42,668 nucleotides of DNA, from the NCBI GenBank assembly GCA_023512255.1, contig JAILZY010000025.1, forward strand, positions 1 to 42,668, in the 5' to 3' direction. Both the position numbers and the translations under genes were made by a program. The number at the start of each line of letters is the position of its first letter. The stretch's first letter is position 1. Positions 1 to 42,668 of the stretch are shown piece by piece. The notes beneath the pieces were generated by a model. The model ran no database searches. It saw only the letters and a list, made by a program, of their open reading frames with translations, and was not told the origin of the DNA. This stretch comes from a bacterium. GTDB lineage: Bacteria > SZUA-182 > DTGQ01.

Positions 1-94
1 AAAGCTTTATATTCCAGAATGTTAACTCACACATTTTGTGAAAGTTAACTGATTGATTTTAAAATGCAATCAAGCATCCGCTCTGGCATAAGGT

Positions 95-457
95 TCAACT
101 ACCACTGCCAGTACCACTGCTACCACTGCCAGCTTCGACCTGAGAAAGGCGCTCCCTGATAGAATCAAGTTCCGATTGTAGGACCTGAGCTCGGATCCTC
201 AGCGACTGTTTTTCTATCTCAGGATCAAGCCTTTGATACTTTGCCCCCCAGGCACCAAAACGTATCCAACCCGGCAGGCCAGAAGCAAAGAAGCAATGCC
301 GCCAGCCAAAGCCACCCACTCCCTGGCCACAGCCTCTTCCGAAGCCTTGGCCCAGAGAGTTCATAAAGCCAGGTCTTCCAAAGCCGGCACAAAAGCCTGC
401 CCCTCGGCCACTCATCGGCCCCATCCCTTGTGGTCCAGTTCCATCGCCTCTTGGCAT
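95..457 (-). CDS. DUF5320 family small Gly/Met-rich protein
   Basis: A 120-residue protein opening with the MPRGDGTGPQGMGPMSGRGAG signature typical of DUF5320 proteins, small proteins of unknown function common in anaerobic bacteria and archaea. Residues 1-55 are rich in Gly, Phe, Arg and include two Cys. Residues about 80-108 form a charged, coiled-coil-like helix (EIEKQSLRIRAQVL onward). The tail is Gly/Ser-rich. The ATG at 457 is preceded by an AAGGAGG Shine-Dalgarno 8-9 bases upstream, so the start is secure. It stands alone; the nearest gene is over 1.2 kb away on the other strand. Family recognition is from the N-terminal motif; no biochemical role can be inferred. Confidence 0.85.
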   Translation of the reverse strand: MPRGDGTGPQGMGPMSGRGAGFCAGFGRPGFMNSLGQGFGRGCGQGVGGFGWRHCFFASGLPGWIRFGAWGAKYQRLDPEIEKQSLRIRAQVLQSELDSIRERLSQVEAGSGSSGTGSGS

Positions 458-745
458 GACGATATCCCTCCTTATTTCCGTCGAGTATTACCCAAAGTTT
501 CAAAGTTTCTTATTATTTCATCATGACTTAGTGCATCAGGTATGCCAGAGGATAGGACAGAGTGATGAATAGAGTATATAATAATTAAAAATCAATAAGT
601 TAACAAGCTAAAAAGATGATCGGCAAGCAGGGAGAAAGTCTCGCTTATGCGACTCAGCTATTGTTATGGAGTCGCAATAATGAAACTTACGGGTTCTATC
701 GCTTAAGTAACGTAACACAAATACGCAGCGGATCAATTACGCTAT

Positions 746-783
746 CAATTGTATGGGCAGACCTTGCAATTGTATGGGCAGAC
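746..783. repeat. Tandem duplication, period 21
   Basis: The 17-base core CAATTGTATGGGCAGAC occurs at 746-762 and again at 767-783, in the same orientation. The second copy runs into a longer dispersed repeat (about 765-817) that has relatives at 6732-6780 and, inverted, at 41929-41962. Confidence 0.85.
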
Positions 784-817
784 TTTGTGCCCGCTCAGCT
801 TGCGCACTTTATTAGCG
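765..817 (+). repeat. Dispersed repeat family B, copy 1
   Basis: About 50 bases containing the shared pieces TTGTGCCCG, TTGCGCACTTT and TTAGCG. It resembles 6732-6780 in the same orientation and 41929-41962 in reverse orientation. No coding potential; probably an intergenic repeat family of this genome. Confidence 0.6.
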
Positions 818-1329
818 AAAAAGACCACTTAGAAATATGCCCTCCGCGATATCGCGAAAATATACCCCTGGTTTGAGATCGAGGAAGCTTGAAACTACCC
901 CCTTGGTTATACGCACCCAAAATAAGTATATCACCTAGTATATCGCCCCCCAATAAAAAATCCCTGATGATCATCTCCGACTGTCTATCTATTTTTTTCT
1001 CTATTTTTTTCTGTTTGTCTATTTTTGCTCCTTAAGTTTCAAACACGGCGTCCATTTTTGCTACGCAGAAGCCTTGCTCCCCAGTCAGGCAGATTGCAGA
1101 TGATAGCATTCTAAGGATCAAGGCTTAGCTGAATAGCCTTAATCAGACCGATTTTTAGAAATCGGCAACTACTCTTTGACCGCAAAAATATTTATGGCAT
1201 AAGTTATGCTAAGTAAATACATGGACTCAAACTAGATGCTCTTACTGCGCAGCAGGGCATTCTGATTCTACCTTGAGGTAAGGAGAGTTAGGAGGCCCTG
1301 TATTTTTCTCAGAAAATGCTATCGGGTCG

Positions 1330-1369
1330 TTAGAAATGGTAAATAGCCATTAGAAATGGTAAATAGCCA
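1330..1369. repeat. Tandem duplication, period 20
   Basis: A 20-base unit TTAGAAATGGTAAATAGCCA is present at 1330-1349 and exactly repeated at 1350-1369, with a decayed third copy following (TAGTAATGAGTAAATA). Non-coding. Confidence 0.9.
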
Positions 1370-1742
1370 ATAGTAATGAGTAAATAAGACTATTCCTCAA
1401 CTCGCGCACCTTGCAGATTTCCCCAAACCTGTTGTTACCTGCACCGCTTTTGCTGAAGAGCAAGATTCACGCTTGGCTAATCATCAGATTTTGGTACCTC
1501 ATTAAGCGAAGAGCTTGTGGTGTTTCTTTATTTTATAGCTTCATAGCAGCTATTAAGCCGCTCTTTGAGCATTTTGAACCATGATAAAAAAGAGAAGGAG
1601 GTGTTTCGGTATTCGGAAATCTATGTAAGTATAAGTTATGGAAGTATAAAAGATTAATAGTATTTTTCTATCTATCTTGCCAAAGGCTTTTATACCCTCA
1701 ACCTTAAAAACCAGATGAGAACGAAAAGGAGAATCTCCAGCT

Positions 1743-2297
1743 ATGAGTACCATAAGAAAAAAAACAGGATTCAAAAAAACTGCACTCGGAATCATAATTC
1801 TCGCAACTATAATTCTTGGCCGCGTTGCCTTCAGTCAAGCTGCTGCCGTAAGCACTCTCAACTGGTGGCCTCTGCCTCCCTATAACACCCTATGGCCACT
1901 GTGGTCACCTGTTCTTTCCCCACCAAATGCGCTGGGCATTCCAACCCCGATTGTCAGCAGCCTGACCAAGAAAACCGTTCTCCCCGTACAGCCAGGGCTT
2001 ACTTGGGATCCGGTCAATCGGACCTATCCTTGGCTTCTCTATAACACTCCGTCAGGCATGGTATATTATGATCCTCTATTTGGTATTAACCTATGGCCGC
2101 CATCATATCTCTTGAGCCCACTTGGGACCCCCCTCCCACTCAACCTGAGTACAGTCAAGTGGAGTACCCTGCTGCCGACAAGCACCACCTGGCTCCAGGC
2201 AAATGTTCCGATTGCTAACAATACCTACTACACTACTTATCCGCAATTTGCTCCCCTGCTGAGCGCCGGCTCCATCGCGGGACTAACCTTGATTTAA
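1743..2297 (+). CDS. Small secreted Trp/Pro-rich protein, function unknown
   Basis: A 184-residue protein I do not recognise. Residues 1-34 look like a signal peptide: a Lys/Arg-rich start, a hydrophobic core (ALGIIILATIILG) and a likely cut near FSQAAA. The mature part is rich in Trp, Pro, Leu, Thr and Tyr with no Cys, and has short recurring pieces such as WPLPPYNTLWPLW, LWPP and SPLGTPLPL, which suggests an exported structural or surface protein. An AAAGGAG sits about 11 bases before the ATG. The gene is followed by a repeat-rich intergenic region and then by a second small secreted protein (2770-3258), to which it has no visible sequence relation. Real gene fairly likely; function unknown. 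Confidence 0.65.
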   Translation: MSTIRKKTGFKKTALGIIILATIILGRVAFSQAAAVSTLNWWPLPPYNTLWPLWSPVLSPPNALGIPTPIVSSLTKKTVLPVQPGLTWDPVNRTYPWLLYNTPSGMVYYDPLFGINLWPPSYLLSPLGTPLPLNLSTVKWSTLLPTSTTWLQANVPIANNTYYTTYPQFAPLLSAGSIAGLTLI

Positions 2298-2360
2298 CCA
2301 ATGATCGCTCTTATATCGCTCTTATTAATTAATCGCTCTTATATTTAATTTATTATAATT

Positions 2361-2459
2361 TGTTAGATGCCATGCTCACCAGAATAACAATAGAAAGAAA
2401 TTTTCATGAAGTCAGAAGATCTAGATATCTTTCTTATGGGGTTTCCCCTTATTCTGGTG
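2361..2459. repeat. Inverted repeat bounding about 60 bases; dispersed repeat family D
   Basis: CACCAGAATAA at 2377-2387 is matched by its exact reverse complement TTATTCTGGTG at 2449-2459. The left arm and the bases before it (TTAGATGCCATGCTCACCAGAATAACAA) recur almost exactly at 30455-30483. The arrangement resembles a small non-autonomous element or its remnant, but no transposase or target duplication is visible. Confidence 0.55.
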
Positions 2460-2667
2460 TCTGCTCTATATACTGGTGTCTTCTTAAGAGCGACAATGAT
2501 TAGGATAGCGAGGATATAGGATAGCGAGAGATTGAGGTATACGCAAAGAAGGCGCGATATGAAGGCACGGTATGGAGGTATATGCGAGAAGGCAAAGGAT
2601 ATTGCTAACTCATTGAACTACATGTATTTTAAATTAGTTCAATAATGTGTAGAGAATATCCCCCGGT

Positions 2668-2696
2668 GAGCCTGGTTTTGAGTTTCAACCAGGCTC
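2668..2696 (+). promoter_or_regulatory. Perfect hairpin in the leader of the 2770 gene
   Basis: GAGCCTGGTT (2668-2677) pairs exactly with AACCAGGCTC (2687-2696) around a 9-base loop. It is followed by ATCTTAAAG rather than a T-run, so it is a poor intrinsic terminator. It ends 73 bases before the start codon at 2770 and could act as a leader structure or an mRNA-stabilising hairpin. Confidence 0.5.
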
Positions 2697-2769
2697 ATCT
2701 TAAAGTTAAAAAGCTCAACTATGGGCAATTACTCAATTATATTAGCAATTAATTAGATGAGGTCAATTT

Positions 2770-3258
2770 ATGAAAACCGATTATTTCGGAATTAAATCAG
2801 AGAAAAAGATTGCGATAATTTTAAGTATCATGATCTTGCTTTTGTCAGCAGCCCTTCCCAAATCTGGCAGTGCCCAGCTCATGCCTTACTATCCACCCGC
2901 TTTTTATGGATATTTCCCAATGGGAGCACCACCTTTCTTCTATAGTTATCCAGCCTATGGCTACCCAAGCAGACAGGCCCATGTCCCACTGACAAGTCTT
3001 CTTTTAGCCACTACTCTCACTACCCCGACCACAACCATACTGCCAACTACTACTCCAACTACGACGATTGGCACTACCACCGCTCTGCTACTTGGCGGAG
3101 TTTCGACTACTACCCTGGCCCTGCTGGCGGCGACAACCCCAACTACGGTTACCACCACGGTCCCAACCGTTACCACTACACCGACGATTGGCACTACCAC
3201 CGCTCTGCTGCTTGGCGGTGGAGTTTCGACCTCGACGCTGCTTCTGCTCGGTATCTGA
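2770..3258 (+). CDS. Small secreted Thr-rich repeat protein, function unknown
   Basis: A 162-residue exported protein I do not recognise. Residues 1-36 form a signal peptide (positively charged start, IAIILSIMILLLSAALP core, cut near GSAQ). Residues 37-70 are Pro/Tyr/Phe-rich (PYYPPAFYGYFPMGAPPFF). Residues 75-162 are Thr-rich and contain an internal duplication: PTIGTTTALLLGG-VST occurs twice, near residues 96-112 and 138-154. The bias suggests a structural or surface-exposed protein, perhaps glycosylated on Thr, which is inference only. No strong Shine-Dalgarno is visible (GATGAGGTCAATTT before the ATG). The duplication is also visible at DNA level, so the tract may be variable between strains. 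Confidence 0.6.
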   Translation: MKTDYFGIKSEKKIAIILSIMILLLSAALPKSGSAQLMPYYPPAFYGYFPMGAPPFFYSYPAYGYPSRQAHVPLTSLLLATTLTTPTTTILPTTTPTTTIGTTTALLLGGVSTTTLALLAATTPTTVTTTVPTVTTTPTIGTTTALLLGGGVSTSTLLLLGI

Positions 3259-3986
3259 TCCTGCGGCTGTGCTTACTTACTTATGCCACGCACTTATGCT
3301 CAGCAGCATCTGATCCGTGTGCTTTAGGCGTGCAGGCATAAGCGGCAAGGGTGCGGCTATCGAAACAAGCTTATGATCCGTGTGCCTTGGTCGTGCAGGG
3401 TATTCGGCAATCAGGAAACCTTAGGATCAGGCAGCTGATCAGTACGCCTTGGCGTGTAAGGTAATTTCCGATAGCCAGTATTTGAGGGTGTATACATCTT
3501 ATGCGTGTGTTTGCGCGTGTGGTAAGGGAATGAGAATTTACTCTCAAACCTTACTCTAATCTCTCTTCTCTCTGCACCAAGGAGCCTGTCCGAAAAAAGA
3601 CCTGAGACAAAGAGATTATCGGCTGAGCTCAAAAAATTATCGGCTGATAATCACTAACTATGGTCAAAGTGTACGGGCAGGCTCCTCCCTCCTTATATTA
3701 GCCCGCTTATTTTACTTTTCGGTGAAAAGCCAGCTTAATTACATTCTGCCATTCTGAGCGAATAGCTCAGAATCAAAGCATAACCTACTGGATGTCGAAA
3801 ATTCATAAATGATAGACATAAGTGCGATCTTCAGTAATCCTTCAGGGTGGGTTAGTCTTTAAAAAAGCGAACAAATCGGCCTATTATGCAGAAAAGAAAC
3901 TAAGGGGAATCCATGTAGGTGAGCAAGGCTCCCCCCTGGAAAGAAACTCACCATGTGTCAGCTCCAGCGAAAGAGGAGAAATAGCA
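3259..3986. other. Intergenic region with degenerate ~62-base-period repeats
   Basis: No gene is supported before the start at 3987. Three related units begin with CTGATCCGTGTGC-like sequence at 3310, 3373 and 3435 (period 62-63), with a weaker relative at about 3253. A 12-base direct repeat ATTATCGGCTGA lies at 3615-3626 and 3636-3647 (period 21). Confidence 0.65.
3310..3472. repeat. Degenerate array, three units of about 38 bases, period 62
   Basis: Units at 3310-3348, 3373-3410 and 3435-3472 share TGATC-GT-(C/T)GC-TT-G-CGTG-A-G-. Unit 3 is clearly decayed. The spacing superficially recalls CRISPR, but the repeats are too divergent and there are no cas genes, so it is listed as a plain degenerate repeat. 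Confidence 0.55.
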
Positions 3987-4358
3987 ATGAGTACAAACCC
4001 TACGACCTCATCAGATATCCAGCCGCAAGTTCAAAACCTGCTTAAAAAATGTCCATTCTGCTCCGAAGCTATTCTTACGGATGCGAAAAAGTGTAGATAC
4101 TGTGGAGAATTTCTCGACCCGCAGCTTCGGGCAGCGGCCCAAAGCTCATCTCAGTCCAAATGGAATCCCGCAATAGCTGCCCTCCTGTCGCTCATTGTGC
4201 CAGGTGGAGGGCAGATCTATCGGGGAAAAATTAGACAAGGGTTCCTGTGGCTTTTTGCGGTCGCGGCAGGCTACACCCTATATCTTTTGCCTGGTATCGT
4301 CCTCCATGCCGTTTGCATTTCTCTTGCGGCCGTGGGCAATACTACCCGTGAAGACTAG
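3987..4358 (+). CDS. Zinc-ribbon, TM2-like small membrane protein
   Basis: A 123-residue protein. Residues 22-39 hold one zinc-ribbon with the pattern CPFC-x10-CRYC (Cys 22, 25, 36, 39), followed by GEFLDP. Residues about 58-118 contain two hydrophobic segments around a PGGGQIYRGKIRQGFLW motif, typical of TM2-like membrane proteins (PG-G-FY-G--). The start at 3987 is chosen because GAGGAG lies 8-9 bases upstream and an upstream in-frame start at 3822 would add 55 residues of no recognisable character. Likely an inner-membrane protein with a cytosolic metal-binding head. Its partner or role is unknown. It is transcribed toward the aldolase gene, with a shared two-way terminator between them. 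Confidence 0.75.
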   Translation: MSTNPTTSSDIQPQVQNLLKKCPFCSEAILTDAKKCRYCGEFLDPQLRAAAQSSSQSKWNPAIAALLSLIVPGGGQIYRGKIRQGFLWLFAVAAGYTLYLLPGIVLHAVCISLAAVGNTTRED

Positions 4359-4430
4359 AGCGGTAAGGATTTTAGAAAGCCAAATCACCACCAGATCAAT
4401 AATCACTAAAAATATCACTCCTAAAAATAT

Positions 4431-4506
4431 CACCCCTTCATCCCTGCTTTACTCATCCCATTTGTCCGATGGAAGAGAAAAGATAAGGGTGAAGGGGTGT
4501 GTTTTT
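4431..4506. terminator. Two-way intrinsic terminator between convergent genes
   Basis: CACCCCTTCA (4431-4440) pairs exactly with TGAAGGGGTG (4490-4499), and the stem extends with one bulge (TCCCT / AAGGG). On the + strand it is followed by TGTTTTTAGG. On the - strand the same stem is followed by ATATTTTTAGG. It therefore can end both the 3987-4358 gene and the aldolase gene. Confidence 0.75.
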
Positions 4507-4547
4507 AGGTTAACTACTTAGGATTTCGAGTACTTATCTTGCTTTTT

Positions 4548-5984
4548 TCAGTGGCAGCAACTGCACTTTTTGACCGAAGCACCAGTTAGAGCAACAAGAT
4601 CCTGAGGGATCTTTTTCGGTACCGGTTGCATGTTAATATACTTTTCAATCAGCAAAGCAGTATTGTGGGCATTTAACTTCTTGAACAGAAAATCAAGTTG
4701 AGCCTCAAGTTCCTGACTGATAGCCTCTTTTATTTCTGCTGGCAGCATCCAAAACTCTTTCTTGAATGGACCAAACCCTTTCTTTCGGGTTTTATAAATG
4801 AATTGCTCCTCGGTCTGCCCTTCTTTCCATTCGCTGGCACAGTTGGCCTTGAGCCAGTCATAGATCCTGGTCCTGAGCTCCTGAGGTAGAGCTTTACTTT
4901 CATAAATGATATTCTGAAATCCTGTAGCTAGGTGAACCTCAGCAGTTTCAGTCTCTGGGAAGCGGTGGAAGGCCTCCTCGGGCAGGGTTGAGGCTCCATG
5001 CTGAACAGCACCAGCCAGGCCATATTTTTCCCTAGCCATTTTGGACAGGGTTTGCAGGGTATTAAAATCCAGTTTTACCTTGGCAATGCTCCCATCGGGC
5101 AAAACTACCCCACCATGTTCGGTACCGGTCTGAACACTGATTTTACTTATTCCCTGAAGATCAGAATCTAACTGACGAAGACTCTTGCGATAGCCTTCCA
5201 TAAAGGCGATCAACTCTTCCGGAGTACTGTTTTTCCCACCGACCTCGCCGATCTCACCGCCTACGGAAACCGTTATCCCTTGCGGCTCGATTTGCCGGAT
5301 ATAGGCCGTGAGTTGAGCAGCTACGGTGTAGTTATCCTTCTGCTGTTCCTCGATGGTGGGTTTACTCAAATCCACAAGGGTTGAGCTGTCAATATCTATA
5401 TTATAAAAGCCGCTTTCAATCGCCTCGCTGATCAGTTTCTTAAGGCCGTTAATTTCGCTTTCCGGACTCTCCCGGTACTTTTTGGCATTGACCTGGAAGT
5501 GGTCTCCCTGAATGAAGATCGGACCGACGTAGCCGGTCTTGATAGCCGCAGCTAAGCACTGAGAGGCATATTCTGCCGGTGGCTGAAAGGTATAACCAAT
5601 TTCTGATTTGGCGATTTCAAAAATGAAAGATTTAGATTGGTTTTTCTGCGCGGTTTTAATGATCGCCTGAGCGACATAATAAGTGAGCCCACGAATATTG
5701 ATCGCCGGAACCGTGATCCCCTCGAATTCATCCCTTCCCCTGGCTTCATAAAACTCTTGAATGGAGGAGGGAAAAATATCGAATTCCCGAGCTGCCTCCC
5801 AGATAATCCACTGACAGGCTTGCGTTACAGCCTTATCCTCATTAATACTTGCATTCAATGCTAACTCATCGATCAGGCGGCCCCTAAATAACTCCTGGTC
5901 AGTAATATTAAGTGTGCCATCCGAAATAGATACTCCATCCTTAATACTATCCAACAATTCTCGTAAGTTAGAGTATATAGTCAT
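4548..5984 (-). CDS. Class II fructose-bisphosphate aldolase-type protein
   Basis: A 478-residue zinc-dependent (class II) aldolase-like enzyme; the family cleaves fructose-1,6-bisphosphate or a related ketose bisphosphate to two triose phosphates. Family signatures seen: VPAINIRG near the N-terminus, FIQGDHFQV (catalytic Asp and zinc-ligand His), SVGGEIGEVGG, QTGTEHGG, and VQHGASTLP carrying a further metal-ligand His. At 478 residues it is longer than the usual 300-360, with about 95 extra N-terminal residues and an extended C-terminus ending in KKCSCCH, a Cys/His cluster. Start 5984 is chosen over the longer frame to 6089 because the longer version would translate a dispersed repeat, and AGGGGTGG lies 8 bases before this ATG. 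It stands alone. The substrate could be another sugar bisphosphate. Confidence 0.75.
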   Translation of the reverse strand: MTIYSNLRELLDSIKDGVSISDGTLNITDQELFRGRLIDELALNASINEDKAVTQACQWIIWEAAREFDIFPSSIQEFYEARGRDEFEGITVPAINIRGLTYYVAQAIIKTAQKNQSKSFIFEIAKSEIGYTFQPPAEYASQCLAAAIKTGYVGPIFIQGDHFQVNAKKYRESPESEINGLKKLISEAIESGFYNIDIDSSTLVDLSKPTIEEQQKDNYTVAAQLTAYIRQIEPQGITVSVGGEIGEVGGKNSTPEELIAFMEGYRKSLRQLDSDLQGISKISVQTGTEHGGVVLPDGSIAKVKLDFNTLQTLSKMAREKYGLAGAVQHGASTLPEEAFHRFPETETAEVHLATGFQNIIYESKALPQELRTRIYDWLKANCASEWKEGQTEEQFIYKTRKKGFGPFKKEFWMLPAEIKEAISQELEAQLDFLFKKLNAHNTALLIEKYINMQPVPKKIPQDLVALTGASVKKCSCCH

Positions 5985-6030
5985 CGTTAAATCCACCCCT
6001 GAGTTTATTGATTCGTTTAAGATTGTTGAA

Positions 6031-6079
6031 CTCATAAGTGTCCGACCATAAAGGTTTATAACTTGACATAATAACGTAG
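6031..6079 (+). repeat. Dispersed repeat family A, copy 1
   Basis: CTCATAAGTGTCCGACCATA-AAGGTTTATAACTTGACATAAT--CGTAG recurs at 41847-41918, where the internal GACCATA-AAGGTTTATAA piece is itself duplicated. Near-identity over about 45 bases at two sites 36 kb apart makes a chance match very unlikely. Confidence 0.85.
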
Positions 6080-6520
6080 CCATGGACAAGTAAAATAATT
6101 ATCCAGGCCAGGATGTTATAACTCATTATGGTTGGTCGCTTAGCGCCTTTCCCTCGCCCTCAAAGAAAAATTTCTGCGATTGCTGATAGAATAGTGGATA
6201 GTAACTCTTGGAGATATCTTCCCCCCTTTCAATTTTTACTTACGGATTGGATTTGAATTTTAATTCTGATTTGAATTTTACTGGATTAACCAGATTAATA
6301 TAAGGTCTTGCAGAAGGAATGTAAAGAAAAAAAATGCATTTCTTTACTTCTTGAAAAATTAAAAACTCTGCCCTACCCCTTTGTGGTATTCCCGCCTTAA
6401 CCTAGCGCCATTCTCGAAAAAGCGGGGATCTAGGAATACCAAGGCCTTGTGGATTCCTCCCTGTGGTGGATTACTGCCTGTGCAGGAATGACAAAAAGGC
6501 GGAATTTTAGAAATTCACGC

Positions 6521-6560
6521 CTAGCCAGAATCACTCATGGCTAGCCAGAATCACTCATGG
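6521..6560. repeat. Exact 20-base tandem duplication
   Basis: CTAGCCAGAATCACTCATGG at 6521-6540 is followed directly by an identical copy at 6541-6560. Non-coding. Confidence 0.95.
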
Positions 6561-6731
6561 TATAAGCATTCAACACAGTAAGCTTGATGCCCATAGTTCA
6601 GTTTAATTGAAAACCTATACTTTCGTCTTTTTTCGTCTCTCTGAGAACTTGAGTTAGAATGACTAAGGTTTCTAAGATGGTTTCATCGCAATGCTAAAAC
6701 ATATCAATTACACAATCATACACAATCACAA

Positions 6732-6780
6732 TCAATTGGGCGAACCTTGTGTCCGGCCCAAATTGCGCACTTTGTTGGCA
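6732..6780 (+). repeat. Dispersed repeat family B, copy 2
   Basis: Contains CCTTGTGTCCGGCCCAAATT and then GCGCACTTTGTTGGC. It matches 765-817 in the same orientation and the reverse complement of 41929-41962 (GCTAACAAAGCACGCAATTT and on). Confidence 0.75.
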
Positions 6781-6842
6781 AGAGAACCCTAACAACATAG
6801 CCTCTACTTAGAACAAAGATTATTGGCCTCTGAAAGGAAAAA

Positions 6843-6886
6843 CCCCTTGCGGTCTCAACCACCTAAGGAGGGGAGACCGCAAGGGG
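6843..6886 (-). terminator. Intrinsic terminator of the HYR-protein gene
   Basis: CCCCTTGCGGTCTC (6843-6856) pairs exactly over 14 bases with GAGACCGCAAGGGG (6873-6886). Read on the - strand, the stem is followed by TTTTTCCTTTC, a usable T-run. It lies about 50 bases after the stop codon of the 6939-10736 gene. Confidence 0.85.
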
Positions 6887-6938
6887 TGTGGAAGGACGAC
6901 CCTAAGTTATAAAGGCGCTGCCTTACTTACCGGCCAAG

Positions 6939-9900
6939 CTACTCTTTGCTTGGCTTAAGCGAGGTCGAGCTTCGAGGTGAGCTGGTCGGAGTACGAGGTG
7001 GAGGAAGCACTCGGTATATGTAGTCAGCACCGAAGAATTCAAGATCTATCCCATTATACTTGAACGAACCTGTCACTTCAAAATAATCGTCAACTGGAAA
7101 TTCAGTAACATCACCTCTTCTAAACCTGCAGATAGCCATATGCTCTGTCCAGTCTCGGTTAATCGAGCGGGCCGGTGCACCATCAGCCACAGCCCGGTAA
7201 ATAGTCAAAGCATCATACGGAGCAGGGAACTTGATGAAGGCGTCAAACGCGGTCCCATTCGGCAGCTTCTGAATCTCATCCTTAATCACGATCTGATCGC
7301 CAACCAGCCTGAGAACTACGTAAAATTTCACAGAATCTTTACTCGTATTTCCGCAATAATCCTTAGCTATTATAGTGATAACGTTGTGTCCAACCAGCTT
7401 TGATAGGTCGATCGGGATGCAAGAAGGAGCAGTAATATCAACCGGCGCACCGCCATTGTTGGACAGAAGGACAGTCACTTCAGGATTAGGATCGCAGTTG
7501 TCAGTTACAGTGTAGCAGAAGTCGAGCTTGTCTGTACTGAAGTACTTTGGCTTCAGCGGCGGATCTATAGTGATCTTGGGAGGTTCAACCTCACGGACAG
7601 TTATCCAGAAACTGCACTCAGCCTTATTCCCGCACTTATCTGTAGCCGTACAAGTAACTAAATATTTGCCCTCACATTTTCCTGGTGGAATGGGGAAGAA
7701 ATCACCCGGATTATAGTTACAAGTCACGGTCAGGTCGCCACAATTATCCTCAAAGATTGGCAAAGGCCAGGTTACTACCGCGCCGCATTGCCCAGGATCA
7801 TTATTGACTACAATATCATCAGGACATGGAGTCACTATCTTAGGAGGTTCTTCATCACGAACAGTTATCCAGAAACTGCACTTAGTCTCATTTCCGCATT
7901 TGTCTTTGCCGGTGTAGATAATCTGATACTTACCTTCACATTCTCCTGGTGGAAGGGGGAAGAAATCCCCTGGGGCTACACTATGAGGAGTTGAATCATC
8001 AGGGTAAACAGCGATAACCGTCACGGTGACATCATTACAATTATCAATAAAACGTGGCGGGTCCCATGATACATAGGCACCACACCGGCCATCTTTCTTG
8101 TCTTTTGCGGAAGTACTAATATCATCTACGCAATGACTTACCATGGGAGGTTCTTTATCCAAAACAATTACAAGACGGCTCCAAGAAGCTGGATTTCCTG
8201 ATGAATCTTTAGCAATGCAAGTGATCAGCGTGCCTTTGGCACTATCTTCACATTCTGCGGGTAAAGGTTTGCTCGGGTCAAAAGGCGTACCGTCAGGATA
8301 GGTACAAGTAACCTCTGTCACCTCGCAATTATCAGTAAATGCTGGTGGATCCCAAGGGACTATAGCACTACACTCTGTAGGATCATTAGGAACAATGATA
8401 GGTGGAAGAGGTAGAGGTGGTACCGGAGCCTCTGTGTCATTCACCGTTACCGTAGCTGTGCAGGTGCTCTGGTTGCCGCTGGTATCAGTTACGGTCAGGG
8501 TAACCTCATTGGGACCAATATTATCGCAGGTGAAGGTATCTGGGGAGACCTTCATTTCGGCAATGCCGCAGTTGTCCGTCGAGCCATCATCTACATCCGA
8601 GGGGGTAATAGAGACCTGGCCGCTGGCATCAAGCTGCACGGTGATGTCCTTGCACCTGGCCTCAGGAGGAATTAAATCCACCACCGTTACTGTAGGTAGG
8701 CAGATGCTAGGAGGATTGCCGCTGGTGTCAATGACGATAAAGGTAACCAGATTGCAACCAATATTATCGCAGGTGAAGGTATCGGGGTAGACCTCCATTT
8801 TGGCAATTCCGCAGTTGTCCGTCGAGCCATCATCTACATCCGAGGGGGTAATAGAGACCTGGCCGCTGGCATCTAGATACACGGTGATGTCCTTGCACCT
8901 GGCCTCAGGGGGAATTAAATCCACCACCGTTACTGTAGCTGGGCAGATGCTAGGAGGATTGCCGCTGGTGTCAATGACGATAAAGGTAACATCATTGGGA
9001 CCAATATTATCGCAGGTGAAGGTATCGGGGTAGACCTCCATTTTGGCAATTCCGCAGTTGTCCCATGAGCCATTATCTACATCCTGGGGGCTGATTCTAG
9101 CCTGGCCGCTGGCATCAAGCTGCACGGTGATGTCCTTGCACCTGGGCTCAGGGGGAATTGAATCCACCACCGTTACCTTAGCTGGGCAGGTGCTCTCATT
9201 GTCGCTGGTATCAGTTACGGTCAGGGTAACTGAAATCTCTTTGCCGGCATCATCGCAGGTGAAGGTATCTGGGAAGACCTCCATTTTGGCAATTCCGCAG
9301 TTGTCCCATGAGCCATTATCTACATCCTGGGGGCTGATTCTAGCCCGACCGCTGGCATCAAGTTTCACGGTGATATCTTTAGCTATGCACTGGGGCGGAA
9401 TTTTATCTTCTACCTTACTGCTCTTCTCGATGATACCATTCAACCATTTACTCTGGTCGTTAGAAGGTAGAATACTTACAGCAGCCTCGACCTTTATATC
9501 ATCACCATCTTTAGCAGGGGTGAGCAAATCACAGATAGCAACTATAGTACTATTTATATCTTGTCGACAAACCTCTTGATTATTAAGGTAAAATGTTAAC
9601 TGCGCTTTCTTACTACTTATATTATTCTCACATAAAACTTTAGCGATTAGGGAATTACAATCGCCTGTAACTTCGAGATCTACCCAGGCATTATAGGTGG
9701 ACTTTGTGCCTTTTTCGTTATTATAGGTAACGGTGACCTTAATTTTATCAACTCCTGAGTCCCCAGTCGTATACGCCCATTTAACCTTTCCATCATCATC
9801 AGTTGAAAGAAATCCAGAGGATTTATCCTGATTAGGGCCCTCAACAATTTCAATGAAAACCAATGCATCTTTTATTGGGGCAGAGCCTTTTTTAACTCTA

Positions 9901-10736
9901 CACTCAATATCAGCTTGGTTACCTACAGGAGTTACAAAATTTTGAGGGGAAAGGTAAATATCAAACGAAGATGTAGTTACGCTATTTGCCTTGATAAACA
10001 CAGCCGTATCGGCGGAATTAGCACCAATGCCGCCTATAACCAGCTTGAGATGGTTAACTGTCCCAGGGAAAACCTCGGCCTCACATTTTAAAACCTGACT
10101 AACCCCATTTGATCGGATATCAATTAAGCCACCATTTGGTGCATAATTAACCCCATTGACGAAGAAACCAAAAGCATTACTGCTCTCACGGCTAACAGAT
10201 ATTTTATTCGCTTTAGAGCTCACTACATATTCAAAGGTCAGAATACTGCCATCAGGCACAAAGTCAAATTCCAGCACAGCCGGCAGCTCGCTCGTCTTAG
10301 CTATGTCCTGGCCAGAGGCCCTGACTGTTCCAGGTCGAGCAGGTTTGCCCAGGCTAGCGATATCCATCGTGCTGAGGATGATGCCGCTTTCAAACCCTAC
10401 AATTTTCTCTCCACCGGTAAAGATACCGCCAGAATAAGGCGATCCGCTCCATTTGACATTAGAGATAGTGATTCCTTCTCCGGCGATAGTCTCTGCCAGG
10501 ATAGTTGGATCACCTATTGCTTCCATGTCCTTAGTCGCCAACTTGCTTAATTCTCCGGTGGCAGGAGACGGCGGGGAAATGGTAGTAATGACAGGCATGG
10601 TTTTGATTGGCCCTGGCTGACTGCTTGCTGCCATCACGGGCGTATGAATTCCTAACAGGAGTAGAACAAAAGCTCCTACCAGTATGCCCGAAATCCAATA
10701 TTTCTCCATCCTTTTCCATTGCTTCAATTGCTTCAT
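6939..10736 (-). CDS. Large secreted protein: choice-of-anchor L-like domain plus HYR/Ig-like modules
   Basis: A 1265-residue exported protein. Residues 1-36 are a signal peptide (core ISGILVGAFVLLLLGI, cut near VMA-AS). Residues about 70-235 resemble the choice-of-anchor L domain (GIILST, VLEFDFVPDGSILTFEYV, AFGFFVNG). About 265-355 is an invasin/Big1-like Ig fold (GNQADIECRV, DDDGKVKWAYTTGDSG). Residues 446-767 are four 81-residue modules with paired Cys (RCKDITV, DNCGIA, TFTCDN), three nearly identical at DNA level. About 767-1050 are three HYR-type domains (PWDPPAFTDNC, TGKDKCGNETKCSFW). Another Ig-like module follows, then a unique region of about 125 residues. No C-terminal membrane anchor or LPxTG/PEP motif is visible. 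AAGGAG lies 8 bases before the ATG. Probably a surface or matrix adhesin, possibly a type II secretion substrate (inference). Confidence 0.8.
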   Translation of the reverse strand: MKQLKQWKRMEKYWISGILVGAFVLLLLGIHTPVMAASSQPGPIKTMPVITTISPPSPATGELSKLATKDMEAIGDPTILAETIAGEGITISNVKWSGSPYSGGIFTGGEKIVGFESGIILSTMDIASLGKPARPGTVRASGQDIAKTSELPAVLEFDFVPDGSILTFEYVVSSKANKISVSRESSNAFGFFVNGVNYAPNGGLIDIRSNGVSQVLKCEAEVFPGTVNHLKLVIGGIGANSADTAVFIKANSVTTSSFDIYLSPQNFVTPVGNQADIECRVKKGSAPIKDALVFIEIVEGPNQDKSSGFLSTDDDGKVKWAYTTGDSGVDKIKVTVTYNNEKGTKSTYNAWVDLEVTGDCNSLIAKVLCENNISSKKAQLTFYLNNQEVCRQDINSTIVAICDLLTPAKDGDDIKVEAAVSILPSNDQSKWLNGIIEKSSKVEDKIPPQCIAKDITVKLDASGRARISPQDVDNGSWDNCGIAKMEVFPDTFTCDDAGKEISVTLTVTDTSDNESTCPAKVTVVDSIPPEPRCKDITVQLDASGQARISPQDVDNGSWDNCGIAKMEVYPDTFTCDNIGPNDVTFIVIDTSGNPPSICPATVTVVDLIPPEARCKDITVYLDASGQVSITPSDVDDGSTDNCGIAKMEVYPDTFTCDNIGCNLVTFIVIDTSGNPPSICLPTVTVVDLIPPEARCKDITVQLDASGQVSITPSDVDDGSTDNCGIAEMKVSPDTFTCDNIGPNEVTLTVTDTSGNQSTCTATVTVNDTEAPVPPLPLPPIIVPNDPTECSAIVPWDPPAFTDNCEVTEVTCTYPDGTPFDPSKPLPAECEDSAKGTLITCIAKDSSGNPASWSRLVIVLDKEPPMVSHCVDDISTSAKDKKDGRCGAYVSWDPPRFIDNCNDVTVTVIAVYPDDSTPHSVAPGDFFPLPPGECEGKYQIIYTGKDKCGNETKCSFWITVRDEEPPKIVTPCPDDIVVNNDPGQCGAVVTWPLPIFEDNCGDLTVTCNYNPGDFFPIPPGKCEGKYLVTCTATDKCGNKAECSFWITVREVEPPKITIDPPLKPKYFSTDKLDFCYTVTDNCDPNPEVTVLLSNNGGAPVDITAPSCIPIDLSKLVGHNVITIIAKDYCGNTSKDSVKFYVVLRLVGDQIVIKDEIQKLPNGTAFDAFIKFPAPYDALTIYRAVADGAPARSINRDWTEHMAICRFRRGDVTEFPVDDYFEVTGSFKYNGIDLEFFGADYIYRVLPPPRTPTSSPRSSTSLKPSKE
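8437..9401 (-). repeat. Four tandem ~243-base coding modules
   Basis: The DNA encoding residues 446-767 of the HYR protein is four tandem modules. The segment at 8771-8820 recurs almost exactly at 9014-9063, a shift of 243 bases (81 codons), and a slightly more divergent copy lies near 8528-8577. Near-identity at synonymous sites points to recent duplication or gene conversion, so copy number may vary. Confidence 0.85.
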
Positions 10737-10968
10737 TCTTCACTCTCCTTGAAAAGATACCTTACTTCTTGAAACATTACCTGGTTCCTTCATTCTGGTT
10801 CCTTCATTAAAGCTTTTTGATGCCTTTGGTTAAACCTAAGGAACCTTCAATTATACTGTTATACTGTATGTCCTACTGTCTGTATATCCTGACTGTCTCT
10901 CCTTAATTTTTTCCTCCATTTTGCTCTCAATTAATAACTGGTAATAACCGGCTAAATAACTACGCTTT

Positions 10969-11035
10969 TGCACAAATCTCTCCCTGCCTTGAAATTCTTA
11001 AAAATTATCTTTCCCTACCAAACCCAGCAAAATCG
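10969..11035 (+). repeat. Dispersed repeat family C, copy 1
   Basis: About 65 bases from TGCACAAATCTCTCCCTGCC through TTGAAATTC, TTATCTTTC and AAACCCAGCAAAATCG. It matches 21040-21107 in the same orientation with few differences. Both copies lie a few hundred bases upstream of minus-strand genes encoding exported proteins (HYR protein; M23 peptidase). Confidence 0.85.
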
Positions 11036-11408
11036 AGCCCAGTAAAATCGAAAGGTTCGGAGAAAAAGTGCAGCAGAAGTATAATAAATAAAATAAATTA
11101 ATCTACTCGCTCTCTTTGTTTATTGCTCTTGCCTATTGTTTTGTAGACTGAATATCTGATTGAGAAGGGGAGAAAAAATTATCAGGCTTCCGAAATCGCT
11201 TATTAAGTCTTATTCATTGATTATAAAAAGTTGTTCACTTCACCTCCTCATAGCATTAATAAAATAAATCATATACTTATGTGCTAATATGAGTTTTATT
11301 TATAACTTTCTGATCCAGCATACTTCCTACAACTTTCACCCCCTCTCTTTACGATGATTTTCCACTAATTGAAAGACATAAGCGACAGAGGGTTCTCAAA
11401 CCCCTAAA

Positions 11409-11456
11409 AAGAATATAAAGAATATAAAGAAAAGAATATAAAGAATATAAAGAAAA
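11409..11456. repeat. GAATATAAA tandem tract, period 22
   Basis: A unit of the form AGAATATAAAGAATATAAAGAA is repeated twice, itself made of two GAATATAAA pieces. Non-coding simple repeat. Confidence 0.8.
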
Positions 11457-11985
11457 GCAATGACTTTCCCCTTCCAAGAGCTCATCTCTAAATATCCATC
11501 AAATAAGGAATGTTGTAATGGTTATTTTTTTAATTTTTAATAATTGCAAAAAATATACCATATTTCTAATTTCTAATTAATAGAAAATATTTAACTATAT
11601 TTTTATATAATATATATAAATTAATATTATTTATAGAATAGAAATGTTTTAAATTATGAATTTCTTTGCAATAAATATGAAAATATTTTCATATACTCAA
11701 TTATTTTTTTCTCAAAAAACTATGCTTTTGCATTTTTTCTTCGAATCCTTGATTTTAATGGATTTGCTATTAGAGATAATTTTCAAGGATTTCAAGGCGC
11801 TAAGAAATTTCTGCAAAAGTGTAGAAAAAAGTAACGAACGTATAGATAGCAGATCAGACAGGCATCGATCAGGTCGTCTATCCCTTATTGTGTTCTACCT
11901 GGGGCTAGCGCGAGCCTGGGCTTTTGACCAGGCACAGGGACGAAATGGGCGATAAGGCAAACTGGGATTAAATCCCTGAAATCGC

Positions 11986-12174
11986 GTATTCCCTGCTGGT
12001 ACTATAAACGGGTATAAACGGGCGGGTCAGAAATTTCCCCTAGAGCTCATCCCTCCAGGTATTCCCTACTGATACGAAACGGGTATTCCCCTGACTTAAG
12101 GAGCAGCGAATCTGAGTCGTCTGGTCAATCTCTCCTCGTTGAGGTATTCACCCTGCCGTAAGGAGTAGCGATCT
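11986..12174. repeat. Decayed GTATTCCC repeats
   Basis: GTATTCCCTGCTGGTAC-ATAAACGGG at 11986-12012 resembles GTATTCCCTACTGATACGAAACGGG at 12059-12083. GTATTCCCCTGACTTAAGGAGCAGCGA at 12083-12110 resembles GTATTCACCCTGCCGTAAGGAGTAGCGA at 12144-12171. Irregular spacing and drift argue for old duplications. No coding sense seen. Confidence 0.5.
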
Positions 12175-12666
12175 TCGAGTACGGAAATATTCCCCCCAAA
12201 AAATATTAAAGTGCCATGCCTGTTTGCCCTATGGCGAGGTAGCGATACGAAGTGAAATCTGCCGATAAAGTGTAGAATTTCAAGTTATGGATAGCACAAC
12301 TTCTATTTAGCCAAATTTCTATATTAATATTAATATTGTGATATTTATTGTGATATTGCAGGACTCCTAAACGAGGAGTCGAGAAGACAAGCTCGATCAG
12401 TCCTTTGGCCAAGAGTTGAGGAGACTTTTAGCAAAGACAAGAACTTCTAAACTAATTTTAAGGGACGAGTCTTTATTTTAGGAAACAAGTCTTTCTTGGA
12501 AAGCTTCTCTTTTGTGGCATAAAGAGTAAAAATCATACTTGACAGCTTAAAATTCACAATGCTATAATCCAGAAAATCAAATTCCATGAAACTATTCTCA
12601 ATCTCATTCCCTAGCAAGTGATGTCGCAAGCGATGTATTTTTTATGCCGGTTTGTCAAAATTTCGT

Positions 12667-12695
12667 TTGAAACTTAGCTGAATTTCTGCTATTCT
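12667..12695 (+). promoter_or_regulatory. Sigma70-type promoter for the F-ATPase operon
   Basis: TTGAAA (12667-12672), a 17-base spacer, then TATTCT (12690-12695). It lies about 75 bases before the atpB start and no other gene lies between. Consensus-like spacing and position support it; not experimentally shown. Confidence 0.55.
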
Positions 12696-12768
12696 TTTAT
12701 AGAGATTTAGTGCTATATTTAAGGTTATAGTGAAAATGTGCATTTTTTTATGAGGTTAGGAGGGATGC

Positions 12769-13551
12769 ATGGGACATGGCATTCATTTTCTCAGTTATGG
12801 TGAGTCGATTTTCTGGACCCTGCTTATCAGTGGGATATTAATTGTATTTTCAAAACTGGCTCTGAGCCAAAAAAATCTGGGCGTACCAGAAGGGCTTCAG
12901 AATCTAGCCGAGGGCTTGGTTGAATTTATGCTCGGCATGTTTGAGCCAGAGTTGGGCAAGAAGGTAATGCCTCTTGTCCTGCCTTTTCTCGGTGCATTTT
13001 TTCTCTTCATTCTGATCTCAAATATCTTTCTCCTCATCCCATTCGCTCAATGCCCAACCGGCGATTTAAGCACCACAGCCGCACTTGCGGTCATCTCGCT
13101 TGCTGGAGTGCATATTCTCAGTATTAAACTGAAGGGCTTCAAAAAATACGTATATGATTGGTTTAACCCCTATCCAGAGTTAACCGCAAAAGCCGAGGGT
13201 GAGGAAGAAGGAAAAGTAGGCCCGCTTAAATCTATCTTTAAGAAAATCAGTGGCTTTCTGTACTCTGGAATGATGAGAATTATTGTCTCTCTGCTGATTA
13301 TCCTCCACGTCATGGATAATTGCGCCCGGCTCTTATCTCTTTCTTTTCGACTTTTCGGTAATATCTTCGGAGAGCATACGGTATATGCCATGGTTTCACA
13401 GGTAGCCATGGGCAGTTATCGAATGGTAATTCCCCTGTTCATCCCGTTGTTAATTCTCTTATTGGATGTTTTAGCGGCTACTATTCAAACAGCCGTATTT
13501 TGCATGTTGAGCACTTTTTACCTAAAAGAGGAAGCTGCGATTCACCATTAA
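12769..13551 (+). CDS. atpB: F-type ATP synthase subunit a
   Basis: A 260-residue integral membrane subunit that forms the ion half-channels of the F0 motor next to the c ring. The conserved segment ARLLSLSFRLFGNIFGEHTV contains the essential Arg of the family (Arg194 here, equivalent to E. coli aR210) inside FRLFGN. Several hydrophobic segments are visible, with a charged insert around residues 140-155 (AKAEGEEEGKVGP). AGGAGG lies just before the ATG. It is first in the operon a-c-b-alpha-gamma-beta-epsilon. No atpI/uncI gene precedes it. Length is normal for the family. Confidence 0.95.
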   Translation: MGHGIHFLSYGESIFWTLLISGILIVFSKLALSQKNLGVPEGLQNLAEGLVEFMLGMFEPELGKKVMPLVLPFLGAFFLFILISNIFLLIPFAQCPTGDLSTTAALAVISLAGVHILSIKLKGFKKYVYDWFNPYPELTAKAEGEEEGKVGPLKSIFKKISGFLYSGMMRIIVSLLIILHVMDNCARLLSLSFRLFGNIFGEHTVYAMVSQVAMGSYRMVIPLFIPLLILLLDVLAATIQTAVFCMLSTFYLKEEAAIHH

Positions 13552-13605
13552 AAAGGGAGCAGCAATACGTCACTTTAACCTAATATTTATGGAGGTACAA
13601 CTTTT

Positions 13606-13860
13606 ATGGATAGCATGATTGTGCTGAAAATGGTTACCACCTTTAGTGCTGTAGTTGCTATTGCTATTGGAGCCCTGGGAGCTGCTATCGGTATGTCAAA
13701 AATCGGAATGGCCGCTCTGGAAGGTATTGCCAGACAACCAGAGATGGCTGGAAGAACCTTTACCACCATGCTGATCGCTATGGCTCTGATTGAAGCCTTG
13801 GCTATCTATTGTTTGCTGATCTCCTTGGTCCTTATCTTCGGTAATCCGTTCATACATTAA
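13606..13860 (+). CDS. atpE: F-type ATP synthase subunit c (proton-type)
   Basis: An 84-residue two-helix protein that builds the rotor ring. The polar loop is ARQPE (residues 42-46) and the ion-binding carboxylate is Glu63 in ALIEALAIY. Aligned on the RQP loop with the Ilyobacter tartaricus c subunit, the sodium-ligand Gln32 is Met30 here, and Ser66 and Thr67 are Ala64 and Leu65. The set of sodium ligands is therefore missing, which predicts proton coupling. The glycine-rich helix-1 motif is degenerate (GALGAAIGMSKIG), which may affect ring size. GGAGGT is 9 bases before the ATG. Confidence 0.95.
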   Translation: MDSMIVLKMVTTFSAVVAIAIGALGAAIGMSKIGMAALEGIARQPEMAGRTFTTMLIAMALIEALAIYCLLISLVLIFGNPFIH

Positions 13861-13918
13861 AAATCAGGATGTAGAAGGGGAGCCTTTTCACATCCACCTA
13901 GAATAAGGTGAATAAAAT

Positions 13919-14419
13919 ATGCTAGGGTTCAGTTTTGTTAAATTTCTCTTTAGCATAGTAAACTTTGTCGTGCTCATGGTCATCCTCAAAAAACTCTTCT
14001 TTAAGCCAATCATGAATGTCCTAGAGGAGAGGAAGGCTAAGGTAGCGGCTGAGCTGGCCAAGGCGGATGAAGCAAGAGCAGAAGTGGCCAAATTGAAAGA
14101 GAGCGGAGAGAAGATCATTCTGACAGCCAGACAAGAAGGAGAGTTGATTCTCAAAAAGGCTCGAGAGAATGCGGATCAGGTGATTGCTCAGGCTAAGGCT
14201 GAGGCAAATAATATTGTTCAGGAAGCCAAAGCCAGCATTGAGCGCGAAAAAGAGGAAATCCGCCGAGAGATGTATTCTGTATTGATCGATTTAGTCTCCT
14301 TAGCTTCCAGAAAAGTCATGTATGGATCAATTCATGAGGATTATCAGAAAGCATTAATCGAAAGTGCTGTTGGGCAGAGCCTTAAGCAGGCATATCTGCG
14401 AGGAGGAATGGCTAATTAA
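13919..14419 (+). CDS. atpF: F-type ATP synthase subunit b
   Basis: A 166-residue peripheral-stalk protein: one N-terminal membrane helix (residues about 5-28, [20 protein letters not shown]) followed by [15 protein letters not shown] and a long charged helix to near the end. Length is typical of a homodimeric b. Only one b-type gene is present, so a b2 dimer is expected. The usual atpH (delta) gene does not follow. Instead a 122-base gap leads to atpA, whose N-terminus looks delta-like, so the tip of this b would have to contact a domain of alpha (inference). Confidence 0.93.
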
Positions 14420-14442
14420 CTTTTAATTTCCGAGTAACCGAT

Positions 14443-14519
14443 CCCTGGATCACAGGATGGCCATTATTAGGGGCAGAGGCGGCGATGGTTACGGGGAACC
14501 GCCCCCTGGATCACAGGAT
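14443..14519. repeat. 16-base direct repeat around the atpA start
   Basis: CCCTGGATCACAGGAT occurs at 14443-14458 and 14504-14519. The second copy would be inside the coding region if atpA began at 14485, but both copies are untranslated if it begins at 14542. This favours the downstream start. Confidence 0.85.
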
Positions 14520-14541
14520 CGTCAAGGAAGGCTTCAAGGTT

Positions 14542-16365
14542 ATGAAAGATATTTTACAGCAGGATTTGAAAGAGGTTCTCTCTGAATGTAAATTACCGCT
14601 GGTCCTCCTCACCTCTGTTCCTCTCAATAATAATTTTGTCAGCAACCTGGAACAAAAGCTGTCTGAAATTGCGGACCGGAAAATCGAAATTCGGGTTTTT
14701 GAGGATTCGAAGCAGGAAGGAAGCGTTCTTTTCCTCACCGAAGACTTGAAAATCAACCTGGACATCCGTCATTCCTTTGCTGATTCGCTTGAGGAAAAGC
14801 TTCGGATGTTGCGGGAGGGTATTGATGTTGCCAAGGTCCAGGATGTAACCAGTCAGATCAGGCAGATTATTGAGAGCACAGAGCCGACGTTCAAAGTGGA
14901 TGATATCGGCCGCGAGGGGGTGGTTCTGGAGGTTGGAGATGGAATCGCTCGGGTTTCGGGGTTAGGAAAGGTCGGCTACAACGAGGTTGTCCAGTTTGAA
15001 AACGGCGGCTATGGCCTAGCCTTCAACCTGGAACGCAACAGTGTAGGTTGTATTTTGCTCACCCCCGAAGAGGAAATCCCTGAGGGGAGCCGAGTGGTCA
15101 GCACCGGCAAACTAATGCAGGTCCCAGTTGGCGATGGGATGATCGGACGAATCGTCAATGCTGTGGCCGTGCCTATTGATGGTAAGGGAAGGATTGAGTC
15201 CAATAAGTTTCGGCTGATTGAGCGCAAAGCTCCTGGAGTTATGCTTAGAAAATCGGTCTGCGAGCCGGTTCAGACCGGAATTAAAGCCATTGACGCTCTG
15301 GTCCCGATTGGGCGAGGCCAGCGCGAGTTGATTATTGGTGATCGAAAAATCGGCAAGACCGCTCTGGCCGTAGATACGATTATCAATCAGAAAAACTCTG
15401 ATCTAATCTGCATCTATTGTGCTATCGGACAAAAGGCAGCCGCGGTAGCCAAGGTGGTCCATGTCCTCCAGAAAGAAGGAGCCTTGAAGCACACGATTAT
15501 TGTGGCTGCTCTGTCGAATGAGCAGACTGCCTTCCGCTTCCTGGCTCCCTACACTGCCTGTGCCATTGGCGAGGAATTTATGGAGCAGGGCAGGCATGCC
15601 TTAGTCATCTACGATGATCTTTCAAAGCACGCCATGTCATATCGAGAAATGTCAGCTCTGCTCAAGCGGCCAATAGGACGTGAGGCTTATCCGGGAGATA
15701 TTTTCTATATTCACTCTCGACTCCTTGAGAGAGCAGCCAAACTGCGTGATGATTTGGGAGGAGGGTCACTAACCGCCCTCCCCATTATTGAAACCCTGGG
15801 TGGAGATGTAACTTCGTATATCTCAACCAATGTCATTTCGATTACTGATGGACAGATCTACCTCCAGAGCGAATTGTTCAATACCGGGTTTCGCCCGGCA
15901 ATCAATGTGGGGCTTTCGGTCTCCCGTGTCGGTGGTGCAGCCCAGCTCAAGGCTATGAAGCGGGTAGCTGGCCGAATGAGGGTGGATTTGTCCCAGTACC
16001 ACGAGATGGCCGCGTTCGTAAAATTCGGGGCCGAACTTGATGAGGCAACCAAGGCCCAGCTAGCCCGTGGTGAGCGTGGACGGGAGCTTCTTAAGCAGGT
16101 TCAGTATGCACCGATGCCGGTAGAGGAGCAGATCGCCATCATTTACGCGGTAGTCAATGGTTTTCTGGATGACATTCCGGTCAAGATGATGAGTGAGTTT
16201 GAAAAGGGGTTTATCACCCATATCCGTCAGAATGTTCCTGAAATATTCTCTAAGATACTTGAGCTAAAGGATATTAATCAGGAGATTGAAGGCTTGTTGA
16301 AAAAGGCGATCACGGATTTCAAGGGTATTTTTATGGCGGGTGAAAAGCCTCTCCAGGCAAAGTAG
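14542..16365 (+). CDS. atpA: F-type ATP synthase subunit alpha with N-terminal delta-like domain
   Basis: A 607-residue protein (626 if the ATG at 14485 is used). Residues about 95-600 are a normal alpha subunit: first helix near [12 protein letters not shown], beta-barrel, P-loop GDRKIGKT at 266-273 and [17 protein letters not shown] with the family's Arg-finger region nearby. The P-loop is displaced by 97 residues compared with E. coli alpha (169-176). The extra N-terminus, residues about 14-85, has the layout of the C-terminal domain of subunit delta: LVLLTSVPL, then a helix, then [19 protein letters not shown], then a [10 protein letters not shown] helix. There is no atpH gene in the operon. 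I read this as a delta(CTD)-alpha fusion that would tie the stalk directly to alpha. The alpha call is certain; the delta reading is from pattern only. Confidence 0.9.
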
Positions 16366-16399
16366 ACTGAAAGGGCTTCACAAAGGTTAGGATAGATCA

Positions 16400-17329
16400 A
16401 TGTCACAAAAGCTGATTGAGTTACGGCATCATATCCAAAGCGTTGAGAATATTAAGGCAACAACGCAAACGATGTCTACTGTTGCGGCCGCAAAGCTAGC
16501 CCGATCTCGAAACAAGGCTGCCTCGCTGCGGACCTATGCAGAAAAAATGAGAGAAATCGTTCAGGTTCAATCCTACTATATCGCTGAAATGAGCGATCGG
16601 GCGGCAGAGATTTCCCCCCTGTTCCAATCAAAGCCGGGTGAGGGGAAAACGGTTTTTGTGGTCATCGGCTCTGATATCGGCATGTGTGGAAGCTATAACG
16701 GACAGATTGGCCGACTAGCTCTAAGCAGAATAGAAGAATTGCAGGCTGAGGGGCAAGTGTGCGCTGTTTATTGCAAGGGTATCAAAAGCGAGGAGTTCTT
16801 TAGGCGGAAGACGAAAATTCCTATTATCGGCATGGAGAAATGGTCAGAGGAGGGAGTATCGATCAATGACGCCATTAACCTGCTGAGAACCATGGTCAAG
16901 CTCTTCAACCAGGAAGACATTAAGGAAATCTACTGTGCTTATACGAAATTCTATAGCCCGGTAAAACGCGAGCCTACTATTCTAAAAATGCTTCCGCTGA
17001 GCTTTGATATCCTGCCTGCTGGCAAATTTCAGGTCTTTGAGGATTGGATTTACGAGCCGGATGCCATTACCATTCTGAAAGAGCTCATTCCCACCTATTT
17101 CCGGGTTCAAGTCTTTGATATGCTGCTTGAGTCTTATGCCAGTGAGCAGGGAGCTAGGATGATGGCTATGGAAGAGGCTTCTGATCGAGCTGAGGAGACC
17201 TTGCGGGAGCTGCGAGTCGCCTACAACAAGATGAGGCGCGATTTAATCACTCTGGATCTTTTGGGCATCCTGAGTGCGGCTAATGTGATCGAAATGGAGG
17301 CGGCCAAAAAAGCCGGCGGCTTGCTATAA
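16400..17329 (+). CDS. atpG: F-type ATP synthase subunit gamma
   Basis: A 309-residue central-shaft subunit. The N-terminal helix (LRHHIQSVENIKATTQTMSTVAAAKLARS) and the C-terminal helix (YNKMRRDLITLDLLGILSAANVIE) match the coiled coil that turns inside alpha3beta3. A Rossmann-like middle region carries SDIGMCGSYNGQIG, the family's GLCGGLN-type site. Sequence is divergent from common gammas (THR/ASP for the usual ITQEI at the C-terminus). It sits between alpha and beta as in standard operons. Confidence 0.94.
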   Translation: MSQKLIELRHHIQSVENIKATTQTMSTVAAAKLARSRNKAASLRTYAEKMREIVQVQSYYIAEMSDRAAEISPLFQSKPGEGKTVFVVIGSDIGMCGSYNGQIGRLALSRIEELQAEGQVCAVYCKGIKSEEFFRRKTKIPIIGMEKWSEEGVSINDAINLLRTMVKLFNQEDIKEIYCAYTKFYSPVKREPTILKMLPLSFDILPAGKFQVFEDWIYEPDAITILKELIPTYFRVQVFDMLLESYASEQGARMMAMEEASDRAEETLRELRVAYNKMRRDLITLDLLGILSAANVIEMEAAKKAGGLL

Positions 17330-17351
17330 ACTTGTTATCTTGAGTAGCTAA

Positions 17352-19372
<2,021 letters not shown>

Positions 19373-19426
19373 CCTGAACCATTGGCAACCACCACTGGGC
19401 CTGACCGATACGAGCATTGAAAAGAT

Positions 19427-19493
19427 AACAAAAACCACAAACAGGGCCAACTACAAAATTCTTAGCGCCTTGTCTGTGGTTTTTGTTTTTTAT
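19427..19493. terminator. Two-way terminator between atpC and the M23 peptidase gene
   Basis: AACAAAAACCACA (19427-19439) pairs exactly with TGTGGTTTTTGTT (19475-19487), with further partial pairing inside (ACAGGGC / GCCTTGT). The + strand continues with TTTTATTTC. On the - strand the stem ends in GGTTTTTGTTATCTTTTC. It can end both convergent units. Confidence 0.8.
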
Positions 19494-19594
19494 TTCTAAA
19501 TATTTATTTCTAAATAATGGGCACTTTTTGTAACAATTAGCCTCAAGGGTAATTTTTTAACTCAATTTCCTTGATGCCTGCTTTTGTTACTAAC

Positions 19595-20977
19595 TCATTG
19601 CTTAGAAGCCGATGGCTGCTGCTGTGGGGGAGCAAGAATCTCCAGTTTGAGCTTAATATTGTCCCGTATCCAGTGCTCGTCCCACCATTCGATCGGATTG
19701 ACAAAGGTGCCGCCAATCAGCATAGAAAAATGCAGGTGGTCCCCTCCAGCCCAGCCGGTATCGCCAGTAGTGCCGATTTTCTGCCCACGGGTTACTTTCT
19801 GGCCACAGGAGACGGAAAAATTACTCAAATGGCTATACATGCTAAAAACATTCTGGCCATGATCAATTATAATTGTTTTGCCATAGATTCCCAAGTCCCC
19901 CTGATAGATCACTAGCCCACTGTTAGCCGCCGGTACTGGCGAGTGAGCTAATGAGGCTAAATCCACTCCAAGGTGAGTCTGCTCATCAATATGTTTCCCG
20001 CCATACAGGTAGATCCTATGATCAGCAAAGAGGGCCGAAGGCTCAGCATCTGGAAGCCGCAAGAATCTGCCTTCCCAGAGAGATTCGGGTTGAGATTTGC
20101 GGCAGATTTCCCGAATCTGCCGATGATTTTGATCCCGCCAATAATTGTTGATTCTCAAAAAAGCATCGGTTAGTGACATTCCGCTTAGGGTATCATCCAT
20201 AGAAAAAAATTGTGGAATCTTTCTTTGGAGAAAATCATCAGAGATAGTCAGAGAATCCTGACGAAATTTCTTTTTTTTCAACAGATAATAAAAGCTGACT
20301 CTGGCTTCATTGCCGGCTTCATCCCTTGAGATCAACTCTATCTTAGGAGCTGGCTGGTCATAGGGAAGGGCAAAATAGACCACACGAGCCTGGGGATAAT
20401 TAGCCGCTTTAACTGGAAATCCAGGATAGAAGGCATTATCCACCAAGACGCCATCTTTTATTGAATCATCAGAGGTCTGATAAACCACAAAGCCGGTGCC
20501 GCCCTGATTTAGATAGTGCTGAGTGCTCAAGCAGGAGAGATTAGGTGGTATACGGTCGAGAATGAATGATTGCTCAAGGAGAGAAATATTCCCGGTAAGT
20601 TTATTCCGCCAAGAATAATCGCGGGCCACAATCACCAGGGTAAGGGGGCCTTCCTTGACCTTCATGGCCGCTGGATCAAAGGGAATCTGAATAGTTCGGC
20701 GAATGATATTTTTCTTACCCCAAAGGAGGCTTCCGGGTAGCTCCTCGTTTAAGATTTCATTCTGAAGATCACGCTGCACTACCGTTACCTGGATACTCCG
20801 AAGACCACTTCCCCGATCCTCAATTTCAAAATTCAAGACCTGCGGCTTATTTAAAAATTTCGTTTTCGTACCCTGGATGATCTTTGGCCCCTCAGATTCC
20901 AGCTTTCTAATCCAAAACCAGATAAGGGCAAAGGTTAAGGAGAGAATAACCACCAGGAGCAAAATTCTTTTATTCAT
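19595..20977 (-). CDS. M23 family metallopeptidase, membrane-anchored
   Basis: A 460-residue periplasmic endopeptidase of the LytM/M23 type, expected to cut peptidoglycan peptide bridges. Residues 5-23 are a single N-terminal membrane segment (LLLVVILSLTFALIWFWI). About 35-250 is a beta-rich, Ig-like region. The peptidase domain is near residues 320-435: His335 and Asp339 in HLGVD, and His414 and His416 in GDHLHFSM form the zinc and catalytic set; YSHLSNFSVSCGQ is also conserved. The C-terminus ends in a Pro/Gln-rich tail. Close domain layouts occur in Deltaproteobacteria. It lies 170 bases after the V-ATPase D gene on the same strand and might be read through, though a dispersed repeat sits in the gap. 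Confidence 0.92.
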   Translation of the reverse strand: MNKRILLLVVILSLTFALIWFWIRKLESEGPKIIQGTKTKFLNKPQVLNFEIEDRGSGLRSIQVTVVQRDLQNEILNEELPGSLLWGKKNIIRRTIQIPFDPAAMKVKEGPLTLVIVARDYSWRNKLTGNISLLEQSFILDRIPPNLSCLSTQHYLNQGGTGFVVYQTSDDSIKDGVLVDNAFYPGFPVKAANYPQARVVYFALPYDQPAPKIELISRDEAGNEARVSFYYLLKKKKFRQDSLTISDDFLQRKIPQFFSMDDTLSGMSLTDAFLRINNYWRDQNHRQIREICRKSQPESLWEGRFLRLPDAEPSALFADHRIYLYGGKHIDEQTHLGVDLASLAHSPVPAANSGLVIYQGDLGIYGKTIIIDHGQNVFSMYSHLSNFSVSCGQKVTRGQKIGTTGDTGWAGGDHLHFSMLIGGTFVNPIEWWDEHWIRDNIKLKLEILAPPQQQPSASKQ

Positions 20978-21039
20978 GGAATCGACCTCTTAATCCAAAA
21001 TTTTTACCTCTACTAAAAACAAGCAAGAATTTGTCCTTC

Positions 21040-21107
21040 TGCATAAATCTCTCCCTGCCTTGAAATTCCTTGAAAGTTATCTTTCATAACAAACCCAGTA
21101 AAATCGC
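21040..21107 (+). repeat. Dispersed repeat family C, copy 2
   Basis: Matches 10969-11035: CTGCATAAATCTCTCCCTGCC, TTGAAATTCCTTGAAAGTTATCTTTC, AAACCCAGTAAAATCG. It lies between the V-ATPase D gene and the M23 peptidase gene. Confidence 0.85.
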
Positions 21108-21150
21108 GAGGATTAAAAGTGTAAAAGTTAATAATTCAAGAGGTAATAAT

Positions 21151-21774
21151 TTAATGTGATCGGATAATATCCTTTATTTTCATAAGGCGTGAATTGTTAG
21201 AGCGCTCGATCTCGTCAAGTTTAAGCCGGATAAATCTTACCGTCTCTTCAAGCTGCGGGATAAGGAAATATTCGAGAGCATTAACCCGTCTTCTGATCTT
21301 TCCGATTTCCTGAGCCATAAGCCTGACCGTTGCCTCAAGCTCAGCTAACTTCAAAATTTCGGGAAAAATTTCCCTCAATGAACCAAGAGCATAATCAAGC
21401 TCAAGTGGAGTATTCATTAGCCCGTAAGAGAAGGCGTCAACCTGCCCCTCAATGGTTAATTGGGGAATCAAGACATTCATAACGCTTTTCTGCGACAGGC
21501 GAATGAGCAGCTCCCCTTTAGGATAATTCAAGGCATCTTCAATGACCTCCTCTGACAGTGCACTCGCCTTGGCCAAAAGAAAGGTCTTCAATATCCTGGG
21601 CAGAAGATCGTCAACCATGATCCTCTGCTTTCGGTAAGCCTCGACCAGGGAGCTGAATTCCTTTATCAATCCTTCCAACTTATCCTTAAGAAGGTGATGA
21701 CCGCGCCTTGCAAAATCAAGTCTTTTCCGAAGGCGCAGTAAAACCATTCGGTTTGGATTCACATTGAGTCTCAT
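21151..21774 (-). CDS. ntpD: V/A-type ATPase subunit D
   Basis: A 207-residue central-shaft subunit. The family signature NVNPNRMVLLRLRKRLDFARRGHHLL opens the protein, and two long helices (residues about 5-75 and 110-200) would form the rotor coiled coil. The segment RLMAQEIGKIRRRVNALEYFLIPQL is strongly conserved in the family. It is the last V-type gene, 8 bases after subunit B, as in Enterococcus and Thermus operons. Confidence 0.95.
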   Translation of the reverse strand: MRLNVNPNRMVLLRLRKRLDFARRGHHLLKDKLEGLIKEFSSLVEAYRKQRIMVDDLLPRILKTFLLAKASALSEEVIEDALNYPKGELLIRLSQKSVMNVLIPQLTIEGQVDAFSYGLMNTPLELDYALGSLREIFPEILKLAELEATVRLMAQEIGKIRRRVNALEYFLIPQLEETVRFIRLKLDEIERSNNSRLMKIKDIIRSH

Positions 21775-21782
21775 GGTTTAAG

Positions 21783-23183
21783 CTACTCCGCCGCTACTCC
21801 AGCCTCTTGAAGGAGAGGTTTCAAAAATTCTTCTTTATAGGCATCCCGCACTCTCTTTAATTCAGCCATTGGTAGTCTGCTCAGCAGTCGCCAGCCAAGA
21901 TCCAGGGTCTGCTCAATGCTCCTGTTTTCATCCTCTCCCTGCCGAACAAAGACATCCTCAAAGGCATCGGCAAATTCTACAAACTTCAAATCAATCGGCG
22001 TCAGGGCCGATTCACCGAGAATAACGGCCAGCTCCTGAGCCTCCTTGCCTCGGGCATAGGCGGCAAACAACTGATTCAATAAATCCGAATGATCCTTCCT
22101 AGTCTTCCCCTGGCCAATACCCTTATCTTTTAATCTCGACAGCGAGGGCCGCACATCTACCGGCGGATAAATCCCTTTGCGGTGCAGCTCACGAGAGAGA
22201 AAGATCTGCCCCTCGGTAATATATCCGGTAAGATCAGGGATAGGATGGGTTTTATCATCTTCCGGCATAGTCAGAATAGGGATCTGGGTTATGGACCCCT
22301 TTTTCCCCTTGATCCTGCCTGCCCGCTCATAGATAGTGGCTAAATCCGTATATAAATATCCTGGGTATCCACGCCTGCCCGGGATCTCTTTGCGGGCAGC
22401 CGAGACCTCTCTCAGCGCTTCACAGTAGTTAGTCATATCGCTTAGAATTACCAGCACATGCATATCCAAATCAAAGGCCAGATATTCAGCACAGGTCAGG
22501 GCGCTCCTCGGAAGAGCGATTCTTTCAATTACCGGGTCATTAGCCAGGTTAATAAACAAGACCGTCTTATTGATAGCTCCAGTTCGTTTAAAATCAGCGA
22601 TAAAAAATTCCGCCTCTTCAAAGGTGATCCCCATAGCCGCAAAGACAACGGCAAACTTTTCACCCTCTTTGAGTACCCTTGCCTGCCGGGCGATCTGAGC
22701 CGCAAATTGCGGATGGGGCAAGCCAGTGCCGGAGAATATCGGCAGTTTTTGCCCCCTGACCAGGGTATTCATGCCGTCAATGGTTGAGAATCCTGTCTGA
22801 ATGAACTCATTGGGATAATCGCGAGCATAAGGGTTAATCGGACTTCCGTTAATGTCTAATTTCTTTTCAGGAATAATTTCTGGTTTTCCATCTTTCGGGT
22901 GGCCGAAAGCATCAAACACCCGGCCCAGGATATCAGGAGAGACAGGAAACTCGATGCCGTGGCCGAGAAATTTGACCCTGCATTCCTCAGGGTTCATACT
23001 GTCCGCGCCTTCAAAGACCTGAACCAAAACCTTATTTTGATGGGCCTCAAGCACCCGACCACGCCTAGTTTCCTGGCTTGGCAGCCGTATCTGTACCAGC
23101 TCACCGAATTTGACACTCTCGACTTCCTCAACCAACATCAGCGGTCCAAAGATCTGGGAGATCGTCTTATACTCTCTGCTCAA
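21783..23183 (-). CDS. ntpB: V/A-type ATPase subunit B
   Basis: A 466-residue non-catalytic nucleotide-site subunit. Typical segments: [38 protein letters not shown] (in place of a P-loop, as is normal for V-type B) and [13 protein letters not shown]-like [27 protein letters not shown]. The start codon is TTG: AAGGAG lies 7 bases upstream, and the TTGA overlaps the stop of subunit A, implying translational coupling. Length is normal. Confidence 0.95.
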
Positions 23184-24955
23184 GAGATAACTCCTTCCTT
23201 TTTTTCTTCAAGCTCTTCAAACTGCTGTTTCATTTCAATCTCTATATCCTCAAACTTAAATAATGACCTCTCGTCAATATACTTAGCCCTGGCAATCTGC
23301 TCTCTGATGGGCAGTTGGGCAATCTTCTCGAAAGCCACATTGTTCTTGATCGCCCTAGCCGCGTATTTACCAAATAGCAAGATCAGGTTCAAGATCTTAA
23401 ATTGCTTGGGATATGAGGTATAGGTATCCTCTTCCATAAAGGCATTTTGATGGAGAAAATCCTCTCTGATGGACTTGGCTACCTCCATAGTCAATTTATC
23501 TTCAGGGGAGAGAGCATCAAAACCAACCAGCCTGACGATTTCGATCAACTCGGATTCTTTTTGCAGAATCCTCATAGCTTCAATTCGATTTGATTTCCAT
23601 TTTGGATCAATCTCTCTGCCCGCGGCCAGATCAACCTCTTCATTATACAACGAGTAGCTCTTTAGCCAGTCAATGGCCGGAAAGTGTCTTCGTGAGGCAA
23701 TGGCGTCATCAAGCCCCCAGAATACCTTGGCTACCCGAAGCGTGGCTTGGACAACAGGCTCTGACAAATCTCCCCCCGGCGGTGAGACAGCACCGATAAT
23801 GCTTAAAGTAGCTGACTGATCATTTTGTCCTAGACACTTTACTCTCCCTGCCCGCTCGTAGAAGCTAGCGATTCTTGAGCTCAGGTAAGCCGGATATCCC
23901 TCCTCACCAGGCATCTCCTCAAGCCGTCCTGACATCTCTCGCATAGCCTCAGCCCACCGCGAGGTAGAGTCAGCCATAAGAGCTACATGGTAGCCCATAT
24001 CGCGGAAATACTCAGCAATGGTAATGCCGGTAAATACCGAGGCTTCCCGGGCCGCTACTGGCATATTCGAGGTATTGGCTATTAAAACCGTTCTATTCAT
24101 TAAAGAGTCGCCTGTTCTTGGATCTTTTAGCTCTGGAAATTCGATCAGAACATCGGTCATCTCGTTACCGCGCTCTCCACAACCGACAAAAATGATGATA
24201 TCAGCATCGCACCACTTGGCTAGCTGGTGCTGAACAACAGTCTTGCCGCTTCCAAACGGCCCAGGCACACAGGCAGTGCCGCCTTTGCAGAGGGGAAATA
24301 GCATATCGATTATCCTCTGCCCGGTTACCATAGGCTCTACTGGGGGAAGCTTCTGCTTTACCGGCCTTGGTTTTCTCACCGGCCACCGCTGGAGCAGATT
24401 TAACCTTTTATCACCCTCTTTGGTAGTCAGAAGGCAAACGGTCTCTTCAACCCTGAATTCTCCACTCTTAATCTCTTTTATTATCCCTTCTAGACCAAAG
24501 GGAACCATGATCTTATGTTTGACCGTTTTGGTTTCTTGAACAAATCCGATCTGATCTCCGGCCACTACCCGGTCTCCCTTTTTGACCGTCGGCTCAAAGT
24601 GCCATTTTTTATCACGAGGTATAGCCGGGCTTTCAATTCCCCTAACAATGTAGTCGCCATACTGAGACCTCAGGGCATCCAAGGGCCTTTGCACTCCATC
24701 AAAAATAGATCCTATAAGCCCTGGCCCAAGCTCAACACTAAGAGGTTCGTTCACAAGATAAACAGGGTCCCCTGGTCCGATACCGTCGGTTTCCTCATAG
24801 ACCTGAATGGAGTATAATTTTTCCCGAATTTCGATAATTTCTCCGAGCAGCTTTTTCTCACTAACCCTGGCAATCTCAAACATTCTGGCCCCCTCCAAGC
24901 CTTCGGCTACAACCAGCGGGCCAGCAACCTTAATTATTCTCCCTACTCCTCCCAT
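23180..24955 (-). CDS. ntpA: V/A-type ATPase catalytic subunit A
   Basis: A 591-residue catalytic subunit. P-loop GPFGSGKT is at residues 232-239, followed by [15 protein letters not shown] with the catalytic Glu. The non-homologous bulge typical of V/A-type A subunits is present around residues 110-190. [31 protein letters not shown] is conserved. AAGGAG is 10 bases before the ATG. It overlaps subunit F upstream by 13 bases and B downstream by 4. Confidence 0.97.
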
Positions 24956-25284
24956 GAATGGTTATCTCCTTTTGAGATCAAGTCAATTCCTACCGCCCGT
25001 TCAATGAGTTTTTTCATTTCACTAAGACTGGTATTCTGGCTCCCCTTATGGCCCGGGATAATTAAAATAATATTTAAAGCTCTTTGACTCAAACGGCTTA
25101 TTTCATCCGCTATGCTCATGGCTATGGATTCGGTGATCAAAATGATTCCATATGAGCTATCAAAAGCAAGCTCTCTCAGTTTAATCAGAGCTTCTTCAGG
25201 TTTAGTAACCGGAAAAACTTCCGCTCCCATACCTTTGAAACACAGGAGAACATCTTTTTCTCCGATGGTGGCAACTTTAGACAT
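24943..25284 (-). CDS. ntpG: V/A-type ATPase subunit F
   Basis: A 113-residue subunit F (named NtpG in Enterococcus hirae, AtpF in Thermus), which binds the D shaft. The start VATIGEKDVLLCFKGMGAEVF and the central YGIILITESIAMSI are characteristic. It overlaps subunit C by 8 bases and A by 13. The short C-terminal tail runs past the usual end. Confidence 0.9.
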   Translation of the reverse strand: MSKVATIGEKDVLLCFKGMGAEVFPVTKPEEALIKLRELAFDSSYGIILITESIAMSIADEISRLSQRALNIILIIPGHKGSQNTSLSEMKKLIERAVGIDLISKGDNHSWEE

Positions 25285-26320
25285 ACCCTTGTCTCACCTT
25301 GGCCCTGATCACATCCTCTGTCAAGTGATTAAGCTTGGCGATGATAATGATCTTGAGATTTAAGATTTCTATCCAAAAAGCCGCCGTATAGGCAAAGGCG
25401 ACCTCTATCCCAAATGGAATATATTTTGCTCTCCTAAGAATATCCATCAAAAAATCATCGCTTCTTTTTTCAAGCCCTGAAGCCGAGGCCGAAACAGCCC
25501 CTTTTCGATAAGGCGCTGCCGCATCCTCCTCAAGAAAAATATCCTGATATCCGAACTCAGACAGCATGGCCGGCCAAATATTGGCAGGCGCCTCATAGAG
25601 CTTGTTTATAACCTCTAGGGTCAAGGCAGATTGGGGAGGAATAAAAAGAACCTCAGAAATCAGGCTGGCAGGAGCCCCAAGAGCCTTAAGCCGCCAGAGC
25701 GCGGCCAGGTTTTTCAATTCCAAAAAAGCTTGAGTGTATCTGCGGATCAGGTCATTCGATGAGGCCTCGGCCATCTTATAGACAATGGCCAACATCTTGC
25801 GGTCTGCCTCAAAATCAACAACCTGCAATGACTTTTTCTCCCTCCAGGCCCGGATTATCTGCCGATAGGCCTCAAGGTATTCTTGGATAATTTCACCCTG
25901 CTCAGAGCAGAGGCTATCTCTGTGCTCTTTCTCTAGTTCTAACTCGCTTGGCTCTTCTGCCTCCTGTTGCGGAAGTTTGCTAAGATAAGACTTTATCCTA
26001 GACTTAAGATGCTGAATATCCCCTCTTACCTTGAAATAATCAGCCACCAGAGGCTGGGGAGAGTATTTCCTAATCCAGGTGAGCTTGGCTGCCAGCTGAC
26101 TATTTAGGATCCTCTCATAGTCAAAGAGGTCCTCCTCCTGACGAAAAGCAGATTTGTAGGCAGAATCAGACAAAAATCGCAGCAGCTCCTTGGGGTCTTT
26201 GGCCAGGATGAGGGTCTGATACTGATTGCGGGAAATGAGCTCTTTCTCCAAGGCCTTGATTCGGCCTGAGAGATAGGTCCATTTTGTTCCTTCTTGAGCC
26301 TTTTGAGCTAAGGATATCAT
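25277..26320 (-). CDS. ntpC: V/A-type ATPase subunit C (AC39 family)
   Basis: A 347-residue, mostly helical protein of the archaeal/vacuolar C (d) family, which joins the central shaft to the K ring. Conserved features include YLSGRIKALEKELISRNQYQTLILAKDPKE at the start and the GIEVAFAYTAAFWIEILNLKIIIIAKLNHL stretch near the end. The gene lies between E and F in the standard order. The Shine-Dalgarno is weak. Confidence 0.93.
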   Translation of the reverse strand: MISLAQKAQEGTKWTYLSGRIKALEKELISRNQYQTLILAKDPKELLRFLSDSAYKSAFRQEEDLFDYERILNSQLAAKLTWIRKYSPQPLVADYFKVRGDIQHLKSRIKSYLSKLPQQEAEEPSELELEKEHRDSLCSEQGEIIQEYLEAYRQIIRAWREKKSLQVVDFEADRKMLAIVYKMAEASSNDLIRRYTQAFLELKNLAALWRLKALGAPASLISEVLFIPPQSALTLEVINKLYEAPANIWPAMLSEFGYQDIFLEEDAAAPYRKGAVSASASGLEKRSDDFLMDILRRAKYIPFGIEVAFAYTAAFWIEILNLKIIIIAKLNHLTEDVIRAKVRQGYV

Positions 26321-26368
26321 AGGGTTGAACCTGATTTGTTTGCTTGGCTTTTTTTGAAAAATAACAGC

Positions 26369-26953
26369 TTAAAACAGCACTCGGGAGATTGCGGGCGTTA
26401 ATTCCTCTTTTTTATCAGCTATGATCTGCCGGAGAGAGCAATCTATTTCCGCCTTTTCTCCCCGAAGAATAAAACCACCCTCGATCTCAGGAGAGGTTAC
26501 AATTTTTATCTTGAGGTCATTTTTCTGCATCTTTTTTAGCATGCTCTCAATCCACTGCCGGCTGATCCTCTGCTGATCTCTTTGGCTGATAATCAGGGTA
26601 TCCACCCCAGGGCAGAGATTTTTCGAAAGGTAGTGAGCAATAATCTCGAGGTATTTTTTATCCTCAAGCTTCAATATCCTTTCAATTGCCCGATCAAATA
26701 CCTCATCAATCAACTGATTCTTCAACCGGAGCACCTCAGCGCTTGTAGTGGCCCGGTATTCGCTAATAATCCGCTCTTCCTCAAGAGCCAAGGTCTTTTT
26801 TTCATTTTCTATTTCCTCTTCAAATCGCGCCTTGGCAATTTTTTCCGCCTCCTGCCGCAACGCAGCAGCCCTTTCCTCAGCTTCCTTGATGATCCGGCCT
26901 GCCTCACCTTCTGCCTCTTCTAATATCTTTTGTCGTATCTTCTCAAGGCTCAC
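26369..26953 (-). CDS. ntpE: V/A-type ATPase subunit E
   Basis: A 194-residue peripheral-stalk subunit. The N-terminal half (residues 1-75) is a charged helix (KIRQKILEEAEGEAGRIIKEAEERAAAL). The C-terminal half is a mixed globular domain with EIEGGFILRGEKAEIDCSLR, conserved in the family. The start codon is GTG, with AAGGAAA 6 bases upstream. About 100 bases of AT-rich DNA separate it from subunit K. Confidence 0.93.
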   Translation of the reverse strand: MSLEKIRQKILEEAEGEAGRIIKEAEERAAALRQEAEKIAKARFEEEIENEKKTLALEEERIISEYRATTSAEVLRLKNQLIDEVFDRAIERILKLEDKKYLEIIAHYLSKNLCPGVDTLIISQRDQQRISRQWIESMLKKMQKNDLKIKIVTSPEIEGGFILRGEKAEIDCSLRQIIADKKEELTPAISRVLF

Positions 26954-26974
26954 GGTTTGTTTCCTTGTATTTTT

Positions 26975-27053
26975 ATGTTCTTCTATTATTAGAATATTAG
27001 AATATTATAATATTGTTAATTATTATATTAAGATTATGTCTAATGGCATTATG
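26975..27053 (-). other. AT-rich gap between subunits K and E
   Basis: A run of imperfect AATATT palindromes (26988-27030). In an operon whose other downstream genes overlap or nearly touch, this gap could hold a processing or attenuation site that lets the rotor subunit K be made in excess. That role is inference. Confidence 0.35.
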
Positions 27054-27569
27054 TTAAAATTTTGTCCCCGTAACCCAGATCAATAACAAGATATTGGCCA
27101 GAAGAGCTACTACGGCATAAGTTTCGACCAGGGCTGGAATAAGAATGGCTTTCCCTGCCTCAGTCGGCTGTTTGGCGACCATATTAGTGGCTACAGCCGA
27201 GGCCTTTCCCTGATAGATGGCGCTCATCAATTCTACAATCCCAGTGCCAAGGCCTAAAAAGAAGATCACTAGCCCCTGGGTAGGTGAGATGGTTATCTGT
27301 CCGGCTATCAATCCACTGCGCAAGGCAGCCATAATCGCGCAGATAAATCCATAAAATCCCTGGGTCCCTGGCAAGGCCATGATAACCAACAATTGCCCAA
27401 ATAATTCTGGTTTCTCAGACAGCACTCCCCCAGCCTGACTGCCAGCGATCAGAATGCCTCTAGCCGAACCTAAACCACCCAAGGCGAAAACCAACACTGC
27501 CCCCATAGCTGCCAAACCAGCTCCTGTCTGAACAAAATAAAAATTCAGCATCTGTTGCCATGCACTCAT
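27054..27569 (-). CDS. ntpK: V-type ATPase subunit K (rotor), sodium-site type
   Basis: A 171-residue duplicated rotor subunit with four membrane helices (two hairpins). The residues that bind sodium in Enterococcus hirae NtpK (Leu61, Thr64, Gln65, Gln110, Glu139) are all present at matching places: Leu66, Thr69 and Gln70 in ALPGTQGFYGF, Gln120 in AIYQGKA and Glu149 in PALVETYAVV. The first hairpin has no carboxylate, as in NtpK. This predicts a sodium-coupled enzyme. GGGAGG lies 11 bases before the ATG. It is flanked by gaps of 100 and 156 bases, unlike its neighbours. Confidence 0.95.
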   Translation of the reverse strand: MSAWQQMLNFYFVQTGAGLAAMGAVLVFALGGLGSARGILIAGSQAGGVLSEKPELFGQLLVIMALPGTQGFYGFICAIMAALRSGLIAGQITISPTQGLVIFFLGLGTGIVELMSAIYQGKASAVATNMVAKQPTEAGKAILIPALVETYAVVALLANILLLIWVTGTKF

Positions 27570-27725
27570 CTTTTTTTCATCCTCCCTTTAACCCAAATTA
27601 GAGATTGTTAAGATCGTTATAACCTCAAGGTATTGACAAGTATTGAATTTTAAAGCTGGTTAATTAATTGAATAGCGAGCGATAAACTCTATTTTTTAGG
27701 GTAAATTCAACTTGTTACCGTAAGT

Positions 27726-29804
27726 TCAAGATTCCTCAGAGCAAAGCTTTGGACAATAACAACCTTCACATGAAGAAGCATTAGCGGTTTCGATAATCTC
27801 TAAGGCGTTATATTCATTAGAAAAGGCTCGAAAGGGAGTTCCGCCGCTATCATAGAACCTTCCGAAAAACTCCAGAAGGGTTAGTCTAGCCGGATGGATA
27901 AAGGCTCCAAGAACATTCATGATAAAATTGAACACATGGCCTAAGATGAGAATAGCCGCGATCATACATGGCCAGACCACAGGAATTTTAAATAAAAAGG
28001 CGATAATATTGAAAGCCATGCCGACAATGGTAGTGGTCAATCCAAGGGCCAAAAGCCGGGAGTAGGAGAGGCAATCTCCAACAAATCCGGCTAAACCATA
28101 GCTGCCCACAATACCATACAAACTGGCTACTCCGGTCAAAAATTTGGCTAGCAGCAGCTCCTCACCCCGCCCCTGAGTCAAGACCAGACCAGATGCCCCA
28201 CCGATGAAAAGGACAAGCCCTATTTTATAAAGCAGGGGATTCACCACGGTAAAAAGCGAAGAAATAAGAATTATAGCCCCGCCAAGATAGGGATACCAGA
28301 GGAAGCCATCAAATATGGCATTTTTGATATTCCTTTGCCGAATTTCCTTGACTATTTTTAGAAAAATACCGTAGAACTGGTTCAGGACGCCGATAAAAAT
28401 AGCTACCACCAGGGCAATAAGCGGCTTTTCCATCGGATCTAGAATCACCAAGCTATTCCTTAGGATAAGAAGAGGATTAGAGGGAGAAAGATATTTGGCT
28501 GAGACTAGGTCCCCAGCCCAAGCTCCGGTTATCAGGCCGAAAAAGGTAGTTGAGATGCCTGCATATAAGAAAAGCCGTAAGAATCTAACCAGTCGTTTCT
28601 CAGCTTTATATTTCCTCATCAGAAAGGCGCAAAGGCTGACCAGCATAATTCCATATAGGACATCCCCAAGGCAGATGCCAAAAAAAGCCAGAAAGGTCCA
28701 AAAGATAAAGGGGGTGGGATCAAGGGAAAAATAGCTTGGATAGCCAAACATCTCAACCAGGAGCTCAACTGGCTTAAAAATCCAATTATTTTTTAACCTG
28801 ACCGGAACATTATCCGAGGCTTCAGGTGGAGAAAGGGTGCAGCTTATATCTTGACTAAACCGAGCCTCTAGCTCCCTAGCTAATCCTTCAGCTTCTTGAG
28901 CTGAGACAAAGCCTTCCAGCATCACCGTATGCGGTGTTTGTAAAAAATTCTTCTGGACCTCATGAAAAGATTTTTTATTCTTATACTCTTCCAGTAAAAT
29001 CTTGATGTATACCTTATACCTGAGAAATTCTCCAATCTGGCCAAGGATCTTTTCCTTTTCCCCTTTTAGCCTTACTAACTCTTCCCGCAATTGCTGGCAT
29101 CTGCCGCCTATGGTAGTAGTTAGCGGCGGAAGTAGTGCCGGAAGAAAATGACAAGCAGCGAGAAGGTCATTGATCTGCTCTTTTATCTCCTTTAGCCCAA
29201 TAATTAGAATCAAACGCCAAGATTTATCCTCTGAGAGAATTTCAAGGTGCAGATCATCAAGATATTGTTCTGCCTGGCTTAAAAATATTTCATAATCACG
29301 AGGGGGTATTTTCCCCAGCAAGGCGAATGTCTTTTTGCTCTCTTTGATCAGAGCAGGCGGGAAGGAGAGGCCAGCATACGGCTCAAGCTCTGCTAGCTCA
29401 TGGGCAATATCACCTTCTCTTTTATTTATCTCCTCAAAACGCTGGTCAAGAGCCCTAATTTGCTGATGTAATTCCTCAATCTCAAGTCTACGTGCTTCCT
29501 CAACCTCCGATCGAGTGGCAAAAGTGGTCAAGGTAGTGGTGAACAGAGAGACAAAGCCTTTCTTCTCAGGGAAGAATTTATTAAAAAAATCGATCATCGA
29601 GTTCAATTGAACGATTCTCTTATTAAATTCAGTAGTATCAACCGTGATAAGGTATTTTTCATAGCCGCTGTTTTCTTCAAGCCTCAGACATGGCCTTAAG
29701 TCGACGATATGCAAGACGCCTTTTCCCATTAAGAAAGAACGAAGCTCTTCTTCCCTGCTCTTTAAGCATATCATGGATACTTTAGTCATCTTCTCGATAG
29801 CCAT
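27726..29804 (-). CDS. ntpI: V-type ATPase subunit I (a-type membrane subunit)
   Basis: A 692-residue protein. Residues 1-330 are the cytoplasmic stalk-binding half with long helices (residues about 95-140 and 225-290). Residues about 355-665 carry the membrane half. The essential Arg is Arg583 in LSYSRLLALGL. FWTFLAFFGICLGDVLYGI and LLEFFGRFYDSGGTPF are family hallmarks. Unusual: the protein ends in a Cys cluster CEGCYCPKLC (C-x2-C-x-C-x3-C), which I do not know from other I subunits and which could bind metal or form disulfides. Confidence 0.95.
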   Translation of the reverse strand: MAIEKMTKVSMICLKSREEELRSFLMGKGVLHIVDLRPCLRLEENSGYEKYLITVDTTEFNKRIVQLNSMIDFFNKFFPEKKGFVSLFTTTLTTFATRSEVEEARRLEIEELHQQIRALDQRFEEINKREGDIAHELAELEPYAGLSFPPALIKESKKTFALLGKIPPRDYEIFLSQAEQYLDDLHLEILSEDKSWRLILIIGLKEIKEQINDLLAACHFLPALLPPLTTTIGGRCQQLREELVRLKGEKEKILGQIGEFLRYKVYIKILLEEYKNKKSFHEVQKNFLQTPHTVMLEGFVSAQEAEGLARELEARFSQDISCTLSPPEASDNVPVRLKNNWIFKPVELLVEMFGYPSYFSLDPTPFIFWTFLAFFGICLGDVLYGIMLVSLCAFLMRKYKAEKRLVRFLRLFLYAGISTTFFGLITGAWAGDLVSAKYLSPSNPLLILRNSLVILDPMEKPLIALVVAIFIGVLNQFYGIFLKIVKEIRQRNIKNAIFDGFLWYPYLGGAIILISSLFTVVNPLLYKIGLVLFIGGASGLVLTQGRGEELLLAKFLTGVASLYGIVGSYGLAGFVGDCLSYSRLLALGLTTTIVGMAFNIIAFLFKIPVVWPCMIAAILILGHVFNFIMNVLGAFIHPARLTLLEFFGRFYDSGGTPFRAFSNEYNALEIIETANASSCEGCYCPKLCSEES

Positions 29805-29820
29805 AGCTCATCTGTCCTAA

Positions 29821-30126
29821 TTAATTTAGTATATTATTGATCACTACCTCAATCGCTTTCTCCATCCTGGTGAAGGCATCTGTCTTGAGCTTTTTTAAAA
29901 TATCCTCCCTTCTCTTAGCTTCTTCTTTGCCCAAGGTTGCAATCCTCTCTTCCCACTGAGCTTTTATAGCCTTTTTCTCCCTAGCAATCCTATCCTCAAA
30001 TTCCCTCTCAATGGCCTTTCTCTTCTCTTCCTGTGCCTCTAATAAGTCAGAGGCCATTTTTTGGGCCTTCTGGATAATATTATCTGCCTCTTTTTCAAAA
30101 TCCAGTACTTTTTCTAAGGTATTCAT
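29821..30126 (-). CDS. V/A-type ATPase stalk subunit H/G
   Basis: A 101-residue, almost wholly helical charged protein (EKEADNIIQKAQKMASDLLEAQEEKR...), matching the small coiled-coil subunit that pairs with E in the peripheral stalk (NtpF in Enterococcus, AtpG in Thermus, AhaH in methanogens). Names differ between species, so no symbol is given. It is the first gene of the operon, 16 bases before subunit I. The Shine-Dalgarno is poor. Confidence 0.88.
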   Translation of the reverse strand: MNTLEKVLDFEKEADNIIQKAQKMASDLLEAQEEKRKAIEREFEDRIAREKKAIKAQWEERIATLGKEEAKRREDILKKLKTDAFTRMEKAIEVVINNILN

Positions 30127-30183
30127 CTTTTATTTATGCTCAAGATCATCCTTAAACTAAAATTAATATTAATAAGCCTTAAA

Positions 30184-30212
30184 TTAATATTAATATCCTT
30201 TAACTTAGTCAA
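30184..30212 (-). promoter_or_regulatory. Sigma70-type promoter for the V-ATPase operon
   Basis: On the - strand: TTGACT (30212-30207), a 17-base spacer, then TATTAA (30189-30184). It lies about 58 bases before the ATG at 30126. Good spacing and position; the AT-rich context lowers certainty. Confidence 0.5.
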
Positions 30213-30444
30213 TCTTGGCTGAGATTTATTTACTAGGTCAGATAAACAGGCTTAGGGAAATAGAAGCGGAAGCTAAAGATGCCTCCTCATAAACTTTGAA
30301 AAACCGATCTAGTATATTTCATACCCCAAATATTGTCAAGCTGATTTCCCCCTGTGGAGATATTCCTATCTGCATAACCTTAACGCTATTAAACAATAAG
30401 GAGAGTTCTTATTTCTGATAACTCTTATCTCTAATTTTCGATTC

Positions 30445-30483
30445 GCTCTTATTTATTAGATACCATGCTCACCAGAATAACAA
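30445..30483. repeat. Dispersed repeat family D, copy 2
   Basis: CGCTCTTATTTATTAGATAC followed by CATGCTCACCAGAATAACAA matches the 2335-2390 region, where the same CGCTCTTAT and TTAGATGCCATGCTCACC pieces occur. No inverted partner arm is visible here. Confidence 0.8.
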
Positions 30484-30500
30484 CAGCAAAAGCATTTCGG

Positions 30501-31271
30501 TTATAAGTAATGCTTAATTTTTTCATGATCTTCAAGTCTTTCAGCGATCATGTCTACCTTGGCTTCAACCCTACATATATCATCCCTGAGCCCTTTTACT
30601 TCCGTGTCTATCTTCTCTCTAAGCCCTTTTACTTCCGTGTCTATCTTATTATCCAACTGTTTTGCGGTCTCATCTATCTTCTTGTCCAATCGCTTTGCAG
30701 TCTCATCTATCTTATTATCCAGCTGCTTTGCGGTCTCGTCTATCTTCTTGTCCAATCGCTTTGCAGTCTCGTCTATCTTCTTATCCAGCTGTTTTGCGGT
30801 CTCGTCTATCTTCTTGTCCAATCGCTTTGCAGTCTCGTCTATCTTCTTATCCAGCTGCTTTGCGGTCTCGTCTATCTTCTTGTCCAACCGCTTTGCAGTC
30901 TCATCTATCTTATTATCCAGCTGCTTTGCGGTCTCGTCTATCTTCTTGTCCAACCGCTTTGCAGTCTCGTCTATCTTCTTATCCAGCTGCTTGGCAGTTT
31001 CATCTATCTTCTTGTCCAATCGCTTTGCAGTCTCGTCTATCTTCTTATCTAACTGTTTATGCATCGTAAACATCATAGTCTGAGTTTCATCAATCTTTTT
31101 ATCCAGCTCATCTGTCCTCCTTTCTAATCTTTCACTAAGAGAGGCTACTCCTTCGGCTACAATTTGAACCTTCCCTATGAGATCTTCTGCGATAATGTGA
31201 AATTGATTCACAATATCTTTCTGAAAATGTTCAAGCCTTTTTTCAATAAACTCTTTCGTTTCATCATCCAT
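30501..31271 (-). CDS. Hendecad-repeat coiled-coil protein
   Basis: A 256-residue protein with no known enzyme motif. Residues 1-73 are helical and acidic/amphipathic. From residue 74 come twelve almost perfect 11-residue units LDKKIDETAK(R/Q), then two divergent units (LDNKIDTEVKG, LREKIDTEVKG), then a charged helical end. Residue 11 of each unit alternates Arg and Gln, so the real unit is 22 residues. An 11-residue period fits a hendecad coiled coil, i.e. a long straight rod. There is no signal peptide or membrane segment, so it is probably cytoplasmic. AGGAGAAGGT precedes the ATG. It lies 61 bases after gspF on the same strand and may be part of that operon. The repeat makes long false open frames on the other strand. 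Confidence 0.8.
   Translation of the reverse strand: MDDETKEFIEKRLEHFQKDIVNQFHIIAEDLIGKVQIVAEGVASLSERLERRTDELDKKIDETQTMMFTMHKQLDKKIDETAKRLDKKIDETAKQLDKKIDETAKRLDKKIDETAKQLDNKIDETAKRLDKKIDETAKQLDKKIDETAKRLDKKIDETAKQLDKKIDETAKRLDKKIDETAKQLDNKIDETAKRLDKKIDETAKQLDNKIDTEVKGLREKIDTEVKGLRDDICRVEAKVDMIAERLEDHEKIKHYL
30591..31052 (-). repeat. 33/66-base coding tandem repeat
   Basis: Fourteen 33-base units encode the hendecads. Units alternate in sequence, giving a 66-base higher-order period; several 66-base units are nearly identical, including synonymous positions. Copy number is likely to vary by slippage or recombination, and short-read assembly may have miscounted it. Confidence 0.9.
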
Positions 31272-31332
31272 ACCTTCTCCTAATCTCTTATGAGCTAATC
31301 CTTATCATGGGTAAATGATAACGAGGTGCCCC

Positions 31333-32550
31333 TTAAACAATCTGGTTCATCTCAAATATGGGCAGAAGGATCGATAGAACGACAAAGGCAACAATGGCCC
31401 CCATTAGCAGGATAATAGCCGGCTCAAGAATAGATGTCAGGCTGTTGACGGCCATATCAACCTCATTGGCATAGCCTTCAGCAATGTTAGCCAGCATCTC
31501 TTCCAGCTGACCGCTCTTTTCTCCAATAGCCAGCATATGAGTTACTATTGGTGGGAATACCTTAGCCTTCTTCAGCGGGCCAGCCAGATCATCTCCCTCC
31601 TGGATGCAATGCCGAGCCTCTTCTATAGCATTGGCCAATAGCCGATTAGTGATGACCTCCTTAACAATGGCGAGTGAATCCAAAATGGGAACTCCGTTGC
31701 AGACTAGTATGTAAAGAGTCTGAGCAAAGCGGGCGGTGTCGATCTTACGGATAAGCTCTCCAAAGATTGGCAGCTTAAGTAAGAGTTGATCAATTAACAA
31801 TCCCCCGGACTCTGTCCGCCGATATTTGTCAAGGGCCAGAATAAGCAGAACAAGGGCCAAAATAAGAGGGAGCCAAAATACTTTCAATAGTTCACTTAAA
31901 CGGATGAGGATTACTGTCGGCAGGGGAAGGCTCTGCTTCATCTCCACAAAAATAGTAGTAATGGTCGGAATCACATAAATCATCAGGAAAATCAGCACCA
32001 CTACCCCGATAAAAAGCATAAATGCTGGATAAGCTAGGGTTGAGAGGATCTTATTTTTCTGGCGAATCTTCTTTTCCAGGTAATCGGCCAGACTGGCCAA
32101 AACCTGGTCCAGGGAACCGCTTGCTTCTCCAGCTCGCACCATTTGCACATACAGCCGAAAGAAAACCTGCGGGTGCTCGGCCATTGCTTTAGACAGTGGC
32201 ATACCACCTTTGACCTTCTCTCGAATGTCGATAAAGATTTTCTTGGTGTGCTCGGTGTCGATCTGATCGACCAAAGCAGACAGAGCCTGCATCAGGGGAA
32301 GACCAGCCTTGAGGAGTGTGGCTAGTTGCCTGGTTATAACCGCTATCTCCTTGGTTTTAGTTTTCGGCTGGAAAATAGCAAACAATTCATTTTGGGCCAG
32401 TCGCCTTGGAGCCGAGGCAGTTTTGAGTTGGAAGGGATAGATATTATCCCGCCGCAATTTCGATCGGGCATCCTGAGGGCTATCGGCATCGATCAGCCCC
32501 TTGATAGATTTGCCCTGAGTGTTTAGAGCACGGTATTCAAATATAGCCAT
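31333..32550 (-). CDS. gspF: Type II secretion inner-membrane platform protein GspF
   Basis: A 405-residue protein with two copies of the T2SSF domain (about residues 70-195 and 270-395) and three membrane segments (near 170-195, 220-240 and 375-400). The start FEYRALNTQGKSIKGLIDADSPQDARSKLR is typical for GspF. Gene order C-D-E-F on one strand supports type II secretion rather than a type IV pilus. GspF anchors the GspE ATPase at the membrane. The Shine-Dalgarno is weak. Confidence 0.93.
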   Translation of the reverse strand: MAIFEYRALNTQGKSIKGLIDADSPQDARSKLRRDNIYPFQLKTASAPRRLAQNELFAIFQPKTKTKEIAVITRQLATLLKAGLPLMQALSALVDQIDTEHTKKIFIDIREKVKGGMPLSKAMAEHPQVFFRLYVQMVRAGEASGSLDQVLASLADYLEKKIRQKNKILSTLAYPAFMLFIGVVVLIFLMIYVIPTITTIFVEMKQSLPLPTVILIRLSELLKVFWLPLILALVLLILALDKYRRTESGGLLIDQLLLKLPIFGELIRKIDTARFAQTLYILVCNGVPILDSLAIVKEVITNRLLANAIEEARHCIQEGDDLAGPLKKAKVFPPIVTHMLAIGEKSGQLEEMLANIAEGYANEVDMAVNSLTSILEPAIILLMGAIVAFVVLSILLPIFEMNQIV

Positions 32551-32590
32551 AGCAGCAATTCTTTATCCATAGCAATTTTTTATTTTATAA

Positions 32591-32630
32591 AATAATCTTA
32601 TAAAAGATATTATAATCTTATAAAATATCT
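32591..32630. repeat. Imperfect tandem duplication, period 20
   Basis: AATAATCTTATAAAAGATAT (32591-32610) is followed by TATAATCTTATAAAATATCT (32611-32630), which overlaps the end of gspE. The same ~20-base period appears at other intergenic sites in this window. Confidence 0.65.
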
Positions 32631-34330
32631 TCCTGAGTTACCCGCAGAACCTCTTCGATGGTGGTTATCCCTGCGGCTACTTTTCGTGCGCCATCCTGAC
32701 GCAGTGAAGTCATACCCCGTTTTAATCCTATTTTTTTTATCGCCCCAGCCTCGGCCCGGCCCATGATGGCTTTTCGGATTTCATCGTCAATAGTCAGCAG
32801 CTCATAAATTCCGGTTCTGCCCCGATATCCAGTATGAAGGCAGTGGGAGCAGCCCTGGCTCGTATAAACAACACCCTCAGGCAGGTCTTCAAGCCTCAAA
32901 CCGATCTTTTCAAGCGAAAATGGATCAGGTCGAGCTGCCTTTTTACACTTTGGGCACAGAAGCCGAACCAGCCGTTGAGCTAAAATAGCGATCACTGATG
33001 AGGCGACTAGATAAGGCTCAACGCCCATATCGTGAAGCCTGGTTATGGCTCCAGCAGAGTCATTGGTATGCAAGGTACTAAACACCAGATGCCCGGTCAG
33101 GGAGGCCTGAATAGCAATCTCAGCAGTTTCAAGGTCCCGAATCTCGCCTACCATGATCACATCCGGGTCCTGGCGCAGGATAGAGCGAAGCCCAGTGGAA
33201 AAAGTCAGGTTGATTTTCGGCATAACCTGAATCTGTCCAATGCCATCAAGTTGATATTCCACCGGATCCTCTACCGTGATGATGTTCTTGTCGGAAAAAT
33301 TGATTTTTCGAAGAACAGCGTAGAGAGTGGTTGTCTTTCCGCTTCCTGTAGGGCCGGTAACTAGGATAATTCCATGTGAATAGTTGATAAAGGAGCTAAA
33401 CTCCCTCAAGTCTTTTTCAGAAAACCCAAGATCCTCAAGTGTCAAGATGTTAGAACTTTTATCCAAAAGCCGCATCACTACCCGCTCGCCAAAAGCTACC
33501 GGAATGGTGGACACTCGGATATCGACCTCACGATCAGCCAATCTGATCTTCATCCGGCCATCTTGCGGAAGCCGCTTTTCAGCAATATTCATCTTAGACA
33601 TGATCTTGATACGGGAGACAATGGCTGTTTGATACTTTTTAGGCGGCATCAGGGTATCATAGAGAATGCCATCAATCCGATAGCGAACCCGAAGCTCCCG
33701 CTCAAGAGGCTCCACATGAATATCACTGGCCCGCTCCCTGATTGCTTGAAGCAAAATCAAGTTGACCAGTTTGATGATTGGAGCCTCATTAGCCATGTCC
33801 AAAATATCCCTAGCCTCATCGCCGATATCGGCAATCAGGCCAGAGGCATCTTCCATATCAAGATCCTTGACCATCTTTTCAGCAGACTCAGGAGACTGAT
33901 GATAAACCTCATGAATAACCTCAAGAATGGTATCTTCCGTGCAAATAACCGGTGAAACTGGCCGATTACACAAAAAACGGATATCATCTAGGAGATGAAT
34001 CTGCAAAGGATCGGCAATAGCTACCTTTATATAGCCATTTTCTCTAGCAAAGGGGACTACTTTGTATTGTTTGCAGAATTGAAATGGAATTTTCTGGACC
34101 AGATCATTATCGAGTTGAAAGTCGATCCTCTCCTGAAAGGGGATGCCAAATTTCAAACTCATAGCCCGCAGTAATTCGACTTCGCTCAGATACCCCAGAT
34201 GAACCAGGATCTTGCCCAGTTTTCCACCCTTGGTTTTCTGTATGTTCAGAGCTTCAGACAGAGCCTCTTCAGTGATGAGGTTCTGGTCGAGGAGAATATT
34301 TCCCAAGCTCTTCTTAATCAGGCCGCCCAT
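32618..34330 (-). CDS. gspE: Type II secretion ATPase GspE
   Basis: A 570-residue hexameric ATPase that powers pseudopilus assembly. The N-terminal GspE-II domain (residues about 5-160) starts with SLGNILLDQNLITEEALSEAL. The P-loop GPTGSGKT is at 326-333, Walker B is DPDVIMVGEIRD, the His box is GHLVFSTLHTND, and four Cys (CPKC ... CSHC) form the zinc-binding motif. It follows gspD by 11 bases. PilB is the alternative, but the gspC and gspD neighbours favour GspE. Confidence 0.94.
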   Translation of the reverse strand: MGGLIKKSLGNILLDQNLITEEALSEALNIQKTKGGKLGKILVHLGYLSEVELLRAMSLKFGIPFQERIDFQLDNDLVQKIPFQFCKQYKVVPFARENGYIKVAIADPLQIHLLDDIRFLCNRPVSPVICTEDTILEVIHEVYHQSPESAEKMVKDLDMEDASGLIADIGDEARDILDMANEAPIIKLVNLILLQAIRERASDIHVEPLERELRVRYRIDGILYDTLMPPKKYQTAIVSRIKIMSKMNIAEKRLPQDGRMKIRLADREVDIRVSTIPVAFGERVVMRLLDKSSNILTLEDLGFSEKDLREFSSFINYSHGIILVTGPTGSGKTTTLYAVLRKINFSDKNIITVEDPVEYQLDGIGQIQVMPKINLTFSTGLRSILRQDPDVIMVGEIRDLETAEIAIQASLTGHLVFSTLHTNDSAGAITRLHDMGVEPYLVASSVIAILAQRLVRLLCPKCKKAARPDPFSLEKIGLRLEDLPEGVVYTSQGCSHCLHTGYRGRTGIYELLTIDDEIRKAIMGRAEAGAIKKIGLKRGMTSLRQDGARKVAAGITTIEEVLRVTQEDIL

Positions 34331-34341
34331 TGATTATCTGG

Positions 34342-36948
34342 CTACTCCTCCCTTTTGCTGGTTGCTTTTTCAGCCTCCTGGCCTAAAATAGATTGCAAGA
34401 CGGGCTTTGAGGAAAGCTTCTGATCTGAGGGCTTCTGCTGCGGCGGCAACTTCTGCCCCTGAACTTCCCCCGCCTCCTTCTCCTCTCTGCCAATAGCAGC
34501 CCTAGATTTAGGCCCACCCTGCTCAAGGACTTTCCCTTTCTCCTGGTCTCCCTCAGCGCTAGGCTTAGCTCGCGCCGGCTCAGGGGAAGAAGCCCGCTCG
34601 GTAACTTTGGCAGGCTGCCGCTCCTGCTCAGAAGATTTAGAAAGCTGCGGCTGGCTGGCTGTAGTTTTCTCCTCTCTGCCAATAGCAGCCCTAGATTTAG
34701 GCCCACCCTGCTCAAGGTCTTTCCCTTTCTCCTGCTCTCCCTCAGCGCTAGGCTTAGATCGCGCCGGCTCAGGAGAAGAAGCCCGCTCGGTAACTTTGGC
34801 AGGCTGTTGCTCCTGCTCAGAAGATTTAGAAAGCTGCGGCTGGCTGGCTGTAGTTTTCTCCTCTCTGCCAATAGTAGCCTTAGATTTAAGCTCACCCTGC
34901 GATTTCAGATCCGAGGCGGCAGTCTTTCCCTTTTGCTTTTGAGCAGCGCTGCTAGGTTTCCATCGCTTTTCCTGATCGAGAAGCTCTATTTGTCCTTCCT
35001 GACTGCGTAACTTACTCTTCATCCCGCTGGTAAAAAGATCAATGTCTTCAGGATTTTTAATAATATGAGGGGTGATGAATATCTGAAGGTTCCTTTTCTG
35101 GTTCCGCTTGCTCATAGATTTAAAAGCCAGACCGAGAACAGGAATGGACCCAAGACAAGGGACCCGCTGGGAATTTTCAAACTTATCATCCTGGATCAAT
35201 CCCCCTAAAACCACGGTTTGCCCATCTTTTACCATCACGGTGGTTTTGGCCTGACGAATAGTGGTGGTCGGAGTCGGTCCAGCCTGACTGACCGTCATTG
35301 AGGCTATCTGCTTAATTTCCTGGTAGATCTCCAATTTGACATAATCATCCTGATTAATATGGGGAGTGATACGCAGAGTAAGCCCTACATTTTTATAGTT
35401 AATCGAGTAGATGGAATTATTGGCATTATTGCTCAATACCTCTCTTGCTCCGGCAAAGGGGACCTCCTGGCCGACAATAATCTCCGCCTCTTCATTATCG
35501 GTAGTCAAAATATGGGGCGTGGACAGGATATTCACATCATTATCGGTCTGATAGGCCGCAACTAGGGCAGCTAGATTAGGATAGGAAAGATTTCCCATCT
35601 TGATGTACCCCTTAGTCAGGCCGATAAACATGCCGCCAGGCGGGACCAGGGGATTAGCCATGACCTCATTAATCTTGCCAAAGCTCGTTCCCCCAAGAGG
35701 AAGGATACTCTCCTGCTCAGAAGGCTCTCGCATGGCCCGCCATTCCACGCCAAGCTCCCGCGACTTATCATAGCTTACTTCAGCAATCAGGGCTTCAACC
35801 AGCACCTGTGGACGCATAATGTCAAGCTTTTGCAATACCCGCTCAATCACACTATAATCTATCGAAGAAGCAGTAATGATCAAAGAATTAGTGGCCTTAT
35901 CTGCTACCACCGTCAGCGGCGTGTCTGTTTTCCCCCCTTTAGGGCCTCTGTCAGACATAGTCTTGGACATAATCTGTGATAAGACCTTAGCCATATCTTC
36001 AGCCTTGGAGTTTTTGAGAAAATAGACATGAATATCATCCTTATCCCTAGGGACAGGAACATCAAGCTGCTTGATTAATTCCTTGATCTCTTCAAGCTGC
36101 TCAGGATCAGCCATGACAATGATATTACCGGTCCTGGTGTCGGGCAGAATTTTCAGCGCGCTCGCCTGCCCTGACCTTGATCGCGAACCTTTCCGAACCG
36201 AGCTTGCTCGCTCTCCAAACAGAGTCTGCAATTGTTTGGTGAGATTATCAACATCTCCATGCCGAATGGGGATCACGGTAATTATGGAATCTTCCGTTTC
36301 AATATCAATCTCTTTAATGATGGTCATCAGACGATTGATATTGGAAAGCCTCTCAGTCAGAATCAAGGTATTAGTGGGAGGGTAGCTCAGGATCTTACTC
36401 TCTCTCGAGATCAGAGGTTGAATGACCGCCTTGACCCGCTCAACATCGGCATATTCAAGAGGTATAAGCTGGGTGATCATAGTATCGCTACTTTCATGCT
36501 CCGGTCTTGGGGAGGCTTCGGTAATGGTCTCAAGATTCTTGCTGGCCGCGTTACTGTCAGGAATAATCTTGACCACATTGCCCGAGCTAACAGTGGTATA
36601 TCCATTGACTTCTAGGATCGACTCAAAAATCCGATAAGCATCACGAACTGGTATTTCAGTAGGTGACAGTACGGTTACCTTTCCCTTTACCCGATCATCA
36701 AGAATGAAATTCTTGCCCGTAAGATCGCTCATGAACTTGATTACCAGTCGAATATCGACATTATCAAAATCCATAGACACTTTTTTTTGAGCATCCTTGT
36801 CTGGCAGCAGCTTCTTCGCAGCCCCTCCCCCCCCTGGCAAAGGAGAAATTTCCTGTGCCCAACCGTAGGCTACATTCCAGATAGCTATCAGCCAAAGTAT
36901 ACACCAGATACACCAGAGCCACTTGGTAACTATTCTAATCTTTATCAC
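34342..36948 (-). CDS. gspD: Type II secretion secretin GspD with long repetitive C-terminal tail
   Basis: An 868-residue outer-membrane channel. Residues 1-32 are a signal peptide; about 55-130 is the N0 domain (VSMDFDNVDIRLVIKFMSDL), then N1-N3 domains, then the secretin domain to near residue 625 (VPFAGAREVLS, TVVLGGLIQDD, LQIFITPHII). The rest, about 215 residues, is a Lys/Glu/Gln/Ser/Pro-rich tail with two 63-residue repeats plus a partial third. Secretins usually end shortly after the secretin domain or with a short pilotin-binding segment, so this tail is odd. The start codon is GTG with AGGAGGT upstream. A processed pilotin-independent or cell-wall-binding function of the tail is only a guess. 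Confidence 0.94.
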   Translation of the reverse strand: MIKIRIVTKWLWCIWCILWLIAIWNVAYGWAQEISPLPGGGGAAKKLLPDKDAQKKVSMDFDNVDIRLVIKFMSDLTGKNFILDDRVKGKVTVLSPTEIPVRDAYRIFESILEVNGYTTVSSGNVVKIIPDSNAASKNLETITEASPRPEHESSDTMITQLIPLEYADVERVKAVIQPLISRESKILSYPPTNTLILTERLSNINRLMTIIKEIDIETEDSIITVIPIRHGDVDNLTKQLQTLFGERASSVRKGSRSRSGQASALKILPDTRTGNIIVMADPEQLEEIKELIKQLDVPVPRDKDDIHVYFLKNSKAEDMAKVLSQIMSKTMSDRGPKGGKTDTPLTVVADKATNSLIITASSIDYSVIERVLQKLDIMRPQVLVEALIAEVSYDKSRELGVEWRAMREPSEQESILPLGGTSFGKINEVMANPLVPPGGMFIGLTKGYIKMGNLSYPNLAALVAAYQTDNDVNILSTPHILTTDNEEAEIIVGQEVPFAGAREVLSNNANNSIYSINYKNVGLTLRITPHINQDDYVKLEIYQEIKQIASMTVSQAGPTPTTTIRQAKTTVMVKDGQTVVLGGLIQDDKFENSQRVPCLGSIPVLGLAFKSMSKRNQKRNLQIFITPHIIKNPEDIDLFTSGMKSKLRSQEGQIELLDQEKRWKPSSAAQKQKGKTAASDLKSQGELKSKATIGREEKTTASQPQLSKSSEQEQQPAKVTERASSPEPARSKPSAEGEQEKGKDLEQGGPKSRAAIGREEKTTASQPQLSKSSEQERQPAKVTERASSPEPARAKPSAEGDQEKGKVLEQGGPKSRAAIGREEKEAGEVQGQKLPPQQKPSDQKLSSKPVLQSILGQEAEKATSKREE
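34481..34880 (-). repeat. 189-base tandem repeat in the gspD tail
   Basis: TCCTCTCTGCCAATAGCAGC begins at 34481 and recurs at 34670 and, with one change, at 34859: exact 189-base spacing, i.e. 63 codons. The first two units are nearly identical, synonymous sites included, which indicates recent duplication. Confidence 0.92.
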
Positions 36949-37019
36949 TGATTTCTATTACCTCCTGCAAGGTGCGGTCTCACCACCCACTGCCCTATGT
37001 ATCAGTATCACCCTATAGA

Positions 37020-37955
37020 TCAGTGTGGAATATCATAGGTCAGTGTTTGGAGCTGATTTTGCCTTTCAATCACAACTTTTATATGGGGTTCATTTTTAAA
37101 TTTCTGATAAGCAGCATAGGCCTTTTCCGGGCTGTCGACCGGCTCTCCATTGACCTCTTTGACAATATCTCCTGGCATAATGCCCAGTTTATCAAAAAAG
37201 CCTCCCTGCTTAACATTGGCGATCTGAAATCCATCGGGAGTATCAAGCTGCCCTTTAGCAAAATGCGGAACAATACGAATCTGAGTCAAAAGCTGGCTGG
37301 CATTTTCAATAGCCCGCGACAGCTCCGTCCGGTTAAGCTCCCACCTATTTTGAGATATCCGTCTGCCAAGGTTGCCTAAATCAAAACGGGCTAAGGGAGC
37401 AGAGGACTGCTCGGGCTGCTTCTGAGCCGAAGGCAGCTTATGTTCCAGATTCATAGGGCCAGCAGCCTCAGAGTCAGCAAAGGCTAAGAGAATTTCCTCA
37501 TTTCCCCCATGGTCAAGAATGACCTTGTTGCGGTAAATCTTAACCACCCTAGCCTCACTCACCATTTCACCCTCCCGGTACAGATCCTGCTTTTGGGTAT
37601 TAAGGTCTAAGATTATGGCCCATGGGCGGATGAGTCTTCCAACGATCGTTCCCAACAGTTTCAGCTTTAGGGGAGCCAAGGGTTTAATCTCCTGCGGTTT
37701 TGGTTCCTGAGATTTAGCTATCTCATCTCGTTTTTTAAGGTCAGCGGTTTGGAAAAGATTTCGCCGGTTGATTATTGTATAGTCGGAATACCCGGCCATA
37801 GCAGGCCGCGGTTTGGGTTGATGGTTCAGAGCAACCTCAAGCCCGCTTGGCTCTTCCCATTCAGTACTGATTTTAGACACAAAAAGATCCGCAGCCAGAA
37901 AGGAATTGGCAGTTACCAGCAAAACAGCCAAAAGCCAGAATAGTCTTTTAACCAT
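37020..37955 (-). CDS. gspC: Type II secretion protein GspC
   Basis: A 311-residue inner-membrane protein that links the platform to the secretin. Residues 4-25 are the membrane segment (RLFWLLAVLLVTANSFLAADLF). About 60-165 is the periplasmic HR domain (YTIINRRNLF, LKLLGTIVG, VVKIYRNKVILDHGG). Residues about 215-305 form a PDZ domain (GFQIANVKQGGFFDKLGIMPGDIVKEVNGEPV). It is the first gene of the C-D-E-F cluster, with 71 bases before gspD. Confidence 0.93.
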   Translation of the reverse strand: MVKRLFWLLAVLLVTANSFLAADLFVSKISTEWEEPSGLEVALNHQPKPRPAMAGYSDYTIINRRNLFQTADLKKRDEIAKSQEPKPQEIKPLAPLKLKLLGTIVGRLIRPWAIILDLNTQKQDLYREGEMVSEARVVKIYRNKVILDHGGNEEILLAFADSEAAGPMNLEHKLPSAQKQPEQSSAPLARFDLGNLGRRISQNRWELNRTELSRAIENASQLLTQIRIVPHFAKGQLDTPDGFQIANVKQGGFFDKLGIMPGDIVKEVNGEPVDSPEKAYAAYQKFKNEPHIKVVIERQNQLQTLTYDIPH

Positions 37956-38516
37956 ATTAAAAGAGATCTTGTCCCTGCAAGAGAGCTATTTTTGAAAAAA
38001 CATCAACAAATATCTAAAAAAGAGGAGCTTTTTAAATAAGAGCCTATCCTAACACCCTAATTAAATGAAAAATATTGCTCAACTTGCGGGAAACTTTAGG
38101 ATTGCCCCCTAAATGTCCGTGATCCTGTTCTAGCTCTCAAGGCCAAAAGATACACTATCGGGAAGCCCTCAAGACCCTGACCCGATACTATCAGGCACTT
38201 AAGTTGCAAATCTGGTTCATATTACAGATATTCAAAGAATCTGTCAACGTGCTTCTTGATTCTTGTGTGGATTCGATCAGGAATTCAGACACTTTTAAAG
38301 ATAAAGAGGGAAAGTTATAGCCATATTTCCTGAGAGGAGCGGAAATCTCCAGTTTTTTCGAAAAATTCTGGATTTTCCGCTTTGGCTCAGGATAGCTAAG
38401 GAAAGCGCTAACCACTTTTAAATTGCTAATTTAAATTGCAAATGAAGCAATTGTCAAGAGAGCTCTGCTTAGGTTAGCGAAGCACCTTTTCAGCAACAAG
38501 ATCAGGTGTAAGCAGA
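37956..38516. other. Intergenic region upstream of gspC with a strong hairpin
   Basis: No gene is supported. A frame at 38191-38415 (-) crosses the hairpin and shows no family features. On the + strand, 38130-38320 has an open frame without a start (GQKIHYREALKTLTRYYQAL) that could be the remnant of a lost gene; I could not place it. Confidence 0.5.
38338..38381. other. Long imperfect hairpin
   Basis: AGCGGAAATCTCCAG pairs with CTGGATTTTCCGCT (one mismatch/bulge) around TTTTTTCGAAAAATT, which is itself self-complementary, so nearly the whole 44 bases can fold. No T-run follows on either strand, so it is not a classical terminator; an RNA or cruciform structure is possible. Confidence 0.55.
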
Positions 38517-38846
38517 TTATTTCTGTGGCTCCAAAAATGGCTTTATCTTATCTTCAATAAAACTCTTGGGAACATTGCCCACAATCTGCTCTTTTTTCTC
38601 CCCATTCTTAAAGATGACCAAAGTTGGGATACTCATTATCTGGTAGGTAGATGCCATTTTGGGATTGACATCAATGTTAAGCTTGCCCACTTTCAACTTT
38701 CCCGCGTATTCATCCGCAATCTGAGACACCGTAGGGGCGATAGCACGACAGGGCATACACCACTCAGCCCAAAAATCTACCAAGACCGGCAACTCTGACT
38801 CCAGAACCTCTTTTTCAAAATTCTCATCACTCAGCTGTATTTCCAT
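38517..38846 (-). CDS. Thioredoxin with a CMPC active site
   Basis: A 109-residue cytosolic thioredoxin-fold oxidoreductase. The active site WCMPC (Cys30, Cys33) replaces the usual WCGPC; the remaining features are normal: VLVDFWAEWC, KLNIDVNP and the cis-Pro loop MSIPTLVIFKNGE. No signal peptide. Start 38846 is chosen over the frame extending to 38885, because AAAGGA lies just before this ATG and the extra 13 residues do not belong to the fold. The Met after the first Cys may shift redox potential or partner choice, which is inference. It stands alone. Confidence 0.92.
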   Translation of the reverse strand: MEIQLSDENFEKEVLESELPVLVDFWAEWCMPCRAIAPTVSQIADEYAGKLKVGKLNIDVNPKMASTYQIMSIPTLVIFKNGEKKEQIVGNVPKSFIEDKIKPFLEPQK

Positions 38847-38885
38847 AGCATCCTTTCCCTTCCCTTGGCATAGTATACTAGCCAA

Positions 38886-39232
38886 GCTATCTCAAGCTAT
38901 CTCTATGTTTGCCTGTTAATTTTTCCCTTAAAATATCCTACTTAAAATATCCTGCTGGTGCGACCCTAGACCTCATTTATCCACATAAAATTAAAATAAT
39001 AATAAAGATTAAAATAATAAAAACCTAAACCTACCCTCGACCATCAGCCCTAGCTAAGCTTGATCTTACTGTACAGCAGGGTCATTTTCAAGCCCTTTTC
39101 TTCTCTTCGATAGTATTCTCGTCAAGCTTAGGAATTTTTTATGATTTATTATGAAAAATCCCTAAAAGCTATCCACACACCTCATACTCTCAGCTCAAGG
39201 AAAACCTTAAAAGAACCATTGACCCTCAGCAG
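38886..39232. other. Intergenic region, AT-rich, short repeats
   Basis: No gene. TTAAAATATCCTRC occurs twice near 38929-38955. An imperfect hairpin at 39128-39165 (TTAGG-ATTTTTTAT / AT-AAAAATCCCTAA) could end transcription of the protease gene on the - strand, though its stem is AT-rich. Confidence 0.45.
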
Positions 39233-41245
39233 CTAAAGCAAACCCGGATAATAGACGATAAAGGGTAAATAGGATGGCTTAGAGTTTTGATTCACCATCT
39301 GACTAGTACCTGACATCTGGCTAGTACCTAAAGTTAATTCTACCCCTGCTGCTGGAATCAATCCTATCCCTGGCCAAAAGAGCCAAGAGCAGCCGAGCTT
39401 CTGCTGACCTAAGGGAAGATACTCGCCTTGATAAGAACTTGCGAATCTGGGGAGAAAATTATCACCTATCCCTAAGACAGCCAATGGCTCAAATATAGAC
39501 TGATAAGCGAAACTCCCCAAGCAAGCTCCAGAGGCAGCCGGTGAGATTGACAAAAAATCCTGACTGCTGGCCAAAGCCCCCCTTGATTCTGCTGCGGTCG
39601 CAGATCCTGTGGCCGCACCGCTTCCGATTCCGATCAGATAAGGAAGGGTCTGGTAGGCTCCAATGGCTTGATTGACTATTTTTGCCTCGATCAAGGCCGC
39701 TGCTTTCAGATATTCAACCGCCGGCCCGATTATCCCAGATGGTCCAATTACTCCAGCCGGATAAATTCTCCCTTGAGCGGGAAATAACGCCGCCTGATAA
39801 GCCGATGAGTAAGTTGGCATCAAAACCGGCCAAAGGCGCCCCTCGACCGCTGCCGCGGCTAGCGGTGCAGCTAAAGTTGCATCCACAGCCAGCAAGGCGG
39901 CATGTGGATTGACTACTCCCCATCCGTAATACTCATCCCAACCAGGCGTACCCATATCAATAGCAGACTGCTCCAAGATTCCTCTAACCTGAGCTGCCGA
40001 AAGCCTCCCCCCACTCCTGGCCAGAACCAGAGCAGCCACTCCCGAGACATAGGCACAGGCACTTGAGGTTCCCTCAGCATAGTAGAAGTCAAAGCGTCGA
40101 AAATTTCTCCCATCATGGGTCTGCTGATAAATTCCATCCGGGTTTCCATCCCCATCCTGATCCAGGGAAAGGTCTCCCCCCGGGGCAGCCAGGTCAACAT
40201 CAGGCCCATAGTTCGAATATGAGGAGGCAAACTGGTTGTCGTACCGAGTGGCAGATACCGAAATGGAGCTTGGATAAGAGGATGGGTAGTGAGGCTGATT
40301 CGAGGCCTCATTGCCCGCCGAGCAGATTACCAATACTCCCTGACTTGTGGCATAATTGATCGCCTCCTCTTCGGTGGCCGAAGGATCCCCGATCGATCCG
40401 TAGCTCATATTGATGATCTTGGCGCCATTGTTAACCGCATAGTAAATCCCATCGACAATAGTGGCCACATCCCCAGCACCGCTAGCGTCCAGCACCTTAA
40501 CCGGCATGAGACTGCACTGGAAGGCAACTCCAGCTCCGCCAATTAAGTTGTTGGAAGATTGGGCAATAATGCCGGCAATATGGGTCCCGTGTCGGTTGTC
40601 ATCATCTGGATGATCATCATTATTGATAAAATCCCAACCAGGCAGAAAACTGGTGTTGGCCAAATCAGGTGCCTGAGCAAACTTAAGGTAATTTTCATAA
40701 GCAATTCCAGTATCGAGCACCGCCACCACTACATCTTTGCCACTCGAAAGCTCCCAGGCCAAAGGAAGACCATTGATCTGCAGATGCCATTGCAAACCAA
40801 AAAGAGGATCGTTAGGAATAAACTCCTCAACTCGGCGGATAAAATTTGCCTCTGCCAGGGCAACCCCCGGCTCTCTACGCAGGGCCTGAACTAGATCACC
40901 AGCCACCTTAGCTGTGGTGGCTGATGTCGCTACCCGGTGAAATCCGCTATACGGGCTGCTAGACACCTGCTGCAAGGCATAGCGCTGGCTAAGGCTAGCT
41001 ATGAGGCTGGGTGAGACTCCAGGTTTTAATTTAATAAGGATTTCACCAGGACGGTACCGAGGGAAGGCGAAAGCTTGTTGGGCTATGCCCGAAGAATAGA
41101 GAAAAGCACCGCCTTGGGCGACAGGATACCCATAGATAGCTACTTGGACCAAGCCATGACCAAAAAGAGTAAAAATTGAAAACGAAAGAACAACAAATGA
41201 TAAAAAAATGCACTTATCAGTAGCCATCTTGAGCACCCGCTGCAT
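39233..41245 (-). CDS. Secreted subtilisin-like serine protease (S8)
   Basis: A 670-residue exported protease (679 from the upstream TTG at 41272; residue numbers here use that longer form). A hydrophobic N-terminal segment (about 22-48) is the signal. About 70-150 is a fervidolysin-like inhibitory propeptide (RYRPGEILIKLKPGVS). The catalytic triad is Asp187 in VVAVLDTGIA, His228 in NRHGTHIAG and Ser403 in EGTSSACAYVSG. The last region lacks the usual M-A-x-P-H after the serine (SACAYVSG). Residues about 470-679 form a C-terminal domain rich in Ala, Gly, Ile and Pro that I do not recognise. Start 41245 is the first ATG, with AAAGGTAGG 12 bases upstream. Possibly a type II secretion substrate (inference). 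Confidence 0.9.
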   Translation of the reverse strand: MQRVLKMATDKCIFLSFVVLSFSIFTLFGHGLVQVAIYGYPVAQGGAFLYSSGIAQQAFAFPRYRPGEILIKLKPGVSPSLIASLSQRYALQQVSSSPYSGFHRVATSATTAKVAGDLVQALRREPGVALAEANFIRRVEEFIPNDPLFGLQWHLQINGLPLAWELSSGKDVVVAVLDTGIAYENYLKFAQAPDLANTSFLPGWDFINNDDHPDDDNRHGTHIAGIIAQSSNNLIGGAGVAFQCSLMPVKVLDASGAGDVATIVDGIYYAVNNGAKIINMSYGSIGDPSATEEEAINYATSQGVLVICSAGNEASNQPHYPSSYPSSISVSATRYDNQFASSYSNYGPDVDLAAPGGDLSLDQDGDGNPDGIYQQTHDGRNFRRFDFYYAEGTSSACAYVSGVAALVLARSGGRLSAAQVRGILEQSAIDMGTPGWDEYYGWGVVNPHAALLAVDATLAAPLAAAAVEGRLWPVLMPTYSSAYQAALFPAQGRIYPAGVIGPSGIIGPAVEYLKAAALIEAKIVNQAIGAYQTLPYLIGIGSGAATGSATAAESRGALASSQDFLSISPAASGACLGSFAYQSIFEPLAVLGIGDNFLPRFASSYQGEYLPLGQQKLGCSWLFWPGIGLIPAAGVELTLGTSQMSGTSQMVNQNSKPSYLPFIVYYPGLL

Positions 41246-41700
41246 ACTCTGTATGAGCCTACCTTTCCGCAAGAAAATCGCACAACCACCAGATAATCGT
41301 TCAAAATTTTAAACCACCTCATCTTCATCTTTCTCACTTCGCTCTCTTTTTCTCACTTCTCGATTATTCTCTCACTCACACACCCACTCTCTCTCACTCA
41401 CACACTCTGTGCACAACTTGTCGCCCACATGGCTAAACCAAAGACCATTTTGGGCTTTGCTGTATGCTTGCCGCTTTGCTGAAAGGCAAGCACAGTCTCA
41501 AGCATAATCTCAACTATAATAGACTTTATCGTAAATATAACTAATTGAAATAACTAATTGAAAATAAACAACTTTTAAAAAACTAAGATTCAACCTAACT
41601 CTTTATATATCAATAGGTTACTTAAAACTTTAATTTTTATTGGAAATAAAAATCTATAAATAACAATAAGTTATAAAATAATTTCCGATTAAGTCTAATC

Positions 41701-41736
41701 TATTGAAAAGCCACAGCATCTATCGAAAAGCCACAG
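41701..41736. repeat. Tandem duplication, period 20
   Basis: TATTGAAAAGCCACAGC (41701-41717) is repeated as TATCGAAAAGCCACAGC (41721-41737) with one change. Non-coding. Confidence 0.85.
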
Positions 41737-41816
41737 CTCAAGCAATTCTATTTAAAAGCAAAAATGATGCCCAATTTTTAGCTAGGCTTTTTCTGGCTCC
41801 ACACCAGGGACAGGCT

Positions 41817-41848
41817 CTCATAGGGGAGGCTCTCTCATAGGGGAGGCT
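41817..41848. repeat. Tandem duplication, period 17
   Basis: CTCATAGGGGAGGCT occurs at 41817-41831 and 41834-41848, running directly into repeat family A. Confidence 0.9.
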
Positions 41849-41962
41849 CATAAGTGTCCGACCATATAAGGTTTATAATCTGACCATAGAAGGTTTATAA
41901 CTTGACATAATGGCGTAGTGGTCATTTCGCTAACAAAGCACGCAATTTTGGCCGAGCACAGG
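41847..41962. repeat. Composite of dispersed repeats A and B
   Basis: 41847-41918 is family A (CTCATAAGTGTCCGACCATA, then AAGGTTTATAA in two copies, then CTTGACATAAT--CGTAG; compare 6031-6079). It is followed at 41929-41962 by family B in reverse orientation (compare 6732-6780 and 765-817). The two families being joined here suggests parts of one larger decayed element. Confidence 0.75.
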
Positions 41963-42248
41963 GGCCGTCCCTGCAATTGATTGGGCAATTGAATCTGCTC
42001 TTGCACTTGGCGAGGAAACCACTTAGCCAATAAACAGGTGAAATAATTATCCTTATAGATATTTTCCCCATTTATATCCAATCCTAGTACGATCTTGACC
42101 AGATTACAATAAAGGGGAGTTTCTCATTCTCCACTTTCCAGGTAGAAAGAGAGGTTTTTTTTCGCCTGTATTTTCCACTTTCAACTATTGTGTTTTTTAC
42201 CTGGGGAACATCTGGTGGTAATCCATGTATGGTTGCAACAACCCTCTG

Positions 42249-42273
42249 GATTCCCGCCTATGTGGGAATGACA
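42249..42273. repeat. REP-like short palindrome
   Basis: GGATTCCCGCCTATGTGGGAATGAC: ATTCCC-GC pairs with GTGGGAAT around a 4-base loop. Similar broken motifs occur at 6385-6490 (GGATTCCTCCC and GGAATGAC). This kind of extragenic palindrome is widespread in bacteria. Confidence 0.6.
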
Positions 42274-42350
42274 TGAAATGCCTGCTCTTAGAAGGCATAT
42301 ACAAAACTGGAAGATAAAATGTGTCCGGTACTAAAAAGGGTAAAAAGACT

Positions 42351-42611
42351 ATGAGAAGATATATAAATATCCTAGTCATTTTTGAAGTTGTAATTTTAAC
42401 TGTCATAATTTCACTCTTAGTAACTGAAGCCAGTTTGACAGATACAATTACAGTGCCACTTGTTGAAGCGGGTTGGTTATACCGCCATTTTGAAATACCA
42501 AATGCTGAAAAGTATTTTCAGCCTCAAGAGAATACTTGTTGGTGCTGGGCTTCTACTCTTCAATTTGTTATAAACTACTTTTTAGGTGAATTCAGATGTT
42601 CCCCATGTTGA
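42351..42611 (+). pseudogene. Truncated papain-like cysteine protease, N-terminal part
   Basis: 86 residues from the ATG at 42351 (96 from 42321). An N-terminal hydrophobic segment (INILVIFEVVILTVIISLLV) would export or anchor it. The segment QPQENTCWCWASTLQFVINYF resembles the Gln and catalytic Cys region (Q-x5-C-W-A) of C39/C70 papain-like proteases. The frame stops at 42611, right after this region, without the His and Asp/Asn parts, and nothing in the last 57 bases restores it. It is therefore a truncated or frameshifted gene, or a small protein that only resembles the family. Ribosome binding site is weak. Confidence 0.45.
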
Positions 42612-42668
42612 AAAAATAATGTTGAAAATATAAAGGGGAGGAGAGAAAATAAAGAGAGAAGAAAGTTA

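Follow-up and report, generated by a model that had tools for sequence, protein, structure and literature searches.

A natural fusion of a diverged delta C-terminal-like domain to ATP synthase alpha in an uncultured bacterial lineage that also encodes a canonical F-ATPase

An F-type operon with an extended alpha gene

The whole stretch of DNA (42,668 nt; hereafter the window) contains, according to its open reading frames and their profile matches, an F-type ATP synthase operon with the gene order a-c-b-alpha-gamma-beta-epsilon, the features of which are as follows.

12769..13551, + strand: atpB, a subunit, 260 aa (PF00119 E=4.9e-41 in two stretches; TIGR01131 115 bits, cut-off 102.6)
13606..13860, + strand: atpE, c subunit, 84 aa (PF00137 E=1.4e-16; TIGR01260 61 bits, cut-off 43.95)
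13919..14419, + strand: atpF, b subunit, 166 aa (PF00430 E=2.6e-18; TIGR01144 83 bits, cut-off 65.5)
14524..14531, + strand: Shine-Dalgarno-like AAGGAAGG ahead of the alpha start (comparison of upstream sequences)
14542..14826, + strand: delta C-terminal-domain-like N-terminal extension of alpha, residues 1-95 (conservation, profile-profile comparison, delta C-terminal domains of the same genome and of Acetoanaerobium, AlphaFold2, Foldseek, dN/dS)
14827..16365, + strand: alpha subunit proper, in frame behind the delta-like domain (TIGR00962 732.9 bits, cut-off 484.45; match from base 14833)
16400..17329, + strand: atpG, gamma subunit (PF00231 E=1.6e-67; TIGR01146 214 bits, cut-off 194)
17397..18896, + strand: atpD, beta subunit (TIGR01039 721.9 bits, cut-off 462.85)
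18893..19372, + strand: atpC, epsilon subunit (PF02823 E=1.5e-16)

The alpha, beta, gamma, a, b and c subunits all scored above the NCBIfam equivalog cut-offs, with the catalytic motifs intact, and epsilon fell slightly under its own (63.4 bits against 67.25). The a subunit has the conserved Arg motif LSLSFRLFGN, with a linker insert of approximately 25 residues ahead of the Arg helix; the ion-binding Glu of c lies within IEALAIYC, which we take to be a motif of the H+ and not the Na+ type; alpha proper carries the P-loop GDRKIGKT; and the catalytic motifs GGAGVGKT and GERTREG of beta are intact. The b subunit is of normal length and its C-terminus is without a delta domain, no PF00213 match being found in a Pfam search of this protein. 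Open reading frames and the Pfam OSCP model gave no atpH gene between b and alpha or elsewhere in the F operon of the window, as had been stated in the initial annotation, which had also supposed that the N-terminal domain (NTD) of delta was gone; the gap between b and alpha is 122 bases and has no OSCP match. A delta pseudogene or NTD remnant was rejected as an explanation of this gap, which is short and shows no such similarity. Between b and alpha there is also an imperfect direct repeat (36 nt, 81%; 14428-14463 and 14489-14524) that is not evident upstream of alpha in the related genome G001. An Rfam scan of the window gave no match. Elsewhere in the window, the - strand at 6939-10736 encodes a secreted-type protein of 1,265 aa with repeated HYR-like units.

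The alpha reading frame is open without stops from 14485 to 16365. The ATG at 14542 is likely to be its start, because it encodes the first residue common to all five relatives and in each of them lies just behind a AAGGAAGG-type ribosome site; this site lies approximately 10 bases 5' of the start in five of five genomes and is the same or nearly the same in sequence in the four relatives of the window. The match to the atpA model begins at base 14833, leaving approximately 95 residues ahead of an ordinary alpha, close to the 97 originally estimated. In a family profile search the extension frame was found in all five genomes of one order (G000-G004), so that relatives do share it, and the same profile gave nothing beyond weak matches (E 0.003-0.01) in the other genomes searched. 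For two genome pairs, the extension gave a dN/dS of approximately 0.057, compared with 0.02-0.04 for the remainder of alpha. By these measures of its sequence, the extension is a protein domain under strong purifying selection and no accident of reading frame. An assembly error or slip was ruled out, because the same stop-free frame is present in five separate genomes.

Relationship of the extension to the delta C-terminal domain

The initial annotation had described the extension as resembling the C-terminal domain (CTD) of delta and had proposed a search with the Pfam OSCP profile (PF00213). This search gave no match for any of the five extensions, not even when values up to E<=10 were allowed. 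Nor was a link to delta found when the extension alone was compared with Pfam, NCBIfam and PDB sequences by single-sequence and HMMER profile searches, or when a profile of the five extensions was run against the PDB. Comparison of profiles with profiles, shuffle tests and fold searches, on the other hand, did support the resemblance. Using HHalign, the five-member extension family was aligned with 31 delta proteins, taken from other genomes and from the same genome, and landed on the delta CTD (p=0.0022); the profile-profile score of 24.3 compares with 12.0 +/- 2.0 for column shuffles, none of 400 being as high. When the window extension was aligned with the delta CTD of its own genome the score was 53, a value reached by 0 of 1,000 shuffles. 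In this pairwise test the extensions of the window and G001 were significant, whereas those of the three more distant relatives were not. The score of the extension with the delta CTD of Acetoanaerobium was reached by 6 of 2,000 shuffles, and a tblastn alignment of the window protein with Acetoanaerobium continued colinearly from alpha back past the stop codon that ends the delta gene and into its CTD. The impression from tblastn that Acetoanaerobium itself has a fusion was rejected, delta and alpha being separate genes there.

AlphaFold2, with the five sequences of the family as its sole input and no delta sequence, predicted the order helix-strand-helix-strand-strand-strand-helix followed by the alpha N-terminal helix, which matches the delta-CTD order read earlier from the sequence; the pLDDT was low for both the window protein (62) and a second member (67). 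For both models the top PDB match in Foldseek was 9JC1, an engineered fusion of an NTD-less delta to alpha (deltaDeltaN-alpha), with weak E-values of 0.011 and 0.024, and the lists also contained several delta/OSCP chains lower down, together with IspF and AhpF folds. A profile of the natural fusions had 9JC1 as its top PDB match, at 4e-29 and across the joint, whereas ordinary alphas were matched only from about the start of alpha. In addition, the extension occupies the exact position of atpH in ordinary operons. Since the fold E-values are weak and other folds are listed, the case for a delta CTD is built on the agreement of independent tests together with this position. On that basis the extension is very probably a diverged homologue of the delta CTD, an inference that we regard as strongly supported. 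A delta-CTD-like part and alpha thus occupy one open frame (14542-16365), and both the NTD and a delta gene of the operon's own are absent.

The second F-ATPase, related operons and other natural fusions

The same genome encodes, on contig C77, a complete canonical F-ATPase operon with a full-length atpH (OSCP E=2.7e-33) and its own adjoining alpha. The reported lack of atpH therefore holds for the operon in the window and not for the genome. A normal atpH elsewhere had been named at the outset as evidence that would count against a fusion; such a gene does exist, but it has an alpha of its own beside it. Each of the order's five genomes has both the fused and the canonical alpha, together with a full-length delta match. 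The alpha tree has two clades supported at 100/100 each, one made up of the fused alphas and one of the canonical alphas from the same genomes; the canonical clade is nested in a well-supported group of ordinary alphas that excludes the fused ones. Because the two kinds of alpha separate on this tree, the fused operon did not arise by recent copying of the canonical operon. Beside the F operon, the - strand of the window at 21151-29804 carries V/A-type ATPase genes (V_ATPase_I, an AC39/C subunit, a V-type B-like protein and others), so that with the two F-type operons there are three rotary ATPases in the genome.

The fused operons of the relatives differ in several subunits. In G002-G004, which represent sister genera of the window's, the order is a-b-c-alpha, against a-c-b-alpha in the window, and the a subunit is 425-426 aa long (L071 5911-7191, L072 5254-6531, L073 187-1467). 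It contains an insert of approximately 175 residues whose first part is a degenerate version of the Arg helix and which aligns with the N-terminal half of the same protein (scores 71, 89 and 117 against shuffle means of approximately 33, with 0 of 500 shuffles as high in each case). The a subunit is of normal length in the window and in G001 (approximately 256 aa in the latter), with a short linker at the site of the insert, and no match to the long form was found at E<=1e-45 in the other genomes of a set of 386. We speculate that the duplicated a subunit bears on the anchoring of extra stalks. The epsilon subunits of G002 and G003 (302-308 aa; L071 12687-13613, L072 12091-12999) have a Pro/Met-rich repeat insert of approximately 140 residues in the beta-sandwich domain, and the c subunits of G002-G004 (118-132 aa in total; L071 7789-8145, L072 7174-7533, L073 2123-2521) have a signal-like N-terminal extension. 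In G001, two NADH:quinone/Mrp-type antiporter subunits (PF00361; L070 3033-6536) lie directly 5' of the fused operon; they are absent from that position in the window.

A fusion profile (A2) was run over a spread sample of 386 genomes; as alignment A2 includes full-delta fusions, this survey is not independent proof for the window. For the natural REARRANGEMENTS, uninterrupted delta-alpha frames were found in the five genomes of the order, G099, G054/G330 and G160 only, and most of the other top A2 matches span a stop between adjacent, separate delta and alpha genes. G160, whose genus is unrelated to that of the window, has a second deltaDeltaN-alpha fusion (L096 6072-7805), in which the delta CTD is recognized by Pfam (OSCP positions 105-172, E=2.7e-11). 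The genome is 97% complete, and neither an F-type alpha other than this fusion nor another OSCP match above the cut-off was found in it; loss of the delta NTD is therefore tolerated in nature. The same fusion occurs, at a contig edge, in a relative of G160 (G386, L102), and among 17 genomes of the phylum examined it is confined to this genus. In G099 (L063 3862-5964), G054 (L064 6730-8775) and G330 (L097 2506-4554) a full-length delta and alpha form one chain of 681-700 aa, which would place three delta NTDs on each F1 unless some were cleaved. A long alpha frame in G294 was rejected as a fusion, having no delta match. A single origin of all fusions was likewise rejected: the alpha of G099 sits among ordinary alphas, so that there were at least two origins; given the long branches of the alpha tree, the fusions of the window, G160 and G054 may or may not share one.

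The delta CTD has also been transferred to the C-terminus of b, as in G032 (L066 6103-7137), G044 (L068 4647-5381) and the N-ATPase of Picosynechococcus PCC 7002 (L110 976-1728), and this may be the reason why N-ATPases lack a delta gene. As far as these sequences go, delta has repeatedly lost its NTD while its CTD was transferred to b or alpha. G064 has a stand-alone delta of 118 aa between b and alpha, the OSCP match of which is limited to the CTD half (positions 89-169; L067 5479-5835).

Stalk number and comparison with known systems

Before 2025 each ATP synthase was thought to have one a subunit, with H+/ATP set by the size of the c ring alone. In that year Ueno et al. engineered a Bacillus PS3 FoF1 that lacks the delta NTD and has the delta CTD fused to alpha (PMC12229609; structures PDB 9JC1/9JC2), which abolished the limit of one a subunit. 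As many as three b dimers and three a subunits were accommodated by the engineered enzyme, its c10 ring accepting three a, and about half of the cryo-EM particles had a single stalk; the one-stalk limit was reasoned to be caused by the delta NTD, which lies on the F1 threefold axis (PMC12229609). Natural fusions of the same type were also named, in Acidaminococcus fermentans and under UniProt G4Q3K6 and A0A1I2C5T3 (PMC12229609), and our search of the literature for delta-alpha fusions gave no other report. The remark in the initial annotation that no delta-alpha fusion had been described is thus out of date, and its deduction that three delta-like domains would serve one b dimer need not follow: because three docking domains can hold three b dimers in the engineered enzyme, this apparent oddity has an experimentally grounded answer. 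The architecture is of the kind just described; new here is an uncultured lineage with a diverged natural example beside a canonical F-ATPase.

Starting from what can be read in the sequences (the fusion, the lost NTD, conservation, selection and a second, canonical operon), the explanation that we favour is that the window operon encodes a natural deltaDeltaN-alpha enzyme, the second F-type ATP synthase of its genome. The six-helix delta NTD, which sits on the F1 threefold axis and permits one peripheral stalk only, has been lost, and the alpha N-terminus very probably carries the part of delta that holds the b dimer, its CTD; three b-docking domains per F1 would then make a separate delta dispensable. 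That the fusion replaces delta as the stator link we consider probable, even though the canonical delta of the same genome, which counts against it, could act in trans. By analogy with the engineered PS3 enzyme, two or three b2 stalks might assemble, each with its own a subunit, and we give such a multi-stalk natural enzyme an even chance. Extra a subunits would raise H+/ATP and could allow ATP synthesis at low proton-motive force, a role that we suggest tentatively by the same analogy, with the fused enzyme working alongside the canonical single-stalk F-ATPase. It is conceivable, although we think it unlikely, that a two- or three-stalk enzyme is the low-gear (high H+/ATP) partner of the single-stalk one and that the duplicated, Arg-less half of a in G002-G004 anchors extra stalks without an extra proton channel, in which case the number of stalks could be adjusted independently of H+/ATP.

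The fusion might instead replace delta in an enzyme that still assembles one b2 stalk with a single a subunit, so that two of its three delta-like domains are unused or cap F1. The operon has one copy each of atpB and atpF, which points this way, as do the single-stalk particles of the engineered enzyme (PMC12229609) and the rule of one stalk in nature, and we regard this as a real possibility that falls short of being probable: the delta NTD held responsible for the one-stalk limit is absent, a c10 ring did take three a (PMC12229609), and three free identical docking sites should be hard to leave empty. Improbable, in our opinion, is an extension unrelated to delta, with the canonical delta of the second operon serving both enzymes in trans. 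The colinear alignment with the delta CTD, the profile-profile and pairwise shuffle results, 9JC1 as top match in the fold search and the exact atpH position all argue against it, as does G160, with the same layout, a delta CTD recognizable to Pfam and no other delta; they outweigh the missing HMMER/Pfam OSCP match, the normal delta in the genome and the retention of the alpha N-terminal helix, the would-be binder of the delta NTD. More improbable still is a decaying duplicate in which deletion of the 5' part of atpH produced the fusion by accident. The second, canonical F-ATPase, which means that the fused alpha is not the sole copy, would fit such decay, but the low dN/dS in both extension and alpha, the intact subunits and catalytic motifs, and the occurrence throughout the order of an alpha that forms its own fully supported clade do not.

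With natural fusions under selection beside an ordinary F-ATPase, whether evolution changes gear through stalk number becomes testable, anaerobes at low proton-motive force being one setting for such a change. To the engineered enzyme this study adds an uncultured lineage, relatives whose a subunit carries a duplication, and a separate genus (G160) in which no F-type alpha but the fused one was found.

Compared with known systems, the window operon resembles the engineered PS3 fusion in its missing NTD, the CTD on the alpha N-terminus and the lack of a separate delta, and differs in being natural, beyond recognition by Pfam, from an uncultured lineage and accompanied by a canonical F-ATPase. 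With the canonical F-type ATP synthase (a c b delta alpha gamma beta epsilon) it shares the remaining subunits and the gene order, but it has no separate delta and carries the delta CTD on alpha. The N-ATPases and alternate F1F0 enzymes (TIGR03324 and relatives) likewise lack a separate delta gene; membership of this group was rejected, as alpha scored 606.5 bits against 750.5 for TIGR03324, the gene order is not of the N type, and b is an ordinary 166-aa protein, whereas in N-type operons, such as those of G032 and PCC 7002, the delta CTD is on the b C-terminus. Mycobacteria, in which the full delta is joined to b, also have a stator subunit joined to delta, and b-delta chains such as 7y5b_d appear in the Foldseek list; the window, however, has the CTD only, carried on alpha. 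Finally, the full fusions of G099, G054 and G330 place delta ahead of alpha in a single stop-free chain, as in the window, but retain the delta NTD (OSCP positions 9-172), so that three NTDs would compete for one site on the axis.

Follow-up and report, generated by a model that had tools for sequence, protein, structure and literature searches.

The sequence analyzed here (the window) is a stretch of 42,668 nucleotides, positions 1 to 42,668 of the forward strand of contig JAILZY010000025.1 (assembly GCA_023512255.1), from a bacterium of the GTDB lineage SZUA-182; DTGQ01. A complete V-type ATPase operon of nine genes runs on the minus strand from position 30126 down to 21151, in the order G/H-like, I, K, E, C, F, A, B, and D. 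The gene that heads the operon encodes a peripheral-stalk G/H-like subunit (29821 to 30126), assigned from this position and from matches to V-ATPase_G that were weak and below the cut-off (E = 0.012). Subunit I, the stator a subunit (27726 to 29804), matched Enterococcus hirae NtpI (8wci_P) at E = 4.6e-53, compared to an E value of ~1e-8 for the Thermus enzyme. The rotor subunit K follows as the third gene (27054 to 27569), and thereafter come subunit E (26369 to 26953; PF01991, E = 5.2e-16), subunit C (d, AC39; 25277 to 26320; PF01992, E = 1.8e-42), the rotor shaft subunit F (24943 to 25284; PF01990, E = 1.2e-19), the catalytic subunit A (23180 to 24955; NF003220, 885 bits with a cut-off of 470), subunit B (21783 to 23183; NF003235, 774 bits with a cut-off of 349), and the rotor shaft subunit D (21151 to 21774; PF01813, E = 1.4e-48).

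An F-type ATPase operon lies on the plus strand at 12769 to 19372, such that the two operons converge within 12769 to 30126, with a gene for an M23-like peptidase between them. The convergent layout is kept in the other genome of the genus (L150), with one extra open reading frame inserted. The F-type alpha subunit (14485 to 16365, plus strand) carries an N-terminal extension of ~110 amino acids with similarity to the delta-subunit C-terminal domain (hhalign P 0.0018). The structural model of the extension was of low confidence (pLDDT 65), and its top PDB folds were largely delta/OSCP subunits (best E 6e-3). The window's F-type operon lacks a separate delta gene, and a BLASTP comparison of the extension with the delta subunit encoded elsewhere in the genome gave no match. 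Four relatives from the same order retain the extension, whereas it was not detected in four other relatives from the class, and a literature search found no report of a delta-alpha fusion. In a genome of the same order (G027), the F-type a subunit (L174, 187 to 1467) is 426 amino acids long, compared to 260 in the window, with an apparent internal repeat or insertion. The window also encodes a coiled-coil protein with 11-residue repeats (DKKIDETAKQL) on the minus strand at 30501 to 31271, within which lies an array of 33/66-base tandem repeats (30639 to 31063); a shorter relative of this protein adjoins a second V-type operon on another contig of the genome (C57; L006, 1953 to 2390). Finally, a gene at 6939 to 10736 (minus strand) encodes a surface-type protein of 1265 amino acids with repeated HYR-like domains and a 243-base repeat present in 3.9 copies.

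A preliminary description had placed a V-type rotor subunit at 27054 to 27569, and while the positions were right, the strand was missing: the K gene is the complement of this interval, starts with ATG, and encodes 171 amino acids. A plus-strand reading of the interval was rejected because of its many stops, and no inverted repeats were found flanking the gene. K is an NtpK-type rotor subunit, with two hairpins and one carboxylate per subunit. When K was compared by phmmer with all PDB chains, the sole distinct sequence matched was that of E. hirae K (2bl2_A; E = 5.6e-21, residues 8 to 164), and the alignment was ungapped inside the ligand-bearing helices. Moreover, K scored 140.7 bits against the NCBIfam family NF005124, V-type ATP synthase subunit K, which exceeds the cut-off of 127 and indicates that the match to NtpK reflects homology rather than chance.

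The translation places Leu, Thr, Gln, Gln, and Glu at residues 66, 69, 70, 120, and 149, respectively. MAFFT alignment paired Leu66, Thr69, Gln70, Gln120, and Glu149 one-to-one with the five sodium-ligand positions of E. hirae NtpK (Leu61, Thr64, Gln65, Gln110, and Glu139), as claimed at the outset, and the claimed Gln-to-Glu spacing of 29 was likewise the same in both proteins (120 to 149 and 110 to 139). The predicted Na+ site is encoded on the minus strand by the Leu66-Pro-Gly-Thr69-Gln70 codons (27360 to 27374; aligned to NtpK 61 to 65), which supply the ligands of the second transmembrane helix (TM2), the codon for the TM3 ligand Gln120 (27210 to 27212), and the codon for the TM4 carboxylate ligand Glu149 (27123 to 27125). 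Glu149 is the only carboxylate of the site, and because TM2 carries Gln70 and no carboxylate, the expected stoichiometry is that of E. hirae, one ion for every four helices. In addition, Tyr73 aligned with NtpK Tyr68, the tyrosine that stabilizes the ligand glutamate. Leu66 aligned with NtpK Leu61 as described but is weak evidence for a ligand, both because the E. hirae ligand is a backbone carbonyl (PMC2359735) and because 7 of 80 K relatives among the matches listed have Met or Ile there.

An AlphaFold2 model of K, built on an alignment of 47 sequences, had a pLDDT of 95.7 and contained helices at residues 17 to 52, 54 to 85, 96 to 133, and 143 to 167. The closest solved structure was 2bl2_A (TM score 0.82 by query and 0.89 by target, rmsd 2.1 Å, 34% identity), and the next PDB matches by fold were eukaryotic proton V-ATPase c subunits at ~20% identity. 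Within one protomer of the model, residues 66, 69, and 70 are on TM2, residue 120 is on TM3, and residue 149 is on TM4, as in NtpK, and from the alignment and the fold the ligand side chains would be expected to meet at one site. We conclude that the original description of K as having a full NtpK-like sodium-ligand set was borne out by alignment, family assignment, and predicted fold.

At least 80 related K loci were found when 84,980 species genomes were scanned. Among the matches listed, Thr69, Gln70, and Gln120 were kept in 80 of 80 K sequences and Glu149 was kept in all 79 that cover the position, the remaining one being a contig fragment that ends before the Glu. The same four residues were invariant in the 47-sequence alignment used for modeling, and inspection of the printed sequences found the ligand set in the K genes of all eight relatives from the same phylum. 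The nearest K genes among the matches listed were those of Brocadiia and Auribacterota, and the K subunits of Brocadiia (the anammox group), Auribacterota, and Caldisericota among those matches were ~43 to 69% identical to the window's K, with the same side-chain ligands. A 2008 paper had already described the Na+ ligand set and what it signifies (PMC2359735). Because each relative examined has the same side-chain set, we conclude from these sequences that the ligand set is a family-wide trait, real yet expected and not distinctive here, and not a discovery.

Most probably, K is an NtpK-type proteolipid in a bacterial V-type (V/A) ATPase that works as an ATP-driven Na+ pump, with one Na+ bound by each four-helix subunit. 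By analogy, ~10 K subunits would form a ring, and ATP hydrolysis by A3B3 would rotate the ring, together with the D/F shaft, relative to subunit I. Subunit I Arg583 and Arg640 correspond to NtpI Arg573 and Arg629 when counted along the alignment, such that both channel arginines are kept, and NtpI Arg573 was reported to be crucial for Na+ translocation (PMC6199243). Between two half-channels, Arg583 would drive the ion off Glu149, and Na+ would be pumped out of the cell; for a ten-subunit ring this would amount to ~3.3 Na+ per ATP. The analysis shows the sequence match, family, fold, complete operon, and arginines; which ion occupies the site, how large the ring is, in which direction it works, and which ion it couples in vivo are inferred. 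The Na+ pump reading is supported by the complete operon, the ligand-by-ligand alignment with NtpK, the Tyr73 match, 2bl2 as both the sole PDB sequence match and the best fold match, and a subunit I with conserved arginines that is far nearer to NtpI of the Na+-pumping E. hirae enzyme than to that of Thermus. Also consistent with a Na+ pump, the other three rotor subunits of the genome lack the set, and the genome carries two Rnf clusters. Rnf complexes often pump Na+ but can also be H+ coupled, which counts against the Na+ reading.

The full ligand set predicts Na+ binding and not exclusive Na+ coupling. One alternative is that the ring keeps ancestral Na+ ligands but uses protons, or both ions, either in a low-Na+ habitat or with an H+-selective site. 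Consistent with proton use, a Burkholderia N-type ring predicted from sequence to bind Na+ was mainly H+ selective when measured (PMC5376962), and all rings characterized so far are reported to be intrinsically H+ selective, such that coupling depends on a large Na+ excess (PMC3692424). The nearest measured homolog, however, is E. hirae K, which shares all four side chains with the window's K and is reported as almost nonselective between H+ and Na+ (PMC3692424), and the side-chain set of K is conserved without exception among the relatives examined, as selection for Na+ binding would give. We regard proton use as unlikely. Also counted against a Na+ pump, the V-ATPase cluster of the anammox bacterium Kuenenia was barely expressed (PMC2936114).

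The enzyme could instead be mainly a Na+-driven ATP synthase, a reading that we consider slightly less probable than proton use. The two Rnf clusters could supply the Na+ gradient, and bacterial V/A-ATPases can run in both directions. A pump is favored over a synthase by the single carboxylate per four-helix subunit, which keeps the ion-to-ATP ratio low, as is seen in ATP-driven pumps, and by the three other rotary ATPases of the genome, which could make ATP. Last, chance or misalignment as the source of the NtpK match is refuted to near certainty: the homology, the ungapped alignment about each ligand, and the invariance of the ligands across the 47 aligned relatives all stand against it, and no evidence emerged in its favor. 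To give a sense of scale, multiplying the residue frequencies of Thr, Gln, Gln, and Glu for four fixed positions gives ~6e-6.

The genome (3.83 Mb, 96.6% complete) carries four rotary ATPase gene sets: the F-type and V-type operons of the window, a second V/A-type operon on C57, and a canonical F-type operon on C77 that has its own delta. When the rotor subunits were aligned, Met, Val, or Ile replaced the conserved Gln in the other three, with Ala or Gly after the Glu, and K alone had the full Na+ set. The second V/A-type ATPase belongs to the same superfamily, and its catalytic A subunit is ~50% identical to that of the window, but unlike K its c subunit has a single hairpin and lacks the Na+ ligand set. 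A membrane pyrophosphatase is also encoded. This gene content fits a Na+ circuit alongside a H+ circuit in the cell and does not prove it. Four rotary ATPases, a lone Na+ site among them, and a neighboring F-type alpha subunit with a delta-like N-terminal domain are more unusual than K.

Judged by the relatives in the genome set, the phylum is small: one other genome belongs to the same genus, two more to the family, one to the order, and four to the class; beyond these, relatedness is at the domain level only. In a tree of the catalytic A subunit, the window and its genus mate grouped with Brocadiia, Auribacterota, and Hydrogenedentota (98/95). A separate clade (100/100) comprised two genomes from the family, one from the order, and one from the class. 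Possibly, the V-type operon of the genus (21151 to 30126) was laterally transferred or replaced, which would give the observed A-subunit tree; the split may also stem from paralogy. An rpoB tree, some forks of which were unresolved, placed the genome outside Planctomycetota and not with Auribacterota. The best database matches pointed to an anammox host, but this was unsupported, as rpoB did not group with Planctomycetota and the hydrazine synthase alpha subunit was not found in the genome. The same search found that subunit in four of six Planctomycetota genomes and missed it in two, one of them titled Brocadia, such that its absence is not proof. We tentatively propose, at somewhat less than an even chance, that a single locus pairs a convergent F-type ATPase (with H+ as its predicted ion and an alpha subunit that carries a fused delta-like domain) with a V-type ATPase (with Na+ as its predicted ion), that the V-type operon of the genus comes from a lineage other than that of its family, and that separate H+ and Na+ circuits operate in a cell with four rotary ATPases.

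The analysis adds a predicted Na+-pumping V-ATPase for an uncultured bacterial lineage. If the ion assignment holds, each cell would combine a single Na+ rotor with three rotors that lack the Na+ set, a useful and unsurprising case for Na+/H+ bioenergetics. Anammox Kuenenia likewise has four rotary ATPase clusters, one of which is V-type (PMC2936114). Among the closest known systems is the Na+-V-ATPase of E. hirae (2BL2, 8WCI), which shares with the window's enzyme the five ligand positions, the stabilizing tyrosine, the two-hairpin fold with one carboxylate, the subunit I arginines, and a nine-subunit operon. K differs from NtpK in that it comes from a different phylum, is known from sequence, is 34% identical in the fold alignment, and has a longer loop between TM2 and TM3, with 171 residues compared to 156.
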